NCBI GenBank assembly: GCA_021807675.1 | Contig: JAKBCR010000011.1 | Coordinates: forward strand, 1 to 44,967 | Origin: Pseudomonadota bacterium | Lineage (GTDB): Bacteria; Pseudomonadota; Gammaproteobacteria; Steroidobacterales; Steroidobacteraceae | Direction of reading: 5' to 3' | DNA length: 44,967 nucleotides | Notes under the pieces: generated by a model | The model's input: only the letters and a program-made list of their open reading frames with translations | Told to the model about the DNA's origin: nothing | Database searches by the model: none | Program-made: the position numbers and the translations under genes | In this document: positions 1 through 44,967 of the stretch, one piece after another | Position numbering within the stretch: the stretch's first letter is position 1 | Layout: every line of letters begins with the position of its first letter

Positions 1-268
1 GGATCCCCGGTATTACTCAGGTATCGCGCCCGCGCGCATTTGGGGAAGATGTCAAAAAGCTCAGGTTACGGACGCCAGCCGAACTCACCGCGTCTGCCGG
101 ACAACGACACCGCAAAGCGCTCCCGCGCGCGCGGCCTTGGGATACGGATTACTCCTGCACCGGATCGGCCCGGCGTACCGGCGAGGCCTGCCAGGCAGCT
201 GCAGAGAATGATTCCGCCTCCTTTGCGCTGCGCATTACCGGCTGCGCTTCCGGTCAATTCATCCCCTC
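1..268. other. Left edge, no gene recognised
   Basis: This stretch lies downstream of the leftward TauD-like gene. Short open frames exist on both strands but none gives a recognisable protein, and their composition looks like chance frames in high-GC DNA. I see no hairpin strong enough to call a terminator. Confidence 0.4.
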
Positions 269-1099
269 TCACGCGGCCGACTCGACTCCGGCAAGGGCGG
301 TGCGGTGCATCATGCGTCCGGAATCCGCTGCGTACGGGATCACCCGATGCAGGGCCGAGGTGTTATCCCAGATGACACAATCCCCCTCCTCCCAGCAGTG
401 TCGATAGGTAAACGCCGGCTGGGCCGTCCACTCCAGAAGTCGCGAGAGCAGCGCGCGGCCTTCGGCCTGGCTCATCCCGATGACGCGGTCAGCCGTAGAT
501 CCGATGATCAGCGACTTCGTGCCGTCCCGGCGCGTCCAAACCAGCGGATGCTCGCGGCCCATTGCGCGCCGCGCGTCATCGAGGCCCTCTGGAGGACAGA
601 ACTCCCGCACCGAAGCGGTGACGGTGTGATACACGCGCACCCCTTCAAGCTCCCGCTTCTCCTCCGGCGGCAAGGCCGCGTACGCCGCCTTGGTGCTTGC
701 GAACTCCGTCTGACCTCCTTTGGGCGCCAACCTGCGCGCGCTCAGCACGGTCGCCTTCGGTGGAGGGACATCGACCGTCAGACCGTCCATGTGCCAGAAG
801 AAGGTTCCCAAAACGTACTCGGGCTCGATCTTCGCGCCCTTGTTCAACGTCACCTGGTATACGGCATCCGCGCCGCCGCGACCCGGCACTCGAGCCGCGA
901 TATTGACCCGCTCACCGAGCGCATCGGTGAGTGCCAGCTGCTGCGGATCGGTCAAGCCTATTCTGGGAAACACCAGAACGGTGTGTCGCTCGAGCAGCAT
1001 GAGCAACTCCTGGCTCACGGCGGAATCGCCGATCGCCGAGCGGTCCAGCCGGACCTTCGCGCCGATAGCCGGCTTCAGGACATCTACTTCGAGAGACAT
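269..1099 (-). CDS. TauD/TfdA-family Fe(II)/2-oxoglutarate dioxygenase
   Basis: The 276-residue protein has the usual length for the TauD/TfdA family, cytosolic enzymes that couple 2-oxoglutarate decarboxylation to hydroxylation of a substrate, often an acid. The iron triad is visible: His103-x-Asp105 in the HMDG motif and distal His251 (LHRVIPY), with Arg266 (MHRTAL) as the likely 2-oxoglutarate-binding arginine. The ATG at 1099 follows an AGGTGAG ribosome site at good spacing. It is the last gene of a leftward operon after the EthD-like gene and the P450 (64 bases downstream of the P450), so it may hydroxylate the same substrate or its product. The family is certain; the substrate (taurine, aryloxyacetate, alkyl sulfate or a terpenoid acid) is not readable. 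Confidence 0.9.
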   Translation of the reverse strand: MSLEVDVLKPAIGAKVRLDRSAIGDSAVSQELLMLLERHTVLVFPRIGLTDPQQLALTDALGERVNIAARVPGRGGADAVYQVTLNKGAKIEPEYVLGTFFWHMDGLTVDVPPPKATVLSARRLAPKGGQTEFASTKAAYAALPPEEKRELEGVRVYHTVTASVREFCPPEGLDDARRAMGREHPLVWTRRDGTKSLIIGSTADRVIGMSQAEGRALLSRLLEWTAQPAFTYRHCWEEGDCVIWDNTSALHRVIPYAADSGRMMHRTALAGVESAA

Positions 1100-1163
1100 G
1101 ACTCACCTATGACCATCGACAAATGACAAGAGAACAGGGCCGCAAGCCGATCGAGCGTATCCC

Positions 1164-2396
1164 TCAGACACTGGACCTGCCATCGCTGAATTCGATAGGC
1201 AGGCCCTTGTAACCCCATATGCCGTAAAAGGGACGAACTTCCGACTTTCCGGCACGCCGCGGATTGCGCATCCGCTGCGCCAGCAGGTGCAGGCCCTCCT
1301 GGATCTGCGCGCGGGCGATGTATTGTCCGAGGCACATGTGCTTCCCCAGACCGAACGCCATGTGCCGGTTCGTGTGGTCGATCGCGCGACCAGGGTCGAA
1401 TTGATGCGGATCCTGATATATCGTAGGATCGCGACCGACGATGCTCAGGGGGAAGAACAACATGGTGTTCTTCGGAACCTTCACCTCGCGATACGTGATT
1501 TCTGCATCTGTAAAGCGAAATGAGGTTCCGGGGTTGTAATAACGAAACATTTCCTCCACGACTTTCCTGCAGTACTCATGGTCCTCCGCGCAGCGCCTGT
1601 AGACGTCCGGCAAGTCCATCAGCGTATGCATGAGATACGTCATCACATTCTTGGAAGTATCGTACCCCGCCACATAAAGGAACACGAGAAGATCCGTCAG
1701 CTGCCGTGTCGAGATGCCACCCTCGTCGCTTGCCGTGATCAGCACGTCCAGCAGATCCGGTGTTTCGCTCCGACCCGGGTTCTTCCTGCGATTTTCGATC
1801 AGCTTCTCGCAGAACGCTTCGATGTGCAGGTAAGCCTCATCGAGCGCTGGCAGGAGCTCCGGTTTCAGGCTCATCCCCAGGCCGAAGGTTTCCAGCGACT
1901 TGCGCAAGCCGGGGACCGCCTCGAGGGGGCCCCCGACGAGCTGACTCAACACCGATACGGGATAATATGAAGCGAACTCCTCGAAATCGATTCGTTCCTT
2001 CGGTGTCCATTCGTCGAGCAATCGAGCCATCGTCTGGCGCATGATGGGACGCATCTGATTGGCGAAGCGAGGTGTAAATTTTGCGGCGAACGTATCGCGC
2101 ATGAGCCGGTGCTCACGTTCTGGCAACGCGATCATCTGCTCGTCCGTGAACCGCCCCCAAGGCGATCCCTTGGCGCTCATGATCCTGACAACCTCATCGA
2201 ACGAGGGTCTCATCTTGTCGTCCATTGACATCAGATCGCGGATTGCGTGGTACTCGAACACACAGTAGCCGTGCTCGCAGCGCGCTATCCAGGGATGCAC
2301 CTTTCGCGCCTTTTCGACGAATGAATAGGGATCCGCCGCGAATTCGCGCGTCCCCATCGGCAGATTATAAAGTTCGAGAGCGCTGAGCTCAGTCAT
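1164..2396 (-). CDS. Cytochrome P450
   Basis: A soluble bacterial cytochrome P450 of 410 residues, the usual length for the class that takes electrons from a ferredoxin. Visible signatures are the I-helix oxygen-binding motif AGYDTS (residues 243-248), the K-helix ExxR (Glu282 to Arg285) and the heme loop FGLGKHMCLG (348-357) with Cys355 as heme thiolate. No membrane anchor is present. It lies between the EthD-like gene (81 bases upstream) and the TauD-like dioxygenase in one leftward operon. No ferredoxin or ferredoxin reductase gene is in the window, so electrons must come from elsewhere. Bacterial P450s of this build hydroxylate terpenes, steroids or fatty acids; the specific CYP family cannot be set without alignment. 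Confidence 0.95.
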   Translation of the reverse strand: MTELSALELYNLPMGTREFAADPYSFVEKARKVHPWIARCEHGYCVFEYHAIRDLMSMDDKMRPSFDEVVRIMSAKGSPWGRFTDEQMIALPEREHRLMRDTFAAKFTPRFANQMRPIMRQTMARLLDEWTPKERIDFEEFASYYPVSVLSQLVGGPLEAVPGLRKSLETFGLGMSLKPELLPALDEAYLHIEAFCEKLIENRRKNPGRSETPDLLDVLITASDEGGISTRQLTDLLVFLYVAGYDTSKNVMTYLMHTLMDLPDVYRRCAEDHEYCRKVVEEMFRYYNPGTSFRFTDAEITYREVKVPKNTMLFFPLSIVGRDPTIYQDPHQFDPGRAIDHTNRHMAFGLGKHMCLGQYIARAQIQEGLHLLAQRMRNPRRAGKSEVRPFYGIWGYKGLPIEFSDGRSSV

Positions 2397-2477
2397 GGTG
2401 GCGTTTTCCGGAGGAGACCAGGAGGCAAGGGCGTCACCTGCGCCGGCGAAGCTGCGCCGAGCAGGGACAGCCGCGGC

Positions 2478-2891
2478 TCAATCTACGTACCTGACTTCGA
2501 CGACGGTCTTCTCGCCGTTCGGTCCCATTGGAGAATCGTACTCCACCACCGTGCACACGGGATTATTGTGGGAGGCGAAGAGATTCAACTCGTCCTCCTT
2601 CACGATCGGCAGCCGATCGGGAGAACTGATGATGCGCTGCGAATTCTCGAAGTCCTCCCGCGACTTCCACCAGATTTCCATGATGCAGTCGAAGCCGGGG
2701 TCTATGACAGCGCCTGTCACCGGATTCTTCTCCGGCACCAGATAGCGCCTCACATAACGAACCGCGTTGGGTATCGACGGCGCTCTTCCCTTGCGCTTCG
2801 AAAGTTGGGAATGCTGATTTTCGTAGTAATCCATGAACGCTTCCATGGTCATGTCGGGTCTTTTCCGAAAAAAGCAGATCTGCTTCAGCAC
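2478..2891 (-). CDS. EthD-domain protein
   Basis: A small (137-residue) dimeric alpha/beta-barrel protein of the EthD type. The N-terminus (LKQICFFRKRPDMTMEAF followed by YYENQHS) and the C-terminal half match the ferredoxin-like EthD fold. EthD-type proteins accompany P450s, as in the ether-degrading eth operon, and some relatives decarboxylate or cyclise. I chose the GTG at 2891 because a strong GGAGGT ribosome site (2896-2901) lies just before it; the longer frame from a TTG at 2903 would have its start codon inside or against this site. It is the first gene of the P450/TauD operon and faces the divergent flavin reductase-Nudix gene. Its biochemical role is unknown. Confidence 0.8.
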   Translation of the reverse strand: MLKQICFFRKRPDMTMEAFMDYYENQHSQLSKRKGRAPSIPNAVRYVRRYLVPEKNPVTGAVIDPGFDCIMEIWWKSREDFENSQRIISSPDRLPIVKEDELNLFASHNNPVCTVVEYDSPMGPNGEKTVVEVRYVD

Positions 2892-3048
2892 AGTCACCTC
2901 CAAGACACGGGAGCAACGATTCAGCGAGGGAGCGGCGCGCAGCCGCGCGAAGTGGACGTCTCGCTCCCTATTACTCTTCGATCATGGTAGCGCCAATGCG
3001 GATACCGGGAAACCTGTCGCGCCCGGATCTCGTCGATGGCGACCCCCT

Positions 3049-3077
3049 ATAATATCACCCAACTAGTTTCATTTAAA
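3049..3077 (-). promoter_or_regulatory. Candidate promoter for EthD-P450-TauD operon
   Basis: Read on the minus strand, TTTAAA (3072-3077) and TATTAT (3049-3054) are separated by 17 bases, a plausible sigma70 arrangement about 155 bases upstream of the EthD start. The match is partial and rests on pattern only. Confidence 0.3.
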
Positions 3078-3140
3078 CTCTGTTATCCTGCCCCACCGCA
3101 CCTGCGCTTATCGCCACGATGCTCGCTGCCCGCGCGAACT

Positions 3141-3154
3141 CCGGCTCGAGCCGG
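3141..3154. repeat. Perfect 14-base palindrome
   Basis: CCGGCTCGAGCCGG reads the same on both strands. It lies in the divergent region, about 190 bases upstream of the flavin reductase-Nudix gene. It could be a regulator site or chance in high-GC DNA. Confidence 0.4.
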
Positions 3155-3344
3155 CATAATCACAGGTCAGGGTCACTGAAAACGGCCGCCGAGGTGCCCC
3201 TCGACCCTGCTTGCCGACAGCACCCATTGCGAGCGGCGATTTGCGCCGATATATTTATTACCCATATCGTTTCATTACACGCCGAGTGTCTCCAGTGCGC
3301 AACCCGACGAGAACTGCGGTATCTCTTCCCGGAGTGACTTCGCC

Positions 3345-4442
3345 ATGACCCCGCAGCAGGCGGTGACGTTCAGGGACGCCATGAGTCGGTTTCCGAGCGG
3401 CGTCGTCATCGCGACAGCCCGAGACGAGGACGGCAGGCCATGGGGCTTCACCGCAAGCTCCTTTTCATCGGTGTCGCTCGAGCCACCGCTCGTGCTGGTG
3501 TGTCTCTCCAAGGCTGCCGACTGCCACCGGGTTTTCAGCTCCGCCACGCGCTTCGCGATCAGCGTCCTGAGCGCAGCCGACGAGACGGCTGCCGCTACGT
3601 TCGCCAGGCGTGGAGCGGACAAGTTCGCGGTCTCGAACTTCGAGGTGGATGAGCACGGCTCTCCTTTGCTGCGGTCGGCCATCGCCACCCTGAGCTGCCG
3701 GAAGTTCGACACCTACGATTGCGGCGATCACAGCGTCCTCATAGGACAGGTCACGGGGGCCCGGCTCGGGCCGGATGACCATCCGATGATCTACTCCGCT
3801 CGAAAGTTTGGCCGCTTTTTGCCGAACGCTCCGGCTCACCTGACGGCCCATGAGCAGGTACGTTACTGTTTCCGGTGCGGCTCGTCTCTCGCGCTCAGCG
3901 TACCGCCGGGAGACACTCTCGGCCGCCCCGTCTGCCACAAGTGCGGCCACATACATTACATCAATCCGACCGTGATCGTTGGATGCATCGCGGAGGCGTC
4001 TGACGGAAGGATATTGCTGTGCCGGCGGCGAATCGCGCCGAGGCGCGGCTATTGGACGTTTCCGTCGGGCTTCCTCGAGCGCGGGGAATCCTCGGAGGAA
4101 GGAGCCCGCCGCGAGACGCTCGAAGAGGCCGGAGCGGACGTCGGCATCGAGAGGCTCCTGTGCGTGATAGACGTCCCACAGATCAGTGAGGTGCATCTCA
4201 TCTACCGAGGCCTCCTGACCGGCAACGCTGCTTCGGTCACGACCGAGAGCTCCGAAGTGGCGCTGGTGGCGGAGCCGGACATTCCCTGGGAAAATCTGGC
4301 ATTCACGTCAATCGGAGAGAGCCTGCGACGCTACTTGGACGATCGGGCGCACGGCCGCCGGCTCGTGCACCGAATCGACCTGCGGTCTGCACCCGAGCGT
4401 GACAACCAGGACTCCGACGCGCCTGCTCCGGCCGCCCCATAG
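3345..4442 (+). CDS. Flavin reductase - Nudix hydrolase fusion protein
   Basis: A 365-residue two-domain protein. Residues 1-160 are a flavin reductase-like (FMN-binding split-barrel) domain that would reduce FMN with NAD(P)H for a partner monooxygenase; FPSGVVIAT and the GFTASSFSSVS segment are typical. Residues 172-202 form a zinc ribbon with Cys175, Cys178, Cys197 and Cys200, and residues 203-330 are a Nudix domain with the box from Gly242 (Glu248, Arg256-Glu257, Glu260-Glu261), as in NudC-like pyrophosphatases. There is no stop or frameshift between the parts, so the fusion appears real. A GGAG site precedes the ATG. I infer it may handle flavin or NAD dinucleotides while supplying reduced flavin, perhaps to the luciferase-like monooxygenase encoded at 22.3 kb. 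Confidence 0.9.
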   Translation: MTPQQAVTFRDAMSRFPSGVVIATARDEDGRPWGFTASSFSSVSLEPPLVLVCLSKAADCHRVFSSATRFAISVLSAADETAAATFARRGADKFAVSNFEVDEHGSPLLRSAIATLSCRKFDTYDCGDHSVLIGQVTGARLGPDDHPMIYSARKFGRFLPNAPAHLTAHEQVRYCFRCGSSLALSVPPGDTLGRPVCHKCGHIHYINPTVIVGCIAEASDGRILLCRRRIAPRRGYWTFPSGFLERGESSEEGARRETLEEAGADVGIERLLCVIDVPQISEVHLIYRGLLTGNAASVTTESSEVALVAEPDIPWENLAFTSIGESLRRYLDDRAHGRRLVHRIDLRSAPERDNQDSDAPAPAAP

Positions 4443-4469
4443 CGCCTCTTGGCAGAGGCCCACTCCCCC

Positions 4470-5315
4470 TCAGCCGGAGAGCGCGCGGACGCGGGCTTCC
4501 ATGATCTCCTGGATCTGACTACGCGCGTCGCCGGCGGTCGCCCCACCGTCGACCGCCAGTATCTGACCTGTCATCTGCGCCGACCGGTCGCTTCCGAGAA
4601 AAACAGCCGTATTGCCGATGTCCCTCGCCGTGGCCTGGCGCTTCAGCGGCTGCCAGCTCATCCTGACATCGGCGATGGCCCTCTGCATGCGTTCGTTGGC
4701 ATCTCGTGCCTTTCCAGGCTCCTGTGCCGCAAACGTACCCATATTCGTCGGGATGTTTCCCGGGCAGATGCAGTTCACCCGGATCATGTGCTTTCCGAGC
4801 TCGATCGCGGCGGACTTCGTAAAATGAATGATGCCGGCCTTGGCCGCACGATAATTGGGAAATCCATGGCCGGCCTTGACTCCCGCAATCGAGGCGGTAT
4901 TGATGATCGAGCCGCCCCCGTGCTTTGCCATGTGGCGCGCGGCTATTTGTGTTCCGAGCATCACGCCGAGCATATTGACTCGCATCACTTGCTGGAATCG
5001 ACTGAAGTCTTCCTCCAGGAATGAGCCGTATGACTCATCGGACATCCCGGCGTTGTTGAACATGACATGGAGTCCACCGAACTCGGCGACGGCGAAATCG
5101 ACGACCGCCTGGACCTGCTGCTGCTCCGATACGTCCGTACGCATGAAGCGGGTCGCAGAGCCCAATTTTGCGCACAAGGCCTTTCCGCCCTTCTCGTCGA
5201 TGTCGGCAATCACCACCCTGGCGCCTTCCTCGACGAAGGATTCCACCGAGCCTCGCCCTATTCCGTTGGCTCCGCCTGTGACTATCGTCACTTTTCCTGA
5301 CAGCTCATTCGCCAT
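4470..5315 (-). CDS. Short-chain dehydrogenase/reductase (classical SDR)
   Basis: A 281-residue classical SDR, a cytosolic NAD(P)-dependent alcohol dehydrogenase or ketoreductase. The Rossmann glycine motif TGGANGIG is at residues 13-20, Asp38 after the second strand suggests preference for NAD(H), NNAG is at 87-90 and the catalytic Ser142-Tyr155-x3-Lys159 set is intact. The C-terminal VDGGATAGD is also typical. It ends a leftward gene series with the SRPBCC protein (45 bases upstream) and the KstD-like flavoprotein, which fits oxidation of a hydroxyl to a ketone before or after dehydrogenation. It lies tail to tail with the flavin reductase-Nudix gene. Substrate unknown. Confidence 0.93.
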   Translation of the reverse strand: MANELSGKVTIVTGGANGIGRGSVESFVEEGARVVIADIDEKGGKALCAKLGSATRFMRTDVSEQQQVQAVVDFAVAEFGGLHVMFNNAGMSDESYGSFLEEDFSRFQQVMRVNMLGVMLGTQIAARHMAKHGGGSIINTASIAGVKAGHGFPNYRAAKAGIIHFTKSAAIELGKHMIRVNCICPGNIPTNMGTFAAQEPGKARDANERMQRAIADVRMSWQPLKRQATARDIGNTAVFLGSDRSAQMTGQILAVDGGATAGDARSQIQEIMEARVRALSG

Positions 5316-5360
5316 TCTGGTCTCGCCTGTGCTGATCGAAGTGTTGCTTGGGGATGGTGG

Positions 5361-5921
5361 CTAGTTTTCGGCATGTCCGAAGCCGAAAATCGTTCTCCAC
5401 CAATTCAGGAGCCTCTTGCGGAATGCCGCCAGCCGGTTACCGCTGCCCCCCGGCGCCGCCGCCTGCGATTCGGGTGCGCTCGCTGCCTTCTCGATCTCAG
5501 CCTTGAGCCGCCCGGAGAAGGACTTCGCCAACTGGGGCAACAGCGGAGTGCTCATCGCCTCCCAAAGCCGACTCATGGGTCCGCTGCCCTCGACGCGGAT
5601 CTTGAGCGAGATCTCCGTCTCCCGGGCCGAGATCCGCGAAGCACTGTAAGAGCCGCTGCCGACCACCGGGTCCCCCTGCAGCCGATAGGAGAATCTCACC
5701 TGGCTCGGAGCATCCCATTGCTCGACGTGCACCAGGACGGTGACCTTCCGAACCAGTCCGCCCGTGCCGACCTTGACCGTCCAGCGCGAATCGTCCGAGT
5801 TGATCTTCTCGCAGGACTGGCTTCCCGGGATGAGGCTGGCCCAATTCTCGATGTCTTTGACGTATTCCCAGACGTTCTCGATGGCGGAGGCGATCGAGAC
5901 TGTATGCTCGGCTTCGATCAC
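5361..5921 (-). CDS. SRPBCC (CoxG/START-like) protein
   Basis: A helix-grip (SRPBCC) protein of about 186 residues with the pattern IEAEHTVSIASAIENVWEYV at the N-terminus, close to CoxG/polyketide-cyclase-like members. Such proteins bind hydrophobic ligands in a deep cavity or act in cofactor or carrier roles. I chose the GTG at 5921: it lies two bases after the stop of the upstream flavoprotein gene with a GAGG site before it, whereas the longer frame begins with a TTG at 5951 directly against an AGGAG. The last 50 residues (after SGRLKAEIEKAA) are a low-complexity tail ending in a tryptophan-rich stretch. Its proximity suggests translational coupling with the KstD-like gene. Ligand unknown. 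Confidence 0.8.
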   Translation of the reverse strand: MIEAEHTVSIASAIENVWEYVKDIENWASLIPGSQSCEKINSDDSRWTVKVGTGGLVRKVTVLVHVEQWDAPSQVRFSYRLQGDPVVGSGSYSASRISARETEISLKIRVEGSGPMSRLWEAMSTPLLPQLAKSFSGRLKAEIEKAASAPESQAAAPGGSGNRLAAFRKRLLNWWRTIFGFGHAEN

Positions 5922-5922
5922 G

Positions 5923-7632
5923 TCAATCGCCTCGCAGACCCGCCCGCCCAAGCTCCTTTTTCAGGAGATCGCTCGCGCTGCCGGCAGCATGCCGCCCGGC
6001 GAGATAGCCATGGGTCATGCCGCGCGCATTGGATATCCCGCTTTGCATGCTTGCGCCGGTCTCCAGGCGGGCCACTGAGTTTCCCGCGACATACAGCCCC
6101 TCGATCGGCTTCTCGTCCCAGCCAACGGCCCGGGAGTGAATATCGGCGACCAAGCCGGCCGCGGGGATGGCGCTTCCGCCGAGGCGGTGCAACTCGATCG
6201 CATAAAACGGCGGCTTCACCAGAGCGCCGAGGTTCGGATGGGGCTTGTTCTCGGGATCGCCGCACATCCAGGCACCCCAGGGATGCGTTCCCCGAAGGAA
6301 CTCGGGATCCTCGCCCCTCTCGCAATACCTGTTGAAATCAGCGATCGTGCGGACCAACGAATCCTCCTGTACTCCGATCTTGCGCGCGAGCTCCGGGACG
6401 GAGCCGGCCTTCGTGCCCAACTCATCGGGCAGGTCCTGACCCGGCATGACGGAGCCGAACGGATACTTCTGCCGCGCCTGGCTGTCCAAGATCGCCCAGC
6501 ACGGGAAATTGGGATGAGTCTGAGTTCCTCCGTCGATGAAGTCGACCGCGTAGAGAATCGAGCGATAGAACGCCTCGTTCCCGAAGCGGCGTCCCTTGCG
6601 ATTGACGACAATGGTGTGAGGCAGCCCGATCGGCTGCATCGCGTTGCGCCAGATAGGCTCGCCGCTCGGAAGCTCCTCGCCGGGCACGCGATAACCGAGC
6701 GCGGTGATGTCGGGGACGCGCGCGATGCGCGCGCCGACCGGACCGGCCAGCCGGAAATTGGCTCCATCGATGGACGGGAACACCATGGATCCGATATCGA
6801 GCTGCTGGCCGAGACTCCTGCTGTAGTCCGCATTGCGCTCGTAGCTGCTGACCGCGAGGACGACACCACGACCTGCCCGTACGAAGACATCTTTGCCGTC
6901 CCGGCTCGCGCGCACGCCGACCACGCGTGTGCCGTCGCAGACGAGCTCTTGCACATTGCAGCCAGTATGCAACGGGATGCGGCGATCCAGCGCGCCCTTG
7001 ACGAAATAGGACGCCAGACCCGCGCCCAGGCAGCGCTGATCCTTCTGCAGACGCTCGGCCATGACGTCATAGTCCCAGTTGGCCATATTGGCGACCCCTC
7101 TGCCCTTCTCGAACATTTCCTCATGGGTGAGGGCATAGGGAACGGTGGGAGACACACGGGTGCGTCCTTGCCACTCGCCCAGGGTGTCCGCCGGAAACGG
7201 CAGCACTTCGAGCAAACGACCTTCCGCGACGCTGTCGGGGGTCACTCCGTAGTAGTAGTCGGGACACTTGCGAATGACGCGCGTCTTGAGCCCGATCGTC
7301 TCCTCGAAATACTTCAGTGCGACTCGCGCATGCACGGCGAAATTGAGAATCGCCGCGTCCTCGCCATAGCCCATCGCGAGGCGCTTAAGGTAGCGAAAAC
7401 CGCTTTCCGGTGAGTCCTCGACTCCCACCGTCGGGGAACGGTGATTTCCAGCGACCCAGAGCTCGCCGAGAGACAACGCGGTCACGCCACCGACTTCATC
7501 GGTCCTTTCCAGGACCACGGCTTTCGCGCCGTGCTCGTGAGCCGCTATTGCAGCCGAGAGGCCCCCGATGCCCGAGCCGACCGCAACGACATCCGCCTCG
7601 ATATCCCATTTCGCCGGGAGATTTCTGATCAT
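5923..7632 (-). CDS. KstD-like FAD-dependent dehydrogenase (paralog 1)
   Basis: A 569-residue flavoprotein of the fumarate reductase/3-ketosteroid-delta1-dehydrogenase superfamily. The FAD-binding GSGIGGLSAA motif is near residue 18, with ERTDEVGG after it, and the C-terminal FAD segment GLYVAGNSVARLETGASMQ is intact. No signal peptide is visible. Members introduce ring double bonds next to a keto group or reduce enones. A second copy of the same family is encoded at 8350-10047 and the two are collinear from end to end. The ATG at 7632 is chosen over the GTG at 7635 because it aligns with the paralog start; a GGGG site lies upstream. A 252-base gap separates it from the upstream SnoaL gene, so it may have its own promoter. 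Confidence 0.88.
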   Translation of the reverse strand: MIRNLPAKWDIEADVVAVGSGIGGLSAAIAAHEHGAKAVVLERTDEVGGVTALSLGELWVAGNHRSPTVGVEDSPESGFRYLKRLAMGYGEDAAILNFAVHARVALKYFEETIGLKTRVIRKCPDYYYGVTPDSVAEGRLLEVLPFPADTLGEWQGRTRVSPTVPYALTHEEMFEKGRGVANMANWDYDVMAERLQKDQRCLGAGLASYFVKGALDRRIPLHTGCNVQELVCDGTRVVGVRASRDGKDVFVRAGRGVVLAVSSYERNADYSRSLGQQLDIGSMVFPSIDGANFRLAGPVGARIARVPDITALGYRVPGEELPSGEPIWRNAMQPIGLPHTIVVNRKGRRFGNEAFYRSILYAVDFIDGGTQTHPNFPCWAILDSQARQKYPFGSVMPGQDLPDELGTKAGSVPELARKIGVQEDSLVRTIADFNRYCERGEDPEFLRGTHPWGAWMCGDPENKPHPNLGALVKPPFYAIELHRLGGSAIPAAGLVADIHSRAVGWDEKPIEGLYVAGNSVARLETGASMQSGISNARGMTHGYLAGRHAAGSASDLLKKELGRAGLRGD

Positions 7633-7884
7633 CACCGCTTACCCCAAGTCGTGATTGCCCCGCCCCCCGTCCTCGGAACGCTCACCTCGCCGACGTCAGG
7701 CCCGTGATGTCCGCACGAGCGTCCGGCGATGAGCCCCCGCACCCCTGGTTCGTCCTGAGGAAACTGCCCAGGTATCTTTACCCCTGATATTAGCATCCAT
7801 CAGGTGCATTTTTCGAGAGGACGTCGGACCCGTCCGGGTCGTGGTAGCCGGAGAGTTGGCCGCCGGCGGCCACTGAGATCGTCC
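7633..7884. promoter_or_regulatory. Intergenic region upstream of KstD-like paralog 1
   Basis: The gap holds a perfect 14-base palindrome GGCCGCCGGCGGCC (7858-7871), just after the SnoaL stop, and an inverted repeat CCTGAT (7783-7788) with ATCAGG (7799-7804) ten bases apart in a locally AT-rich patch. The first may act in ending transcription and the second resembles a dimeric regulator site. Both are inferences from pattern. Confidence 0.4.
7858..7871. repeat. Perfect 14-base GC palindrome after SnoaL gene
   Basis: GGCCGCCGGCGGCC lies 13 bases beyond the SnoaL stop on the minus strand. It has no following T-run, so it is not a classical intrinsic terminator, but it could fold or bind a protein. 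Confidence 0.45.
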
Positions 7885-8313
7885 TCAGGATCCGTGGGCC
7901 AGCTTCTCGCCCTTTTGCATCAGCAACGGGTATATGGTTTCGTCCGCCAGGATCGTGCAGAAGTACTCGTTGAGCTGCTTGATCTTCCCGTCCTTGAGCG
8001 TGAAGACGAACACATACTGGTTGCAGTAGGGCTTGCCGTTGCCGAGAACGGCATTGCCTTCGAACTCGATGACGACATTATCGCCTTCGGCGATGACTTT
8101 CTCGATCTTGGGACGGAAGCCCGTCGGCACGATCTCCTTGAACGCCCCCACCGTGGCCAGCATCGTGGCACGGTCCCGGCGCCCCGAGACCTTTCCAAAG
8201 CCCTTGGTGATCGTGAATGCGTCGGGCGCCAGACAGCGCTCCTGCCGCTGCACGTCCGCGACGCTCATCGCGTCCAGAAATTCCAGGGCAACCTTCTTGT
8301 TCGCTTCGCTCAT
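7885..8313 (-). CDS. SnoaL/NTF2-like protein
   Basis: A 142-residue cone-shaped SnoaL/NTF2-fold protein. The N-terminal helix (ANKKVALEFLDAMSVAD) and the closing strands (VFVFTLKDGKIKQLNEYF) match the family. Members act as isomerases, cyclases, hydratases or dehydratases in polyketide and steroid pathways; ketosteroid isomerase shares the fold. The ATG at 8313 is favoured over an upstream start because a GGAGAG site lies seven bases before it. It sits 36 bases after paralog 2 of the KstD-like flavoprotein and would be co-transcribed with it, so isomerisation or hydration of the dehydrogenation product is a reasonable guess. Function not proven. Confidence 0.85.
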   Translation of the reverse strand: MSEANKKVALEFLDAMSVADVQRQERCLAPDAFTITKGFGKVSGRRDRATMLATVGAFKEIVPTGFRPKIEKVIAEGDNVVIEFEGNAVLGNGKPYCNQYVFVFTLKDGKIKQLNEYFCTILADETIYPLLMQKGEKLAHGS

Positions 8314-8349
8314 GTCTTTCTCTCCACCACGTTCTATGCGATCAGTCAC

Positions 8350-10047
8350 TCATAATCCCAATCGCCCGGCTTCCTGCTTCAGCAGATCGCTCGGAACACC
8401 CGTCGCATGCCGGGCGCCCAGCCACCCGTACGTCATTCCGCGCGCATTGGAAATGCCACTTTGCATGACGGCGCCGGTCTCCATTCGAGCCACCGAGTTC
8501 CCGGCGGCGTAAAGCCCCTCGATCGGCCTGTCGTCCCAGCCGAGGACGCGCGAATGATGATCTACCAGCAGGCCCGCGGAAGGGATCGCGGTGCCGCCCA
8601 TCCGGTGCAGCGGAACTGCGTAGAACGGTGGCTTCACTAGCGGACCGAGATTCGGATTCGGCTTCTGGAAGGGATCGCCGCACATCCAGGCGCTCCAGGG
8701 TTGCGTGCCGCGTCCGAAGTCGGGGTCCCTGCCCTGCTCGGCATTTGGATTGAAGCGCGCCACCGTCTCCTCCAGCCCCGCCGCATCGATCCCGATTTTC
8801 CGGGCCAGATCGCCGAGGGTCTGGGCCTTCGCACCGAAGCCTTCCGGCCAGTCCTGACCGGGCGTGAGAGAGGCAAAGGGGTATTTCTCCAGCACCTGGC
8901 TATCGATCACCACCCAGCAAGGAAAATTCGGATGTGTCTGGTCGCCGCCGTCGATGACGTCGATCTTGTAATAGAAGGAACGATAGAAAGCCTCGTTGCC
9001 GAAGCGCCGCCCGGCACGGTTTACCACGATGGTGTGAGGCTGCCCGATGACCGGGAGCGCGCTGCGCCATAGCCGCTTGCCCTCCTCATCCTCTTCTCCG
9101 GGCACGAGGATGCCGAGGGAGGTGATGTCCGGCACGCAGGCGATACGCGCGCCAAGAGGTCCGGCCAGGCGGAAATTGGCTCCATTGATCCCCGAGAACA
9201 CCATCGATCCCTGCTCGAGCTGCCGGCTCAAGGTCCTGTTGAGATCCTGGTTCTGCTCGTAGCTGCTCACCGCGACCACCACGCCCCTGTTGGCCTTGAC
9301 GAAGAATGCCTTGCCTTCTCTCTCGGCGCGGACGCCGATTACGCGCTTGCCGTCGGCGATGAGCTCCGTGGCGCTCGTGCTGGTCAGCAGCGGAATGCCA
9401 CGGTCGATAGCACCTTTCACGAAATAGGCGGCGAGCCCGGGCCCGAGGCAACGCTCATCGTCCGTCAGGCGCTTTCCCATCAGGTCGAAATCCCATTTGA
9501 CCATGTTGGCCGTACCCCCGGCGCCGAACATGTCACGATGGGTGAGGCCGTAGGGCATTTGCGGCGAGAGCCGGGTCTTGGCCCGCCAGTCTCCGAGCGT
9601 CGATCCCGGGAACGGCGTCACCTCGAGCATCCGCCCTTCGGCCACGCTGTCATTGACGACCCGATAATAATAATCGGGGCAGCCGCGGATCACTTCCATG
9701 CGAAGTCCGATCTTGTCCTCGAAGAACTTCAGCGCATGGTGCGCATGGGCCACGAGATTGAGAATGGCCATGTCGCTTCCATAATCCATGGACAATCGCT
9801 TGAGATAGCGAAAGCCGCTGTCGACCGAGTCCCGGACGCCGAGCGCGGCGGCGTGGTGATTTCCTGCCACCCAGACCTCTCCCATCGAGAGGGCGGTGAC
9901 GCCGCCCACCTTGTCGGAGCGCTCGAGCACCAGCGCCCTCGCCCCCTTCTCGTGCGCTGTGATGGCGGCGGACAGGCCCCCGATTCCCGAGCCGATGGCG
10001 AGGACATCGACTTCCATATCCCAGGCGACGGGCAGGTTGCTCAGCAT
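8350..10047 (-). CDS. KstD-like FAD-dependent dehydrogenase (paralog 2)
   Basis: A 565-residue relative of the flavoprotein at 5923-7632, collinear with it: NLPVAWDMEVDVLAIGSG at the N-terminus, PFYAVPLHRMGG near residue 490 and GLYAAGNSVARMETGAVMQ in the C-terminal FAD site. The family includes 3-ketosteroid-delta1-dehydrogenase and related enone-forming or -reducing enzymes. I use the ATG at 10047, which aligns with paralog 1; a GTG at 10104 in frame would add 19 residues not found in the paralog. It heads a leftward unit with the SnoaL gene. A good candidate promoter lies at 10263-10292. Two such enzymes suggest two successive ring dehydrogenations or two stereochemical forms of one substrate. 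Confidence 0.88.
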   Translation of the reverse strand: MLSNLPVAWDMEVDVLAIGSGIGGLSAAITAHEKGARALVLERSDKVGGVTALSMGEVWVAGNHHAAALGVRDSVDSGFRYLKRLSMDYGSDMAILNLVAHAHHALKFFEDKIGLRMEVIRGCPDYYYRVVNDSVAEGRMLEVTPFPGSTLGDWRAKTRLSPQMPYGLTHRDMFGAGGTANMVKWDFDLMGKRLTDDERCLGPGLAAYFVKGAIDRGIPLLTSTSATELIADGKRVIGVRAEREGKAFFVKANRGVVVAVSSYEQNQDLNRTLSRQLEQGSMVFSGINGANFRLAGPLGARIACVPDITSLGILVPGEEDEEGKRLWRSALPVIGQPHTIVVNRAGRRFGNEAFYRSFYYKIDVIDGGDQTHPNFPCWVVIDSQVLEKYPFASLTPGQDWPEGFGAKAQTLGDLARKIGIDAAGLEETVARFNPNAEQGRDPDFGRGTQPWSAWMCGDPFQKPNPNLGPLVKPPFYAVPLHRMGGTAIPSAGLLVDHHSRVLGWDDRPIEGLYAAGNSVARMETGAVMQSGISNARGMTYGWLGARHATGVPSDLLKQEAGRLGL

Positions 10048-10701
10048 AAGATGACATTGCTCCCGGTTGGCTGATCTGTGCGGTTCAAGCAAACGTTTCT
10101 TCACCAGAAGAAGCGTCGTGCGGTAGTGACGCGTTCGCGGTCCATTCCGCTGATGCGAGAAGCGTGGCAGCCGATGACGAGGGATTTACGTCCGGTCTTG
10201 TGCTTCCAGACCCGGGCGGCGGCGCAGAGACATCGCCGACGGCGATCGCCTATCACCGGGTAATAATGTCCCCTCGATCGTTGCATTGTCAATCCGAGCT
10301 TCAGCCGATCGGCGCCATCCCCTCGAGCGCAGGCTCCGAGATTCCCGCGTCGGGCCGAGGCCCGCCAGCGAAACACCTGCCCCCGCTGCATGGCCATGGG
10401 AGTCGTGCCCGGGACATCGCCCCGGAACCCCCGAACTGCCGCATAGACGTCGCGCTCAGGTCGACGTGTGTCATTCAACTATTTTGAAGTACATCGAAAT
10501 GTCGGTTGGCGCATTCCATCTGCGCGCTTACCAGATTGAGGTGGAACACGCTTGAGCACAGCGCCTCCGGATCAAGTGCCGGGCAGGCAACGCCCGACAG
10601 ACGACCGGAGAAAAGGCGCTGGCGGCGCAAAGAAACCCGCGGCGCTCATCCGAGCGGATCGAAAATCGACTGGCCTGCGCGCCCAGGAGGTCTGCACACC
10701 A
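10048..10701. promoter_or_regulatory. 654-base intergenic region upstream of KstD-like paralog 2
   Basis: No convincing gene is present; the frames on both strands (for example 10101-10478 on the minus strand) have arginine-rich, featureless translations typical of non-coding high-GC DNA. The part at 10250-10300 holds a strong minus-strand promoter match. The rest shows no clear repeat or terminator. Confidence 0.45.
10263..10292 (-). promoter_or_regulatory. Candidate sigma70 promoter for KstD-like paralog 2
   Basis: On the minus strand a perfect TTGACA -35 box (10287-10292) stands 18 bases from CATTAT (10263-10268), a four-of-six -10 match. It is about 215 bases upstream of the ATG, leaving a long leader. 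Pattern evidence only. Confidence 0.4.
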
Positions 10702-11328
10702 CTACGTTGACCTCTCGTGGCTCTGGCCGATCAATTCCTGCGCATCCTTCGCAAGAGGCTTCGCGCGCTCGAAGGAGAACTCCGGGCGTAGCGCATTGAG
10801 GATCATCGCCCAGAAGGACCACCACGATATCGCCGCCGTGAGCTCGACTGCGCCGCGCTCGCCATAGCGCCCGACTACCCGCGAAAAGAGCTCGCCCGGC
10901 ACATCGCCGGTGGCGACCGCGAAGGAGTACTCGATCACCAGCCGCTGCTCCTCATCGAACAGGCTCGAGGTCCGCCAATAGGGGATGGCGGCCTGCTGCT
11001 CGAGAGTGATCCCCGACACCTGGGCGTACCTCAGGTGCGCCTGGAACGAGAAGTCACACTTGAAGTGCAGGTTCAGCGCCTGAATGGCGAGCTCACGGAG
11101 GTCGCGACGCTGCGTCCAGGGCATCTCGCGTACGATGTAGTCCGCGAGATGAGCGATATTGAGCGCCAGCCGCGGGCTGTGCGCGAGCAACGCGTACCCG
11201 GCGTGCGGTTCGGCCTTGGGATCGCCGGGGCAGAGATGCTCGAAGAGCGCCGCGAGCTCTCCCCGGGTCGTCTCATCCGGATTGCCGGGGTAATCGCTCG
11301 GCTTATAGATGTATCCGATACGCGCCAT
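10702..11328 (-). CDS. Carboxymuconolactone decarboxylase/AhpD-like protein
   Basis: A 208-residue all-helical protein of the carboxymuconolactone decarboxylase (CMD)/AhpD superfamily. The active-site pattern E-x11-C-x2-C-x3-H is visible as Glu79, Cys91, Ser94 and His98, so the second cysteine of the AhpD redox pair is serine here. That argues against disulfide peroxidase chemistry and for a lyase, isomerase or still unknown role. It is the last gene of a leftward operon of an SDR and two SnoaL-like proteins, 12 bases after the nearest SnoaL stop. The length fits the longer single-domain CMD members. Substrate unknown. Confidence 0.82.
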   Translation of the reverse strand: MARIGYIYKPSDYPGNPDETTRGELAALFEHLCPGDPKAEPHAGYALLAHSPRLALNIAHLADYIVREMPWTQRRDLRELAIQALNLHFKCDFSFQAHLRYAQVSGITLEQQAAIPYWRTSSLFDEEQRLVIEYSFAVATGDVPGELFSRVVGRYGERGAVELTAAISWWSFWAMILNALRPEFSFERAKPLAKDAQELIGQSHERST

Positions 11329-11340
11329 GACTTCGCCCTG

Positions 11341-11760
11341 TCACGATCGCGCGAGATCGGCAATCGCCTTCGTGTCGTAATAGAACGCGGTGATCTCCAC
11401 GACCTTGCCATCCCTCAGCTCCCAGACGTCGGTGAGCGGAAACGTGATGGGCTTGCCGTTCCCGGCGATGCGGCAGGACAACTTCCCGACGACGATCACC
11501 TTGTCGCCGACGGTGGCGAATTCCCTGGGGGCCACCGCCTTGATCTCGGTGAAAAAGCCTCCAATCGCCTTCAATACGTCCATGTAGCCCTGCCAGCCAC
11601 GGTACTCGCCGCCGAACGGCAGGCTTGCCGGCACGTGCAGCGCGATACCCTCGGAGACGTACGGCTTCACGATGTCCCATCGGCCCGCGTGTCCGTTCTC
11701 GAGCATGACCTTTACGATCTCCAGGTTCCTCGCGGCGACCTCGGTGTCAATCGGGGGCAT
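11341..11760 (-). CDS. SnoaL/NTF2-like protein
   Basis: A 139-residue SnoaL-like protein (N-terminal NLEIVKVMLENGHAGRWDIV, then GGEYRGWQGYMDVLKAI and the closing FPLTDVWELRDGKVVEITAF). These are the standard helix and sheet elements of the NTF2 fold in small-molecule lyases and isomerases. The start is well supported by a GAGGAG site eight bases before the ATG. It is directly preceded by another SnoaL-like gene (37 bases) and followed by the AhpD-like gene (12 bases). The two neighbouring SnoaL proteins differ in sequence and could form a heteromer or serve successive steps; this is inference. Confidence 0.85.
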   Translation of the reverse strand: MPPIDTEVAARNLEIVKVMLENGHAGRWDIVKPYVSEGIALHVPASLPFGGEYRGWQGYMDVLKAIGGFFTEIKAVAPREFATVGDKVIVVGKLSCRIAGNGKPITFPLTDVWELRDGKVVEITAFYYDTKAIADLARS

Positions 11761-11797
11761 GCGATCTCCTCAACATGGATGATGGCGTCGGACGGCT

Positions 11798-12232
11798 TTA
11801 CTTTGCGGCAAGGCTATCCTTGAGCGCACGCTCGAAAGCGAGCGATGTCTGCTGGTCGAGATGCTCATAAATGCTGACGATCCTGTCATTGCGGCATCTC
11901 AGCAGCACGAGCAGCTCGTTCTCGTAGACGAGCCCATTGTGTGCTCTGCACCGGGTTATGGCCTCGACCGCGACACGGTCGTCCTCCGCGGTCGTGCTGC
12001 GAATGTCCATCCGCAGGTCCGAGAAGACTTTCACGAAGCCTGCGAACCCCGCGGCCCTGTCGTCCTTGGACCGGGTGCCCGCGTGATGGAACGTCTCCGG
12101 CTTACCTGCCACGGTCCATGTCGCATCGTCCGACATCAGCGCGAACATCTCGTCGAACCTCTGCCGCGACATCAACTCGTAGAACCTCAGAACGAGGGCC
12201 CTGTTCTTCTCGGCGGACGCGGATGCGGTCAT
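11798..12232 (-). CDS. SnoaL/NTF2-like protein
   Basis: A 144-residue SnoaL/NTF2-fold protein beginning MTASASAEKNRALVLRFYEL, with the SDDATWTVAGKPETF segment typical of SnoaL-like members and a C-terminal YENELLVLLRCRNDRIVSIY strand pair. The frame is open further upstream, but the ATG at 12232 is the sensible start: it follows an AGGTG site and lies 20 bases after the SDR stop, whereas the upstream extension overlaps the SDR gene and has no family resemblance. It is the second gene of the leftward operon SDR - SnoaL - SnoaL - AhpD-like. Confidence 0.83.
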   Translation of the reverse strand: MTASASAEKNRALVLRFYELMSRQRFDEMFALMSDDATWTVAGKPETFHHAGTRSKDDRAAGFAGFVKVFSDLRMDIRSTTAEDDRVAVEAITRCRAHNGLVYENELLVLLRCRNDRIVSIYEHLDQQTSLAFERALKDSLAAK

Positions 12233-12252
12233 GCTCACCTCGACTGAATCTG

Positions 12253-13107
12253 CTAAACCGGCGCCCAGATGGGGGCGCCACGCTCGGCACGCAGGGAGGG
12301 AATCACTCTTCCGTCGACATCGGTGATGCCATATTCCTGCGCCAGCTCGGCGGCGATGAAGGTTCCGCCCGTTCGCTTCATCACGGCCGGATCTCTGGCG
12401 AGCGCCGCGATGATGCGCCCGGGGAATTCGACGGACGTGCCGACGGCACTGTTGAGCTGCGAGGCCATTCCCGGGACGGTCTTCAGGTTCTCCCGCGCAC
12501 GCTCGGTGTAGGTGAAGCCCTGCCACAGCGAGATCGAGGCTACGTTGTGCGGCTTGAGCTCGATCGCCATGTCGCGCGCCATCCGGTCCGTCCCGCTCTT
12601 ACAGGTGCCGAAGATGACGTTGTAGGTGTAGGTCACGCCGACATAGCCGGAGAGGGCCACGATCAGTCCGGACTTCTGCGGCGTCATGATTCGGGCAGCA
12701 TGCCAGGCCGCGACGTAATTCGAGCGCAGGCCGACATCGATCATTTCCCAGTTGGAGATGGGCTTATCCCAGAACGGGCCGGGCTGGGTCAATTCCTTGG
12801 GGATGGCGATGGCGTTGTTCACCAGAATGTCAAGCCGCCCCTGCTCCCGGGCGACCTGAGCGAAAAGGGCGGCGACCTGCTCATCGTTGGCATGGTCGAC
12901 CTGCACCGCAACGCCCTTGCCACCGCGGCGATCCACCTCCGCGGCGGTCTCGCCCACGGTGCCGGGAAGAGCAGCTGCATCGGGCCTGACGGTGCGGCCG
13001 GTCACGTATACGGTAGCGCCCTCCTCCGCCAGGGCTAGAGCGATACCCTTGCCGATGCCGCGACTGGCACCGGTGACCACTGCGACTTTGCCTGCAAGCG
13101 ATTTCAT
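12253..13107 (-). CDS. DHRS1-like SDR with Phe at the catalytic Tyr position
   Basis: A 284-residue SDR. The cofactor motif TGASRGIG (residues 12-19) and a TGR after the second strand suggest NADP(H). The overall pattern (NNAIAI instead of NNAG at 97-100, then VTYTYNVIFGTCK and SLWQGFTYTE) is close to the DHRS1-type SDR subgroup. Ser153 and Lys170 are in place, but the residue 13 after Ser153 and 4 before the Lys, normally the catalytic Tyr, is Phe166 (codon TTC). The enzyme may therefore lack normal dehydrogenase activity or use another proton relay. The frame stays open upstream over the opposite-strand Gfo/Idh gene; ATG 13107 is the start that begins with the Rossmann fold. First gene of its operon. 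Confidence 0.88.
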   Translation of the reverse strand: MKSLAGKVAVVTGASRGIGKGIALALAEEGATVYVTGRTVRPDAAALPGTVGETAAEVDRRGGKGVAVQVDHANDEQVAALFAQVAREQGRLDILVNNAIAIPKELTQPGPFWDKPISNWEMIDVGLRSNYVAAWHAARIMTPQKSGLIVALSGYVGVTYTYNVIFGTCKSGTDRMARDMAIELKPHNVASISLWQGFTYTERARENLKTVPGMASQLNSAVGTSVEFPGRIIAALARDPAVMKRTGGTFIAAELAQEYGITDVDGRVIPSLRAERGAPIWAPV

Positions 13108-13422
13108 GCCAGCTCCTCTGCGCACCCGGGCGGCCTCGCCCGCCTCTCGGTCATCGGAGGCCCCGAATCCGCGTGCGCTCGGTGGGTAATGTTCTGCCGT
13201 ACAGCTATACCTGAACTCGCTCGGCCCCGGCAAGGTGTCGAGGAGCATATCGGGGCCTATCCGGCTCGGTATTGACCCGGAAGGACCGCCAGTTGGCCAC
13301 AGGGGACATCCCGGGGACATAAGCTTGCCACCCGGGCAGGGAGCGGGACAGGCCCGAGCCGCGTGCCAACAGTCCTCCCGGGTGGCAGAATTGCACGGCT
13401 CGGCGGCAGAGGAGCTAAGCTC
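13108..13422. promoter_or_regulatory. Divergent region between SDR and Gfo/Idh genes, with repeated element copy A
   Basis: A 315-base divergent region. It carries copy A of a non-coding element also found upstream of the HyuA-like gene (see 13268-13368), and a perfect 10-base inverted repeat GCCACCCGGG (13327-13336) with CCCGGGTGGC (13377-13386) around the second conserved block. An AGAGGAG site precedes the Gfo/Idh ATG. No clear sigma70 boxes are seen. Confidence 0.5.
13268..13368 (+). repeat. Non-coding repeated element, copy A
   Basis: Placed against 16151-16251 without gaps, the first 50 bases agree at 37 positions, starting with GGTATTGA and including AAGGAC and TTGGC. A second block, GAGCCG followed by TG and CA, agrees at 11 of 13 positions at the same offset of 88 bases. 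Both copies point toward the downstream rightward gene. It may be a regulatory or RNA element, or the decayed end of an insertion sequence. Confidence 0.6.
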
Positions 13423-14439
13423 ATGAAGGTGACGGTAATCGGGACAGGTTTCGGCCGATATGCGATGGCCCCCGTCTACGAGAAGCTGGGTTTCGACGTC
13501 GAGGTCGTGACCCCCCGCGACAAGCAGGCGGTCGCGCGCGCGTTGGCCGCCAAGGCCGATCTCGTCTCGATCCACGCTCCGCCCTTCTTGCACCACGAGC
13601 TGGTGATGCGGGCGTTCGAGAACGGGCAGAACGTCCTCTGCGACAAGCCCTTCGGCAAGAGTCTCGCGCAATCCCAGGCCATGCGCGACCGGGCTCATGA
13701 ATCGGGCCGATTGCACTTCCTCAACTTCGAAGTGCGCGAGAAGCCCAATCGCGCCAAGATGAAGCAGCTCATCGACTCCGGCGCGATCGGCAAGCCGCTG
13801 CACCTCAACTGGACTTTCTACAGCAATGGCTACCGCCACGGCGCCCATGGCTGGGTCAGCGACGGGGAGCTGGGCGGCGGCTGGATCAACGGGTACGCAT
13901 CGCACTGCATCGATTTCATGCGCTGGATCTTCGACAGCGAGGTGGCCCAATGCGGCGGCATCGCGCGGATCGAGGTGGCTCATCACCTCGATGGCGGCGG
14001 CGTACCGCGGAAGGCCACGGCCGAAGATGCCTACTCGGCGTGGTTCGTCATGGAGAACGGCTGCACCGCGGTCCAGGACACCGCCTACGGCGCTTCCGTT
14101 CCCATGCCGATGTCGGTGACCATCATGGGGAGCGAAGGCGGAATCCAACTCGTCGGCGATACGAAGGTCGTCGTGCGGCGCGCCCAGGAGGACCTTACCG
14201 GCGTCCCGGCAGCGGAGCGCATTCGCCTGGGCCTCCTGGCGCAGGAGGGCGAAGTGTACGAGTTCCCGCCAGCCCCTGGCGAAGCGCACGAGCCCGCCCT
14301 CTTACCGTGGCTCACCCGCGTCAGGGAAGCCCTTTTAACAAACACCCAGATTTCACCGTCGTTCGATGACGGCTTGCGCGTAGCAACGGCCATGGATCAA
14401 CTCAAGAGAAACATTGTGACGGTCGCCCAGGTTTGCTAA
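13423..14439 (+). CDS. Gfo/Idh/MocA-family oxidoreductase
   Basis: A 338-residue NAD(P)-dependent oxidoreductase of the glucose-fructose oxidoreductase/inositol dehydrogenase family. The N-terminal Rossmann motif is VIGTGFGRY, the signature CDKPFGKSL at about residues 69-77 carries the catalytic-site Lys, and GGGWINGYASHCIDF holds the Asp/His region of the substrate domain. Start ATG 13423 has an AGAGGAG site before it. The family acts mostly on sugars and cyclitols but also on other hydroxylated rings, such as phthalate and biliverdin relatives. It diverges from the SDR operon and converges with Rieske oxygenase 1; possibly a cis-dihydrodiol dehydrogenase-like step for a Rieske product (inference). 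Confidence 0.88.
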   Translation: MKVTVIGTGFGRYAMAPVYEKLGFDVEVVTPRDKQAVARALAAKADLVSIHAPPFLHHELVMRAFENGQNVLCDKPFGKSLAQSQAMRDRAHESGRLHFLNFEVREKPNRAKMKQLIDSGAIGKPLHLNWTFYSNGYRHGAHGWVSDGELGGGWINGYASHCIDFMRWIFDSEVAQCGGIARIEVAHHLDGGGVPRKATAEDAYSAWFVMENGCTAVQDTAYGASVPMPMSVTIMGSEGGIQLVGDTKVVVRRAQEDLTGVPAAERIRLGLLAQEGEVYEFPPAPGEAHEPALLPWLTRVREALLTNTQISPSFDDGLRVATAMDQLKRNIVTVAQVC

Positions 14440-14533
14440 AAGGCCGTGGAACGCTCCCGGCGAGATCATGCTCGTGCGCTGAGGCAAGTCGAGCGCCCGA
14501 TCACCGGGTCGGCTCGATGCACCCGCTGCGACC

Positions 14534-15886
14534 CTACTTCAGCGGGCGCGGCGCTCCGGTACCCATGTACCTCGCCAGATTGCGGTGGAAATTGATGACC
14601 GGCTGCTCCTGTCGCGGGTTGGGAAGCGTTCCTCTGAAGCCGCGGCATTTCATTCCCCGCTGCACCTCGCTCATGTTCGCGAAGTCCTGAATCAGCACCG
14701 AGCGCCATTTCTGCACGTCCGTCGGCTCCGCGAAGACCCACTCGGTCTTCGGCTCCCCTCCCTGCGGAAATCGCTCGAGGACGGAGGCCTCGAAGATGCA
14801 CTTGTCCGGATCATGGCCATGCGGACGCGCGCGATAGCACAGAGCGAAGGTGTAGCCGTGCGCAATGCTCAGGTTCGGAAAGACATTCCAGGCAATGCCG
14901 CTGCGCGCATAGTGGTCAGGGTCGATGTCCGGCCATCTCACGCCGCGGGCCGCGTCGTCGCGCCGCGCCGACTCGAGAAAATGCGCCATGACCCGATCGG
15001 GAGGCGTGCCTTCGGGCAGCTCCTGCACCAGCCGCGCAGCCGCGTCCACGAACGTGCGTGTCGTTGAGGCATTTACCGTCCGGAACACCTCCTCCTGCAG
15101 ATCCGCGATCGACACGCGGGCATCGGCGCCCCGCCCCGCCCGGACGATGGTGTTGCTCTGCGAGGTGCTCAAGCTCGGATCGCGCTCCTTGAATCCGTGG
15201 TGGCTATGCCACCCGTCCGACTGGCTCCACGTATAGAACTCCGCGTACTTGAGAAGCTGCGGATGGGTCCCTTCCACGTGATAGCTTTCGATGAATGCCT
15301 CCATGGCGGTCTTCCAATTGCAGTCGAAATACCCCCATTGACGCCATCGGTAGCGCATTTGCTCGAGCTGAAAGGGATCGAGCATGCTCGCGGCAGGCTC
15401 GAGATACTCGCGCAACGGCTCGCAATCGGGGTCCATGTTGATCCAGACCCAGCCGCCCCAGGTATCCACCCTGACCTCGCGCAGGCGCAGGCGCTCAGGA
15501 GCCAGCGCGCCGCCCCAGTCCTCCTTGTCCAGCACACGGATGTTCTCGCCCTCGAGGTCGTACTGCCAGGCGTGATAGCGGCAATGGAAATGGCTCGCAT
15601 GGCCGCAGCCGCTCATCAGCCGGCGCCCCCGATGTGCGCACACGTTGTAGAACGCGGAGATCTTGTCCGGCTTGCTGCGCACGATGAGAATGGTGTCATC
15701 GAGAATGTCATAGACGACGAAGTCGCCGACATTCGGAATTTCCTCCACCCGGCAGGCGTGCTGCCAGACTCGCGGCCACAGCCTCACTCCTTCCGCCTTC
15801 GCATACTCCGCTGACGTGAATGCCTCCGTGCCGATGGTGACCGGCTCGACATTCGGCTCCTCGCGTGAAGCGGCTGCTGTGCTCAT
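14534..15886 (-). CDS. Rieske non-heme iron oxygenase, alpha subunit (RO1)
   Basis: A 450-residue Rieske-type ring-hydroxylating or demethylating oxygenase. The [2Fe-2S] ligands are Cys83-x-His85 and Cys102-x2-His105. The mononuclear iron site is EAFIESYHVEGTH with His203 and His208, and the residue bridging the two metal centres is Glu200 instead of the Asp found in naphthalene dioxygenase. A third ligand Asp is likely in the QDFANMSEVQ segment near the C-terminus. A strong GGAGG site precedes the ATG. No beta subunit, ferredoxin or reductase gene adjoins it, so it is likely an alpha3-type enzyme fed by a partner from elsewhere. It is very similar to RO3 (40166-41515) and diverges from the HyuA-like gene. 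Confidence 0.95.
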   Translation of the reverse strand: MSTAAASREEPNVEPVTIGTEAFTSAEYAKAEGVRLWPRVWQHACRVEEIPNVGDFVVYDILDDTILIVRSKPDKISAFYNVCAHRGRRLMSGCGHASHFHCRYHAWQYDLEGENIRVLDKEDWGGALAPERLRLREVRVDTWGGWVWINMDPDCEPLREYLEPAASMLDPFQLEQMRYRWRQWGYFDCNWKTAMEAFIESYHVEGTHPQLLKYAEFYTWSQSDGWHSHHGFKERDPSLSTSQSNTIVRAGRGADARVSIADLQEEVFRTVNASTTRTFVDAAARLVQELPEGTPPDRVMAHFLESARRDDAARGVRWPDIDPDHYARSGIAWNVFPNLSIAHGYTFALCYRARPHGHDPDKCIFEASVLERFPQGGEPKTEWVFAEPTDVQKWRSVLIQDFANMSEVQRGMKCRGFRGTLPNPRQEQPVINFHRNLARYMGTGAPRPLK

Positions 15887-16364
15887 GATGTCCTCCAGGG
15901 CCGGCCTGAGCGGCCTCTACGGAACGGCATTCAGTGGGATGAGGAGGCGCTGCGAGCAGGCTGCGCCTTCACATCTTTGCAGGCATACGAGCATGAACCG
16001 GCGCCTCCATCTCGTGCAAGACCGGCCGACGCGATCGGCCGCTCTCGGCGGCGTACCCCGGGAAGGCCGGCTGGGTCCGATGGGAGGCCCGGCCCCCGTG
16101 CCCGCCGGACCGGTCCAGCGCAGCCGAATATACCGCCACCCGCCCTGGGAGGTATTGATCCGAAAGGACGGCGACTTGGCTGTAAAGGACAGCCCGCGCA
16201 AACGCTCCCGCGGACCGTCGGGACGGCTCGGGATCCGGGAGCCGGCTGGCATGCAGCGCTTGCCCGGCACGCATCCCCTCTGTTTACAATCGCCGCCACC
16301 CTCGAGCATGTAACGGGCTGCGCTTGCATCCACTTCCACACGTCCGACCGGTCAGGAATGCGCC
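15887..16364. promoter_or_regulatory. Divergent region between RO1 and HyuA-like gene, with repeated element copy B
   Basis: A 478-base divergent region with no credible gene. It carries copy B of the repeated non-coding element (16151-16251), which includes an inverted repeat GCTCCCG (16204-16210) with CGGGAGC (16236-16242). TACAAT at 16285-16290, 75 bases before the HyuA ATG, is a possible -10 box, with a weak TTGCCC 19 bases upstream. The strong RO1 ribosome site is at the left edge. Confidence 0.45.
16151..16251 (+). repeat. Non-coding repeated element, copy B
   Basis: Second copy of the element at 13268-13368, in the same orientation relative to its downstream gene: 37 of 50 identical positions without gaps, then 11 of 13 at offset 88. 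Neither copy is in a coding frame that I can recognise. Confidence 0.6.
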
Positions 16365-18479
16365 ATGAGCCGATATGTTTTCGCAATGGACATAGGCGGC
16401 ACCTTCCTCGACGCGGTCGTTGCGGATGAGGATGGCGAGATCACGACCACCAAGGTGCTCGCCACGCACGAGGATTACGCTCGTTGTGTGCGGACGGCCG
16501 TCGCAGCCATGTCGCGAAAGCTCGGGCTTTCGGAGGGTCGATTCCTCGCCCGATGCCGACTGATCATCAACGGCACGACGGTGGCGACGAATGTCCTGGC
16601 GGAAATGCGCGGTCCGACAGTTGGATTGCTGACCACTCGGGGCTTCGCGGATACTCTTTACGTTGCGCGCGTGCATCGTTGGGGCACTGTCGATCTGTCG
16701 CAGGTCCGACCCTTGCCGCAGATCGTGCCGCGGGACCGGATCGCTGAGCTTGCGGAGCGCATCGACAAGAGCGGCAGGATCCTCGCAGGACTCGAGGAGA
16801 CGGCCGTGGAGGCCGCGGTCCGCCGGCTGGTGGAAGACCAGGGCATCGAGGCGCTCGCCATCTCCTTCCTCTGGTCCTTCGTCAATCCCGCGCACGAGCG
16901 GACCGCGGCCAGGGTCGCCCACCGGCTCTATCCCAACCTGCCGGTGTCGCTCTCGAGCGAGGTGTTTCCCGCGATTCGCGAATACGAGCGCACCAACACC
17001 ACCGTCATTGACGCTTTCATCTCGCCAGGCGTGCACAAGTACCTGAGCGAGATCGAAGAGTACCTTCGCGGCAATGGCTTTTCCGGCGCGCTGCGGCTGG
17101 TGCATGCCGCCGGCGGCCTCTCGACGCCGGACGAGGTGCGCAGGGCCCCGGTGACGCTGATCAATTCCGGACCGGTGGCAGGCTATGTGGGTGCAATGAG
17201 GTTTGGAGCGGGTATCGGCCGCCCGAACCTCATCACCGCCGATGTGGGTGGCACGAGCTTCGACACCGGTGTCATCATCGATGGACGGCTCAGCCTGCGC
17301 CATCGCACTTCCGTGTCCGCGCCGAAGGATCCGAGCCCAGGGTATCTCACCGGTCTCAGCATGATGGACGTCTCGGCGATCGGCACCGGTGGCGGCAGCA
17401 TCGGCTGGGTGGATGCGCGCGGGATGATCCGGGTCGGCCCGCACAGCGCCGGCAGCAATCCGGGCCCCGCCTGTTTCGGACTCGGCGGCGCCGAGCCGAC
17501 CCTGACGGACGCCTGTGTCGTCCTCAATCTGCTCGACCCCGACAATTTCCTCGGAGGAGCACAGAAGCTGAGCACCGAAGCGGCGGTGCTAGCGGTCCGC
17601 TCACGGCTGATGGAGCCGCTCGGCCTGTCCGACGAGTTCGAGGCGGCCGCCGCAATGTACCGACTCGCGCTGGCCGAGATGGCCAACAATGTCCGGCGCA
17701 TGTCGATCGAGAAGGGACACGATCCCCGCTCGTTCTCGCTCCTCTCCTACGGCGGAGCCGGTGGGCTCTTTCTCGCGGCCGTCTGCGCCCTCGCCTCCGT
17801 GCCGGAGATGATCGCGCCGGAGAACTGCGCGGTGTTTTCCGCCTTCGGCGCTCTGCTCAGCGACTACCGCCGCTCCGCCCTGAAGGGCTGCGCATGGCGG
17901 CTCGGGGGCGACCCGCGCGTGATCAGCGAGGCGGTAAGCGCTCTCGAGGCCAAGGTCACGAGCGATGCGCGGGAGGCCGGAGTGCCGTCGAATGCGATCC
18001 GCATCGAGCGCACCGCAGAGATGCGCTTCGTCGGCCAGTCCTCCGAGATCTCCGTCCCGCTTCCGCAGGGGCCGGTCGGTCCGGCTTTTGCCGCGAGCCT
18101 CCGTGAGAACTTCCGCGCGGCATACATCCGGGCATTCGGCGCTGGGGCCTTCTGGGCCGATGCCGAGCCGGAGATCGTCACGCTTCGCGTCACCGCCGTG
18201 GCGCCCAGCACGGTAGCAACTCGCTCGAGCACCGGCAGGGCGAGCGTGGCTCGGACCAAAAGAGCGCGGAAGGTATTCTGGCCATTCGACATGGCATTTT
18301 CCGAGTGGACCGTTTGCGAGCGCGATGAGTTTTCAACAGGCGGCAGCTCGGTGGGCCCGCTGATCGTCGAGTCGGCCGATACCACCATCGTGGTCCCGCC
18401 GGGCTGCATCGCAAGCATGGATCGCACGGGAAGCCTCGTCATTCAAATCGCGGGAGTCGAGCATGCCGCCACGCAGTGA
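16365..18479 (+). CDS. HyuA-like hydantoinase/ketone carboxylase subunit
   Basis: A 704-residue member of the hydantoinase A/oxoprolinase A family with an ASKHA-type ATP fold. MDIGGTFLDAVVADEDG at the N-terminus and NLITADVGGTSFDTGV near residue 290 are the two phosphate-binding segments; INGTTVATNVL and GGGSIGW are further signatures. Related proteins are N-methylhydantoinase, 5-oxoprolinase and the beta subunit of acetone and acetophenone carboxylases, which phosphorylate an enolate or amide with ATP. The ATG has an AGGA site. The next gene encodes the B partner and overlaps by 17 bases, so the two are translated together. No gamma-type acetone carboxylase subunit is present. Confidence 0.92.
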   Translation: MSRYVFAMDIGGTFLDAVVADEDGEITTTKVLATHEDYARCVRTAVAAMSRKLGLSEGRFLARCRLIINGTTVATNVLAEMRGPTVGLLTTRGFADTLYVARVHRWGTVDLSQVRPLPQIVPRDRIAELAERIDKSGRILAGLEETAVEAAVRRLVEDQGIEALAISFLWSFVNPAHERTAARVAHRLYPNLPVSLSSEVFPAIREYERTNTTVIDAFISPGVHKYLSEIEEYLRGNGFSGALRLVHAAGGLSTPDEVRRAPVTLINSGPVAGYVGAMRFGAGIGRPNLITADVGGTSFDTGVIIDGRLSLRHRTSVSAPKDPSPGYLTGLSMMDVSAIGTGGGSIGWVDARGMIRVGPHSAGSNPGPACFGLGGAEPTLTDACVVLNLLDPDNFLGGAQKLSTEAAVLAVRSRLMEPLGLSDEFEAAAAMYRLALAEMANNVRRMSIEKGHDPRSFSLLSYGGAGGLFLAAVCALASVPEMIAPENCAVFSAFGALLSDYRRSALKGCAWRLGGDPRVISEAVSALEAKVTSDAREAGVPSNAIRIERTAEMRFVGQSSEISVPLPQGPVGPAFAASLRENFRAAYIRAFGAGAFWADAEPEIVTLRVTAVAPSTVATRSSTGRASVARTKRARKVFWPFDMAFSEWTVCERDEFSTGGSSVGPLIVESADTTIVVPPGCIASMDRTGSLVIQIAGVEHAATQ

Positions 18480-20499
18480 GCCCGTCAGCCCCGCCGCGGA
18501 CCTCGTCACCGAGGAAGTCGTGCGCATGGCCATCCGGCAGATCACTACCGAGATGGCCTCGGTGCTCTTTCGTATCTCCGGCTCCCCGGTCATCACCGAG
18601 GCCGAGGACTACACCGTCCTCATTTTCGGCGCCAGAGGCGATCTGCTCGATTGCCCGAGAAGTCCGGCCTACACGGGCCCGGCCGCCACGGCCGTGAAGA
18701 CGCTACTTGCGGAGTTCGGCGAGGGCCGCTTCACCGACGGTGATGTCTTCCTCGGCAACGACCCGCACTCGACCGGTGCGATGCATGCCAATGACTTCCA
18801 GGTCATCACTCCCGTGCTGCTCGAGGAGCGCTGCGTCGGCTTCTGCTACCTCCATGCACACATGCTGGACGTCGCGGGCATCGTGCCGGGAGGCTGGGGT
18901 GTCGGGGCCACGGACTGTTACGGCGAAGCCTTCCGGATGCCACTCGTGAAGTACATCGAGGCCGGGCAAGTGAACGAGGCGGTTCGAAGGATAATCGCGA
19001 AGAACACGCGCCTGCCTGCGGCGATGCTGAACGACATCCAGGGCATGGTGGCGGCCGCGACAGCCGGCGCAAGCCAATTGCGCGACCTGGTCGCCCGTTA
19101 CGGCGCAGAGCGTTTCGAGGCGATCACAGAGGCCTTCATCGAGCGCACGGCGCAGGCGGCACGCAAGCGGCTCGCGGGCCTCTCCGACGGCGTCTACGAA
19201 GTGACCGACTGGATGGAGCACAACGGGCACACCAGCGCCCTCTTCGAAGTACGCGCGAAACTCACGGTGAGGCAGGGGCACCTGCATTTCGAATTCACGG
19301 GAGCTCCGCAGACGAACGGCCTGATCAACGCGACCGAGAGCGGGCTTCTGGGATTCGTGACCTCCGCGCTCGCGATGATGCTCTTCTGGGATCTTCCGGT
19401 GAACGAAGGCCTGCGCAGGGTGTTTACCGTCAGCGCGGCACGAGGCAGTGTCCTCTGCTCGGTGGAGCCGGCGCCCGTATCGTCAGGACATATGGACGGC
19501 GCCGAGAAAGCCCTCACCTGCACGGCCCGGCTCCTGGCCCAAGCCATGTCGGCGGCTTCGGCGCCGGAGCTCCGAGAGCGCGCCTGCGCACCCTACGGCG
19601 CCTCCGTCAGCATATGCGTTTTCGCGGGTCCCGATGAAAGCGGCGCTTACAAGGTCTTCGCGGACATGTCGGCGCTCGGCTGCGGCTGTGGCGGCTCTCC
19701 GGTCGCGGACGGGATGGATGCGGGAGGACCCCAGGCTGCGAGCCTGGTGCGCATTCCCGATGTGGAAAGCTACGAGGAGGCCTATCCCGTTCTTTACCTC
19801 TATCGGCGCCTTGCGAAGGATTCCGGTGGCGCGGGCGAGCACCGCGGAGGCGCGGGCTTGGAGGCTGCCTGGATGCCCTGGGGCGCGAAAGAGCTGGTTG
19901 GGATCACCAATGCGGCTGCCTGGCAAATCCCCGTTCCGGGTGCCCAGGGCGGCTACCCGGGCGGCGCGACGGAGCAGCGACGCATCGGCGACGCCGGACC
20001 CGTGCCCGAGATCGCGAAGGAAGTGGAGCCGGCGCGGGGTGAATCGATCGAGGCCAAAGCCAAGGATGTCGCATTGAGCCAGGACGACATCTGGTACATG
20101 CGCTATCCCGGAGGTGGTGGATGGGGCGATCCTCTCGAGCGCGATCCTGCGCTGGTCGAGCGCGATGTCCGCATCGGAACGGTCAGCGAGGAGGCTGCCG
20201 GAGCCATCTATGGAGTCGTCCTTCGCGACGCTGCACCGGGTTATGAGCCCGAATCGACCCGCCACAAGCGCTCCGCGATCCGCGAGGCGCGTCTGACATC
20301 CGCGCGGGACACTGATCACACCCGAGATTCACGACTTGCCGACACTCTTGCCCGGCACGGCGCCTACGTTGCACCTCGAGACGAGGTGAGATTGATGGAG
20401 ACCTTCGACCCCAGAACGGGGCGCACGCTGAACGTTGGCTATACGGTCAAAACAGACGCTCCTACCGCTCTTCCGCCCGCGGGCCATCGCATTCTTTGA
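18463..20499 (+). CDS. HyuB-like hydantoinase/ketone carboxylase subunit
   Basis: A 678-residue hydantoinase B/oxoprolinase B family protein, partner of the upstream HyuA-like subunit. Family marks include GDVFLGNDPHSTGAMHANDFQV with the metal-site-like DPH and HAND, FCYLHAHMLDVAG, and a C-terminal YPGGGGWGDPLERDP. The pair would carry out an ATP-dependent ring opening or carboxylation in the cytosol; which of the two cannot be read from sequence. The gene starts 17 bases inside hyuA. The C-terminus carries about 100 extra residues after the GGGGWGDP motif, part of the usual B-subunit tail. Downstream lies a cluster of hairpins before Rieske oxygenase 2. Confidence 0.92.
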   Translation: MPPRSEPVSPAADLVTEEVVRMAIRQITTEMASVLFRISGSPVITEAEDYTVLIFGARGDLLDCPRSPAYTGPAATAVKTLLAEFGEGRFTDGDVFLGNDPHSTGAMHANDFQVITPVLLEERCVGFCYLHAHMLDVAGIVPGGWGVGATDCYGEAFRMPLVKYIEAGQVNEAVRRIIAKNTRLPAAMLNDIQGMVAAATAGASQLRDLVARYGAERFEAITEAFIERTAQAARKRLAGLSDGVYEVTDWMEHNGHTSALFEVRAKLTVRQGHLHFEFTGAPQTNGLINATESGLLGFVTSALAMMLFWDLPVNEGLRRVFTVSAARGSVLCSVEPAPVSSGHMDGAEKALTCTARLLAQAMSAASAPELRERACAPYGASVSICVFAGPDESGAYKVFADMSALGCGCGGSPVADGMDAGGPQAASLVRIPDVESYEEAYPVLYLYRRLAKDSGGAGEHRGGAGLEAAWMPWGAKELVGITNAAAWQIPVPGAQGGYPGGATEQRRIGDAGPVPEIAKEVEPARGESIEAKAKDVALSQDDIWYMRYPGGGGWGDPLERDPALVERDVRIGTVSEEAAGAIYGVVLRDAAPGYEPESTRHKRSAIREARLTSARDTDHTRDSRLADTLARHGAYVAPRDEVRLMETFDPRTGRTLNVGYTVKTDAPTALPPAGHRIL

Positions 20500-20544
20500 A
20501 CGCCAAGAAGCGCTGGATCCGGGCTCCTGCGCGAACGAAACGCT

Positions 20545-20578
20545 GCTTTGGGCAAAAAGCGCGGTTTTTGCCCAAAGC
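20545..20578. terminator. Perfect 14-base-pair hairpin (possible bidirectional terminator)
   Basis: GCTTTGGGCAAAAA (20545-20558) and TTTTTGCCCAAAGC (20565-20578) pair perfectly around a six-base loop GCGCGG. The A and T runs lie inside the stem rather than after it, so it is not a textbook intrinsic terminator. It begins 45 bases after the HyuB stop. Confidence 0.5.
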
Positions 20579-20590
20579 TCGCTCGGCGGA

Positions 20591-20607
20591 GCGAAGCAGT
20601 GCTTCGC
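20591..20607. repeat. Small perfect hairpin
   Basis: GCGAAGCA and TGCTTCGC flank a single G, 12 bases after the larger hairpin. A further short one, GAGGC-ACC-GCCTC, follows at 20610-20622. Clustering of three stems suggests one structured RNA or a REP-like element. Confidence 0.45.
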
Positions 20608-20739
20608 GGGAGGCACCGCCTCGCCCTGCGGCGGCGGGGCACATCCTGTGCCTGGGGTGGCGCTCGCGCGGCTTCATGATATCGGGGTCGACATCGGTCG
20701 ATGGGCAACTATTAGGTACGGACAAAATCGCGCCTTTTT

Positions 20740-20767
20740 TTGTCTTTGCCTCGATACGTATTATGAT
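20740..20767 (+). promoter_or_regulatory. Candidate promoter with ATACGTAT operator, upstream of RO2
   Basis: TTGTCT (20740-20745) and TATGAT (20762-20767) are 16 bases apart, and the spacer holds the palindrome ATACGTAT (20754-20761). The same CGATACGTAT string lies in a matching promoter-like context before the MDR gene (28077-28104), at nearly the same distance from the start codon (about 110 bases). A regulator bound in the spacer would block polymerase. Confidence 0.4.
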
Positions 20768-20875
20768 TTTGCGGGGACAGGCGAACTCCTTTCTCAGGAC
20801 CATGGTGGCGACTGTCGCGATCCCGTCGACGGGCCACCCGGCCGTCCTTCGAAGCAAAGCCTTCCTGGAGAAGCC

Positions 20876-22258
20876 ATGAGCGAAACAGCCAAGGTCGCGA
20901 GAGAAGCGGTGCCGCCGGCGGCCGAAGACATGTCGGCGCCCTTCACCATCGGAACGGAGGCCTATATTTCCCGGGAGTATGCGCGCGCCGAGCGCGAGAA
21001 GCTGTGGCGCAAGGTGTGGCAGCAGGTGGGGCGCATCGAGGAGATCCCGGAAGTCGGCGATTATCTCACCTATGACATCCTGGACGACTCGATCATCGTC
21101 GTGCGCACGGCGCCCGATGCGATCCGCGCCCACTACAATGTCTGCTCGCACCGCGGCCGCAAGCTCATCGATACTCCCCCGGGCGCCAAGCGCGCCCGCG
21201 GCAAAGGCAAGCACTTCGTCTGCGGCTTTCACGGCTGGACCTACAATCTGCAGGGCCAGTGCACGCACATCACCGACCGGGGCCTGTGGGAGGACACCCT
21301 GACCGAGGAGCGCACGCGCCTCGGGGAGGTCAAGGTCGATACCTGGGGCGGGTGGATCTGGATCAACATGGATCCGCAGTGCGAGCCGCTGCGCCAGTAT
21401 TTGGAGCCGGCCGCCACCATGCTCGATCCCTTCGAGCTTGGGAACATGCGCTGCCGGTGGCGGCGGTGGATCATCTTCGAGTGCAACTGGAAGGTCGCGC
21501 TCGAGGCGTTCTGCGAGACCTACCACGTCGCCAGCACGCATCCGGAGTTCATGAAATTCGGCGACTTCCGCGGCTGGGCGCGCGCGCAGGGCAAGCACGG
21601 CAACATCGGCTACGACGCCCCCAAGGGGCTCGATGAGAACCAGGCGAAGCTGCGCCTGGGGTCGGGGAGCGATCCGCGAGTCTCCACCGCCGAGATGCAG
21701 GTGTACACCTGGGAGCAGGTGAACACCAACACGACTCAGACGCTGGTCGATGCGTCCAAGCGGCTCGTGAAGGAGCTGCCCGAAGGCACTGCGGCGGACA
21801 AGGTCCTCAGACACTGGCTGGATTCCGCCCGCCGCGACGATGCGGCCCGTGGCGTCATCTGGCCGACCGTCGATCCGAAGCACGTCGGTCAAAGCGGCAC
21901 CTCCTGGCAGATCTTCCCCAATTTCCAGATCGGGCACGCGTTGAACAACTCCCTGTGCTACAGCGCCAGGCCCTACGGGTACGATCCGGACAAGTGCATC
22001 TTCGAGGCGGCGGTGTACGAGCTCTACCCCAAAGGCCAGGAGCCGCAGACCGAGTGGGAGTACCTCGCCGCGGATGATCCGCGATGGGGCACGGTGCTGC
22101 CGCAGGACTTCTCCAACATGGCGGCGGTGCAGCAGGGCATGAAGAACGGGGGCTTTCGCGGCACGCTGCCCAATCCCTATCGCGAGCGCAACATCGCCAA
22201 TTTCCACCGGAACCTCGCCAGATACATGGGCACCGCGGCACCCGGAAAGCTCAAGTGA
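20876..22258 (+). CDS. Rieske non-heme iron oxygenase, alpha subunit (RO2)
   Basis: A 460-residue Rieske oxygenase alpha subunit. Cluster ligands are Cys90-x-His92 and Cys116-x2-His119, with a basic insertion (PPGAKRARGKGK) between the two pairs that RO1 and RO3 lack. The iron site is Glu214, His217 and His222 in the segment FCETYHVASTH, again with Glu as bridging residue. ATG 20876 follows a GGAG site; earlier in-frame codons give unrelated sequence. The luciferase-like gene follows by 71 bases in the same direction. No beta subunit or reductase is nearby. RO2 is the most divergent of the three Rieske enzymes and may act on a different intermediate. Confidence 0.95.
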   Translation: MSETAKVAREAVPPAAEDMSAPFTIGTEAYISREYARAEREKLWRKVWQQVGRIEEIPEVGDYLTYDILDDSIIVVRTAPDAIRAHYNVCSHRGRKLIDTPPGAKRARGKGKHFVCGFHGWTYNLQGQCTHITDRGLWEDTLTEERTRLGEVKVDTWGGWIWINMDPQCEPLRQYLEPAATMLDPFELGNMRCRWRRWIIFECNWKVALEAFCETYHVASTHPEFMKFGDFRGWARAQGKHGNIGYDAPKGLDENQAKLRLGSGSDPRVSTAEMQVYTWEQVNTNTTQTLVDASKRLVKELPEGTAADKVLRHWLDSARRDDAARGVIWPTVDPKHVGQSGTSWQIFPNFQIGHALNNSLCYSARPYGYDPDKCIFEAAVYELYPKGQEPQTEWEYLAADDPRWGTVLPQDFSNMAAVQQGMKNGGFRGTLPNPYRERNIANFHRNLARYMGTAAPGKLK

Positions 22259-22329
22259 CGCCCGGTCTTGCCGCGGTCGAGGACCTCCGTTTGCCGGCAG
22301 CGGCACCATCCGGTCTGGAGTTTTGAGAG

Positions 22330-23508
22330 ATGAGAGTGAACATCGGAGTCTTCGCGCACAACGCCAGGGACTGGGAGCGCGTGCAGAGCGGGGACTTCAG
22401 CCGCCCGCCCGCAACGCCTGATTGGAAATGCGTCGAAGCGGGACTGGCGCTCGGGGATCTGGCCGAGCCGCTCGGGTTCGACGGAATATGGGCTCCCGAG
22501 CACCAGGGGACGCCCTACGGCATGACGCCCAATCCCCTCCAGACCCTCACTTACTTCGCGGGCCGCACCGAGCGCGTGACTTTCGGCACCATGGTTGCCG
22601 TCGCACCCTGGTGGCACCCCGTGCGGCTCGCTCACCAGATCGCCTATCTCGACATCGTCTCTAACGGGCGTTACACGACGATCGGCCTTGGCCGTGGAGT
22701 CGCCAAATCGGAGTTCGACGCCGTCGGCGTGCCGCGGGAGCAAAGCCGCCAGCGCTTCAACGAGACGCTCGAGATCCTGAAGCTCGCCTTCTCCGGCGAG
22801 CGATTCTCCTACGAGGGTGAGATCTTCAAGATCCCGGAGATGTCGCTGCGCCCCGCCCCCAGGAGCAAGGATCTGTTCTCGCGCATCTACGGCTCGTCCG
22901 CGACCCGGGACTCACTCGAGCTGCTTGCCCGCCGCGGCATGGTGCCGCTGTTCGTGGGCAACAAGCCCATCGAGGAAGCCGGCGAGGAAGTGCAGTTGGT
23001 GAACACCTTCCGGCAGGAGGAAGGGTTCGCGCCCTGTCAGCCGAAGAACGTCCTCTTTGCCTACTGCGTACCCAAGGCGAGCGAGGCCGACAAGGCCGAC
23101 GAATGGATCCTGCAAGCCAACGTGGACGTCAATCTGCACTACGGCTTTGCCGACGCATCCAATTTCAAAGGCGTCAAGGGCTACGAAGCCTATGCTTCCC
23201 GGGAAGCCGCCGCGACCGCCGTGCTGGCCTCGGCCGTGACGGGCAAGCCGACCACGCGGGACGGCAAGCCGAAGGCGCCGGGATATCATGAATCCAACCT
23301 CATGATCGGCACGCCCGAAGAGATCATTCGGCGGATCCAGGCCGCGCAGGAAGCGTGCTCGTTCTGCGAGATCACCATCGTCTCGCAGTTCGGCGACATG
23401 CCCCACGAGGAAGCGATACGCAGCACGAAGCTCTTCGCCAAGGAGGTGCTGCCCGTGGTGCAGAAAATGCCGGCACCACTGCACCCCGCCGCGCTGCCCG
23501 CACGCTAG
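22330..23508 (+). CDS. Luciferase-like (LLM class) flavin monooxygenase
   Basis: A 392-residue LLM-class oxidoreductase with a TIM-barrel fold. GFDGIWAPEHQGTPYGM near residues 50-66 and GRYTTIGLGRGVAKSEFDAVG near 117-137 are typical of flavin-dependent two-component monooxygenases, which use reduced FMN from a separate reductase. The flavin reductase domain at 3345-4442 is the only obvious reductase candidate in the window. It is probably co-transcribed with Rieske oxygenase 2. The family includes alkane, limonene and Baeyer-Villiger type monooxygenases and F420-dependent enzymes; I favour FMN because of the Gram-negative context. The substrate is unknown. A GAGAG site lies directly before the ATG. 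Confidence 0.9.
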   Translation: MRVNIGVFAHNARDWERVQSGDFSRPPATPDWKCVEAGLALGDLAEPLGFDGIWAPEHQGTPYGMTPNPLQTLTYFAGRTERVTFGTMVAVAPWWHPVRLAHQIAYLDIVSNGRYTTIGLGRGVAKSEFDAVGVPREQSRQRFNETLEILKLAFSGERFSYEGEIFKIPEMSLRPAPRSKDLFSRIYGSSATRDSLELLARRGMVPLFVGNKPIEEAGEEVQLVNTFRQEEGFAPCQPKNVLFAYCVPKASEADKADEWILQANVDVNLHYGFADASNFKGVKGYEAYASREAAATAVLASAVTGKPTTRDGKPKAPGYHESNLMIGTPEEIIRRIQAAQEACSFCEITIVSQFGDMPHEEAIRSTKLFAKEVLPVVQKMPAPLHPAALPAR

Positions 23509-24016
23509 ACTGCACGGGGCAGATCACAGCCGTTGCGCGCACGCATCAGCAGCTGTCTCCATGATGCGACGCATCCGCGCCCCACGGCTCCCGCGACGCG
23601 TAAGGGCTATCCTTTATAGCCAAATTCGCGGTCTTTGAAGTCAAGACAATCGCCACTCGGATTTGTTACAGTGTGGTTATAATGAGTCACACCCGCACTG
23701 AACGGGTGGATATCGGCGCCCGCCGGCATGGCGGCCTGCGCTGAATGCTCGATCATCAAAGAACCACCAACGGGAGGGGAGCCTGCCCATCATGATCGGT
23801 ACGCCATCGCCGAGCGCTGGAAATCGCTCAAGGCAACACTGTATCTCGACCGCTCGCGACGGAGTGCGGGTGGTGGCCGGAGCCACCAAAGCCACACGCT
23901 ACGGCCGGCATGCTTCAAGTATCCGTACATAAGCCATTGCATTCGAGGCCGCGGTACGTCGCTCCTCGAAGAGTCATCCAACCCCATTTTCACGCATACC
24001 TCTTGCCGGATCTGCC
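23509..24016. promoter_or_regulatory. 508-base region upstream of the TonB receptor
   Basis: No credible gene; a frame at 23728-24186 runs into the receptor in another frame and has no family features. Seen here: a small hairpin GGCTAT-CCTTT-ATAGCC (23605-23621), a TATAAT box (23678-23683) lying inside an inverted repeat GTGTG (23671-23675) and CACAC (23688-23692), and TATCCGTAC (23920-23928), which resembles the TAT(A/C)CGTA motif seen at other promoters of the window. Confidence 0.45.
23671..23692 (+). promoter_or_regulatory. Candidate -10 box within an inverted repeat
   Basis: A perfect TATAAT is framed by GTGTG and CACAC 12 bases apart. No good -35 box is seen at 16-18 bases, so the promoter would need an activator. 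The receptor ATG is about 330 bases downstream. Confidence 0.3.
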
Positions 24017-26314
24017 ATGACAAAAAGCCGCTCACATCTTTCCGCGAAGACTTTCAACCGGTGCGACACCTCCCTCGCCCTTCCAGCCGAGAAGAGGGTG
24101 GAACGCGCGGTCGCCTTGATTCTGGCGCTCGCCGCGATGGCGCCCGTTGCCTACGCCCAGACCGCCCAATCGAATGGCCAGAGTAACCTGAATTCTCCCG
24201 TGGCCCTCAACGAGGTCGTGGTCACCGCGCAGAAATACAAGCAGCGCATTCAGGACGTGCCGATCTCGATCACTGAAATCTCAGCGTCCGCGCTGGCCAA
24301 AGCCAACGTGACCACAGCGAGCGATCTACCCTCGCTGGTGTCCGGCCTGGTCTGGGGCCGCCAAGGCGGGTGGTTCACACCCAGCCTGCGCGGAATCTCC
24401 ACCAGCGTAGTGGCCGTCGGCGCCTCCTCTCCGGTCGCGATATACGTGGATGGCGTGTACCAGGCCATGCCGCTAGGCACTTTGGCGGACCTGCCGGACA
24501 TCAAGAGCATCGAGGTGCTCAAAGGGCCGCAGGGAACGCTCTTCGGACGAAACGCCACCGGCGGCGCGATCAGCATCAACACGCTGGACCCCTCTTTCGT
24601 ACCCACCGGCAACGTGGAGGTGGGATACGGTGAGATCGGCGGCGGGTCGGCCAAGGAGTCCCCGCACGAGACCGCCAGCGCCTTCGTGAGCGGGCCGCTG
24701 GTCGGCCATACGCTCGCCGGCAGCCTCTCGGCGTATTACGGCCACACCAACGGATATCTCACCAACGACCTGAACGGCAGCCGCAATGGCAGGGTCGACT
24801 CCCAGGTCTTGCGCGGCAAGCTGCTGTGGCAGCCGGTCGACAACGTGAAGGTCCTGGCCAGCGCCTTCTATACCCATCGGCTGGACGGAGCCGTCGATGC
24901 GCCATTCCCCTATGATGGGGAGACGGCTGCGCAGTTCTATCCCGGATCGATCATCCCGACGCAGCCCTGGCACATTGCCTATAACTTTCAGAGCCCGGAC
25001 GTGGAAACGGATGCGCGCGGCGGGAGCATCAAGACCACGGTCGATCTGGGCTTGGGCACCCTCACCAGCATCACCGCGTACTCGAACACGGAGGCCAAAG
25101 TATTCACCAACGGCTACTCCGCATGGGCAAACCCGGTGAGCGTCCCCACCGACCCCCCGCCGTTCCACCTGAACTGTATCACGGCATTCGCCTGCGTCAC
25201 CGCGAACCCGATCTTCTCCTATGATCAGACCTCCTCCCAGGAATTCGACTTCGCCTCCAACAAGATCGGCCGCTTCCGGTTCGTCGGCGGATTGTATGGA
25301 TTTTACAACCGCGCCCGCGAGCACGACTCCTATAACAATGCCGCCTTCATCGACGACACCGTCATCAGGGATGAATCCTACGCCGCATTCGGTGAGGCGA
25401 CTTACGACGTGACCCGCAAGCTGTCCACCATCTTGGGCGTGCGGCTCACCCGTGAGGAGCTGAAAGCGAGCGGCTCATTCTTCGGGGCAGCGCTCGCCCC
25501 CTATGGAAACAAGACCTGGAACTCGACGACACCTCGGCTCTCCGTGGTCTACAAGCTCACGCCGACCGTCAACACGTATTTCACGGCCAGCGAAGGCTTC
25601 AAGGCCGGTGTCATCTCCGGCCAGTACACCCCCGGCGTGCCGCCCGCCAACCCGGAGACGGTGTATGCGTACGAGCTCGGCATCAAGGCCGCCGAGGCGC
25701 GGTACATGCTCGACCTGTCGACGTACTACTATGATTACCGCGATCTGCAGGTCGAGACCCTGATCGATTCGGGGGCGGTGACCGTGCCGCAGAACGCGGC
25801 GCGCGCGCGAATATTCGGCGTCGATTTTGACGGCGCGATCCGGTGGACCGACGAGTTCGAGACCCGGCTGGACACGACCTATCTGGGACATGCCTACTAC
25901 AGCTCGTTCCCGGATGCGCTCGCCTATGTCCCGCCGCTCACGGCAGCCGGAAAGCAGACGGTAACTTACAATGCCACCGGCACCCGCATGCTTTCCGCTC
26001 CGGTCTGGACGGGCACACTGTCCGGGACCTATACGAAGACCCTGACTCCGGGCACCTTCGCGGCAACCGCTTCCGTCTATTTCTCGAGCGCCTATCGGTG
26101 GGACTACACGGGAGCCATCCAGACGGGCAACTACAGTCTCATCAATGCCAACCTCACCTTCACGCCGGCATCGAGCAGCTTCAAGTACACCCTGTACGGC
26201 AAGAACCTTGCCAACAAGGCGTATGTCCAGGGCATGACGCTGGCGGCGGTGGCCCCGAATGCGTTCTTCGGCCAGCCGCGCGAAGTGGGCGTCAAGATCG
26301 ATTACGTCTTCTGA
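24017..26314 (+). CDS. TonB-dependent outer-membrane receptor
   Basis: A 765-residue TonB-dependent receptor. The N-terminus has a long basic region followed by a hydrophobic stretch (VALILALAAMAPVAYAQ) as signal peptide, with cleavage likely after AYA near residue 47. The TonB-box-like LNEVVVTAQK follows, then the plug (DVPISITEI, YVDGVYQ, IKSIEVLKGPQGTLFGRNATGG) and a beta-barrel ending in a C-terminal aromatic (YVF), as needed for outer-membrane insertion. It has the general features of sphingomonad-type catabolic TonB receptors, so it probably imports the island's substrate. No TonB/ExbBD genes are in the window. A strong hairpin follows the stop. Confidence 0.95.
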   Translation: MTKSRSHLSAKTFNRCDTSLALPAEKRVERAVALILALAAMAPVAYAQTAQSNGQSNLNSPVALNEVVVTAQKYKQRIQDVPISITEISASALAKANVTTASDLPSLVSGLVWGRQGGWFTPSLRGISTSVVAVGASSPVAIYVDGVYQAMPLGTLADLPDIKSIEVLKGPQGTLFGRNATGGAISINTLDPSFVPTGNVEVGYGEIGGGSAKESPHETASAFVSGPLVGHTLAGSLSAYYGHTNGYLTNDLNGSRNGRVDSQVLRGKLLWQPVDNVKVLASAFYTHRLDGAVDAPFPYDGETAAQFYPGSIIPTQPWHIAYNFQSPDVETDARGGSIKTTVDLGLGTLTSITAYSNTEAKVFTNGYSAWANPVSVPTDPPPFHLNCITAFACVTANPIFSYDQTSSQEFDFASNKIGRFRFVGGLYGFYNRAREHDSYNNAAFIDDTVIRDESYAAFGEATYDVTRKLSTILGVRLTREELKASGSFFGAALAPYGNKTWNSTTPRLSVVYKLTPTVNTYFTASEGFKAGVISGQYTPGVPPANPETVYAYELGIKAAEARYMLDLSTYYYDYRDLQVETLIDSGAVTVPQNAARARIFGVDFDGAIRWTDEFETRLDTTYLGHAYYSSFPDALAYVPPLTAAGKQTVTYNATGTRMLSAPVWTGTLSGTYTKTLTPGTFAATASVYFSSAYRWDYTGAIQTGNYSLINANLTFTPASSSFKYTLYGKNLANKAYVQGMTLAAVAPNAFFGQPREVGVKIDYVF

Positions 26315-26352
26315 GGGCGATGCGCTCGTCACCGGCTCGAGACACCGCAATC

Positions 26353-26387
26353 GGCGGGGCTGCCGTCAAGGTTTCGGCAGCCCCGCC
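26353..26387 (+). terminator. Strong GC hairpin after the TonB receptor
   Basis: GGCGGGGCTGCCG (26353-26365) and CGGCAGCCCCGCC (26375-26387) pair perfectly over 13 bases around a nine-base loop, 39 bases after the receptor stop. No T-run follows, so it may be a partial terminator or a stabiliser between the abundant receptor message and the SnoaL gene downstream. Confidence 0.6.
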
Positions 26388-26435
26388 ACCTCGGGTGGGC
26401 GGGCCGATCTTCCCCGAAGCGGCCAGGAGATTCAG

Positions 26436-26867
26436 ATGACACCGATCGACCGGATCCTCGCGATGGAGGAGATCAAGGCCGTTAAAGCGCGCTACTTCCG
26501 CCACCTCGATACGAAGCATTGGGCCGAGTTCGGCAAGGTCTTCACGGCGGATGCGACGCTCGAGGTCGCGCCGCGGGAAGGCGACCCCGGGCGCAAGGAG
26601 ACCGGTGCCCCGCAGATCCTCGCCTGGGTGAGCAGCGCGCTCGCCGATGCAATCACCGTGCATCACGGCCACATGCCGGAAATCGAGATCCTCTCCCCCG
26701 ATCGCGCATCGGCCATCTGGGCCATGGATGACATCGTGATCTGGAAGGACCGGGCACTGCACGGCTGGGGTCACTACCACGAGACTTATCGGCGCGAGGT
26801 CGATGGCTGGAGAATCGCGAGCTCGCGCCTGACCCGCCTCAGAGTGAAGATACGGAGCCGCGACTGA
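26436..26867 (+). CDS. SnoaL/NTF2-like protein
   Basis: A 143-residue SnoaL-like protein: the first helix IDRILAMEEIKAVKARYFRHLD is the hallmark of the SnoaL_4 subgroup, followed by VFTADATLEVAP and a C-terminal HETYRREVDGWRIASSRLTRLR. Start ATG 26436 is supported by an AGGAGATTCAG site, while upstream in-frame codons lie in the receptor terminator region. In this subgroup a His and Asp pair can serve as the catalytic set; His94-like residues in TVHHGHM may play this role (inference). It is downstream of the TonB receptor and converges with the MDR gene. Confidence 0.83.
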   Translation: MTPIDRILAMEEIKAVKARYFRHLDTKHWAEFGKVFTADATLEVAPREGDPGRKETGAPQILAWVSSALADAITVHHGHMPEIEILSPDRASAIWAMDDIVIWKDRALHGWGHYHETYRREVDGWRIASSRLTRLRVKIRSRD

Positions 26868-26957
26868 TTTCGCGTACGCGGCGCATTCCCACGCAATCTC
26901 GCCCTGCACAGGGCACGGGCGTGGGCGCGCCGCGAGGGACCGGAATGAGGGGGCTCG

Positions 26958-27965
26958 TCAGATCTCGATGCAGATCTTGCCGATGTGTCGGCCTTCCTGC
27001 AGATATCGGTAAGCGCTGGCCAGCTCCGCGAGCTCGAAGGTGCGATCGACGACGGGCCTCAGGGCATTGGCCTCGATCGCACGAATCATATCCTGCTGAT
27101 CCTTGCGGCTACCCACCGTCACGCCTTGCAGCCGCAGCCGCTTGGCTTGCACGATGGCGAAAGGCATGACATCGGTCTTGAAGCCGGCCACCGCCCCGAT
27201 CAGCGCCAGGTGCCCGCCGGTGCGGACGGCCGCCAGCGACTGCTTCAATGTGTTGGGCCCCCCGACCTCGATCACGTGATCGACTCCGATTCCGCCCGTG
27301 ATGTCCCGAACGGCATCACCCCACGCCTCGACCTCCCGATGATTGATCACGTGATCCGCTCCGAGTGACTTCAGCCGCTCGAGCTTCTCGGCCGCCGATG
27401 AGGTGGCGATCACGACCGCGCCCGCCGCCTTGGCGAATTGCAGCGCGAAAAGGGATACGCCACCCGTACCCTGGATAAGCACGTACTCGCCTGGCTTCAC
27501 GCCACCATCGACGACGAGCGCACGCCAGGCCGTGACACCGGCGCAGGTGAGCGTGGCGCTCTCGATGTATGTCAGGCCCCTCGGAGCGCGCGTGAAATGC
27601 GCGGCCGGACGTGTTACGAGCTCACAAGCGAATCCGTCCTTCGGCCCTCCGGGACTGGTCACGAGCTGCGAGCGCTCGATGTGGCCATCGAGCCACCCGG
27701 GGTGGAAGGTACTCACGACGGCATCCCCGGGCTTGAATTCCGTCACGCCCTCGCCGACCGCGATCACTTCCGCCGCCGCATCCGAGAGGGGAATCAGCCC
27801 GTCGGCCACCGGAAAGAAGCCGGTCGCGACCAGCCCATCACGGAAATTCAGTGATGCGGCCCGCACCCGAGCCTTGATCTCCCCGGGGCCGGGATCCCGC
27901 GCCTCCATTGCCTCGAGCCGGAGGTTGTCGAGACTCGCCGGTTGGCGGATTCGCATCGCTCTCAT
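26958..27965 (-). CDS. MDR-family NAD(P)H-dependent oxidoreductase (zinc-independent)
   Basis: A 335-residue medium-chain dehydrogenase/reductase. The GroES-like N-terminal half (LNFRDGLVATGFFP, VGEGVTEFKPGDAV) and the Rossmann motif GTGGVS with LIQ before it place it with quinone- or enoyl-reductase-like and NAD(P)-dependent alcohol dehydrogenases. The catalytic-zinc Cys and the four structural-zinc cysteines of classical alcohol dehydrogenases are absent, so it probably reduces an enone or oxidises without zinc. A GAGGAT site precedes the ATG. Its promoter candidate shares an operator-like motif with Rieske oxygenase 2, suggesting joint control. Confidence 0.9.
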   Translation of the reverse strand: MRAMRIRQPASLDNLRLEAMEARDPGPGEIKARVRAASLNFRDGLVATGFFPVADGLIPLSDAAAEVIAVGEGVTEFKPGDAVVSTFHPGWLDGHIERSQLVTSPGGPKDGFACELVTRPAAHFTRAPRGLTYIESATLTCAGVTAWRALVVDGGVKPGEYVLIQGTGGVSLFALQFAKAAGAVVIATSSAAEKLERLKSLGADHVINHREVEAWGDAVRDITGGIGVDHVIEVGGPNTLKQSLAAVRTGGHLALIGAVAGFKTDVMPFAIVQAKRLRLQGVTVGSRKDQQDMIRAIEANALRPVVDRTFELAELASAYRYLQEGRHIGKICIEI

Positions 27966-28224
27966 GGGTATATCCTCGTACTCAATCGGTCCGGTGATCT
28001 GCGTGTCCCCGGGAAGGCGGGTCTTTGGGGGTGAGGCGGCAGGGCAAATTGGCGATCTGGCGACTCGATCGGGCAGATGATATACGTATCGCGATCAATT
28101 TAAAGCCGAAAGGCGCCTCGGGTATGCCGGCAGCATCGGATCCTCAATGTACGTGCGTATGAGGAACAGCCCCTGAGGAATGGATGCCGCGAGGCCGCGT
28201 TGGAAACGAGCGACGGGATTCAAC
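27966..28224. promoter_or_regulatory. Divergent region between MDR gene and enoate-reductase-like gene
   Basis: A 259-base divergent region with an AT-rich core at 28075-28105. It holds the ATACGTAT palindrome (28082-28089) within a minus-strand promoter match. No clear plus-strand promoter is recognisable; the plus-strand ATG at 28225 has only a weak GGGA site. Confidence 0.45.
28077..28104 (-). promoter_or_regulatory. Candidate promoter with ATACGTAT operator, upstream of MDR gene
   Basis: On the minus strand TTTAAA (28099-28104) and TATCAT (28077-28082) are 16 bases apart and the string CGATACGTAT overlaps the spacer and the -10 box. The layout parallels the RO2 promoter candidate at 20740-20767. 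The distance from -10 to the MDR ATG is about 112 bases. Confidence 0.4.
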
Positions 28225-30276
28225 ATGAGTCACAAGTATTCGCGTGTGTTCAGTCCCATCAGGCTCGGGCCCGTGGACATCGAGAACCGGTTCTACTGCT
28301 CGCCGCATGCGATTCCGCTCAGCACGCCGCGCGGCGCGCCTACGGAGGATTTTATCGCCTACTGCGAGGCCCGCGTGCGAGGCGGGTGCGGGCTCATCAT
28401 GGTGAGCATGAGCGTTCCGCAGCGAGGCCGGGGTGTGCAGCCGACGCCCCACATTGAGGAGAACATCCCCGCGCTGCGCATGCTCGCGGACGCGGTACAC
28501 GGTGCCGGAGGAAAGTTCATCGTAGAGCTCTGGTATCACTGGGCGAGGCCGGGCAAGTGGGACCCGCTCAGCCCCCCGGCGCCTGCCCTCGGGCCTTCGG
28601 CGGCGCAGTTCAATCTCTTCGGCAGGAGATCGGCAACGCGCGAGATGAGCACCGCGGAAATCCGGCACATGATCGATGCGGTCCGGGACTCGACACGCAA
28701 CCTGCGCGAGGCCGGGTTTGACGGGGTCATGCTGCACGCCTCTCACGGCGCGATTCTCGAGCAGTTTCTCTCTCCCTACTTCAATCGGCGATCCGATGAG
28801 TATGGGGGCACTCTCGAGAACCGGATGCGGCTCCTGCGGGAGTCCCTGACCGCCGCCAGGGAGGCGTGCGGCGAGCGAATGGCCGTCGGAATGCGGCTCA
28901 ATTGCGATGAGCTGCTCACCGGAGGCTACGACACCCGTGAGTCATACCAGATCCTCAAGCGCACGGTGCAGGCCAGGCTCGTCGACTTCGTCGATCTCGA
29001 TGTTGCCGTCGAGCCCGATCAATTCCATATCGGCATGCCCTCGGTTTTCGTGCAGCCGCACGTATACCGGCCGTACGTCGAAGCTGTACGCGGGGCGGCT
29101 GGCAACATCCCTGTACTCAGCGTCCTCGGCCGATTGACTTCGGTCGCGGACGGCGAGGCGGCGCTCGCATCGGGGGTCTGCGATATGGTCGGGGCCGCGC
29201 GAGCGCTGTTGGCGGAGCCGAACCTGGTGAAGAACGCACGCGAGGGCAACGAAAGCCGCAGCCGCACGTGCATCGCCTGCAACTGGTGTATGGCTGCGGT
29301 GTATGACGGCGCACAGAGCTGCACCATCAACCCCTCGAGCTACCGCGAGCGCGGCTGGGGTACCGTCGTGCCCGCCCCTCGCAGGTCCAGGGTAGTCATC
29401 GTGGGGGCCGGCCCTGCCGGCCTCGAAGCCGCGCGCATATGCGCCCTGCGCGGACATGCGGTCGTGCTGTTCGAGTCGAGAAGCAGCACGGGGGGCGCTT
29501 TGACTCTTTGGGCACGCCTGCCGGGACGCGAGTTCTACCAAAAGGCGATCGACTGGTGGGATGCCGAAGTCCGGCACCTGGGCGTCGAGTTGCGCCTCGG
29601 CCGCGAGGCCACCGCGTCCCATATCCTCGACGAGCGACCCGATGCGGTCATCCTCGCCACAGGGGCGCGCTATTGCGCGAGCGGCCGTAGCAACCATCGC
29701 GATCTGGACATCCCGGGTTACGACAGCGATTTCGTTTACAGCCCCGAGGAGATCCTTCTGGATCAGGCTCGGCCCTCAGGCAAAGTGCTCGCTCTCGATG
29801 CAGAAGGACTGCACACCGGCGTGGGCATTGCGGAAATGCTGGCGCTCGCCGGAGCGGACGTGGAGTACCTGACGCCGTTTTTCGAGCCGGTGTCGCCGCG
29901 TGTCGTTGCGAGCCTGGAGCTTCCCCTCATCATGAAGAGGCTCCGCGCGGCGGGCGTGCGGATCTCTCCCTCCGCTTACATCAGCCGGATCGGCGATCAC
30001 GAGGTCACCGTGAGCGACGTCTATTCGCAGCGAGAGACGATCATCAGGGATGTCGATGCGGTCATCCTCTCCACGGGGCGCCTCGCGGTGAACCATCTCG
30101 AGAAAGAGCTCACCGGAAAGGTCGCGCAGCTTTTCGCCGTCGGCGACGCGCTCGCCCCGAGGATGTGGGCGTCCGCGAGCTACGAGGGACACAAATTCGC
30201 GCGCTACATCGGTGAGCTCGACGCGCCAAGATCGGTGGCGGACGTCTATTTTCGCCAGGACGATCCCGGCCTCTGA
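28225..30276 (+). CDS. 2,4-dienoyl-CoA reductase/trimethylamine dehydrogenase-like flavoprotein
   Basis: A 683-residue three-cofactor flavoprotein. Residues 1-350 are an Old Yellow Enzyme-type FMN barrel (VFSPIRLGPVDIENRF, then HASHGAILEQFLSPYFNRRSDEYGG). A [4Fe-4S] motif C-x2-C-x2-C-x10-C follows (CIACNWCMAAVYDGAQSC), with the spacing of the first three cysteines as in trimethylamine dehydrogenase. The C-terminal third binds ADP/FAD and NAD(P) (VVIVGAGPAGLEAARI). Such enzymes reduce conjugated dienoyl-CoA or enones, dehydroxylate bile-acid-type steroids (BaiCD/BaiH) or demethylate amines. ATG 28225 starts the OYE fold; earlier codons are unrelated. A SnoaL-like gene and a nitroreductase follow. 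Confidence 0.92.
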   Translation: MSHKYSRVFSPIRLGPVDIENRFYCSPHAIPLSTPRGAPTEDFIAYCEARVRGGCGLIMVSMSVPQRGRGVQPTPHIEENIPALRMLADAVHGAGGKFIVELWYHWARPGKWDPLSPPAPALGPSAAQFNLFGRRSATREMSTAEIRHMIDAVRDSTRNLREAGFDGVMLHASHGAILEQFLSPYFNRRSDEYGGTLENRMRLLRESLTAAREACGERMAVGMRLNCDELLTGGYDTRESYQILKRTVQARLVDFVDLDVAVEPDQFHIGMPSVFVQPHVYRPYVEAVRGAAGNIPVLSVLGRLTSVADGEAALASGVCDMVGAARALLAEPNLVKNAREGNESRSRTCIACNWCMAAVYDGAQSCTINPSSYRERGWGTVVPAPRRSRVVIVGAGPAGLEAARICALRGHAVVLFESRSSTGGALTLWARLPGREFYQKAIDWWDAEVRHLGVELRLGREATASHILDERPDAVILATGARYCASGRSNHRDLDIPGYDSDFVYSPEEILLDQARPSGKVLALDAEGLHTGVGIAEMLALAGADVEYLTPFFEPVSPRVVASLELPLIMKRLRAAGVRISPSAYISRIGDHEVTVSDVYSQRETIIRDVDAVILSTGRLAVNHLEKELTGKVAQLFAVGDALAPRMWASASYEGHKFARYIGELDAPRSVADVYFRQDDPGL

Positions 30277-30347
30277 TCGTCTGACTGGAGTGCCTTGTGC
30301 CTGCGGCGATCATCTGATATCCGAAGATATTGAGGAGTGCTTGTGCC

Positions 30348-30857
30348 ATGAGCGACTTTGCGAGTGTCGAAGCGGCCATCCGGCAGCTGCATGCGCGGTA
30401 TGCCGATGCCGTCTGGCGCAGGGATCTGCAATCCTTCGGGGACTGCTTCATCGAGGAGTGCGAATGGCGGATCGGCGGGGCCGTGATCCGTGGCCGCACG
30501 GCGATCGTCGAGCACATGCGCGGCGTGTTCCCGAAGTTCCGCAGGATCCTCGTCACCTTTCACACACCGATCCTGACGGTGGCGGGCGCAACCGCGAGCG
30601 GCAGAACGTTTCTCACCGAGCAGAGCGTCCTGGCGGACGGCCGCGGCTTTGCACCGATCGGCACGTACTTCGAGCGCTTCGTGCAAGACGGAGACTGTTG
30701 GCGATTCGCGTGGCGTCTCTTCCAGACACAGTATGCCGGCGCGCCGGATCTGTCAGGCACTTTCTTCGACAACCCGGATTTCGGGCCCCCGCCTGCAATG
30801 CCACCGCTCGATGCCCCGACCTTCAACTACACCGGGCTGCACGCCGCCAATGATTAG
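30348..30857 (+). CDS. SnoaL/NTF2-like protein
   Basis: A 169-residue SnoaL-like protein: ASVEAAIRQLHARYADAVWRR is the leading helix, followed by DCFIEECEWRIGGAVIRGR and the VQDGDCWRFAWRLFQTQYAG sheet, with a proline-rich tail of about 30 residues. ATG 30348 has a GAGGAG site; the frame from 30330 adds only six residues. It lies 71 bases after the enoate-reductase-like gene and 16 bases before the nitroreductase, so all three are probably one operon. Given the fold, it may hydrate, isomerise or epimerise the product of the flavoprotein. Confidence 0.83.
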   Translation: MSDFASVEAAIRQLHARYADAVWRRDLQSFGDCFIEECEWRIGGAVIRGRTAIVEHMRGVFPKFRRILVTFHTPILTVAGATASGRTFLTEQSVLADGRGFAPIGTYFERFVQDGDCWRFAWRLFQTQYAGAPDLSGTFFDNPDFGPPPAMPPLDAPTFNYTGLHAAND

Positions 30858-30873
30858 CTCGAGGCCGCCCCTC

Positions 30874-31548
30874 ATGAGCGTCAGCGAGGCGATCGCACGG
30901 CGACAGTCGGTGCGCGCATTCAAGCCGGATGCGGTTCCGCAAGCCACGATCCGTGAAATCCTCGATCTGGCCCGCCGCGCTCCATCCGGCGGCAATCTGC
31001 AGCCATGGCGGGTCTATGCGCTCGCCGGCGAGCCGCTGGCGCAATTCAGAGCTCTGATTGCCGAGAAGCTCGTACGCGGTGTCAAAGAGAGCCCCGAGTA
31101 CGATATCTACCCGCCAAACCTGTGGGAGCCATTGCGCACGCGTCGGCGGGAGGCCGGGGCTCTGCGATACACGGCACTGGGAGTCACGGACAAGGACAAG
31201 GAGGGACTCGAGGCCCTCACACGCTGGAACTATGAGTTCTTCGGCGCGCCGGTGGGCCTCTTTTTCTGCATAGACAGGCGCTGCGGTCCGCCGCAGTGGT
31301 CCGACGTCGGGATGTACATGATGTCGGTGATGCTGCTCGCGACCGAGCGCCGCCTCGACACCTGTCCCCAGGAAAGCTGGGCGAGCTGGCCGAGAGCCGT
31401 GGCGCAGTTCCTCGATCTTCCCGCGCAGCTCATGCTGTTCGCCGGGATGGCGCTCGGCTACCGCGACGACTCTCATTCCCTGAATCAATTCCGCACGCCC
31501 CGCGCCGGGCTCGAGGAATTCGCCGAGCTGAGAGGCGGCGCCGACTAA
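30874..31548 (+). CDS. Nitroreductase-family flavoprotein
   Basis: A 224-residue FMN-dependent nitroreductase-family protein. VSEAIARRQSVRAFKPDAVP at the N-terminus holds the FMN-phosphate-binding Arg-Arg-x-Ser-x-Arg, and RRAPSGGNLQPWRVYAL with DVGMYMMSVMLLATERRLDTCPQ are typical of the oxygen-insensitive NfsB/Frm2-like group. I chose ATG 30874 because a GAGG site precedes it; an ATG at 30850 overlapping the SnoaL stop is possible. Family members reduce nitroaromatics or quinones, or act as enone or ene reductases; which one is unknown. It overlaps the convergent GntR gene by four bases at the stops. Confidence 0.9.
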   Translation: MSVSEAIARRQSVRAFKPDAVPQATIREILDLARRAPSGGNLQPWRVYALAGEPLAQFRALIAEKLVRGVKESPEYDIYPPNLWEPLRTRRREAGALRYTALGVTDKDKEGLEALTRWNYEFFGAPVGLFFCIDRRCGPPQWSDVGMYMMSVMLLATERRLDTCPQESWASWPRAVAQFLDLPAQLMLFAGMALGYRDDSHSLNQFRTPRAGLEEFAELRGGAD

Positions 31549-32357
31549 CCCACTGCCCGCCGCAACGTGGTCGAGTAACGGTACCGATACGACGGATGAG
31601 TGCTGAGGGTGACCTGCGCGGTCAGGCCGTTGGAGGTCTTGTACGTGCGGCGGACCTCGAGTCCCGCCGTGCCGGCCTGGACTCTCAGCGGGCGCGCAAT
31701 CGCCGATGAGATGAGCGTCGCGCCGATTTCCTGGTGAACCTCCACTATCTTGTGTCCGAAGAGATTCTCGATCAGCGGGAATAACGGCCCGGTGTGCTGC
31801 GGCAGAACTCGGCGCACTGCCGCGTATTCCCGGTGGACGAAATACTCGGCCCAGCAGGCTGGGTGCTCGAGACCCTCCGCATACCCGAAACCGCGAGCCC
31901 AGAGCCACTCCTCGCCGCTCAGGAGCCCTGTCCGGCTCGCAAGCGCCCCATCGATGACCACCATCTCGAGCGACTCGATGGCGAAGCGCTGGCCGCTCGA
32001 CCAGCTGATGAGATCGTTGATGGACACGATGTCCCGGGAGCAAGAGCTCGCCGCGGGTCTCGGGACGACCGTGGTACCCGCCCGAGGGCGAGAGGCGACG
32101 AGGTTGTCCGCACGAAGCCGCTTCAACGCCTCCCTCACGGTGAACCGGCTGACGGAAAAGCGCTCACACAGCTCATCTTCGGTGGGTAGTCTGGAGCCCG
32201 CCGGGTACACCCCGTCCGCGATCTCCTTCTTCAGAATGCGCTCAATCTGCACGTACAGGTGATCGTCGGATTTGCTGCTGACAGTGCAACGGAGGGGCCC
32301 CGATTTCCGAATCGGCTCTTCCGAGCGGAACGCCGTTTCGCTGCTCGACTGCACCAT
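31545..32357 (-). CDS. GntR-family (HutC/UTRA type) transcriptional regulator
   Basis: A 270-residue regulator. The N-terminal winged helix-turn-helix is clear (LYVQIERILKKEIADGVYPAGSR, PTEDELCERFSVSRFTVREAL), and the C-terminal half has the chorismate-lyase-like UTRA fold of the HutC subgroup, which binds a small effector. ATG 32357 gives about 30 residues before the HTH, normal for the group; an ATG at 32468 would add 37 residues of no known fold. It diverges from the IclR gene and converges with the nitroreductase gene, with the two stop codons overlapping (31545-31548). It may sense a pathway intermediate and control neighbouring operons. Confidence 0.9.
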   Translation of the reverse strand: MVQSSSETAFRSEEPIRKSGPLRCTVSSKSDDHLYVQIERILKKEIADGVYPAGSRLPTEDELCERFSVSRFTVREALKRLRADNLVASRPRAGTTVVPRPAASSCSRDIVSINDLISWSSGQRFAIESLEMVVIDGALASRTGLLSGEEWLWARGFGYAEGLEHPACWAEYFVHREYAAVRRVLPQHTGPLFPLIENLFGHKIVEVHQEIGATLISSAIARPLRVQAGTAGLEVRRTYKTSNGLTAQVTLSTHPSYRYRYSTTLRRAVG

Positions 32358-32634
32358 GATTTCGCCGTTTCGAGATGACACCGTCGACCTGCTATCCGGG
32401 TTAGTGGCCAAGAAATCGGCAGCCCAGCCTGCCGCCTGGCCTCGCTGGACCGCCGCGCACATTGTCATTATAATTCTTTTTGAGGAACCAAGTTTCCGCT
32501 TTCAGAATTTTCTGCTCGATTTTTCCGGTCTCAGCGGGCCAAAAATGGCCTCAGGACTGCGATTACTTATATAAGACATTGATAATATTGTATTTAAAGT
32601 CCATGATGGCGCGTTGAGTAAAATATCCGTATAT
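32358..32634. promoter_or_regulatory. AT-rich divergent region between GntR and IclR genes
   Basis: The most AT-rich stretch of the window (32460-32635), as expected for two divergent regulator promoters. It holds an imperfect palindrome GGAACCAAGTTTCC (32484-32497) that resembles IclR-family operators (GGAA...TTCC), and TATCCGTAT (32624-32632) next to the IclR start, similar to the ATACGTAT motif elsewhere. Individual -35/-10 boxes are ambiguous. Confidence 0.45.
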
Positions 32635-33486
32635 ATGAATAGAAAATCGGATCTGGCGCTGGAAAGAGAGGAAGTCCCGGGTCTCGCTGACGGCACCTCG
32701 AATCCCGTTACGCCGCTGAGGACCAGCCGAGTGTCCGATGCCACGAGCGCGGAGCGCGTTCTCGCCATACTCGAGATGTTCGAGCGAGAGCGGCGTCCGC
32801 TGTCCCTCAAAGAGCTGTCCGAGTATTGTCAGATTCCCGGAAGCACTTGCCATATGTTGGTGCAGACGCTCCTCAAGCGGGCCTACCTTTACCATACGGG
32901 ACGGCGCAAGGACCTGTACCCGACGCGAAAGCTTTATGACATCGGCGCGTCCGTCGTCGCTAATGACTCCATCCTTCAAAAGATGGAGCCCACCATGCAG
33001 GAGCTTCGCGACTCGACGCGAGAGACGGTGATTCTCGGGAAGAGACACAAGGACAGCATCATCTACCTCGAAGTCCTCGAAGGGCCGCAGACTGTCCGCT
33101 ACAGCGCGAGAGCGGGCGACAGCAAGCCACTGCACTCGACGTGCATCGGCAAGGCGATTCTTTCGGGAATGAGACCGGAAGACATCCGCCAATGGTTGAC
33201 CGAGCATCCTGCGGAGCGTGTCACCGAGAATACGATTACGACGTATGCGCGTCTCATGGACGATCTGCAGACGGGCAAGCGACTCGGGTATTTCACCACT
33301 CACGGCGAGAACGTTCCGGACGTCAGTGCCGTGTCCGTCCCTCTGGACATCAACACTGAATCGTTCGGCCTGGCAGTCGCCGGCCCGAGCCACCGCATCG
33401 AGGCGAGATTCGATGAGATCGTTCGATTACTCAAAGAGGCGCGGACGGAGCTCATCGATCAGGGAATCGCGCGAGCGCAGCACTAG
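32635..33486 (+). CDS. IclR-family transcriptional regulator
   Basis: A 283-residue IclR-type regulator. The winged HTH (ATSAERVLAILEMFERERRPLS, then LSEYCQIPGSTCHMLVQTL) is followed by the GAF-like effector domain (YSARAGDSKPLHSTCIGKAIL and DINTESFGLAVAGPSHRIEAR). ATG 32635 is used; a TTG at 32614 is possible and no ribosome site is obvious for either. It immediately precedes the crotonase-mutase-CoA-transferase-MeaB operon in the same direction (57 bases), so it is the best candidate to control that module, probably in response to an acid or CoA-linked intermediate (inference from family habits). Confidence 0.9.
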   Translation: MNRKSDLALEREEVPGLADGTSNPVTPLRTSRVSDATSAERVLAILEMFERERRPLSLKELSEYCQIPGSTCHMLVQTLLKRAYLYHTGRRKDLYPTRKLYDIGASVVANDSILQKMEPTMQELRDSTRETVILGKRHKDSIIYLEVLEGPQTVRYSARAGDSKPLHSTCIGKAILSGMRPEDIRQWLTEHPAERVTENTITTYARLMDDLQTGKRLGYFTTHGENVPDVSAVSVPLDINTESFGLAVAGPSHRIEARFDEIVRLLKEARTELIDQGIARAQH

Positions 33487-33543
33487 CCGCGCTCGTGTCG
33501 CCGCGGGCGCCGCCCTCCCTATCGCCGCACGGCCACAGGTCTC

Positions 33544-34329
33544 ATGACATTCAGATTCTCATCATCGAACGACGTGCGTCACACCCTCGTCAGTGGTGTG
33601 CTGCTCGTGACAATCGACCGTCCCGACAAGCGCAATGCGCTCTCACTTGGTGTGCTCGACAGCCTGCGCCACATCTTCACTGATGCGGCGGGCGATACCG
33701 CCATAAAGGTCGCAGTCATTCGAGGGGCTGGCGCGAAAGCCTTTGCCTCGGGCGGTGACCTCACCGAGCTGGCCGCCTATCGGGAGCGAGAGGACGCGGA
33801 AGCGCTTTCACGGCACGGCAAAGCCGCGCTCGATGCCATTCGGCTGTTCCCGGCTCCCGTCATCGCCCGCATGCAGGGAGTGGCTCTGGGGGGCGGGGCC
33901 GAGCTCGCGCTCGCATGCGACCTGCGAATGGCCTCCGCCTCATGCAGGCTCGGCTTCGTTCATGGCCGGCTATGTATCTCTCCTGCCTGGGGCGGGGGCA
34001 GAGATCTCGTTCGTATCGTCGGGCCCGCGAAGGCGCTGTACCTGATGGCCAGCGCAGCCGTACTCGATGCGTCAGCAGCACAAGCCATGGGCTTGGTCAA
34101 TCTGGTGGGTCCCGAGGACCCCTCCTTCGACACCTGGTTCGAGGAGCGCCTGGCCTTGTTTCGCGATCAGCCCGCCCAAGTACTGCGCGCCTACAAGGCG
34201 ATCACCGGATCGTCACGCGCCACCGATGCCGAACCGGCCGAGCGGGTGGAACGGGAGAGCTTCTGTTCGCTCTGGTGTCACGACGATCATTGGAACGCGC
34301 TGCGTAAGCTCGAGGGTGGGAGGCCGTGA
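33544..34329 (+). CDS. Crotonase-family protein resembling ethylmalonyl-CoA decarboxylase
   Basis: A 261-residue enoyl-CoA hydratase/isomerase superfamily member. The CoA and oxyanion-hole motifs are AFASGGDL (residues 67-73) and GVALGGGAEL (112-121). Glu120 matches the first hydratase glutamate, but the second is replaced by His140 in GFVHGRLCISPAWGG. This block, including FVH, SPAWGG and the LDASAA segment, resembles the ECHDC1 (ethylmalonyl/methylmalonyl-CoA decarboxylase) group as I recall it more than a true hydratase. That suits its place directly before the mutase, whose frame starts within its stop (GTGA overlap). It probably decarboxylates a malonyl-CoA-type ester; a hydratase role cannot be excluded. 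Confidence 0.85.
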   Translation: MTFRFSSSNDVRHTLVSGVLLVTIDRPDKRNALSLGVLDSLRHIFTDAAGDTAIKVAVIRGAGAKAFASGGDLTELAAYREREDAEALSRHGKAALDAIRLFPAPVIARMQGVALGGGAELALACDLRMASASCRLGFVHGRLCISPAWGGGRDLVRIVGPAKALYLMASAAVLDASAAQAMGLVNLVGPEDPSFDTWFEERLALFRDQPAQVLRAYKAITGSSRATDAEPAERVERESFCSLWCHDDHWNALRKLEGGRP

Positions 34330-35945
34330 GCGCGCGAGACGGAGGCGGCGAGAGGATCGATCCCCGGCAGCCACCTTCCCCGAGACCCGAGACCTCCTCG
34401 GGCATCCCGCTGCCCGAGTTCCTCGCTCGCGAGGACGGCGAGATTCCCGGCGAGTATCCCTTCACCCGCGGGATCTTCAAAAGCGGCTATCGCGGCCGCC
34501 TGTGGACTTTCCGGCAATACTCAGGTTTCGGAAGCGCCGAGGAAACCAACGAGCGCTACAAGTTTCTCCTCTCGAGTGGCTCGACCGGCCTCTCCGTCGC
34601 ACTCGATCTGCCTACCCAGTGCGGCTACGATCCAGACGACCCGATGGCGCGCGGCGAGGTGGGCAAGGTCGGCGTGTCGATGTTCAGCCTCGCGGAGGCT
34701 GAGACCGTTTTCGCCGGCATCGATCTGTCGCGGATCTCGACCTCTTTCACCATCAACGGCACCGCCGCCATTCTCTACGCGATGTACGTGGCGCTTTCGG
34801 ACAAGACCGGGGTGCCGCGCTCGGCCCTCACCGGAACGATCCAGAACGACATCCTCAAGGAGTATGTCGCCCGGGGAACGTGGATCTTTCCGGTGCGGCC
34901 GTCGATGCGGCTGATCGCGGATACGATCCTCTTCTCGAACGAGCATACTCCCCGGTTCAATCCGATCAGCATCGCCGGAGCGCATGTGCGTGACGCCGGC
35001 GCGACGGCCGTGGAGGAGATGGGCTATACACTGGCCAACGGCCTCGCGTACGTCGAGGAGTTGCTGCGGCGCGGTGGCGATGCGAACAGCTTCGCCAAGC
35101 GGCTCAGCTTCTTCTTCTACGTGCACATGGATTTTTTCGAGGAAGTGGCGAAATTCCGCGCGGGCCGGAGACTCTGGGCAAAGCTGCTCAAGGAGCGCTA
35201 CGGGATCACCGATCCGAAGGCGCTGATGTTCCGTTTCGGCGTCGTCTGTGGCGGCTCCTCGCTCACCGGCATGCAGCCCTACAACAACATCTCCCGCGTG
35301 GCGATCGAGACCATGGCGGCCGTGCTCGGCGGCGCGCAATCGATCTTCACGTGCGCCTATGACGAGGCGTTCCAGATTCCCACCGAGTTCAGCACCGAGC
35401 TGGCGCTGCGCACCCAGCAGATCATCGCCTACGAGTCCGGCATAGCGAAGACGGTCGATCCGCTGGGCGGGAGCGAGTTCGTGGAATGGCTCACCGACCG
35501 GATGGAGGGAGAAATCGCCACCATCCTCCGGGAGCTCGAAGATTACGGAGGTGTCGAGAAAGCCATCGAGGACGGATATCTGCAGATGCGAATCGCCGAG
35601 CGGGCGCTCGAGCGCAAGCAGAAGAAGGACCGCGGGGAAACCGTGGTGGTCGGCGAGAACTACTTCGGGGCCGCGGGCGCGGCGGCGGTCGAGTACGGCG
35701 AGGTGTTCAAGCCGGATCCGGCCTCCGAGCATCGGATCCGCTCGCGACTCGAGGACCTGCGCCGGCAGCGCAATGCCGCCAACGTCGCCCGGACCCTGGA
35801 CGCGCTGGAACGGGCCGCTCGCACGTCCGATACCAATGTGATGCCCTACCTCGTCGATTGCTGTCACGCGTATGCGACCCTGGGCGAGATGGTGGCTCGG
35901 CTCAAGGCGTGCTGGGGCGAGTTTTCCGAGCCCATCAGACTGTGA
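34326..35945 (+). CDS. B12-dependent acyl-CoA mutase, large (catalytic) subunit
   Basis: A 539-residue catalytic barrel of the methylmalonyl-CoA mutase (MCM) family without the cobalamin-binding domain, which the next gene encodes. The substrate-selecting pair matches MCM: Tyr65 in RQYSGF and Arg183 in YVARGTW, where isobutyryl-CoA mutase has Phe/Gln. In contrast, the conserved active-site His of the RxHxQT segment (His244 of the P. shermanii enzyme) is Gly305 ([12 protein letters not shown]), and the near-invariant LHTN is IFTC (340-343). So the fold and radical chemistry are expected, but the substrate pocket is altered. The GTG start at 34326 overlaps the crotonase stop by four bases. It may act on a substituted succinyl- or malonyl-CoA rather than methylmalonyl-CoA. 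Confidence 0.92.
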
Positions 35946-35956
35946 GAGCGACTCCA

Positions 35957-36355
35957 ATGGAAACTCTGCGCGGCAAGCGAATCGTGATCGCCAAGCCGGG
36001 ACTCGACGGACATGACGCCGGCGCGAAGATCATCGCCCTGACACTGCGGGACGCTGGCGCCGAAGTCATCTACACCGGCCTGCGGAAGACTCCCGAATAC
36101 ATCGCCCGGGTGGCCGTCGAGGAGGACGCGGATGCGCTCGGTCTCAGCATTCTGTCCGGCAGCCACATCGAGCTCGTGTCCGCCACCATCGAGAGCCTGC
36201 GCCGGCTCGCCGCGGAGGACATCAAGGTGTTCGTCGGCGGAACCATCCCCACCCCGGACCATGAGACATTGAAGGGATTCGGGGTGGCGGCCATCTACGG
36301 CGCGCAGATGCGGCTCGAGGATGTGGTGGCATCGCTCGCGGACCACTTGAGATGA
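35957..36355 (+). CDS. B12-dependent acyl-CoA mutase, small (cobalamin-binding) subunit
   Basis: A 132-residue cobalamin-binding domain with the full signature: DGHDAG (residues 17-22, D-x-H-x2-G), where His19 is the lower axial cobalt ligand, LSILSG (S-x-L, around Ser64) and FVGGTIP (Gly94-Gly95). The length and separate coding match the small subunits of isobutyryl- and 2-hydroxyisobutyryl-CoA mutases. It follows the large subunit by 11 bases and overlaps the CoA-transferase start by four bases (ATGA). The two subunits must assemble to give a functional adenosylcobalamin enzyme; MeaB, encoded further on, would guard it. Confidence 0.94.
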   Translation: METLRGKRIVIAKPGLDGHDAGAKIIALTLRDAGAEVIYTGLRKTPEYIARVAVEEDADALGLSILSGSHIELVSATIESLRRLAAEDIKVFVGGTIPTPDHETLKGFGVAAIYGAQMRLEDVVASLADHLR

Positions 36356-37488
36356 CGGTCGGCGGACCGCTTTCCGGCATTCGAGTCATTGAGGTTTGCC
36401 ACATGTTGGCCGGACCTTACTGCGGAATGCTGCTGGCCGATCTCGGCGCGGAGGTGATCAAGGTGGAGACCGGCAGCGGGGACATCGCCCGCTCGACGGG
36501 CCACCACACCGTGGACGGCCACAACGTTTACTTCGCGAGCCTCAACCGCAACAAGCGCAGCGTCCTCCTGGATCTGACCGATGCCGCATCGCACAGCCAA
36601 TTCGAGGCCTTGGCAGCAACCTCCGACGCGCTCATCACCAATCTCAGGCCCGGAGCGATCCGCAAGCTCGGCCTCACCTATGATCAGCTTCGCCGGATCA
36701 ATCCGGATCTGGTCTGCGTCGCCCTGACGGGGTTCGGGCTCAATGGCCCTTACAGCGACTTCCCGGCCTACGACTACATCATCCAGGCGATGACGGGCGT
36801 GATGATGCTGACCGGAGATCCCGACGGGCCGCCGGTCAGAGCGGGCTATTCGGTCGTGGACAACAGCGGCGGCATGATGGCGGCGATCGGGCTGCTCGCG
36901 CAACTGGTGGGAAGGAAGGGCGGCCAGGTGGACATCGCCCTCTACGACACCCTTCTGTCCCAGCTCAATTATCTGGCCGGCGCATACTTGAATGCCGGCG
37001 AGGTGCCGCGCCGCCACCCGAATGGCGCCCATCCAATCTTCGTGCCGGCCCAGATCTTCCGGACCGGCAATGGTCACGTCGCGCTCTTCATCACCCATGA
37101 CCGCTTCTGGCAGACATTCGCCGGTGCAGTGGACAGGCCCGATTGGCTGCGCGATGCACGGTTCGCGACGATGGCCGCCCGCGGCGAGCATCGCGAGGTC
37201 GTGATCGCCTCGATTCAAGCGCAGCTGCTGCGCCGCGGATCCGGCGAATGGGTGGCCTTGCTGCAGCCGCTCGGCATCGTGATCGCCGAGATCCAGGGGC
37301 TTCAGGACGCACTGGCGAGCGCGCATGCCGCCGCCCGCGAGATGGTCATCTCGATCGAGACCTCCGGCGGTCAGTTGAGGCTCGTGGCAAATCCGATCAA
37401 GGTGGGCGGCTTCCAGGAGACTTACCGCGCGCCACCCCGACTCGGAGAGGACGCAGCCCTTGTCGACAGACCGCATCGTGGCCGCTGA
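36352..37488 (+). CDS. Class III CoA-transferase (CaiB/BaiF family)
   Basis: A 378-residue family III CoA-transferase. The N-terminal GIRVIEVCHMLAGPYCGMLLADLGAEVIKVE is characteristic, and the catalytic Asp170 lies in YSVVDNSGGMMAA at the same position as Asp169 of formyl-CoA transferase. The family moves CoA from a donor such as succinyl-CoA onto a carboxylic acid through an aspartyl-CoA thioester. It starts within the stop of the mutase small subunit and overlaps the MeaB gene by 29 bases. It likely loads the acid substrate of the mutase with CoA. Members act on formate/oxalate, carnitine, bile acids, benzylsuccinate and itaconate-like acids. Confidence 0.92.
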   Translation: MTVGGPLSGIRVIEVCHMLAGPYCGMLLADLGAEVIKVETGSGDIARSTGHHTVDGHNVYFASLNRNKRSVLLDLTDAASHSQFEALAATSDALITNLRPGAIRKLGLTYDQLRRINPDLVCVALTGFGLNGPYSDFPAYDYIIQAMTGVMMLTGDPDGPPVRAGYSVVDNSGGMMAAIGLLAQLVGRKGGQVDIALYDTLLSQLNYLAGAYLNAGEVPRRHPNGAHPIFVPAQIFRTGNGHVALFITHDRFWQTFAGAVDRPDWLRDARFATMAARGEHREVVIASIQAQLLRRGSGEWVALLQPLGIVIAEIQGLQDALASAHAAAREMVISIETSGGQLRLVANPIKVGGFQETYRAPPRLGEDAALVDRPHRGR

Positions 37489-38377
37489 AGACCTGCCATG
37501 GCGGCGCAAGCTCGCACGTGAGCTGACCCTGCGTGCGCGGGCGAGCGTGCGAGAGATCCTATGCGCGCCGATAGCCTTTGGCGGCAAGGCAAGGCGCATC
37601 GGCATCACCGGTCCTCCCGGCGCTGGCAAAAGCAGTCTCATTGCGATGCTCGCACGACACTGGGAGCCCACGGGCCGAAAGCTCGGCGTCGTCGCAATCG
37701 ACCCGACGAGCCCACTATCGGGCGGAGCGCTGCTGGGTGACCGGATCCGGATGGACGAAGTCGCCCGCAATCCCAACCTCTTCATCCGCTCGCTGTCGAG
37801 CGGCGCGGCCCACGACGGCCTGTGTCCGAATCTCCTTGCGGTGCTCGACGCGTTCGAGGGAGCGCAGTTCGAAGATCTCATACTCGAGACAGTCGGTGTC
37901 GGGCAGGTCAACTACGACGCCCGGGTCCTGGTCGACACGCTCGTGCTGGTCCTCGTCCCGGAATCCGGCGATACGGTTCAGGCCATGAAGGCGGGGATCC
38001 TCGAGACCGCGGACATTTACGTCGTCAACAAGGCCGATCTTCCGGCTTCAGGCAAGCTGGCGGCGGAGCTGCGGTCGATTGCGGCATGGCGCGGGAAGAG
38101 CCGCCGGTGGACCCCTCCTGTCATCCTCACCTCCGCCCTCGAGGGGCGGGGCGCGTACGAGCTGGCGGCGGCCATCGAAGCCCATCGCCATGCGGTTCTC
38201 GATGAGGACCGAATGCGCGCCTTGGCCGCAGCCCGTCGGGAATACCACATCCGCTCGCTCATCACGCGCAGGATCGGGGAGCTCCTGGCGAGCGGCGAGC
38301 ACGAATCCGCGGACCTTTCCGTGGCCGAGGGTCTGCGCGTCATCGTCGACAGGCTTCACCGCGATATGACCGGCTGA
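37460..38377 (+). CDS. meaB: MeaB/ArgK-type G3E GTPase
   Basis: A 305-residue P-loop GTPase of the MeaB type, the chaperone that gates cofactor loading of B12-dependent mutases and ejects damaged cobalamin. Walker A is GPPGAGKS (residues 51-58), DPTSPLSGGALLGDRIRM is the family signature, ETVGVGQ (switch region) and VVNKAD (guanine specificity) are clear. The TTG start at 37460 has an AGAGGACG site before it and lies inside the CoA-transferase gene. The stop is 22 bases inside the opposite-strand SnoaL gene, so the two units converge. Its presence strongly supports a functional mutase upstream. Symbol by family only. Confidence 0.92.
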   Translation: MSTDRIVAAEDLPWRRKLARELTLRARASVREILCAPIAFGGKARRIGITGPPGAGKSSLIAMLARHWEPTGRKLGVVAIDPTSPLSGGALLGDRIRMDEVARNPNLFIRSLSSGAAHDGLCPNLLAVLDAFEGAQFEDLILETVGVGQVNYDARVLVDTLVLVLVPESGDTVQAMKAGILETADIYVVNKADLPASGKLAAELRSIAAWRGKSRRWTPPVILTSALEGRGAYELAAAIEAHRHAVLDEDRMRALAAARREYHIRSLITRRIGELLASGEHESADLSVAEGLRVIVDRLHRDMTG

Positions 38378-38793
38378 GGAGCCTCCTCGGCAGCGTCCGA
38401 GATCAACACTGCCGCGAATCGCCGGTAGCGGATCTTCCATCCATCCGACTGACGCAGCAGCCGGTCGTGATACCACCCGCAGGCCCGGCGGATCTTGCGG
38501 TGGGAGGCTCCCGGCATCAGCAGCGCGTCGACATAACTTGTCGCCGTCGCCTCCTCTCCTTCGCCCGCGATCACGAGGTTGGTCATCCGATGCAGGGTCG
38601 GTCCCCAGCCCTCATGGCCCTTCTCCATGCGATCGACGAAGAGAGCCCGTCCGCGCCAGCGACCGAGCTCGCCATAATCCGCCTCCATGTCCTCGGTGAA
38701 GCATGAGGCGAAAAGCGGCCAATCTCGGCGATCGATCGCGTCGGCGTAGCGAAGGATCACCGCTGCTGTCTCACGCTCGTCATCGACGCTCAT
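38356..38793 (-). CDS. SnoaL/NTF2-like protein
   Basis: A 145-residue SnoaL-like protein (DDERETAAVILRYADAIDRRDWP, CFTEDMEADYGELGRWRGR, then LHRMTNLVIAGEGEEATATSY and RACGWYHDRLLRQSDGWKIRYRRF). ATG 38793 has an AGG site close by; upstream in-frame sequence lies antisense to the MFS gene and is unrelated. Its 3' end overlaps the MeaB gene by 22 bases. The neighbouring MFS gene diverges at a distance of 127 bases. It belongs to the group of SnoaL_4-type proteins that recurs in this island. Function unproven. Confidence 0.83.
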   Translation of the reverse strand: MSVDDERETAAVILRYADAIDRRDWPLFASCFTEDMEADYGELGRWRGRALFVDRMEKGHEGWGPTLHRMTNLVIAGEGEEATATSYVDALLMPGASHRKIRRACGWYHDRLLRQSDGWKIRYRRFAAVLISDAAEEAPQPVISR

Positions 38794-38920
38794 CACCTGC
38801 TGGGCTCCGGAGTCGGCTTGGCCGGGAGATTGCGCATAGGAGCAGTATGCCACGACCTCATGGCCGTTCCGAGCCTGCGCCAATGCTGACCGGAGCGAGC
38901 CGCTGGAGTATTCTCGTGCG

Positions 38921-40123
38921 ATGGTCGACAACGATGTGCGCTCGCTGGCGCGGGGGCGGCCGGCGCTGCTTTTCGCGACCCTCATGTCGGGCCTGATGTC
39001 CCAGGGCTTCACGTTTACCGCTTTCGTTGCCGCGTTGCCGCAGATGGCACGAGACCTCGGAAGCCACGGGGCTTTCATTGCGCAGATGACCATGGCGCTC
39101 GCCGCGCTCGGTCTGATGCTCGGCTCACTCGTCAGCGGCTGGATACTCGAGCGCGCCGGAACGCGCGTCGCGCTGATTGTCTCGACCGTCATCTTCGGGC
39201 TGGCGGGCGGGGGCGGCCTTGTCTTCCGCGAGCCATCGCTTCTGCTCGCCTCGCGCTTCGCAGTGGGCCTGGCTTCGGCCTGCATGGTAACCACCTGCCT
39301 CTGGGGGATCGGCGCAGAGTACGAGGGCAGCCGGCGGGCGCGAGCGCTCGGCGTCGCCTCGGCGCTCGCCAACCTCGTCTCCCTCGGCGGCACGCTGCTC
39401 GGAGGTGCGCTGGCGGCACTTGGCGGCTGGCCGCTTGCCTTCGTTCAGTTCCCGCTGTTCGGCGCCGCGGCGTGCCTGCTCGCTTCCGTCAGCCTGCGCC
39501 AGGTCAGGCCCGGCAGCCGAGCCCCGTCAATCGAGGGCGCTCAGCTGATCCTGCGACTCTTACCGTTCTATTTGCTGGCCGCCCTGCTCTTTGCCGTCAT
39601 GTTCATGGCGTCGACGCAGTTTGCCTTCCTCCTGCAGCTCGATGGCTTCGGCAGTCCCTCCACCCGCTCGCTTTTCATCGGCGCCATGACCCTGGTGGCT
39701 GCGCTGACGGCATTCTGCTATGGCCCTCTGCAGCAGCGGCTCTCGGCGACGGGCGCCTTCCTGCTCGGACTCATCGCCATGGGACTCGGACTCGCAACGC
39801 TCTCCTTCGGCGAGCGGCTGGCGTACGCGGCCATTGGAGCAATCCTCATGGGCCTCTATGTCGGCATCATCGGCCCCTACGTGTACCACTCGGTGACCGA
39901 GAGGACCGCCGAGGCCGCACGGGGTCGAGCCATCGGACTCCTCAACGCGTTCTGTTTTCTCGGGGGGTCTCTCAATCCGCCCGTTTTCCAGACGCTCGCC
40001 CGACTGATCGGGCTGCACAAGGTGTTCCTCACCGCGGCGCTCCTTATGGCATTGCTTGCTCTTGCTACCGCCCTGCGGGCGCGACGCCAAAGCGCGGCCG
40101 CGGGCTCGATGCCGACCGCTTGA
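38921..40123 (+). CDS. Major facilitator superfamily transporter
   Basis: A 400-residue MFS permease with about 12 hydrophobic helices; the first starts at ALLFATLMSGLMSQGFTFTAF and the inter-helix loop GWILERAGTRVALIV after helix 2 is the MFS A-motif-like stretch. There is a longer polar break between helices 6 and 7 (around RQVRPGSRAPSIEGAQ). It could import the pathway substrate, or export an intermediate, across the inner membrane. It diverges from a SnoaL gene and converges with Rieske oxygenase 3. The energy source would be the proton gradient. The substrate class cannot be inferred. Confidence 0.9.
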   Translation: MVDNDVRSLARGRPALLFATLMSGLMSQGFTFTAFVAALPQMARDLGSHGAFIAQMTMALAALGLMLGSLVSGWILERAGTRVALIVSTVIFGLAGGGGLVFREPSLLLASRFAVGLASACMVTTCLWGIGAEYEGSRRARALGVASALANLVSLGGTLLGGALAALGGWPLAFVQFPLFGAAACLLASVSLRQVRPGSRAPSIEGAQLILRLLPFYLLAALLFAVMFMASTQFAFLLQLDGFGSPSTRSLFIGAMTLVAALTAFCYGPLQQRLSATGAFLLGLIAMGLGLATLSFGERLAYAAIGAILMGLYVGIIGPYVYHSVTERTAEAARGRAIGLLNAFCFLGGSLNPPVFQTLARLIGLHKVFLTAALLMALLALATALRARRQSAAAGSMPTA

Positions 40124-40165
40124 TGCCCGCGACCCGTCTCGCCTTCGCGCGCGGGAAGCCGTGTC

Positions 40166-41515
40166 CTACAGCGGGCTGACGCCTGCGACGCCCATGTACT
40201 TGGCGAGATTGCGCTGAAAATTGCTGACGGTGCGCTCCTGCTTCGGATTCGGCAGCGCACCCTGGAAGCCCCGCGATCTCATCCCGCGCTGAACCTCGCT
40301 CATGTTCGCGAAGTCCTGAACCAGCACCGAGCGCCACTTCTCGACGTCCGTCGGTTCCGCGTAGACCCACTCCGTCTTCGGCTCCTGCCCGGACGGAAAG
40401 CGCTCGAGAACATAGGCCTCGAAGATGCACCGATTGGGATCAGGGCCATGCGGGCGCGCCCGGTAGCAGAGGGCGAACGTCAAGCCAATCCCGATGCTGA
40501 GGTTCGGAAAGATATGACAGGAGTTGCCGCATTTTGCGAGATGCGCCGGACTGATGCTCGGCCAGATCACGCCGCGCGCCGCATCGTCGCGCCGTGCGGA
40601 TTCCAGCCAGTGCCGGGTCACTTCGCCCGCCGGCGTGCCCTGAGGAAGCTCCTCCGCAAGCCGGGCGGCCGCATTCACGATCGTCTCAGTCGTCGTCGCA
40701 TTCACCGTGCGATAGATCTCCTCCTGCATCCTGGCGATGGAGACACGGGGATCATCACCCCTGCCCGCGCGGAAATATGTCTTGCTCTCCTGCGTCTGCA
40801 GACTCCGGTTCCGCTCCTCGAAACCCTTGTGGCTGTGTAATCCGTCCGCCTCGCTCCAGGTGTAGAACTCGGCGTATTTCAGCAGCTGGGGATGAGTGCC
40901 CTCGACATGGTAAGCCTCGATGAAGGCCTCGATGGCGACCTTCCAGTTGCAGTCGAAATAGCACCACTGCCGCCAACGGTAGCGCATCTTGTCCATCTCG
41001 AAGGGATCGAGCATGCCGGCAAGCGGCTCGAGGTACTGCCGCAGGGGCACGCAATCGGGGTCCATGTTGACCCAAACCCAGCCGCCCCAGGTGTCGACCC
41101 GGACCGGCTGCAGTCTCAGGCGCTCGGACTGGAGCCTGCCGCCCCAGTCCTCCTTGTCCAGCACCCGGATGTTCTCCCCTGTCAGGTCGTACTGCCAGGC
41201 GTGGTAACGGCAATGAAAATGTGTCACATGGCCGCAGCCGTCGACCAGCCGACGGCCACGATGCGCGCAAACATTGTAGAAGGCGCGAATCTCTTCAGGC
41301 CCGCTGCGGACGATGAGAATGGTGTCGTCCATGATGTCATACGTGACGTAATCCCCGACTTCCGCGATCTCCTCAACCCGACACGCATGTTGCCATACCT
41401 TCGGCCAGAGCTTGTCGCCTTCGGCACGGGCGTACGCCTCGGAGACGAACGGCTCCGCGCCGTATGTGACCGGTTGAGACAGCGCTTCATCGAGACCGTC
41501 GGCCGATTGCGGCAT
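40166..41515 (-). CDS. Rieske non-heme iron oxygenase, alpha subunit (RO3)
   Basis: A 449-residue Rieske oxygenase alpha subunit, closely similar to RO1 along its whole length (WQHACRVEEI, FYNVCAHRGRRL, HCRYHAWQYDL, YHVEGTHPQ). Cluster ligands are Cys83, His85, Cys102 and His105; the iron ligands are His203 and His208, and Glu200 bridges. An AGGAG site lies before the ATG. It is transcribed after the AraC regulator gene with a 21-base gap, so its expression is probably tied to that regulator. No beta subunit or redox partner gene is nearby. RO1 and RO3 probably arose by duplication and act on related substrates. Confidence 0.95.
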   Translation of the reverse strand: MPQSADGLDEALSQPVTYGAEPFVSEAYARAEGDKLWPKVWQHACRVEEIAEVGDYVTYDIMDDTILIVRSGPEEIRAFYNVCAHRGRRLVDGCGHVTHFHCRYHAWQYDLTGENIRVLDKEDWGGRLQSERLRLQPVRVDTWGGWVWVNMDPDCVPLRQYLEPLAGMLDPFEMDKMRYRWRQWCYFDCNWKVAIEAFIEAYHVEGTHPQLLKYAEFYTWSEADGLHSHKGFEERNRSLQTQESKTYFRAGRGDDPRVSIARMQEEIYRTVNATTTETIVNAAARLAEELPQGTPAGEVTRHWLESARRDDAARGVIWPSISPAHLAKCGNSCHIFPNLSIGIGLTFALCYRARPHGPDPNRCIFEAYVLERFPSGQEPKTEWVYAEPTDVEKWRSVLVQDFANMSEVQRGMRSRGFQGALPNPKQERTVSNFQRNLAKYMGVAGVSPL

Positions 41516-41536
41516 GTCTTGCTCCTGTGGCTTTCT

Positions 41537-42733
41537 CTAGCGGGCGCGACCCGCCGCTGCCCATGTATCCGCTGACGAGGCGGCTCCCCCGGATTTCAGC
41601 TCGCGAGAGAGTGGTTTCAATCGACGCCGGCTTCCGGCCTCCCCGCCATCACGCGCATCGCGCGAAGGGTCAACGCACGCGGCGGCCTTCGCCCTGAGCT
41701 GGCGTGGCGAAACGCGAAACCATCGATAACAGCTGCGTGTGAGAACCGACGCTTCCGAATAGCCGAGTTTCTCGGCCACGAGCCCGAGCGGCATGTCGAG
41801 CCGCAGGATATAGCGACCCGCCAGCTCGCGCCGGACCTCGTCCTTGACGCCGTCGAAGGAAGCGCCCTCGTCTCTGAGCCGACGCTGGAGTGTGCGGGGA
41901 TGTAAATGTAGCGTCGACGCCACCTGCTCACATGTGCACTCCTTGCGTCCGATCGACTGCTGAATGAGCTCGCGGACTCGTGCCGTGAACGCAGCCTCCC
42001 GGCGGGGGTATTGAGCCTCGATGTAGGAGGCCGCCATCTCGTAAGCCCAGCTGTCCGGCTCGGCCACCGGGCAGCGGAGGTCCTCCTCGCCGAATACGAT
42101 TCCATCCGCGCTCTGTCCGAAGCTCACGTCACATCCGAAGGCCGCCCGGTATGTGTCGAGGGCAGACAGCGGCTCGTGCCTGAAGAGGATCCCGCGCGCG
42201 CGGGCCCCTCCCCCTGATATTTTCAGGACATTCCTGCTGCCGAGCAGGAGCGCATACTCGACCATCTGACGCGTGTCGAGGGTGTCGTGCGGAAGGATGT
42301 CGACTCTGAGAAGTCGCCGATCCGTGGGAAAAGGCTCCATACTCGCCCGAGTCGCCAGGCTGTAGGCGTGGGTGTGATCGGTGCAATAGCGGATCGCCTC
42401 TCCCACCGTTGCGCAATTCCTGAGCACGACCGCTACCGGGCCGAGCGCCCTGTGGCTGTCCTGCAGCGCAGCGAGCCGCAGTCCGAAATCGCGGCACGCA
42501 AGATTCTGCGCGGCCGCCCGCACCAGCTCGACCACGGACCGATACTCGATGGTGGAGCGCTCATCTGCCGGCGGCATCGAAGCGAGCGCCGCGCAGCGCA
42601 GGAGCGCATCCGGATCTCCCCCCAGCCGCCGCACCAGATCGGAAAAACAATGTAGGACTTCGGCGCTTACCGTCTCGAACGCCGCCCCTGGCCGCGTGGA
42701 GGGTCGCGCGCCTGTCTTTCTCCGCATCGCCAT
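41537..42733 (-). CDS. AraC-family transcriptional regulator (OruR/ArgR-like)
   Basis: A 398-residue AraC-type regulator. The N-terminal domain (residues 25-215; SAEVLHCFSDLVRRLGGDP, GLRLAALQDSHRALGPVAVVLRNCATV) matches the arabinose-binding-like domain of the group that includes OruR and VirF-like activators. The C-terminal DNA-binding domain has two HTH motifs (TCEQVASTLHLHPRTLQRRLRDEGASF and GLVAEKLGYSEASVLTRSCYRWF). A longer than usual basic tail of about 45 residues follows. It lies 21 bases upstream of RO3 in the same direction, suggesting it activates RO3 and perhaps RO1. No ligand can be deduced. Confidence 0.9.
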   Translation of the reverse strand: MAMRRKTGARPSTRPGAAFETVSAEVLHCFSDLVRRLGGDPDALLRCAALASMPPADERSTIEYRSVVELVRAAAQNLACRDFGLRLAALQDSHRALGPVAVVLRNCATVGEAIRYCTDHTHAYSLATRASMEPFPTDRRLLRVDILPHDTLDTRQMVEYALLLGSRNVLKISGGGARARGILFRHEPLSALDTYRAAFGCDVSFGQSADGIVFGEEDLRCPVAEPDSWAYEMAASYIEAQYPRREAAFTARVRELIQQSIGRKECTCEQVASTLHLHPRTLQRRLRDEGASFDGVKDEVRRELAGRYILRLDMPLGLVAEKLGYSEASVLTRSCYRWFRVSPRQLRAKAAACVDPSRDARDGGEAGSRRRLKPLSRELKSGGAASSADTWAAAGRAR

Positions 42734-42895
42734 GAAGCCCCCAGAGGTCTTCGCGTGTGGTCCTCGACCCCGGAGCCGCGCGTACGATGCATATCGATCA
42801 CGCGCCCCGCGTGAGTTGGAGTATACAGCCCTGCCACCGGGCAGATCACTTGTCCGGACAAATCAGGGCCGTGCGCGAATTGGCGGTGCTTGCGC

Positions 42896-43690
42896 TCAGG
42901 ACTTGGGCGGTCCCGCGCGCCGCAGACGGGCAACCACATCGTCCGGAACACGGCCGAAGAAATGACCGACGGTTCTCGGCTCGACTTCCGGCTTCATCCG
43001 CCAGTGCCGATCGAACTCCTCCCGCCTGTGAAACGGAAGCGGGCGCTCCTCGGCGAGGTGGCGCAACCGTCGCTCGTAGCGCTCGAGGATACCCGCGCGC
43101 GCGGCATCATCCACGTGTGTCACCGAATCGGCGATGAAGGGCTCGAGGATGTCGAAGCCGCAAAAGGCGAGCACGCCGTTTTGAACCGGCCAAAGATTGA
43201 CCTCCAGGAGCCCGTTGAGCCCGTCTGGCGCCATCATCTGCGGATAGGCCGACATGGTCGTGACAAGCATGGCGCGCTTGCCACAGAGGCCCCCGCGCTC
43301 GTACCACTTGCCCGCACCGAAGGCGAAGCCAGGCACGAACACCCGGTCGATCCATCCCTTCAATATCGCGGGAAGCGAGAACCAGTAAAGCGGGAATTGC
43401 AGGATCAGCAGGTCGCACCAGGAGACCTTGGCGATCTCGGCCGTGATATCGCTCGCGAGGCTCCCGGTCGCATACCCGTGGCGTTGCTCCGCGAAATAGT
43501 CGAGGCGATCCTCCTGCTCGCGGCTCTTGAAATCCGATGCCCGCGCGACCGGATCGAAGCTCATGGCGTAGAGATCGGAGATGCGCAGCTCATCGCCGAG
43601 CGACTCGAAGGTCCGCTTCGCCAGGCTCAACATCGCTCCATTGAAGGAGCGCGGCTCGGGATGCGCGTATACGATCAGAACTCTTGCCAT
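42896..43690 (-). CDS. NAD(P)H:quinone oxidoreductase (flavodoxin-like)
   Basis: A 264-residue flavodoxin-fold oxidoreductase of the NQO1/KefF-type family. RVLIVYAHPEPRSFNGAML at the N-terminus is the classical motif, followed by LLILQFPLYWFSLPAILKGWIDRVF and a catalytic-loop segment GKRAMLVTTMSAYP. Such enzymes reduce quinones with two electrons, protecting against or channelling quinoid intermediates of aromatic breakdown. ATG 43690 is preferred, since upstream in-frame sequence overlaps the carotenoid oxygenase gene without similarity. The start lies 16 bases inside the end of the upstream gene, so the two are coupled. Confidence 0.9.
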   Translation of the reverse strand: MARVLIVYAHPEPRSFNGAMLSLAKRTFESLGDELRISDLYAMSFDPVARASDFKSREQEDRLDYFAEQRHGYATGSLASDITAEIAKVSWCDLLILQFPLYWFSLPAILKGWIDRVFVPGFAFGAGKWYERGGLCGKRAMLVTTMSAYPQMMAPDGLNGLLEVNLWPVQNGVLAFCGFDILEPFIADSVTHVDDAARAGILERYERRLRHLAEERPLPFHRREEFDRHWRMKPEVEPRTVGHFFGRVPDDVVARLRRAGPPKS

Positions 43691-44967
43691 GTGCTGTCTC
43701 GCCGCTGACGTGGACGGCGCGCCGGTATCCAGCGGCCATGGAATTTCGGCGGCACCCGTTGCGGCAGCTTGACCCGCGCAATGGGGCCGTCCGCGAGGCA
43801 CCGAGACGGCGTGATCCAGAATTCCGATGTCAGATCGATCTCGTTCGTGACGAAGCCGACCAGGTAGCCGTCATCCTCTCCCGCGCCGCCCTCGCGAGCC
43901 GCGAAACTCGCCTCATAGCCGATATGCCCTCCTGGAAAGGGCAGATGCTCCCGTCTGCCGCTCAAGAGGTCGTACTTGAGCCAGCCGCACCCCTTCACCG
44001 TCGGCTCGGCTGCCCGAAGCTCGACCATGTAGCTGTAACGCGCGCCCGAGCAGATGTTGGCGTCGTTGACCCGCGGAAACTCGACGTGGACGTCGTCGAG
44101 CTGACGCTCGTGGACGATTCCTGTCTTGACGTTCACCCGCCACATATAAGGGCGCGCATCAAACCGATGCTCGCCATCTACGATGGGCCCATCGCTTCGA
44201 ATATGCCCACGGCGATCGATGCGTGTCGGATGCTGGATGCGGGCGCCGACCAGCACGAATTCATCACCCTCGTCCCACGCGCAGGAGACGTGCCACATGA
44301 AGCAGGGAGCAATCTCGAACCATCGCACCGGTGCGTCCGGGTCGCGGCGCTCGAGCAAACCGATGCGGGCGGGCGCCTCCGGCTCGAAAGTGAATCCGAT
44401 CGTATCGTGGCCCGGGCGCGTCAAGTCGATCATCAGGGGGAAATCGAATACGCAGAAGAAGCGCTCGCTGATCGCCATGTCGTGCTGCACACGGGGTCCT
44501 GGAAGGTCGACGGGCGTGTAGCGGGTCACGGTGCCGGAGTCCGCAGCGGCTCCCACGTGCAAGAAGGGGTGCCTGCGTGCCCATGACATGAAACACAGCT
44601 CCCCGCTGCGGGGATCGAGCTTGGCGTGCGAGGTCAGGCCACCCGCGAGAGTGCCCTGATAATCGAACGTGCCACGGGTGCGCAAGTCCGCGAGACCCAG
44701 CTCGACGGGCGCGCCCCCTTCCCACCAGAGCGCGAGAAGCCGGCCGGCGTGATAGACGAGATCGGTGTTGGCGACATTCTTGTGCCGCTTGCCGGCGCCC
44801 GGCTTCGCCATGGAACCGACATAGGTCGCCCGACCCGCCGTGAGGTCCTCCTCGAGTCCGCGCGTCGCGATCCAGCGGCTGCGGAAAGTTGCGCTCCCAT
44901 CCTCCAGCTGGACCCCGTGCACCATGCCGTCCCCATCGAACCAGGAATGGCCGCGATTCGGTACAAA
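43675..44967 (-). CDS. Carotenoid/lignostilbene cleavage oxygenase (5' end cut by window edge)
   Basis: At least 430 residues of a carotenoid-cleavage oxygenase-family protein; the reading frame stays open through the right edge, so the N-terminus is missing. The first visible residues, NRGHSWFDGDGMVHGVQLEDG, match the family start region. The four iron-binding histidines are seen as TSHAKLDP, QHDMAIS, MWHVSCAWDEG and KFHGRWIP, one per blade of the beta-propeller. The family splits alkene double bonds with O2: carotenoids, apocarotenoids, stilbenes or isoeugenol. It overlaps the quinone oxidoreductase gene by 16 bases. In this context a stilbene- or apocarotenoid-like intermediate is conceivable (inference). 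Confidence 0.92.
   Translation of the reverse strand, partial: FVPNRGHSWFDGDGMVHGVQLEDGSATFRSRWIATRGLEEDLTAGRATYVGSMAKPGAGKRHKNVANTDLVYHAGRLLALWWEGGAPVELGLADLRTRGTFDYQGTLAGGLTSHAKLDPRSGELCFMSWARRHPFLHVGAAADSGTVTRYTPVDLPGPRVQHDMAISERFFCVFDFPLMIDLTRPGHDTIGFTFEPEAPARIGLLERRDPDAPVRWFEIAPCFMWHVSCAWDEGDEFVLVGARIQHPTRIDRRGHIRSDGPIVDGEHRFDARPYMWRVNVKTGIVHERQLDDVHVEFPRVNDANICSGARYSYMVELRAAEPTVKGCGWLKYDLLSGRREHLPFPGGHIGYEASFAAREGGAGEDDGYLVGFVTNEIDLTSEFWITPSRCLADGPIARVKLPQRVPPKFHGRWIPARRPRQRRDSTWQEF

Follow-up and report, generated by a model that had tools for sequence, protein, structure and literature searches.

A distinct and apparently unstudied subfamily of AdoCbl-dependent acyl-CoA mutases encoded in a compact operon of Pseudomonadota

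Introduction

In the template of methylmalonyl-CoA mutase (MCM), the residues entered in the Catalytic Site Atlas are Tyr89, His244, Lys604, Asp608 and His610 (PMC3205055, in excerpt). As a side reaction, MCM converts ethylmalonyl-CoA to methylsuccinyl-CoA, and ECHDC1 decarboxylates both ethyl- and methylmalonyl-CoA (PMC8473548, in excerpt). The sbm plan of Escherichia coli combines a mutase, a MeaB/ArgK protein, a crotonase decarboxylase and a CoA-transferase (PMC5512728, in excerpt), and 2-hydroxyisobutyryl-CoA mutase (HCM, HcmAB) is described with a CoA ligase as its partner (PMC7176365, in excerpt). MatB and ActD, proposed 2-pentylsuccinyl-CoA-forming mutases of actinobacterial biosynthesis, have been placed in the HCM subclass, with MatB using a separate B12 protein (PMC5719088, in excerpt).

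Here, we analysed a stretch of 44,967 nucleotides from a member of the Steroidobacteraceae (contig JAKBCR010000011.1), hereafter the window. It encodes an AdoCbl-dependent mutase within a packed and often conserved operon composed of a crotonase, the large subunit, a B12 subunit, a class III CoA-transferase and MeaB (Table 1). Mutase, G-protein, crotonase and CoA-transferase are also the components of the E. coli sbm operon (scpA-argK-scpB-scpC), as far as the excerpted source describes it, whereas the transferase of the window belongs to class III.

Results

Phylogenetic standing of the mutase

The mutase ORF starts with GTG and encodes 539 residues, and its score against PF01642, for which the cut-off is 22.1 bits, places it in the AdoCbl-dependent acyl-CoA mutase superfamily. 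The MCM equivalog NF006944 gave 527.3 bits, below its cut-off of 876; because this profile extends over a fused B12 domain, MCMs made of two subunits would likewise score too low. The closest solved relative in both sequence and fold is the HCM of Methylibium PM1 (4r3u). Foldseek searches with an AlphaFold model (mean pLDDT 73.9) ranked HCM and MCM at the top (TMq 0.83 and 0.81, respectively), in agreement with a TIM-barrel fold. As pLDDT fell below 50 around the active site (residues 182-184, 311-320 and 343-354), our arguments about the pocket are based entirely on alignments.

From 447 relatives found, the best 80 were fetched; they share 67-79% identity with the window mutase. The structure alignment took in 36 of 81 sequences. 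For the trees, long fused proteins were trimmed to their last 560 residues, and 13 rows were excluded for being short, partial or redundant; the second tree, from which the 100/100 clades and the p-AU value were obtained, also omitted four very divergent rows (L102, L117, L124 and L125). The reference rows that we labelled ourselves, by motif, length and tree position, were MCM (L092-L098), fused isobutyryl-CoA mutase (IcmF; L112, L120), HCM (L091, L099) and ethylmalonyl-CoA mutase (Ecm; L106, L131, L132).

The window mutase and its relatives formed a separate clade (support 100/100, stem 0.95), apart from that of MCM, and sampled proteins outside it were at most 50% identical to the window mutase. 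A full-text literature search, with key structural work on IcmF and HCM specificity lying outside its reach, returned no paper describing the group. In the best tree, the mutase is a member of none of the sampled families and represents a distinct subfamily. The initial annotation, which had suggested an undescribed one, is upheld by the separate branch, the identity ceiling and the outcome of the literature search.

Each reference family differs from this subfamily in its own way. MCM rows are 40-44% identical to the window mutase, in which their His328, Gln330, Tyr243 and Asn366 are replaced. IcmF, of the isobutyryl-/pivalyl type, shares the superfamily at 30-33% identity and retains His328, but it is fused and carries Phe and Gln at the Tyr89 and Arg207 columns, neither the fusion nor this pair being present in the window mutase. 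HCM has separate large and small subunits and a MeaB-type chaperone, as does the window operon; however, its rows show Ile or Val in the Tyr89 column and Gln in that of Arg207 with His328 and Gln330 kept, whereas the window mutase has Tyr and Arg, branches separately and is accompanied by a crotonase and a CoA-transferase of class III instead of a CoA ligase. MatB and ActD resemble the window mutase in their proposed substituted malonyl- or succinyl-CoA substrates, a likeness drawn from the excerpted descriptions and not from sequences. Ecm/MeaA shares Tyr89, Gln197, Arg207, His244, a Gly at the His328 column and the substrate class proposed here. It is nevertheless only 37-40% identical and forms its own clade in the best tree. 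The Ecm-type frames fetched are longer, single chains (661 aa in the annotated meaA of L129), whereas in the window B12 binding is left to a separate subunit. Ecm also keeps Tyr243 and Gln330, where the window mutase has Ala and Val, and its GVQVN and LPAWNE motifs are replaced by GVVCG and FTCAYDE.

Table 1. Features of the mutase locus (positions in the window) and the profile scores or residue conservation associated with each
Feature	Position	Strand	Evidence
IclR-family transcriptional regulator, probable operon regulator (start codon uncertain)	32614..33486	+	PF01614 108.6 bits, PF09339 45.9 bits
Crotonase-fold enzyme, proposed substituted-malonyl-CoA decarboxylase	33544..34329	+	PF00378 129 bits
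AdoCbl-dependent acyl-CoA mutase large (substrate-binding) subunit	34326..35945	+	PF01642 623.2 bits, TIGR00641 626.3 bits (above its cut-off)
Tyr65 codon (RQYSGF), MCM Tyr89	34518..34520	+	Tyr in 80/80 readable rows
Arg183 codon (VARGTW), MCM Arg207	34872..34874	+	Arg in 80/80 readable rows
Ala219 codon GCG, MCM Tyr243, subfamily mark	34980..34982	+	Ala in 80/80 readable rows
His220 codon CAT (SIAGAH), MCM His244, catalytic, retained	34983..34985	+	His in 80/80 readable rows
Gly305 codon GGC, MCM His328, common to Ecm-type enzymes	35238..35240	+	Gly in 80/80 readable rows
Val307 codon GTC, MCM Gln330, subfamily mark	35244..35246	+	Val in 80/80 readable rows
Cys343 codon (IFTC), MCM Asn366	35352..35354	+	Cys in 69/80 readable rows
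B12-binding small subunit	35942..36355	+	TIGR00640 138 bits (above cut-off), PF02310 81.3 bits
Class III (CaiB/BaiF) CoA-transferase, proposed dicarboxylic acid activator	36352..37488	+	PF02515 382.6 bits
MeaB-type GTPase, mutase chaperone (start codon uncertain)	37460..38377	+	PF03308 228.7 bits
MFS transporter, possible uptake gene, operon membership doubtful	38921..40123	+	PF07690 114.1 bits

Active-site residues

Tyr65 and Arg183 align with Tyr89 and Arg207 of Propionibacterium shermanii MCM, as the initial annotation had proposed, and Gly305, Val307 and the IFTC motif are encoded in the ORF as it had read them. Its reading of the glycine, in contrast, does not hold. In the alignment with 1REQ, Gly305 faces His328 (R326-T327-H328-S329-Q330), whereas the catalogued catalytic histidine is His244, which is retained as His220. 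The annotation had taken the lost residue to be the histidine that contacts the thioester and protects the radical; that role belongs to His244, the residue changed in the H244A mutant of PDB entry 1E1C. The annotation also overlooked that Tyr243, next to this histidine, has become Ala219, and that Ecm-type enzymes have a Gly in the His328 column. The catalytic set of MCM is conserved throughout, with Tyr65 and His220 in all 80 rows and KxxxDGHxxG, the counterpart of the Lys604/Asp608/His610 triad, in all 80 small subunits.

In place of the R-x-H-x-Q-T motif of MCM, the window mutase carries RFGVVC. A shifted register masking a histidine at position 305, named beforehand by the annotation as grounds for rejecting its reading, was ruled out, as the alignments contain no gaps there and RFGVVCGGS, like SIAGAH, is encoded in each of the 80 top-ranking relatives (of 447). 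This conservation also indicates that the change to Gly305 is not due to chance. As the annotation had stated for isobutyryl- and 2-hydroxyisobutyryl-CoA mutases, His328 is kept elsewhere, in HCM-type (3/3), IcmF-type (3/3), MCM (10/10) and ICM/MCM-like (5/5) rows. A Gly occupies this column in all five Ecm-type rows, one of them beside ccrA. The Ecm-type and window clades are each supported by 100/100 and separate in the best tree, but the AU test did not reject a joint clade (p-AU 0.311), so the glycine may have had one or two origins.

Three replacements are the subfamily's own, with Ala at Tyr243, Val at Gln330 and Phe at the His of LHTN. Ala219, Gly305, Val307, Cys308 and Phe341 are strictly conserved, and all are absent from 10/10 MCM rows. 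We assume for residues 243, 328, 330 and 366 the roles generally attributed to them in MCM. The carboxylate-type pocket (Tyr, Gln, Arg) is the same as in MCM and Ecm rows.

Operon and genome context

In 72 of 81 loci, the crotonase gene immediately precedes that of the mutase. Glu120 is kept in all 72 readable crotonase rows (of 74), and the second hydratase glutamate is lost in every one of them, with Gln (63 rows) or His (9 rows) in its place. The operon crotonase thus does not carry the canonical glutamate pair of enoyl-CoA hydratases, both members of which we take to be catalytic. It shares 25% identity with the E. coli sbm crotonase (55.5 bits) and presumably resembles ECHDC1 (FVH/FVQ...WGG). 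A profile built from five crotonases matched hydratase-, isomerase- and related-named chains in the PDB, with no decarboxylase name among the best 60 of 162.

The GTG start of the small subunit overlaps the mutase stop, an alternative start being the ATG at 35957. The CoA-transferase, whose closest solved relative is YfdE (4hl6), was found in 66/81 loci, in two of which (L070 and L083) it is merely a homologue of 28-29% identity outside the operon. It had no match in the examined flanks of the other 15, some of which end at a contig edge. In several loci (e.g. L010, L015, L016, L022, L028, L030 and L032), MeaB follows the small subunit, without the CoA-transferase. MeaB itself was present in 66/81 loci; in the window, it scored 234.2 bits against TIGR00750, slightly below the cut-off of 240.75. 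An IclR homologue lies near the mutase, on either strand, in 48/81 loci, and the MFS transporter has a homologue in only one, the window itself.

Transporter types and other neighbours vary among loci. Dicarboxylate-type transporters include TctC (13 loci), a DctM TRAP permease (5) and a TAXI-type receptor (5), and TRAP genes occur on Sulfitobacter and Paraburkholderia plasmids carrying subfamily loci. Recurrent neighbours differ between lineages and, across the 81 loci, name no substrate. No Rfam cobalamin riboswitch family reached its gathering score within positions 30000-40200.

In the draft genome (430 contigs, 97.31% completeness), neither a methylmalonyl-CoA epimerase nor Ccr was found above cut-off, and no separate Ecm was found; prpB scored above cut-off, and one IcmF copy is encoded elsewhere. 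The usual MCM or ethylmalonyl-CoA pathway setting is, therefore, not indicated. It is unlikely that the mutase serves as the MCM of this genome, given that prpB scored above cut-off and an epimerase did not, or that it operates in the ethylmalonyl-CoA pathway, given that no Ccr above cut-off and no separate Ecm were found.

Discussion

The operon has the appearance of a system for a branched dicarboxylic acid, which would be activated, then rearranged and probably also decarboxylated. Given the conserved catalytic residues, the separate clade and the operon, we propose that an active AdoCbl-dependent mutase and its neighbours would convert a 2-substituted succinate, via a substituted malonyl-CoA, to a plain acyl-CoA, a reaction to which we assign about an even chance. 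The class III CoA-transferase would convert a succinate with one or perhaps two substituents at position 2 into its CoA ester, and the mutase, with its B12 subunit and MeaB, would rearrange this ester to the matching substituted malonyl-CoA. Tyr65, Gln173 and Arg183 would hold the free carboxylate and His220 the thioester, while the small Ala219, Gly305 and Val307 would give space for the branch; the Gly at the His328 column may likewise accommodate the extra methyl in Ecm. The crotonase would then decarboxylate the malonyl-CoA product to the plain acyl-CoA. The simplest candidate route leads from methylsuccinate through methylsuccinyl-CoA and ethylmalonyl-CoA to butyryl-CoA and CO2, and a bulkier one from 2,2-dimethylsuccinate through isopropylmalonyl-CoA to isovaleryl-CoA. 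The bulkier substituted succinyl- or malonyl-CoA ester suggested by the initial annotation is the most economical candidate substrate class.

This proposal is favoured by the Tyr/Gln/Arg pocket, the Gly shared with Ecm, the sbm-like gene set, a crotonase without its second Glu, the dicarboxylate-type transporters nearby and a draft genome with a prpB above cut-off but no epimerase or Ccr above cut-off and no separate Ecm. It is weakened by the low identity of the crotonase to that of sbm, by crotonase profile matches with no decarboxylase name among the best 60, by the 15 loci with no CoA-transferase match in the examined flanks (and two more with a distant one), by the variable neighbours and by the low model confidence around the active site. 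The chemistry has precedent in the MCM side reaction and in ECHDC1, as excerpted from PMC8473548.

The sbm-type gene set would equally suit plain succinate, with succinyl-CoA and methylmalonyl-CoA interconverted, the crotonase decarboxylating and the transferase recycling CoA to yield propionyl-CoA. Tyr89, Gln197, Arg207 and His244 match MCM in this respect, but the MCM reaction would not require the strictly conserved Ala219, Gly305, Val307, Cys308 and Phe341, and the clade is separate (100/100), so we consider this unlikely. Mutase equilibria being reversible, the operon could also run in the opposite direction, with a substituted malonate activated and turned into a substituted succinyl-CoA, and the crotonase, whose class is unproven, acting as a lyase, a hydrolase or a cleaner of side products. 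We regard this as rather improbable: if the crotonase is a decarboxylase, malonyl-CoA decarboxylation alone would finish the malonate and the mutase step would be wasteful. There is likewise little probability that the branch is polar or aromatic (a hydroxy-, amino-, aryl- or ring-derived succinate supplied by nearby oxygenases), the crotonase removing or adding water or another group. Luciferase-like and 2OG-Fe(II)/IPNS-type oxygenase genes do lie upstream of the operon in marine alphaproteobacterial loci, an IPNS-type gene lies downstream in Diaphorobacter, and Rieske, P450 and other oxygenases are encoded elsewhere in the window; however, most loci do not share these neighbours, and the pocket changes go to small, apolar residues.

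The initial annotation had also envisaged that the mutase might fall within a characterised family lacking the same histidine. Ecm-type enzymes are such a family in that 5/5 carry Gly, and the joint clade, not rejected at a p-AU of 0.311, would allow for an Ecm that has lost its fused B12 domain. The best tree, however, places the mutase outside Ecm in a separate 100/100 clade, at the low identity given above; it has lost Tyr243 and Gln330, which Ecm rows retain, and the genome has no detected Ccr, making this very unlikely. Least probable of all is a catalytically dead or regulatory homologue. Several otherwise conserved pocket residues are indeed changed, but conservation extends to the catalytic Tyr and His and to the B12-binding triad, and the B12 subunit and MeaB remain adjacent in most loci.

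Returning to the conversion of a 2-substituted succinate, we tentatively suggest that the operon may encode an undescribed B12-dependent catabolic route in Pseudomonadota, in which the mutase would move a blocking branch or quaternary carbon before decarboxylation and, with its emptied adenosyl/substrate pocket, would represent the first enzyme of a new substrate class.

The subfamily is a real, widely conserved and, so far, apparently unstudied branch of B12 mutases. Its sequence marks allow annotators to drop the methylmalonyl-CoA mutase label for such proteins, and they correct a trap, as the His of R-x-H-x-Q-T is not the catalytic one and Gly at that position is normal in Ecm-type enzymes. 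A short list of candidate substrates can be drawn up from the pocket, from the conserved genes of the operon and from the independent resemblance to Ecm. There are few carbon-skeleton mutases, and any further substrate class opens a way to degrade or make branched acids.

Catalytic residues

MCM numbering was assigned by counting residues along the 1REQ chain (methylmalonyl-CoA mutase, MCM, of P. shermanii) in its alignment to the window protein, which gave Tyr89, Arg207, Tyr243-His244 and R326-T327-H328-S329-Q330. Every residue named by the initial annotation (Tyr65, Arg183, Gly305 with codon GGC, Val307 and IFTC) was found in the ORF. Because this count puts the histidine of R-x-H-x-Q-T at 328, Gly305 lies opposite His328, and the label of a replaced catalytic His was mistaken: the catalytic His244 is retained as His220 (SIAGAH; codon CAT). 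The Catalytic Site Atlas residues of the MCM template, as quoted in PMC3205055, are Tyr89, His244, Lys604, Asp608 and His610, and the MCM mutant structure 1E1C bears the title H244A. Since Tyr65 and His220 are conserved in 80/80 readable rows (81 aligned, one gapped), as is KxxxDGHxxG in 80/80 small-subunit rows, the window enzyme holds the listed MCM catalytic set and should be active. Its closest solved structures by sequence search are 4r3u (479.6 bits), the large subunit of 2-hydroxyisobutyryl-CoA mutase (HCM), and those of MCMs, the same neighbours found by a fold search with its AlphaFold model (mean pLDDT 73.9, pTM 0.77).

Features of the window
Feature	Position	Strand	Evidence
Mutase large subunit, 539 aa	34326-35945	+	PF01642, 623.2 bits
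Carotenoid-oxygenase (RPE65) family gene	43675-44925	-	
Rieske oxygenase	40166-41515	-	
Rieske oxygenase	14534-15886	-	
Rieske oxygenase	20435-22258	+	
P450	1164-2396	-	
Hydantoinase/oxoprolinase A and B genes, adjacent	16365-20499	+	

A distinct subfamily with a remodelled pocket

Pocket columns were compared with 10 MCM, five ICM/MCM-like, three HCM-type, three IcmF-type (fused isobutyryl-CoA mutase) and five Ecm-type (ethylmalonyl-CoA mutase) rows. Gly at the His328 column is common to the window clade and all five Ecm-type rows (L106, L129-L132), two of which (L129 and L130) are annotated 'protein meaA', the former approximately 1.7 kb from ccrA (crotonyl-CoA carboxylase/reductase, Ccr). 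The His-to-Gly change is not the source of the subfamily's novelty. Among the compared rows, only the window clade replaces Tyr243 by Ala, Gln330 by Val, Thr331 by Cys and the His of LHTN by Phe, and the Asn366 column is Cys in 69 of its 80 rows. The alignment shows a pocket built of smaller side chains than that of MCM, at positions that we take to be ribose and corrin contacts in MCM.

Scanning a single genome for each species retrieved 447 relatives, the best 80 of which share 67-79% identity, are mostly Pseudomonadota by title and all encode RFGVVCGGS and SIAGAH. In a 48-row, midpoint-rooted tree, the 19 sampled subfamily members formed one branch (100/100, stem 0.95), as in an earlier quick tree, apart from the MCM, Ecm, HCM and IcmF clades (each 100/99 or 100/100); the ICM/MCM-like rows formed no single group. 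Joining the window and Ecm clades was not rejected (p-AU 0.311). The subfamily is real and conserved and, as far as the literature searched shows, undescribed, as initially proposed. Only 4/398 sampled genomes of the phylum, including the window's own, had a match at E <= 1e-150, making the mutase an accessory trait. Among 428 matching plasmid records, seven showed 60-80% identity and 421 less than 60%.

Other PF01642 variants were also found. A far more altered branch, comprising L124:4914-6635 (plasmid pMSHV of Sphingobium herbicidovorans) and L102 (a genome of the window's own bacterial family), has the Tyr89, Gln197, Arg207, Tyr243-His244 and His328-Gln330 columns all changed; the Sphingobium mutase still has a B12 subunit and MeaB of its own, and EthD and P450 genes adjoin it. 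The L100 mutase (contig 7; 45% identity to the window's) retains Tyr89, Gln197, Arg207 and Tyr243-His244, with RMIAGGGGGGL at R-x-H-x-Q-T and MALC at LHTN. L125:4845-6509 (Paraburkholderia sp. PGU19 plasmid 3) has Asp at the His244 column and lies between two acyl-CoA dehydrogenases plus a crotonase, before it, and a B12 subunit plus MeaB, after it.

Operon and neighbourhood

Genes for the crotonase, the two mutase subunits (large, then small), the CoA-transferase and MeaB overlap or directly adjoin one another at 34326/34329, 35942/35945, 36352/36355 and 37460/37488. Across 81 loci (the window and 80 relatives), many on contigs that end early so that counts are lower bounds, we found the small subunit in at least 80, the crotonase in 72, the CoA-transferase in 66 (two of these have just a homologue of 28-29% identity that lies outside the operon), MeaB likewise in 66 and an IclR regulator in 48. 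Among these 81, the CoA-transferase was missing from several uncut-looking loci (L010, L015, L016, L022, L028, L030 and L032). Recurrent transport genes were TctC in 13 loci, with a DctM-type permease in five and TAXI-type receptors in five. Among annotated plasmid copies, those of Sulfitobacter and Paraburkholderia had TRAP genes nearby, that of Diaphorobacter had a TctC-type gene together with branched-chain ABC genes, and that of Marinobacter had a cobalamin adenosyltransferase 3' of the operon. Marine alphaproteobacterial loci (L008, L012, L018, L034, L055 and similar) carry luciferase-like and 2OG-Fe(II) oxygenase genes upstream and, after the operon, a divergent group made up of IclR, the N and C parts of a TPP enzyme and a 3-hydroxyisobutyrate-dehydrogenase-like gene.

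Crotonase and proposed route

Aligned with 3-hydroxypropionyl-CoA dehydratase 5zai, the window crotonase has Glu120 at Glu113 and His140 at Glu133. Glu120 occurs in 72/72 readable family rows, and because position 140 is Gln (63) or His (9) in all of them, the crotonase is, judged by its residues, no canonical two-Glu hydratase. It may instead act as a decarboxylase, as its presumed resemblance to the ethyl-/methylmalonyl-CoA decarboxylase ECHDC1 would favour. Its company of mutase and CoA-transferase, like that described for the E. coli sbm operon (PMC5512728), points the same way, but identity to the sbm-locus crotonase is just 25% and hydratase-type names occur among the 60 PDB matches listed. 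Also against a decarboxylase, no NCBIfam model exceeded its own cut-off among the 25 matches listed.

In the proposed route, a 2-substituted succinate would be activated to its CoA ester, the 5'-deoxyadenosyl radical would abstract the hydrogen next to the carboxylate, and the CO-SCoA group would migrate to give a substituted malonyl-CoA, which would then be decarboxylated. Precedents include the side reaction from ethylmalonyl-CoA to methylsuccinyl-CoA, decarboxylation by ECHDC1 (PMC8473548 for both) and the conversion of hexylmalonyl- to pentylsuccinyl-CoA proposed for MatB/ActD (PMC5719088). A different, dehydrogenase-based methylsuccinate route with a CoA-transferase is described for Cupriavidus and Pseudomonas (PMC12290011); methylsuccinate is therefore a real environmental substrate, yet one that needs no mutase route.

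The source genome (430 contigs, 97.31% complete) has two PF01642 loci, the window mutase and an IcmF-like one, and its methylisocitrate lyase passes the cut-off with 428.2 bits. Neither methylmalonyl-CoA epimerase (best 37.9 versus 114.95 bits) nor Ccr was over cut-off in it, and no separate Ecm was found there. The sequence itself shows that the mutase has its catalytic residues, a B12 subunit and a chaperone, that a transferase and a crotonase are coupled to it, and that it forms a clade of its own. The RPE65-family, three Rieske and P450 genes that share the window suggest a region devoted to the catabolism of larger organic molecules.
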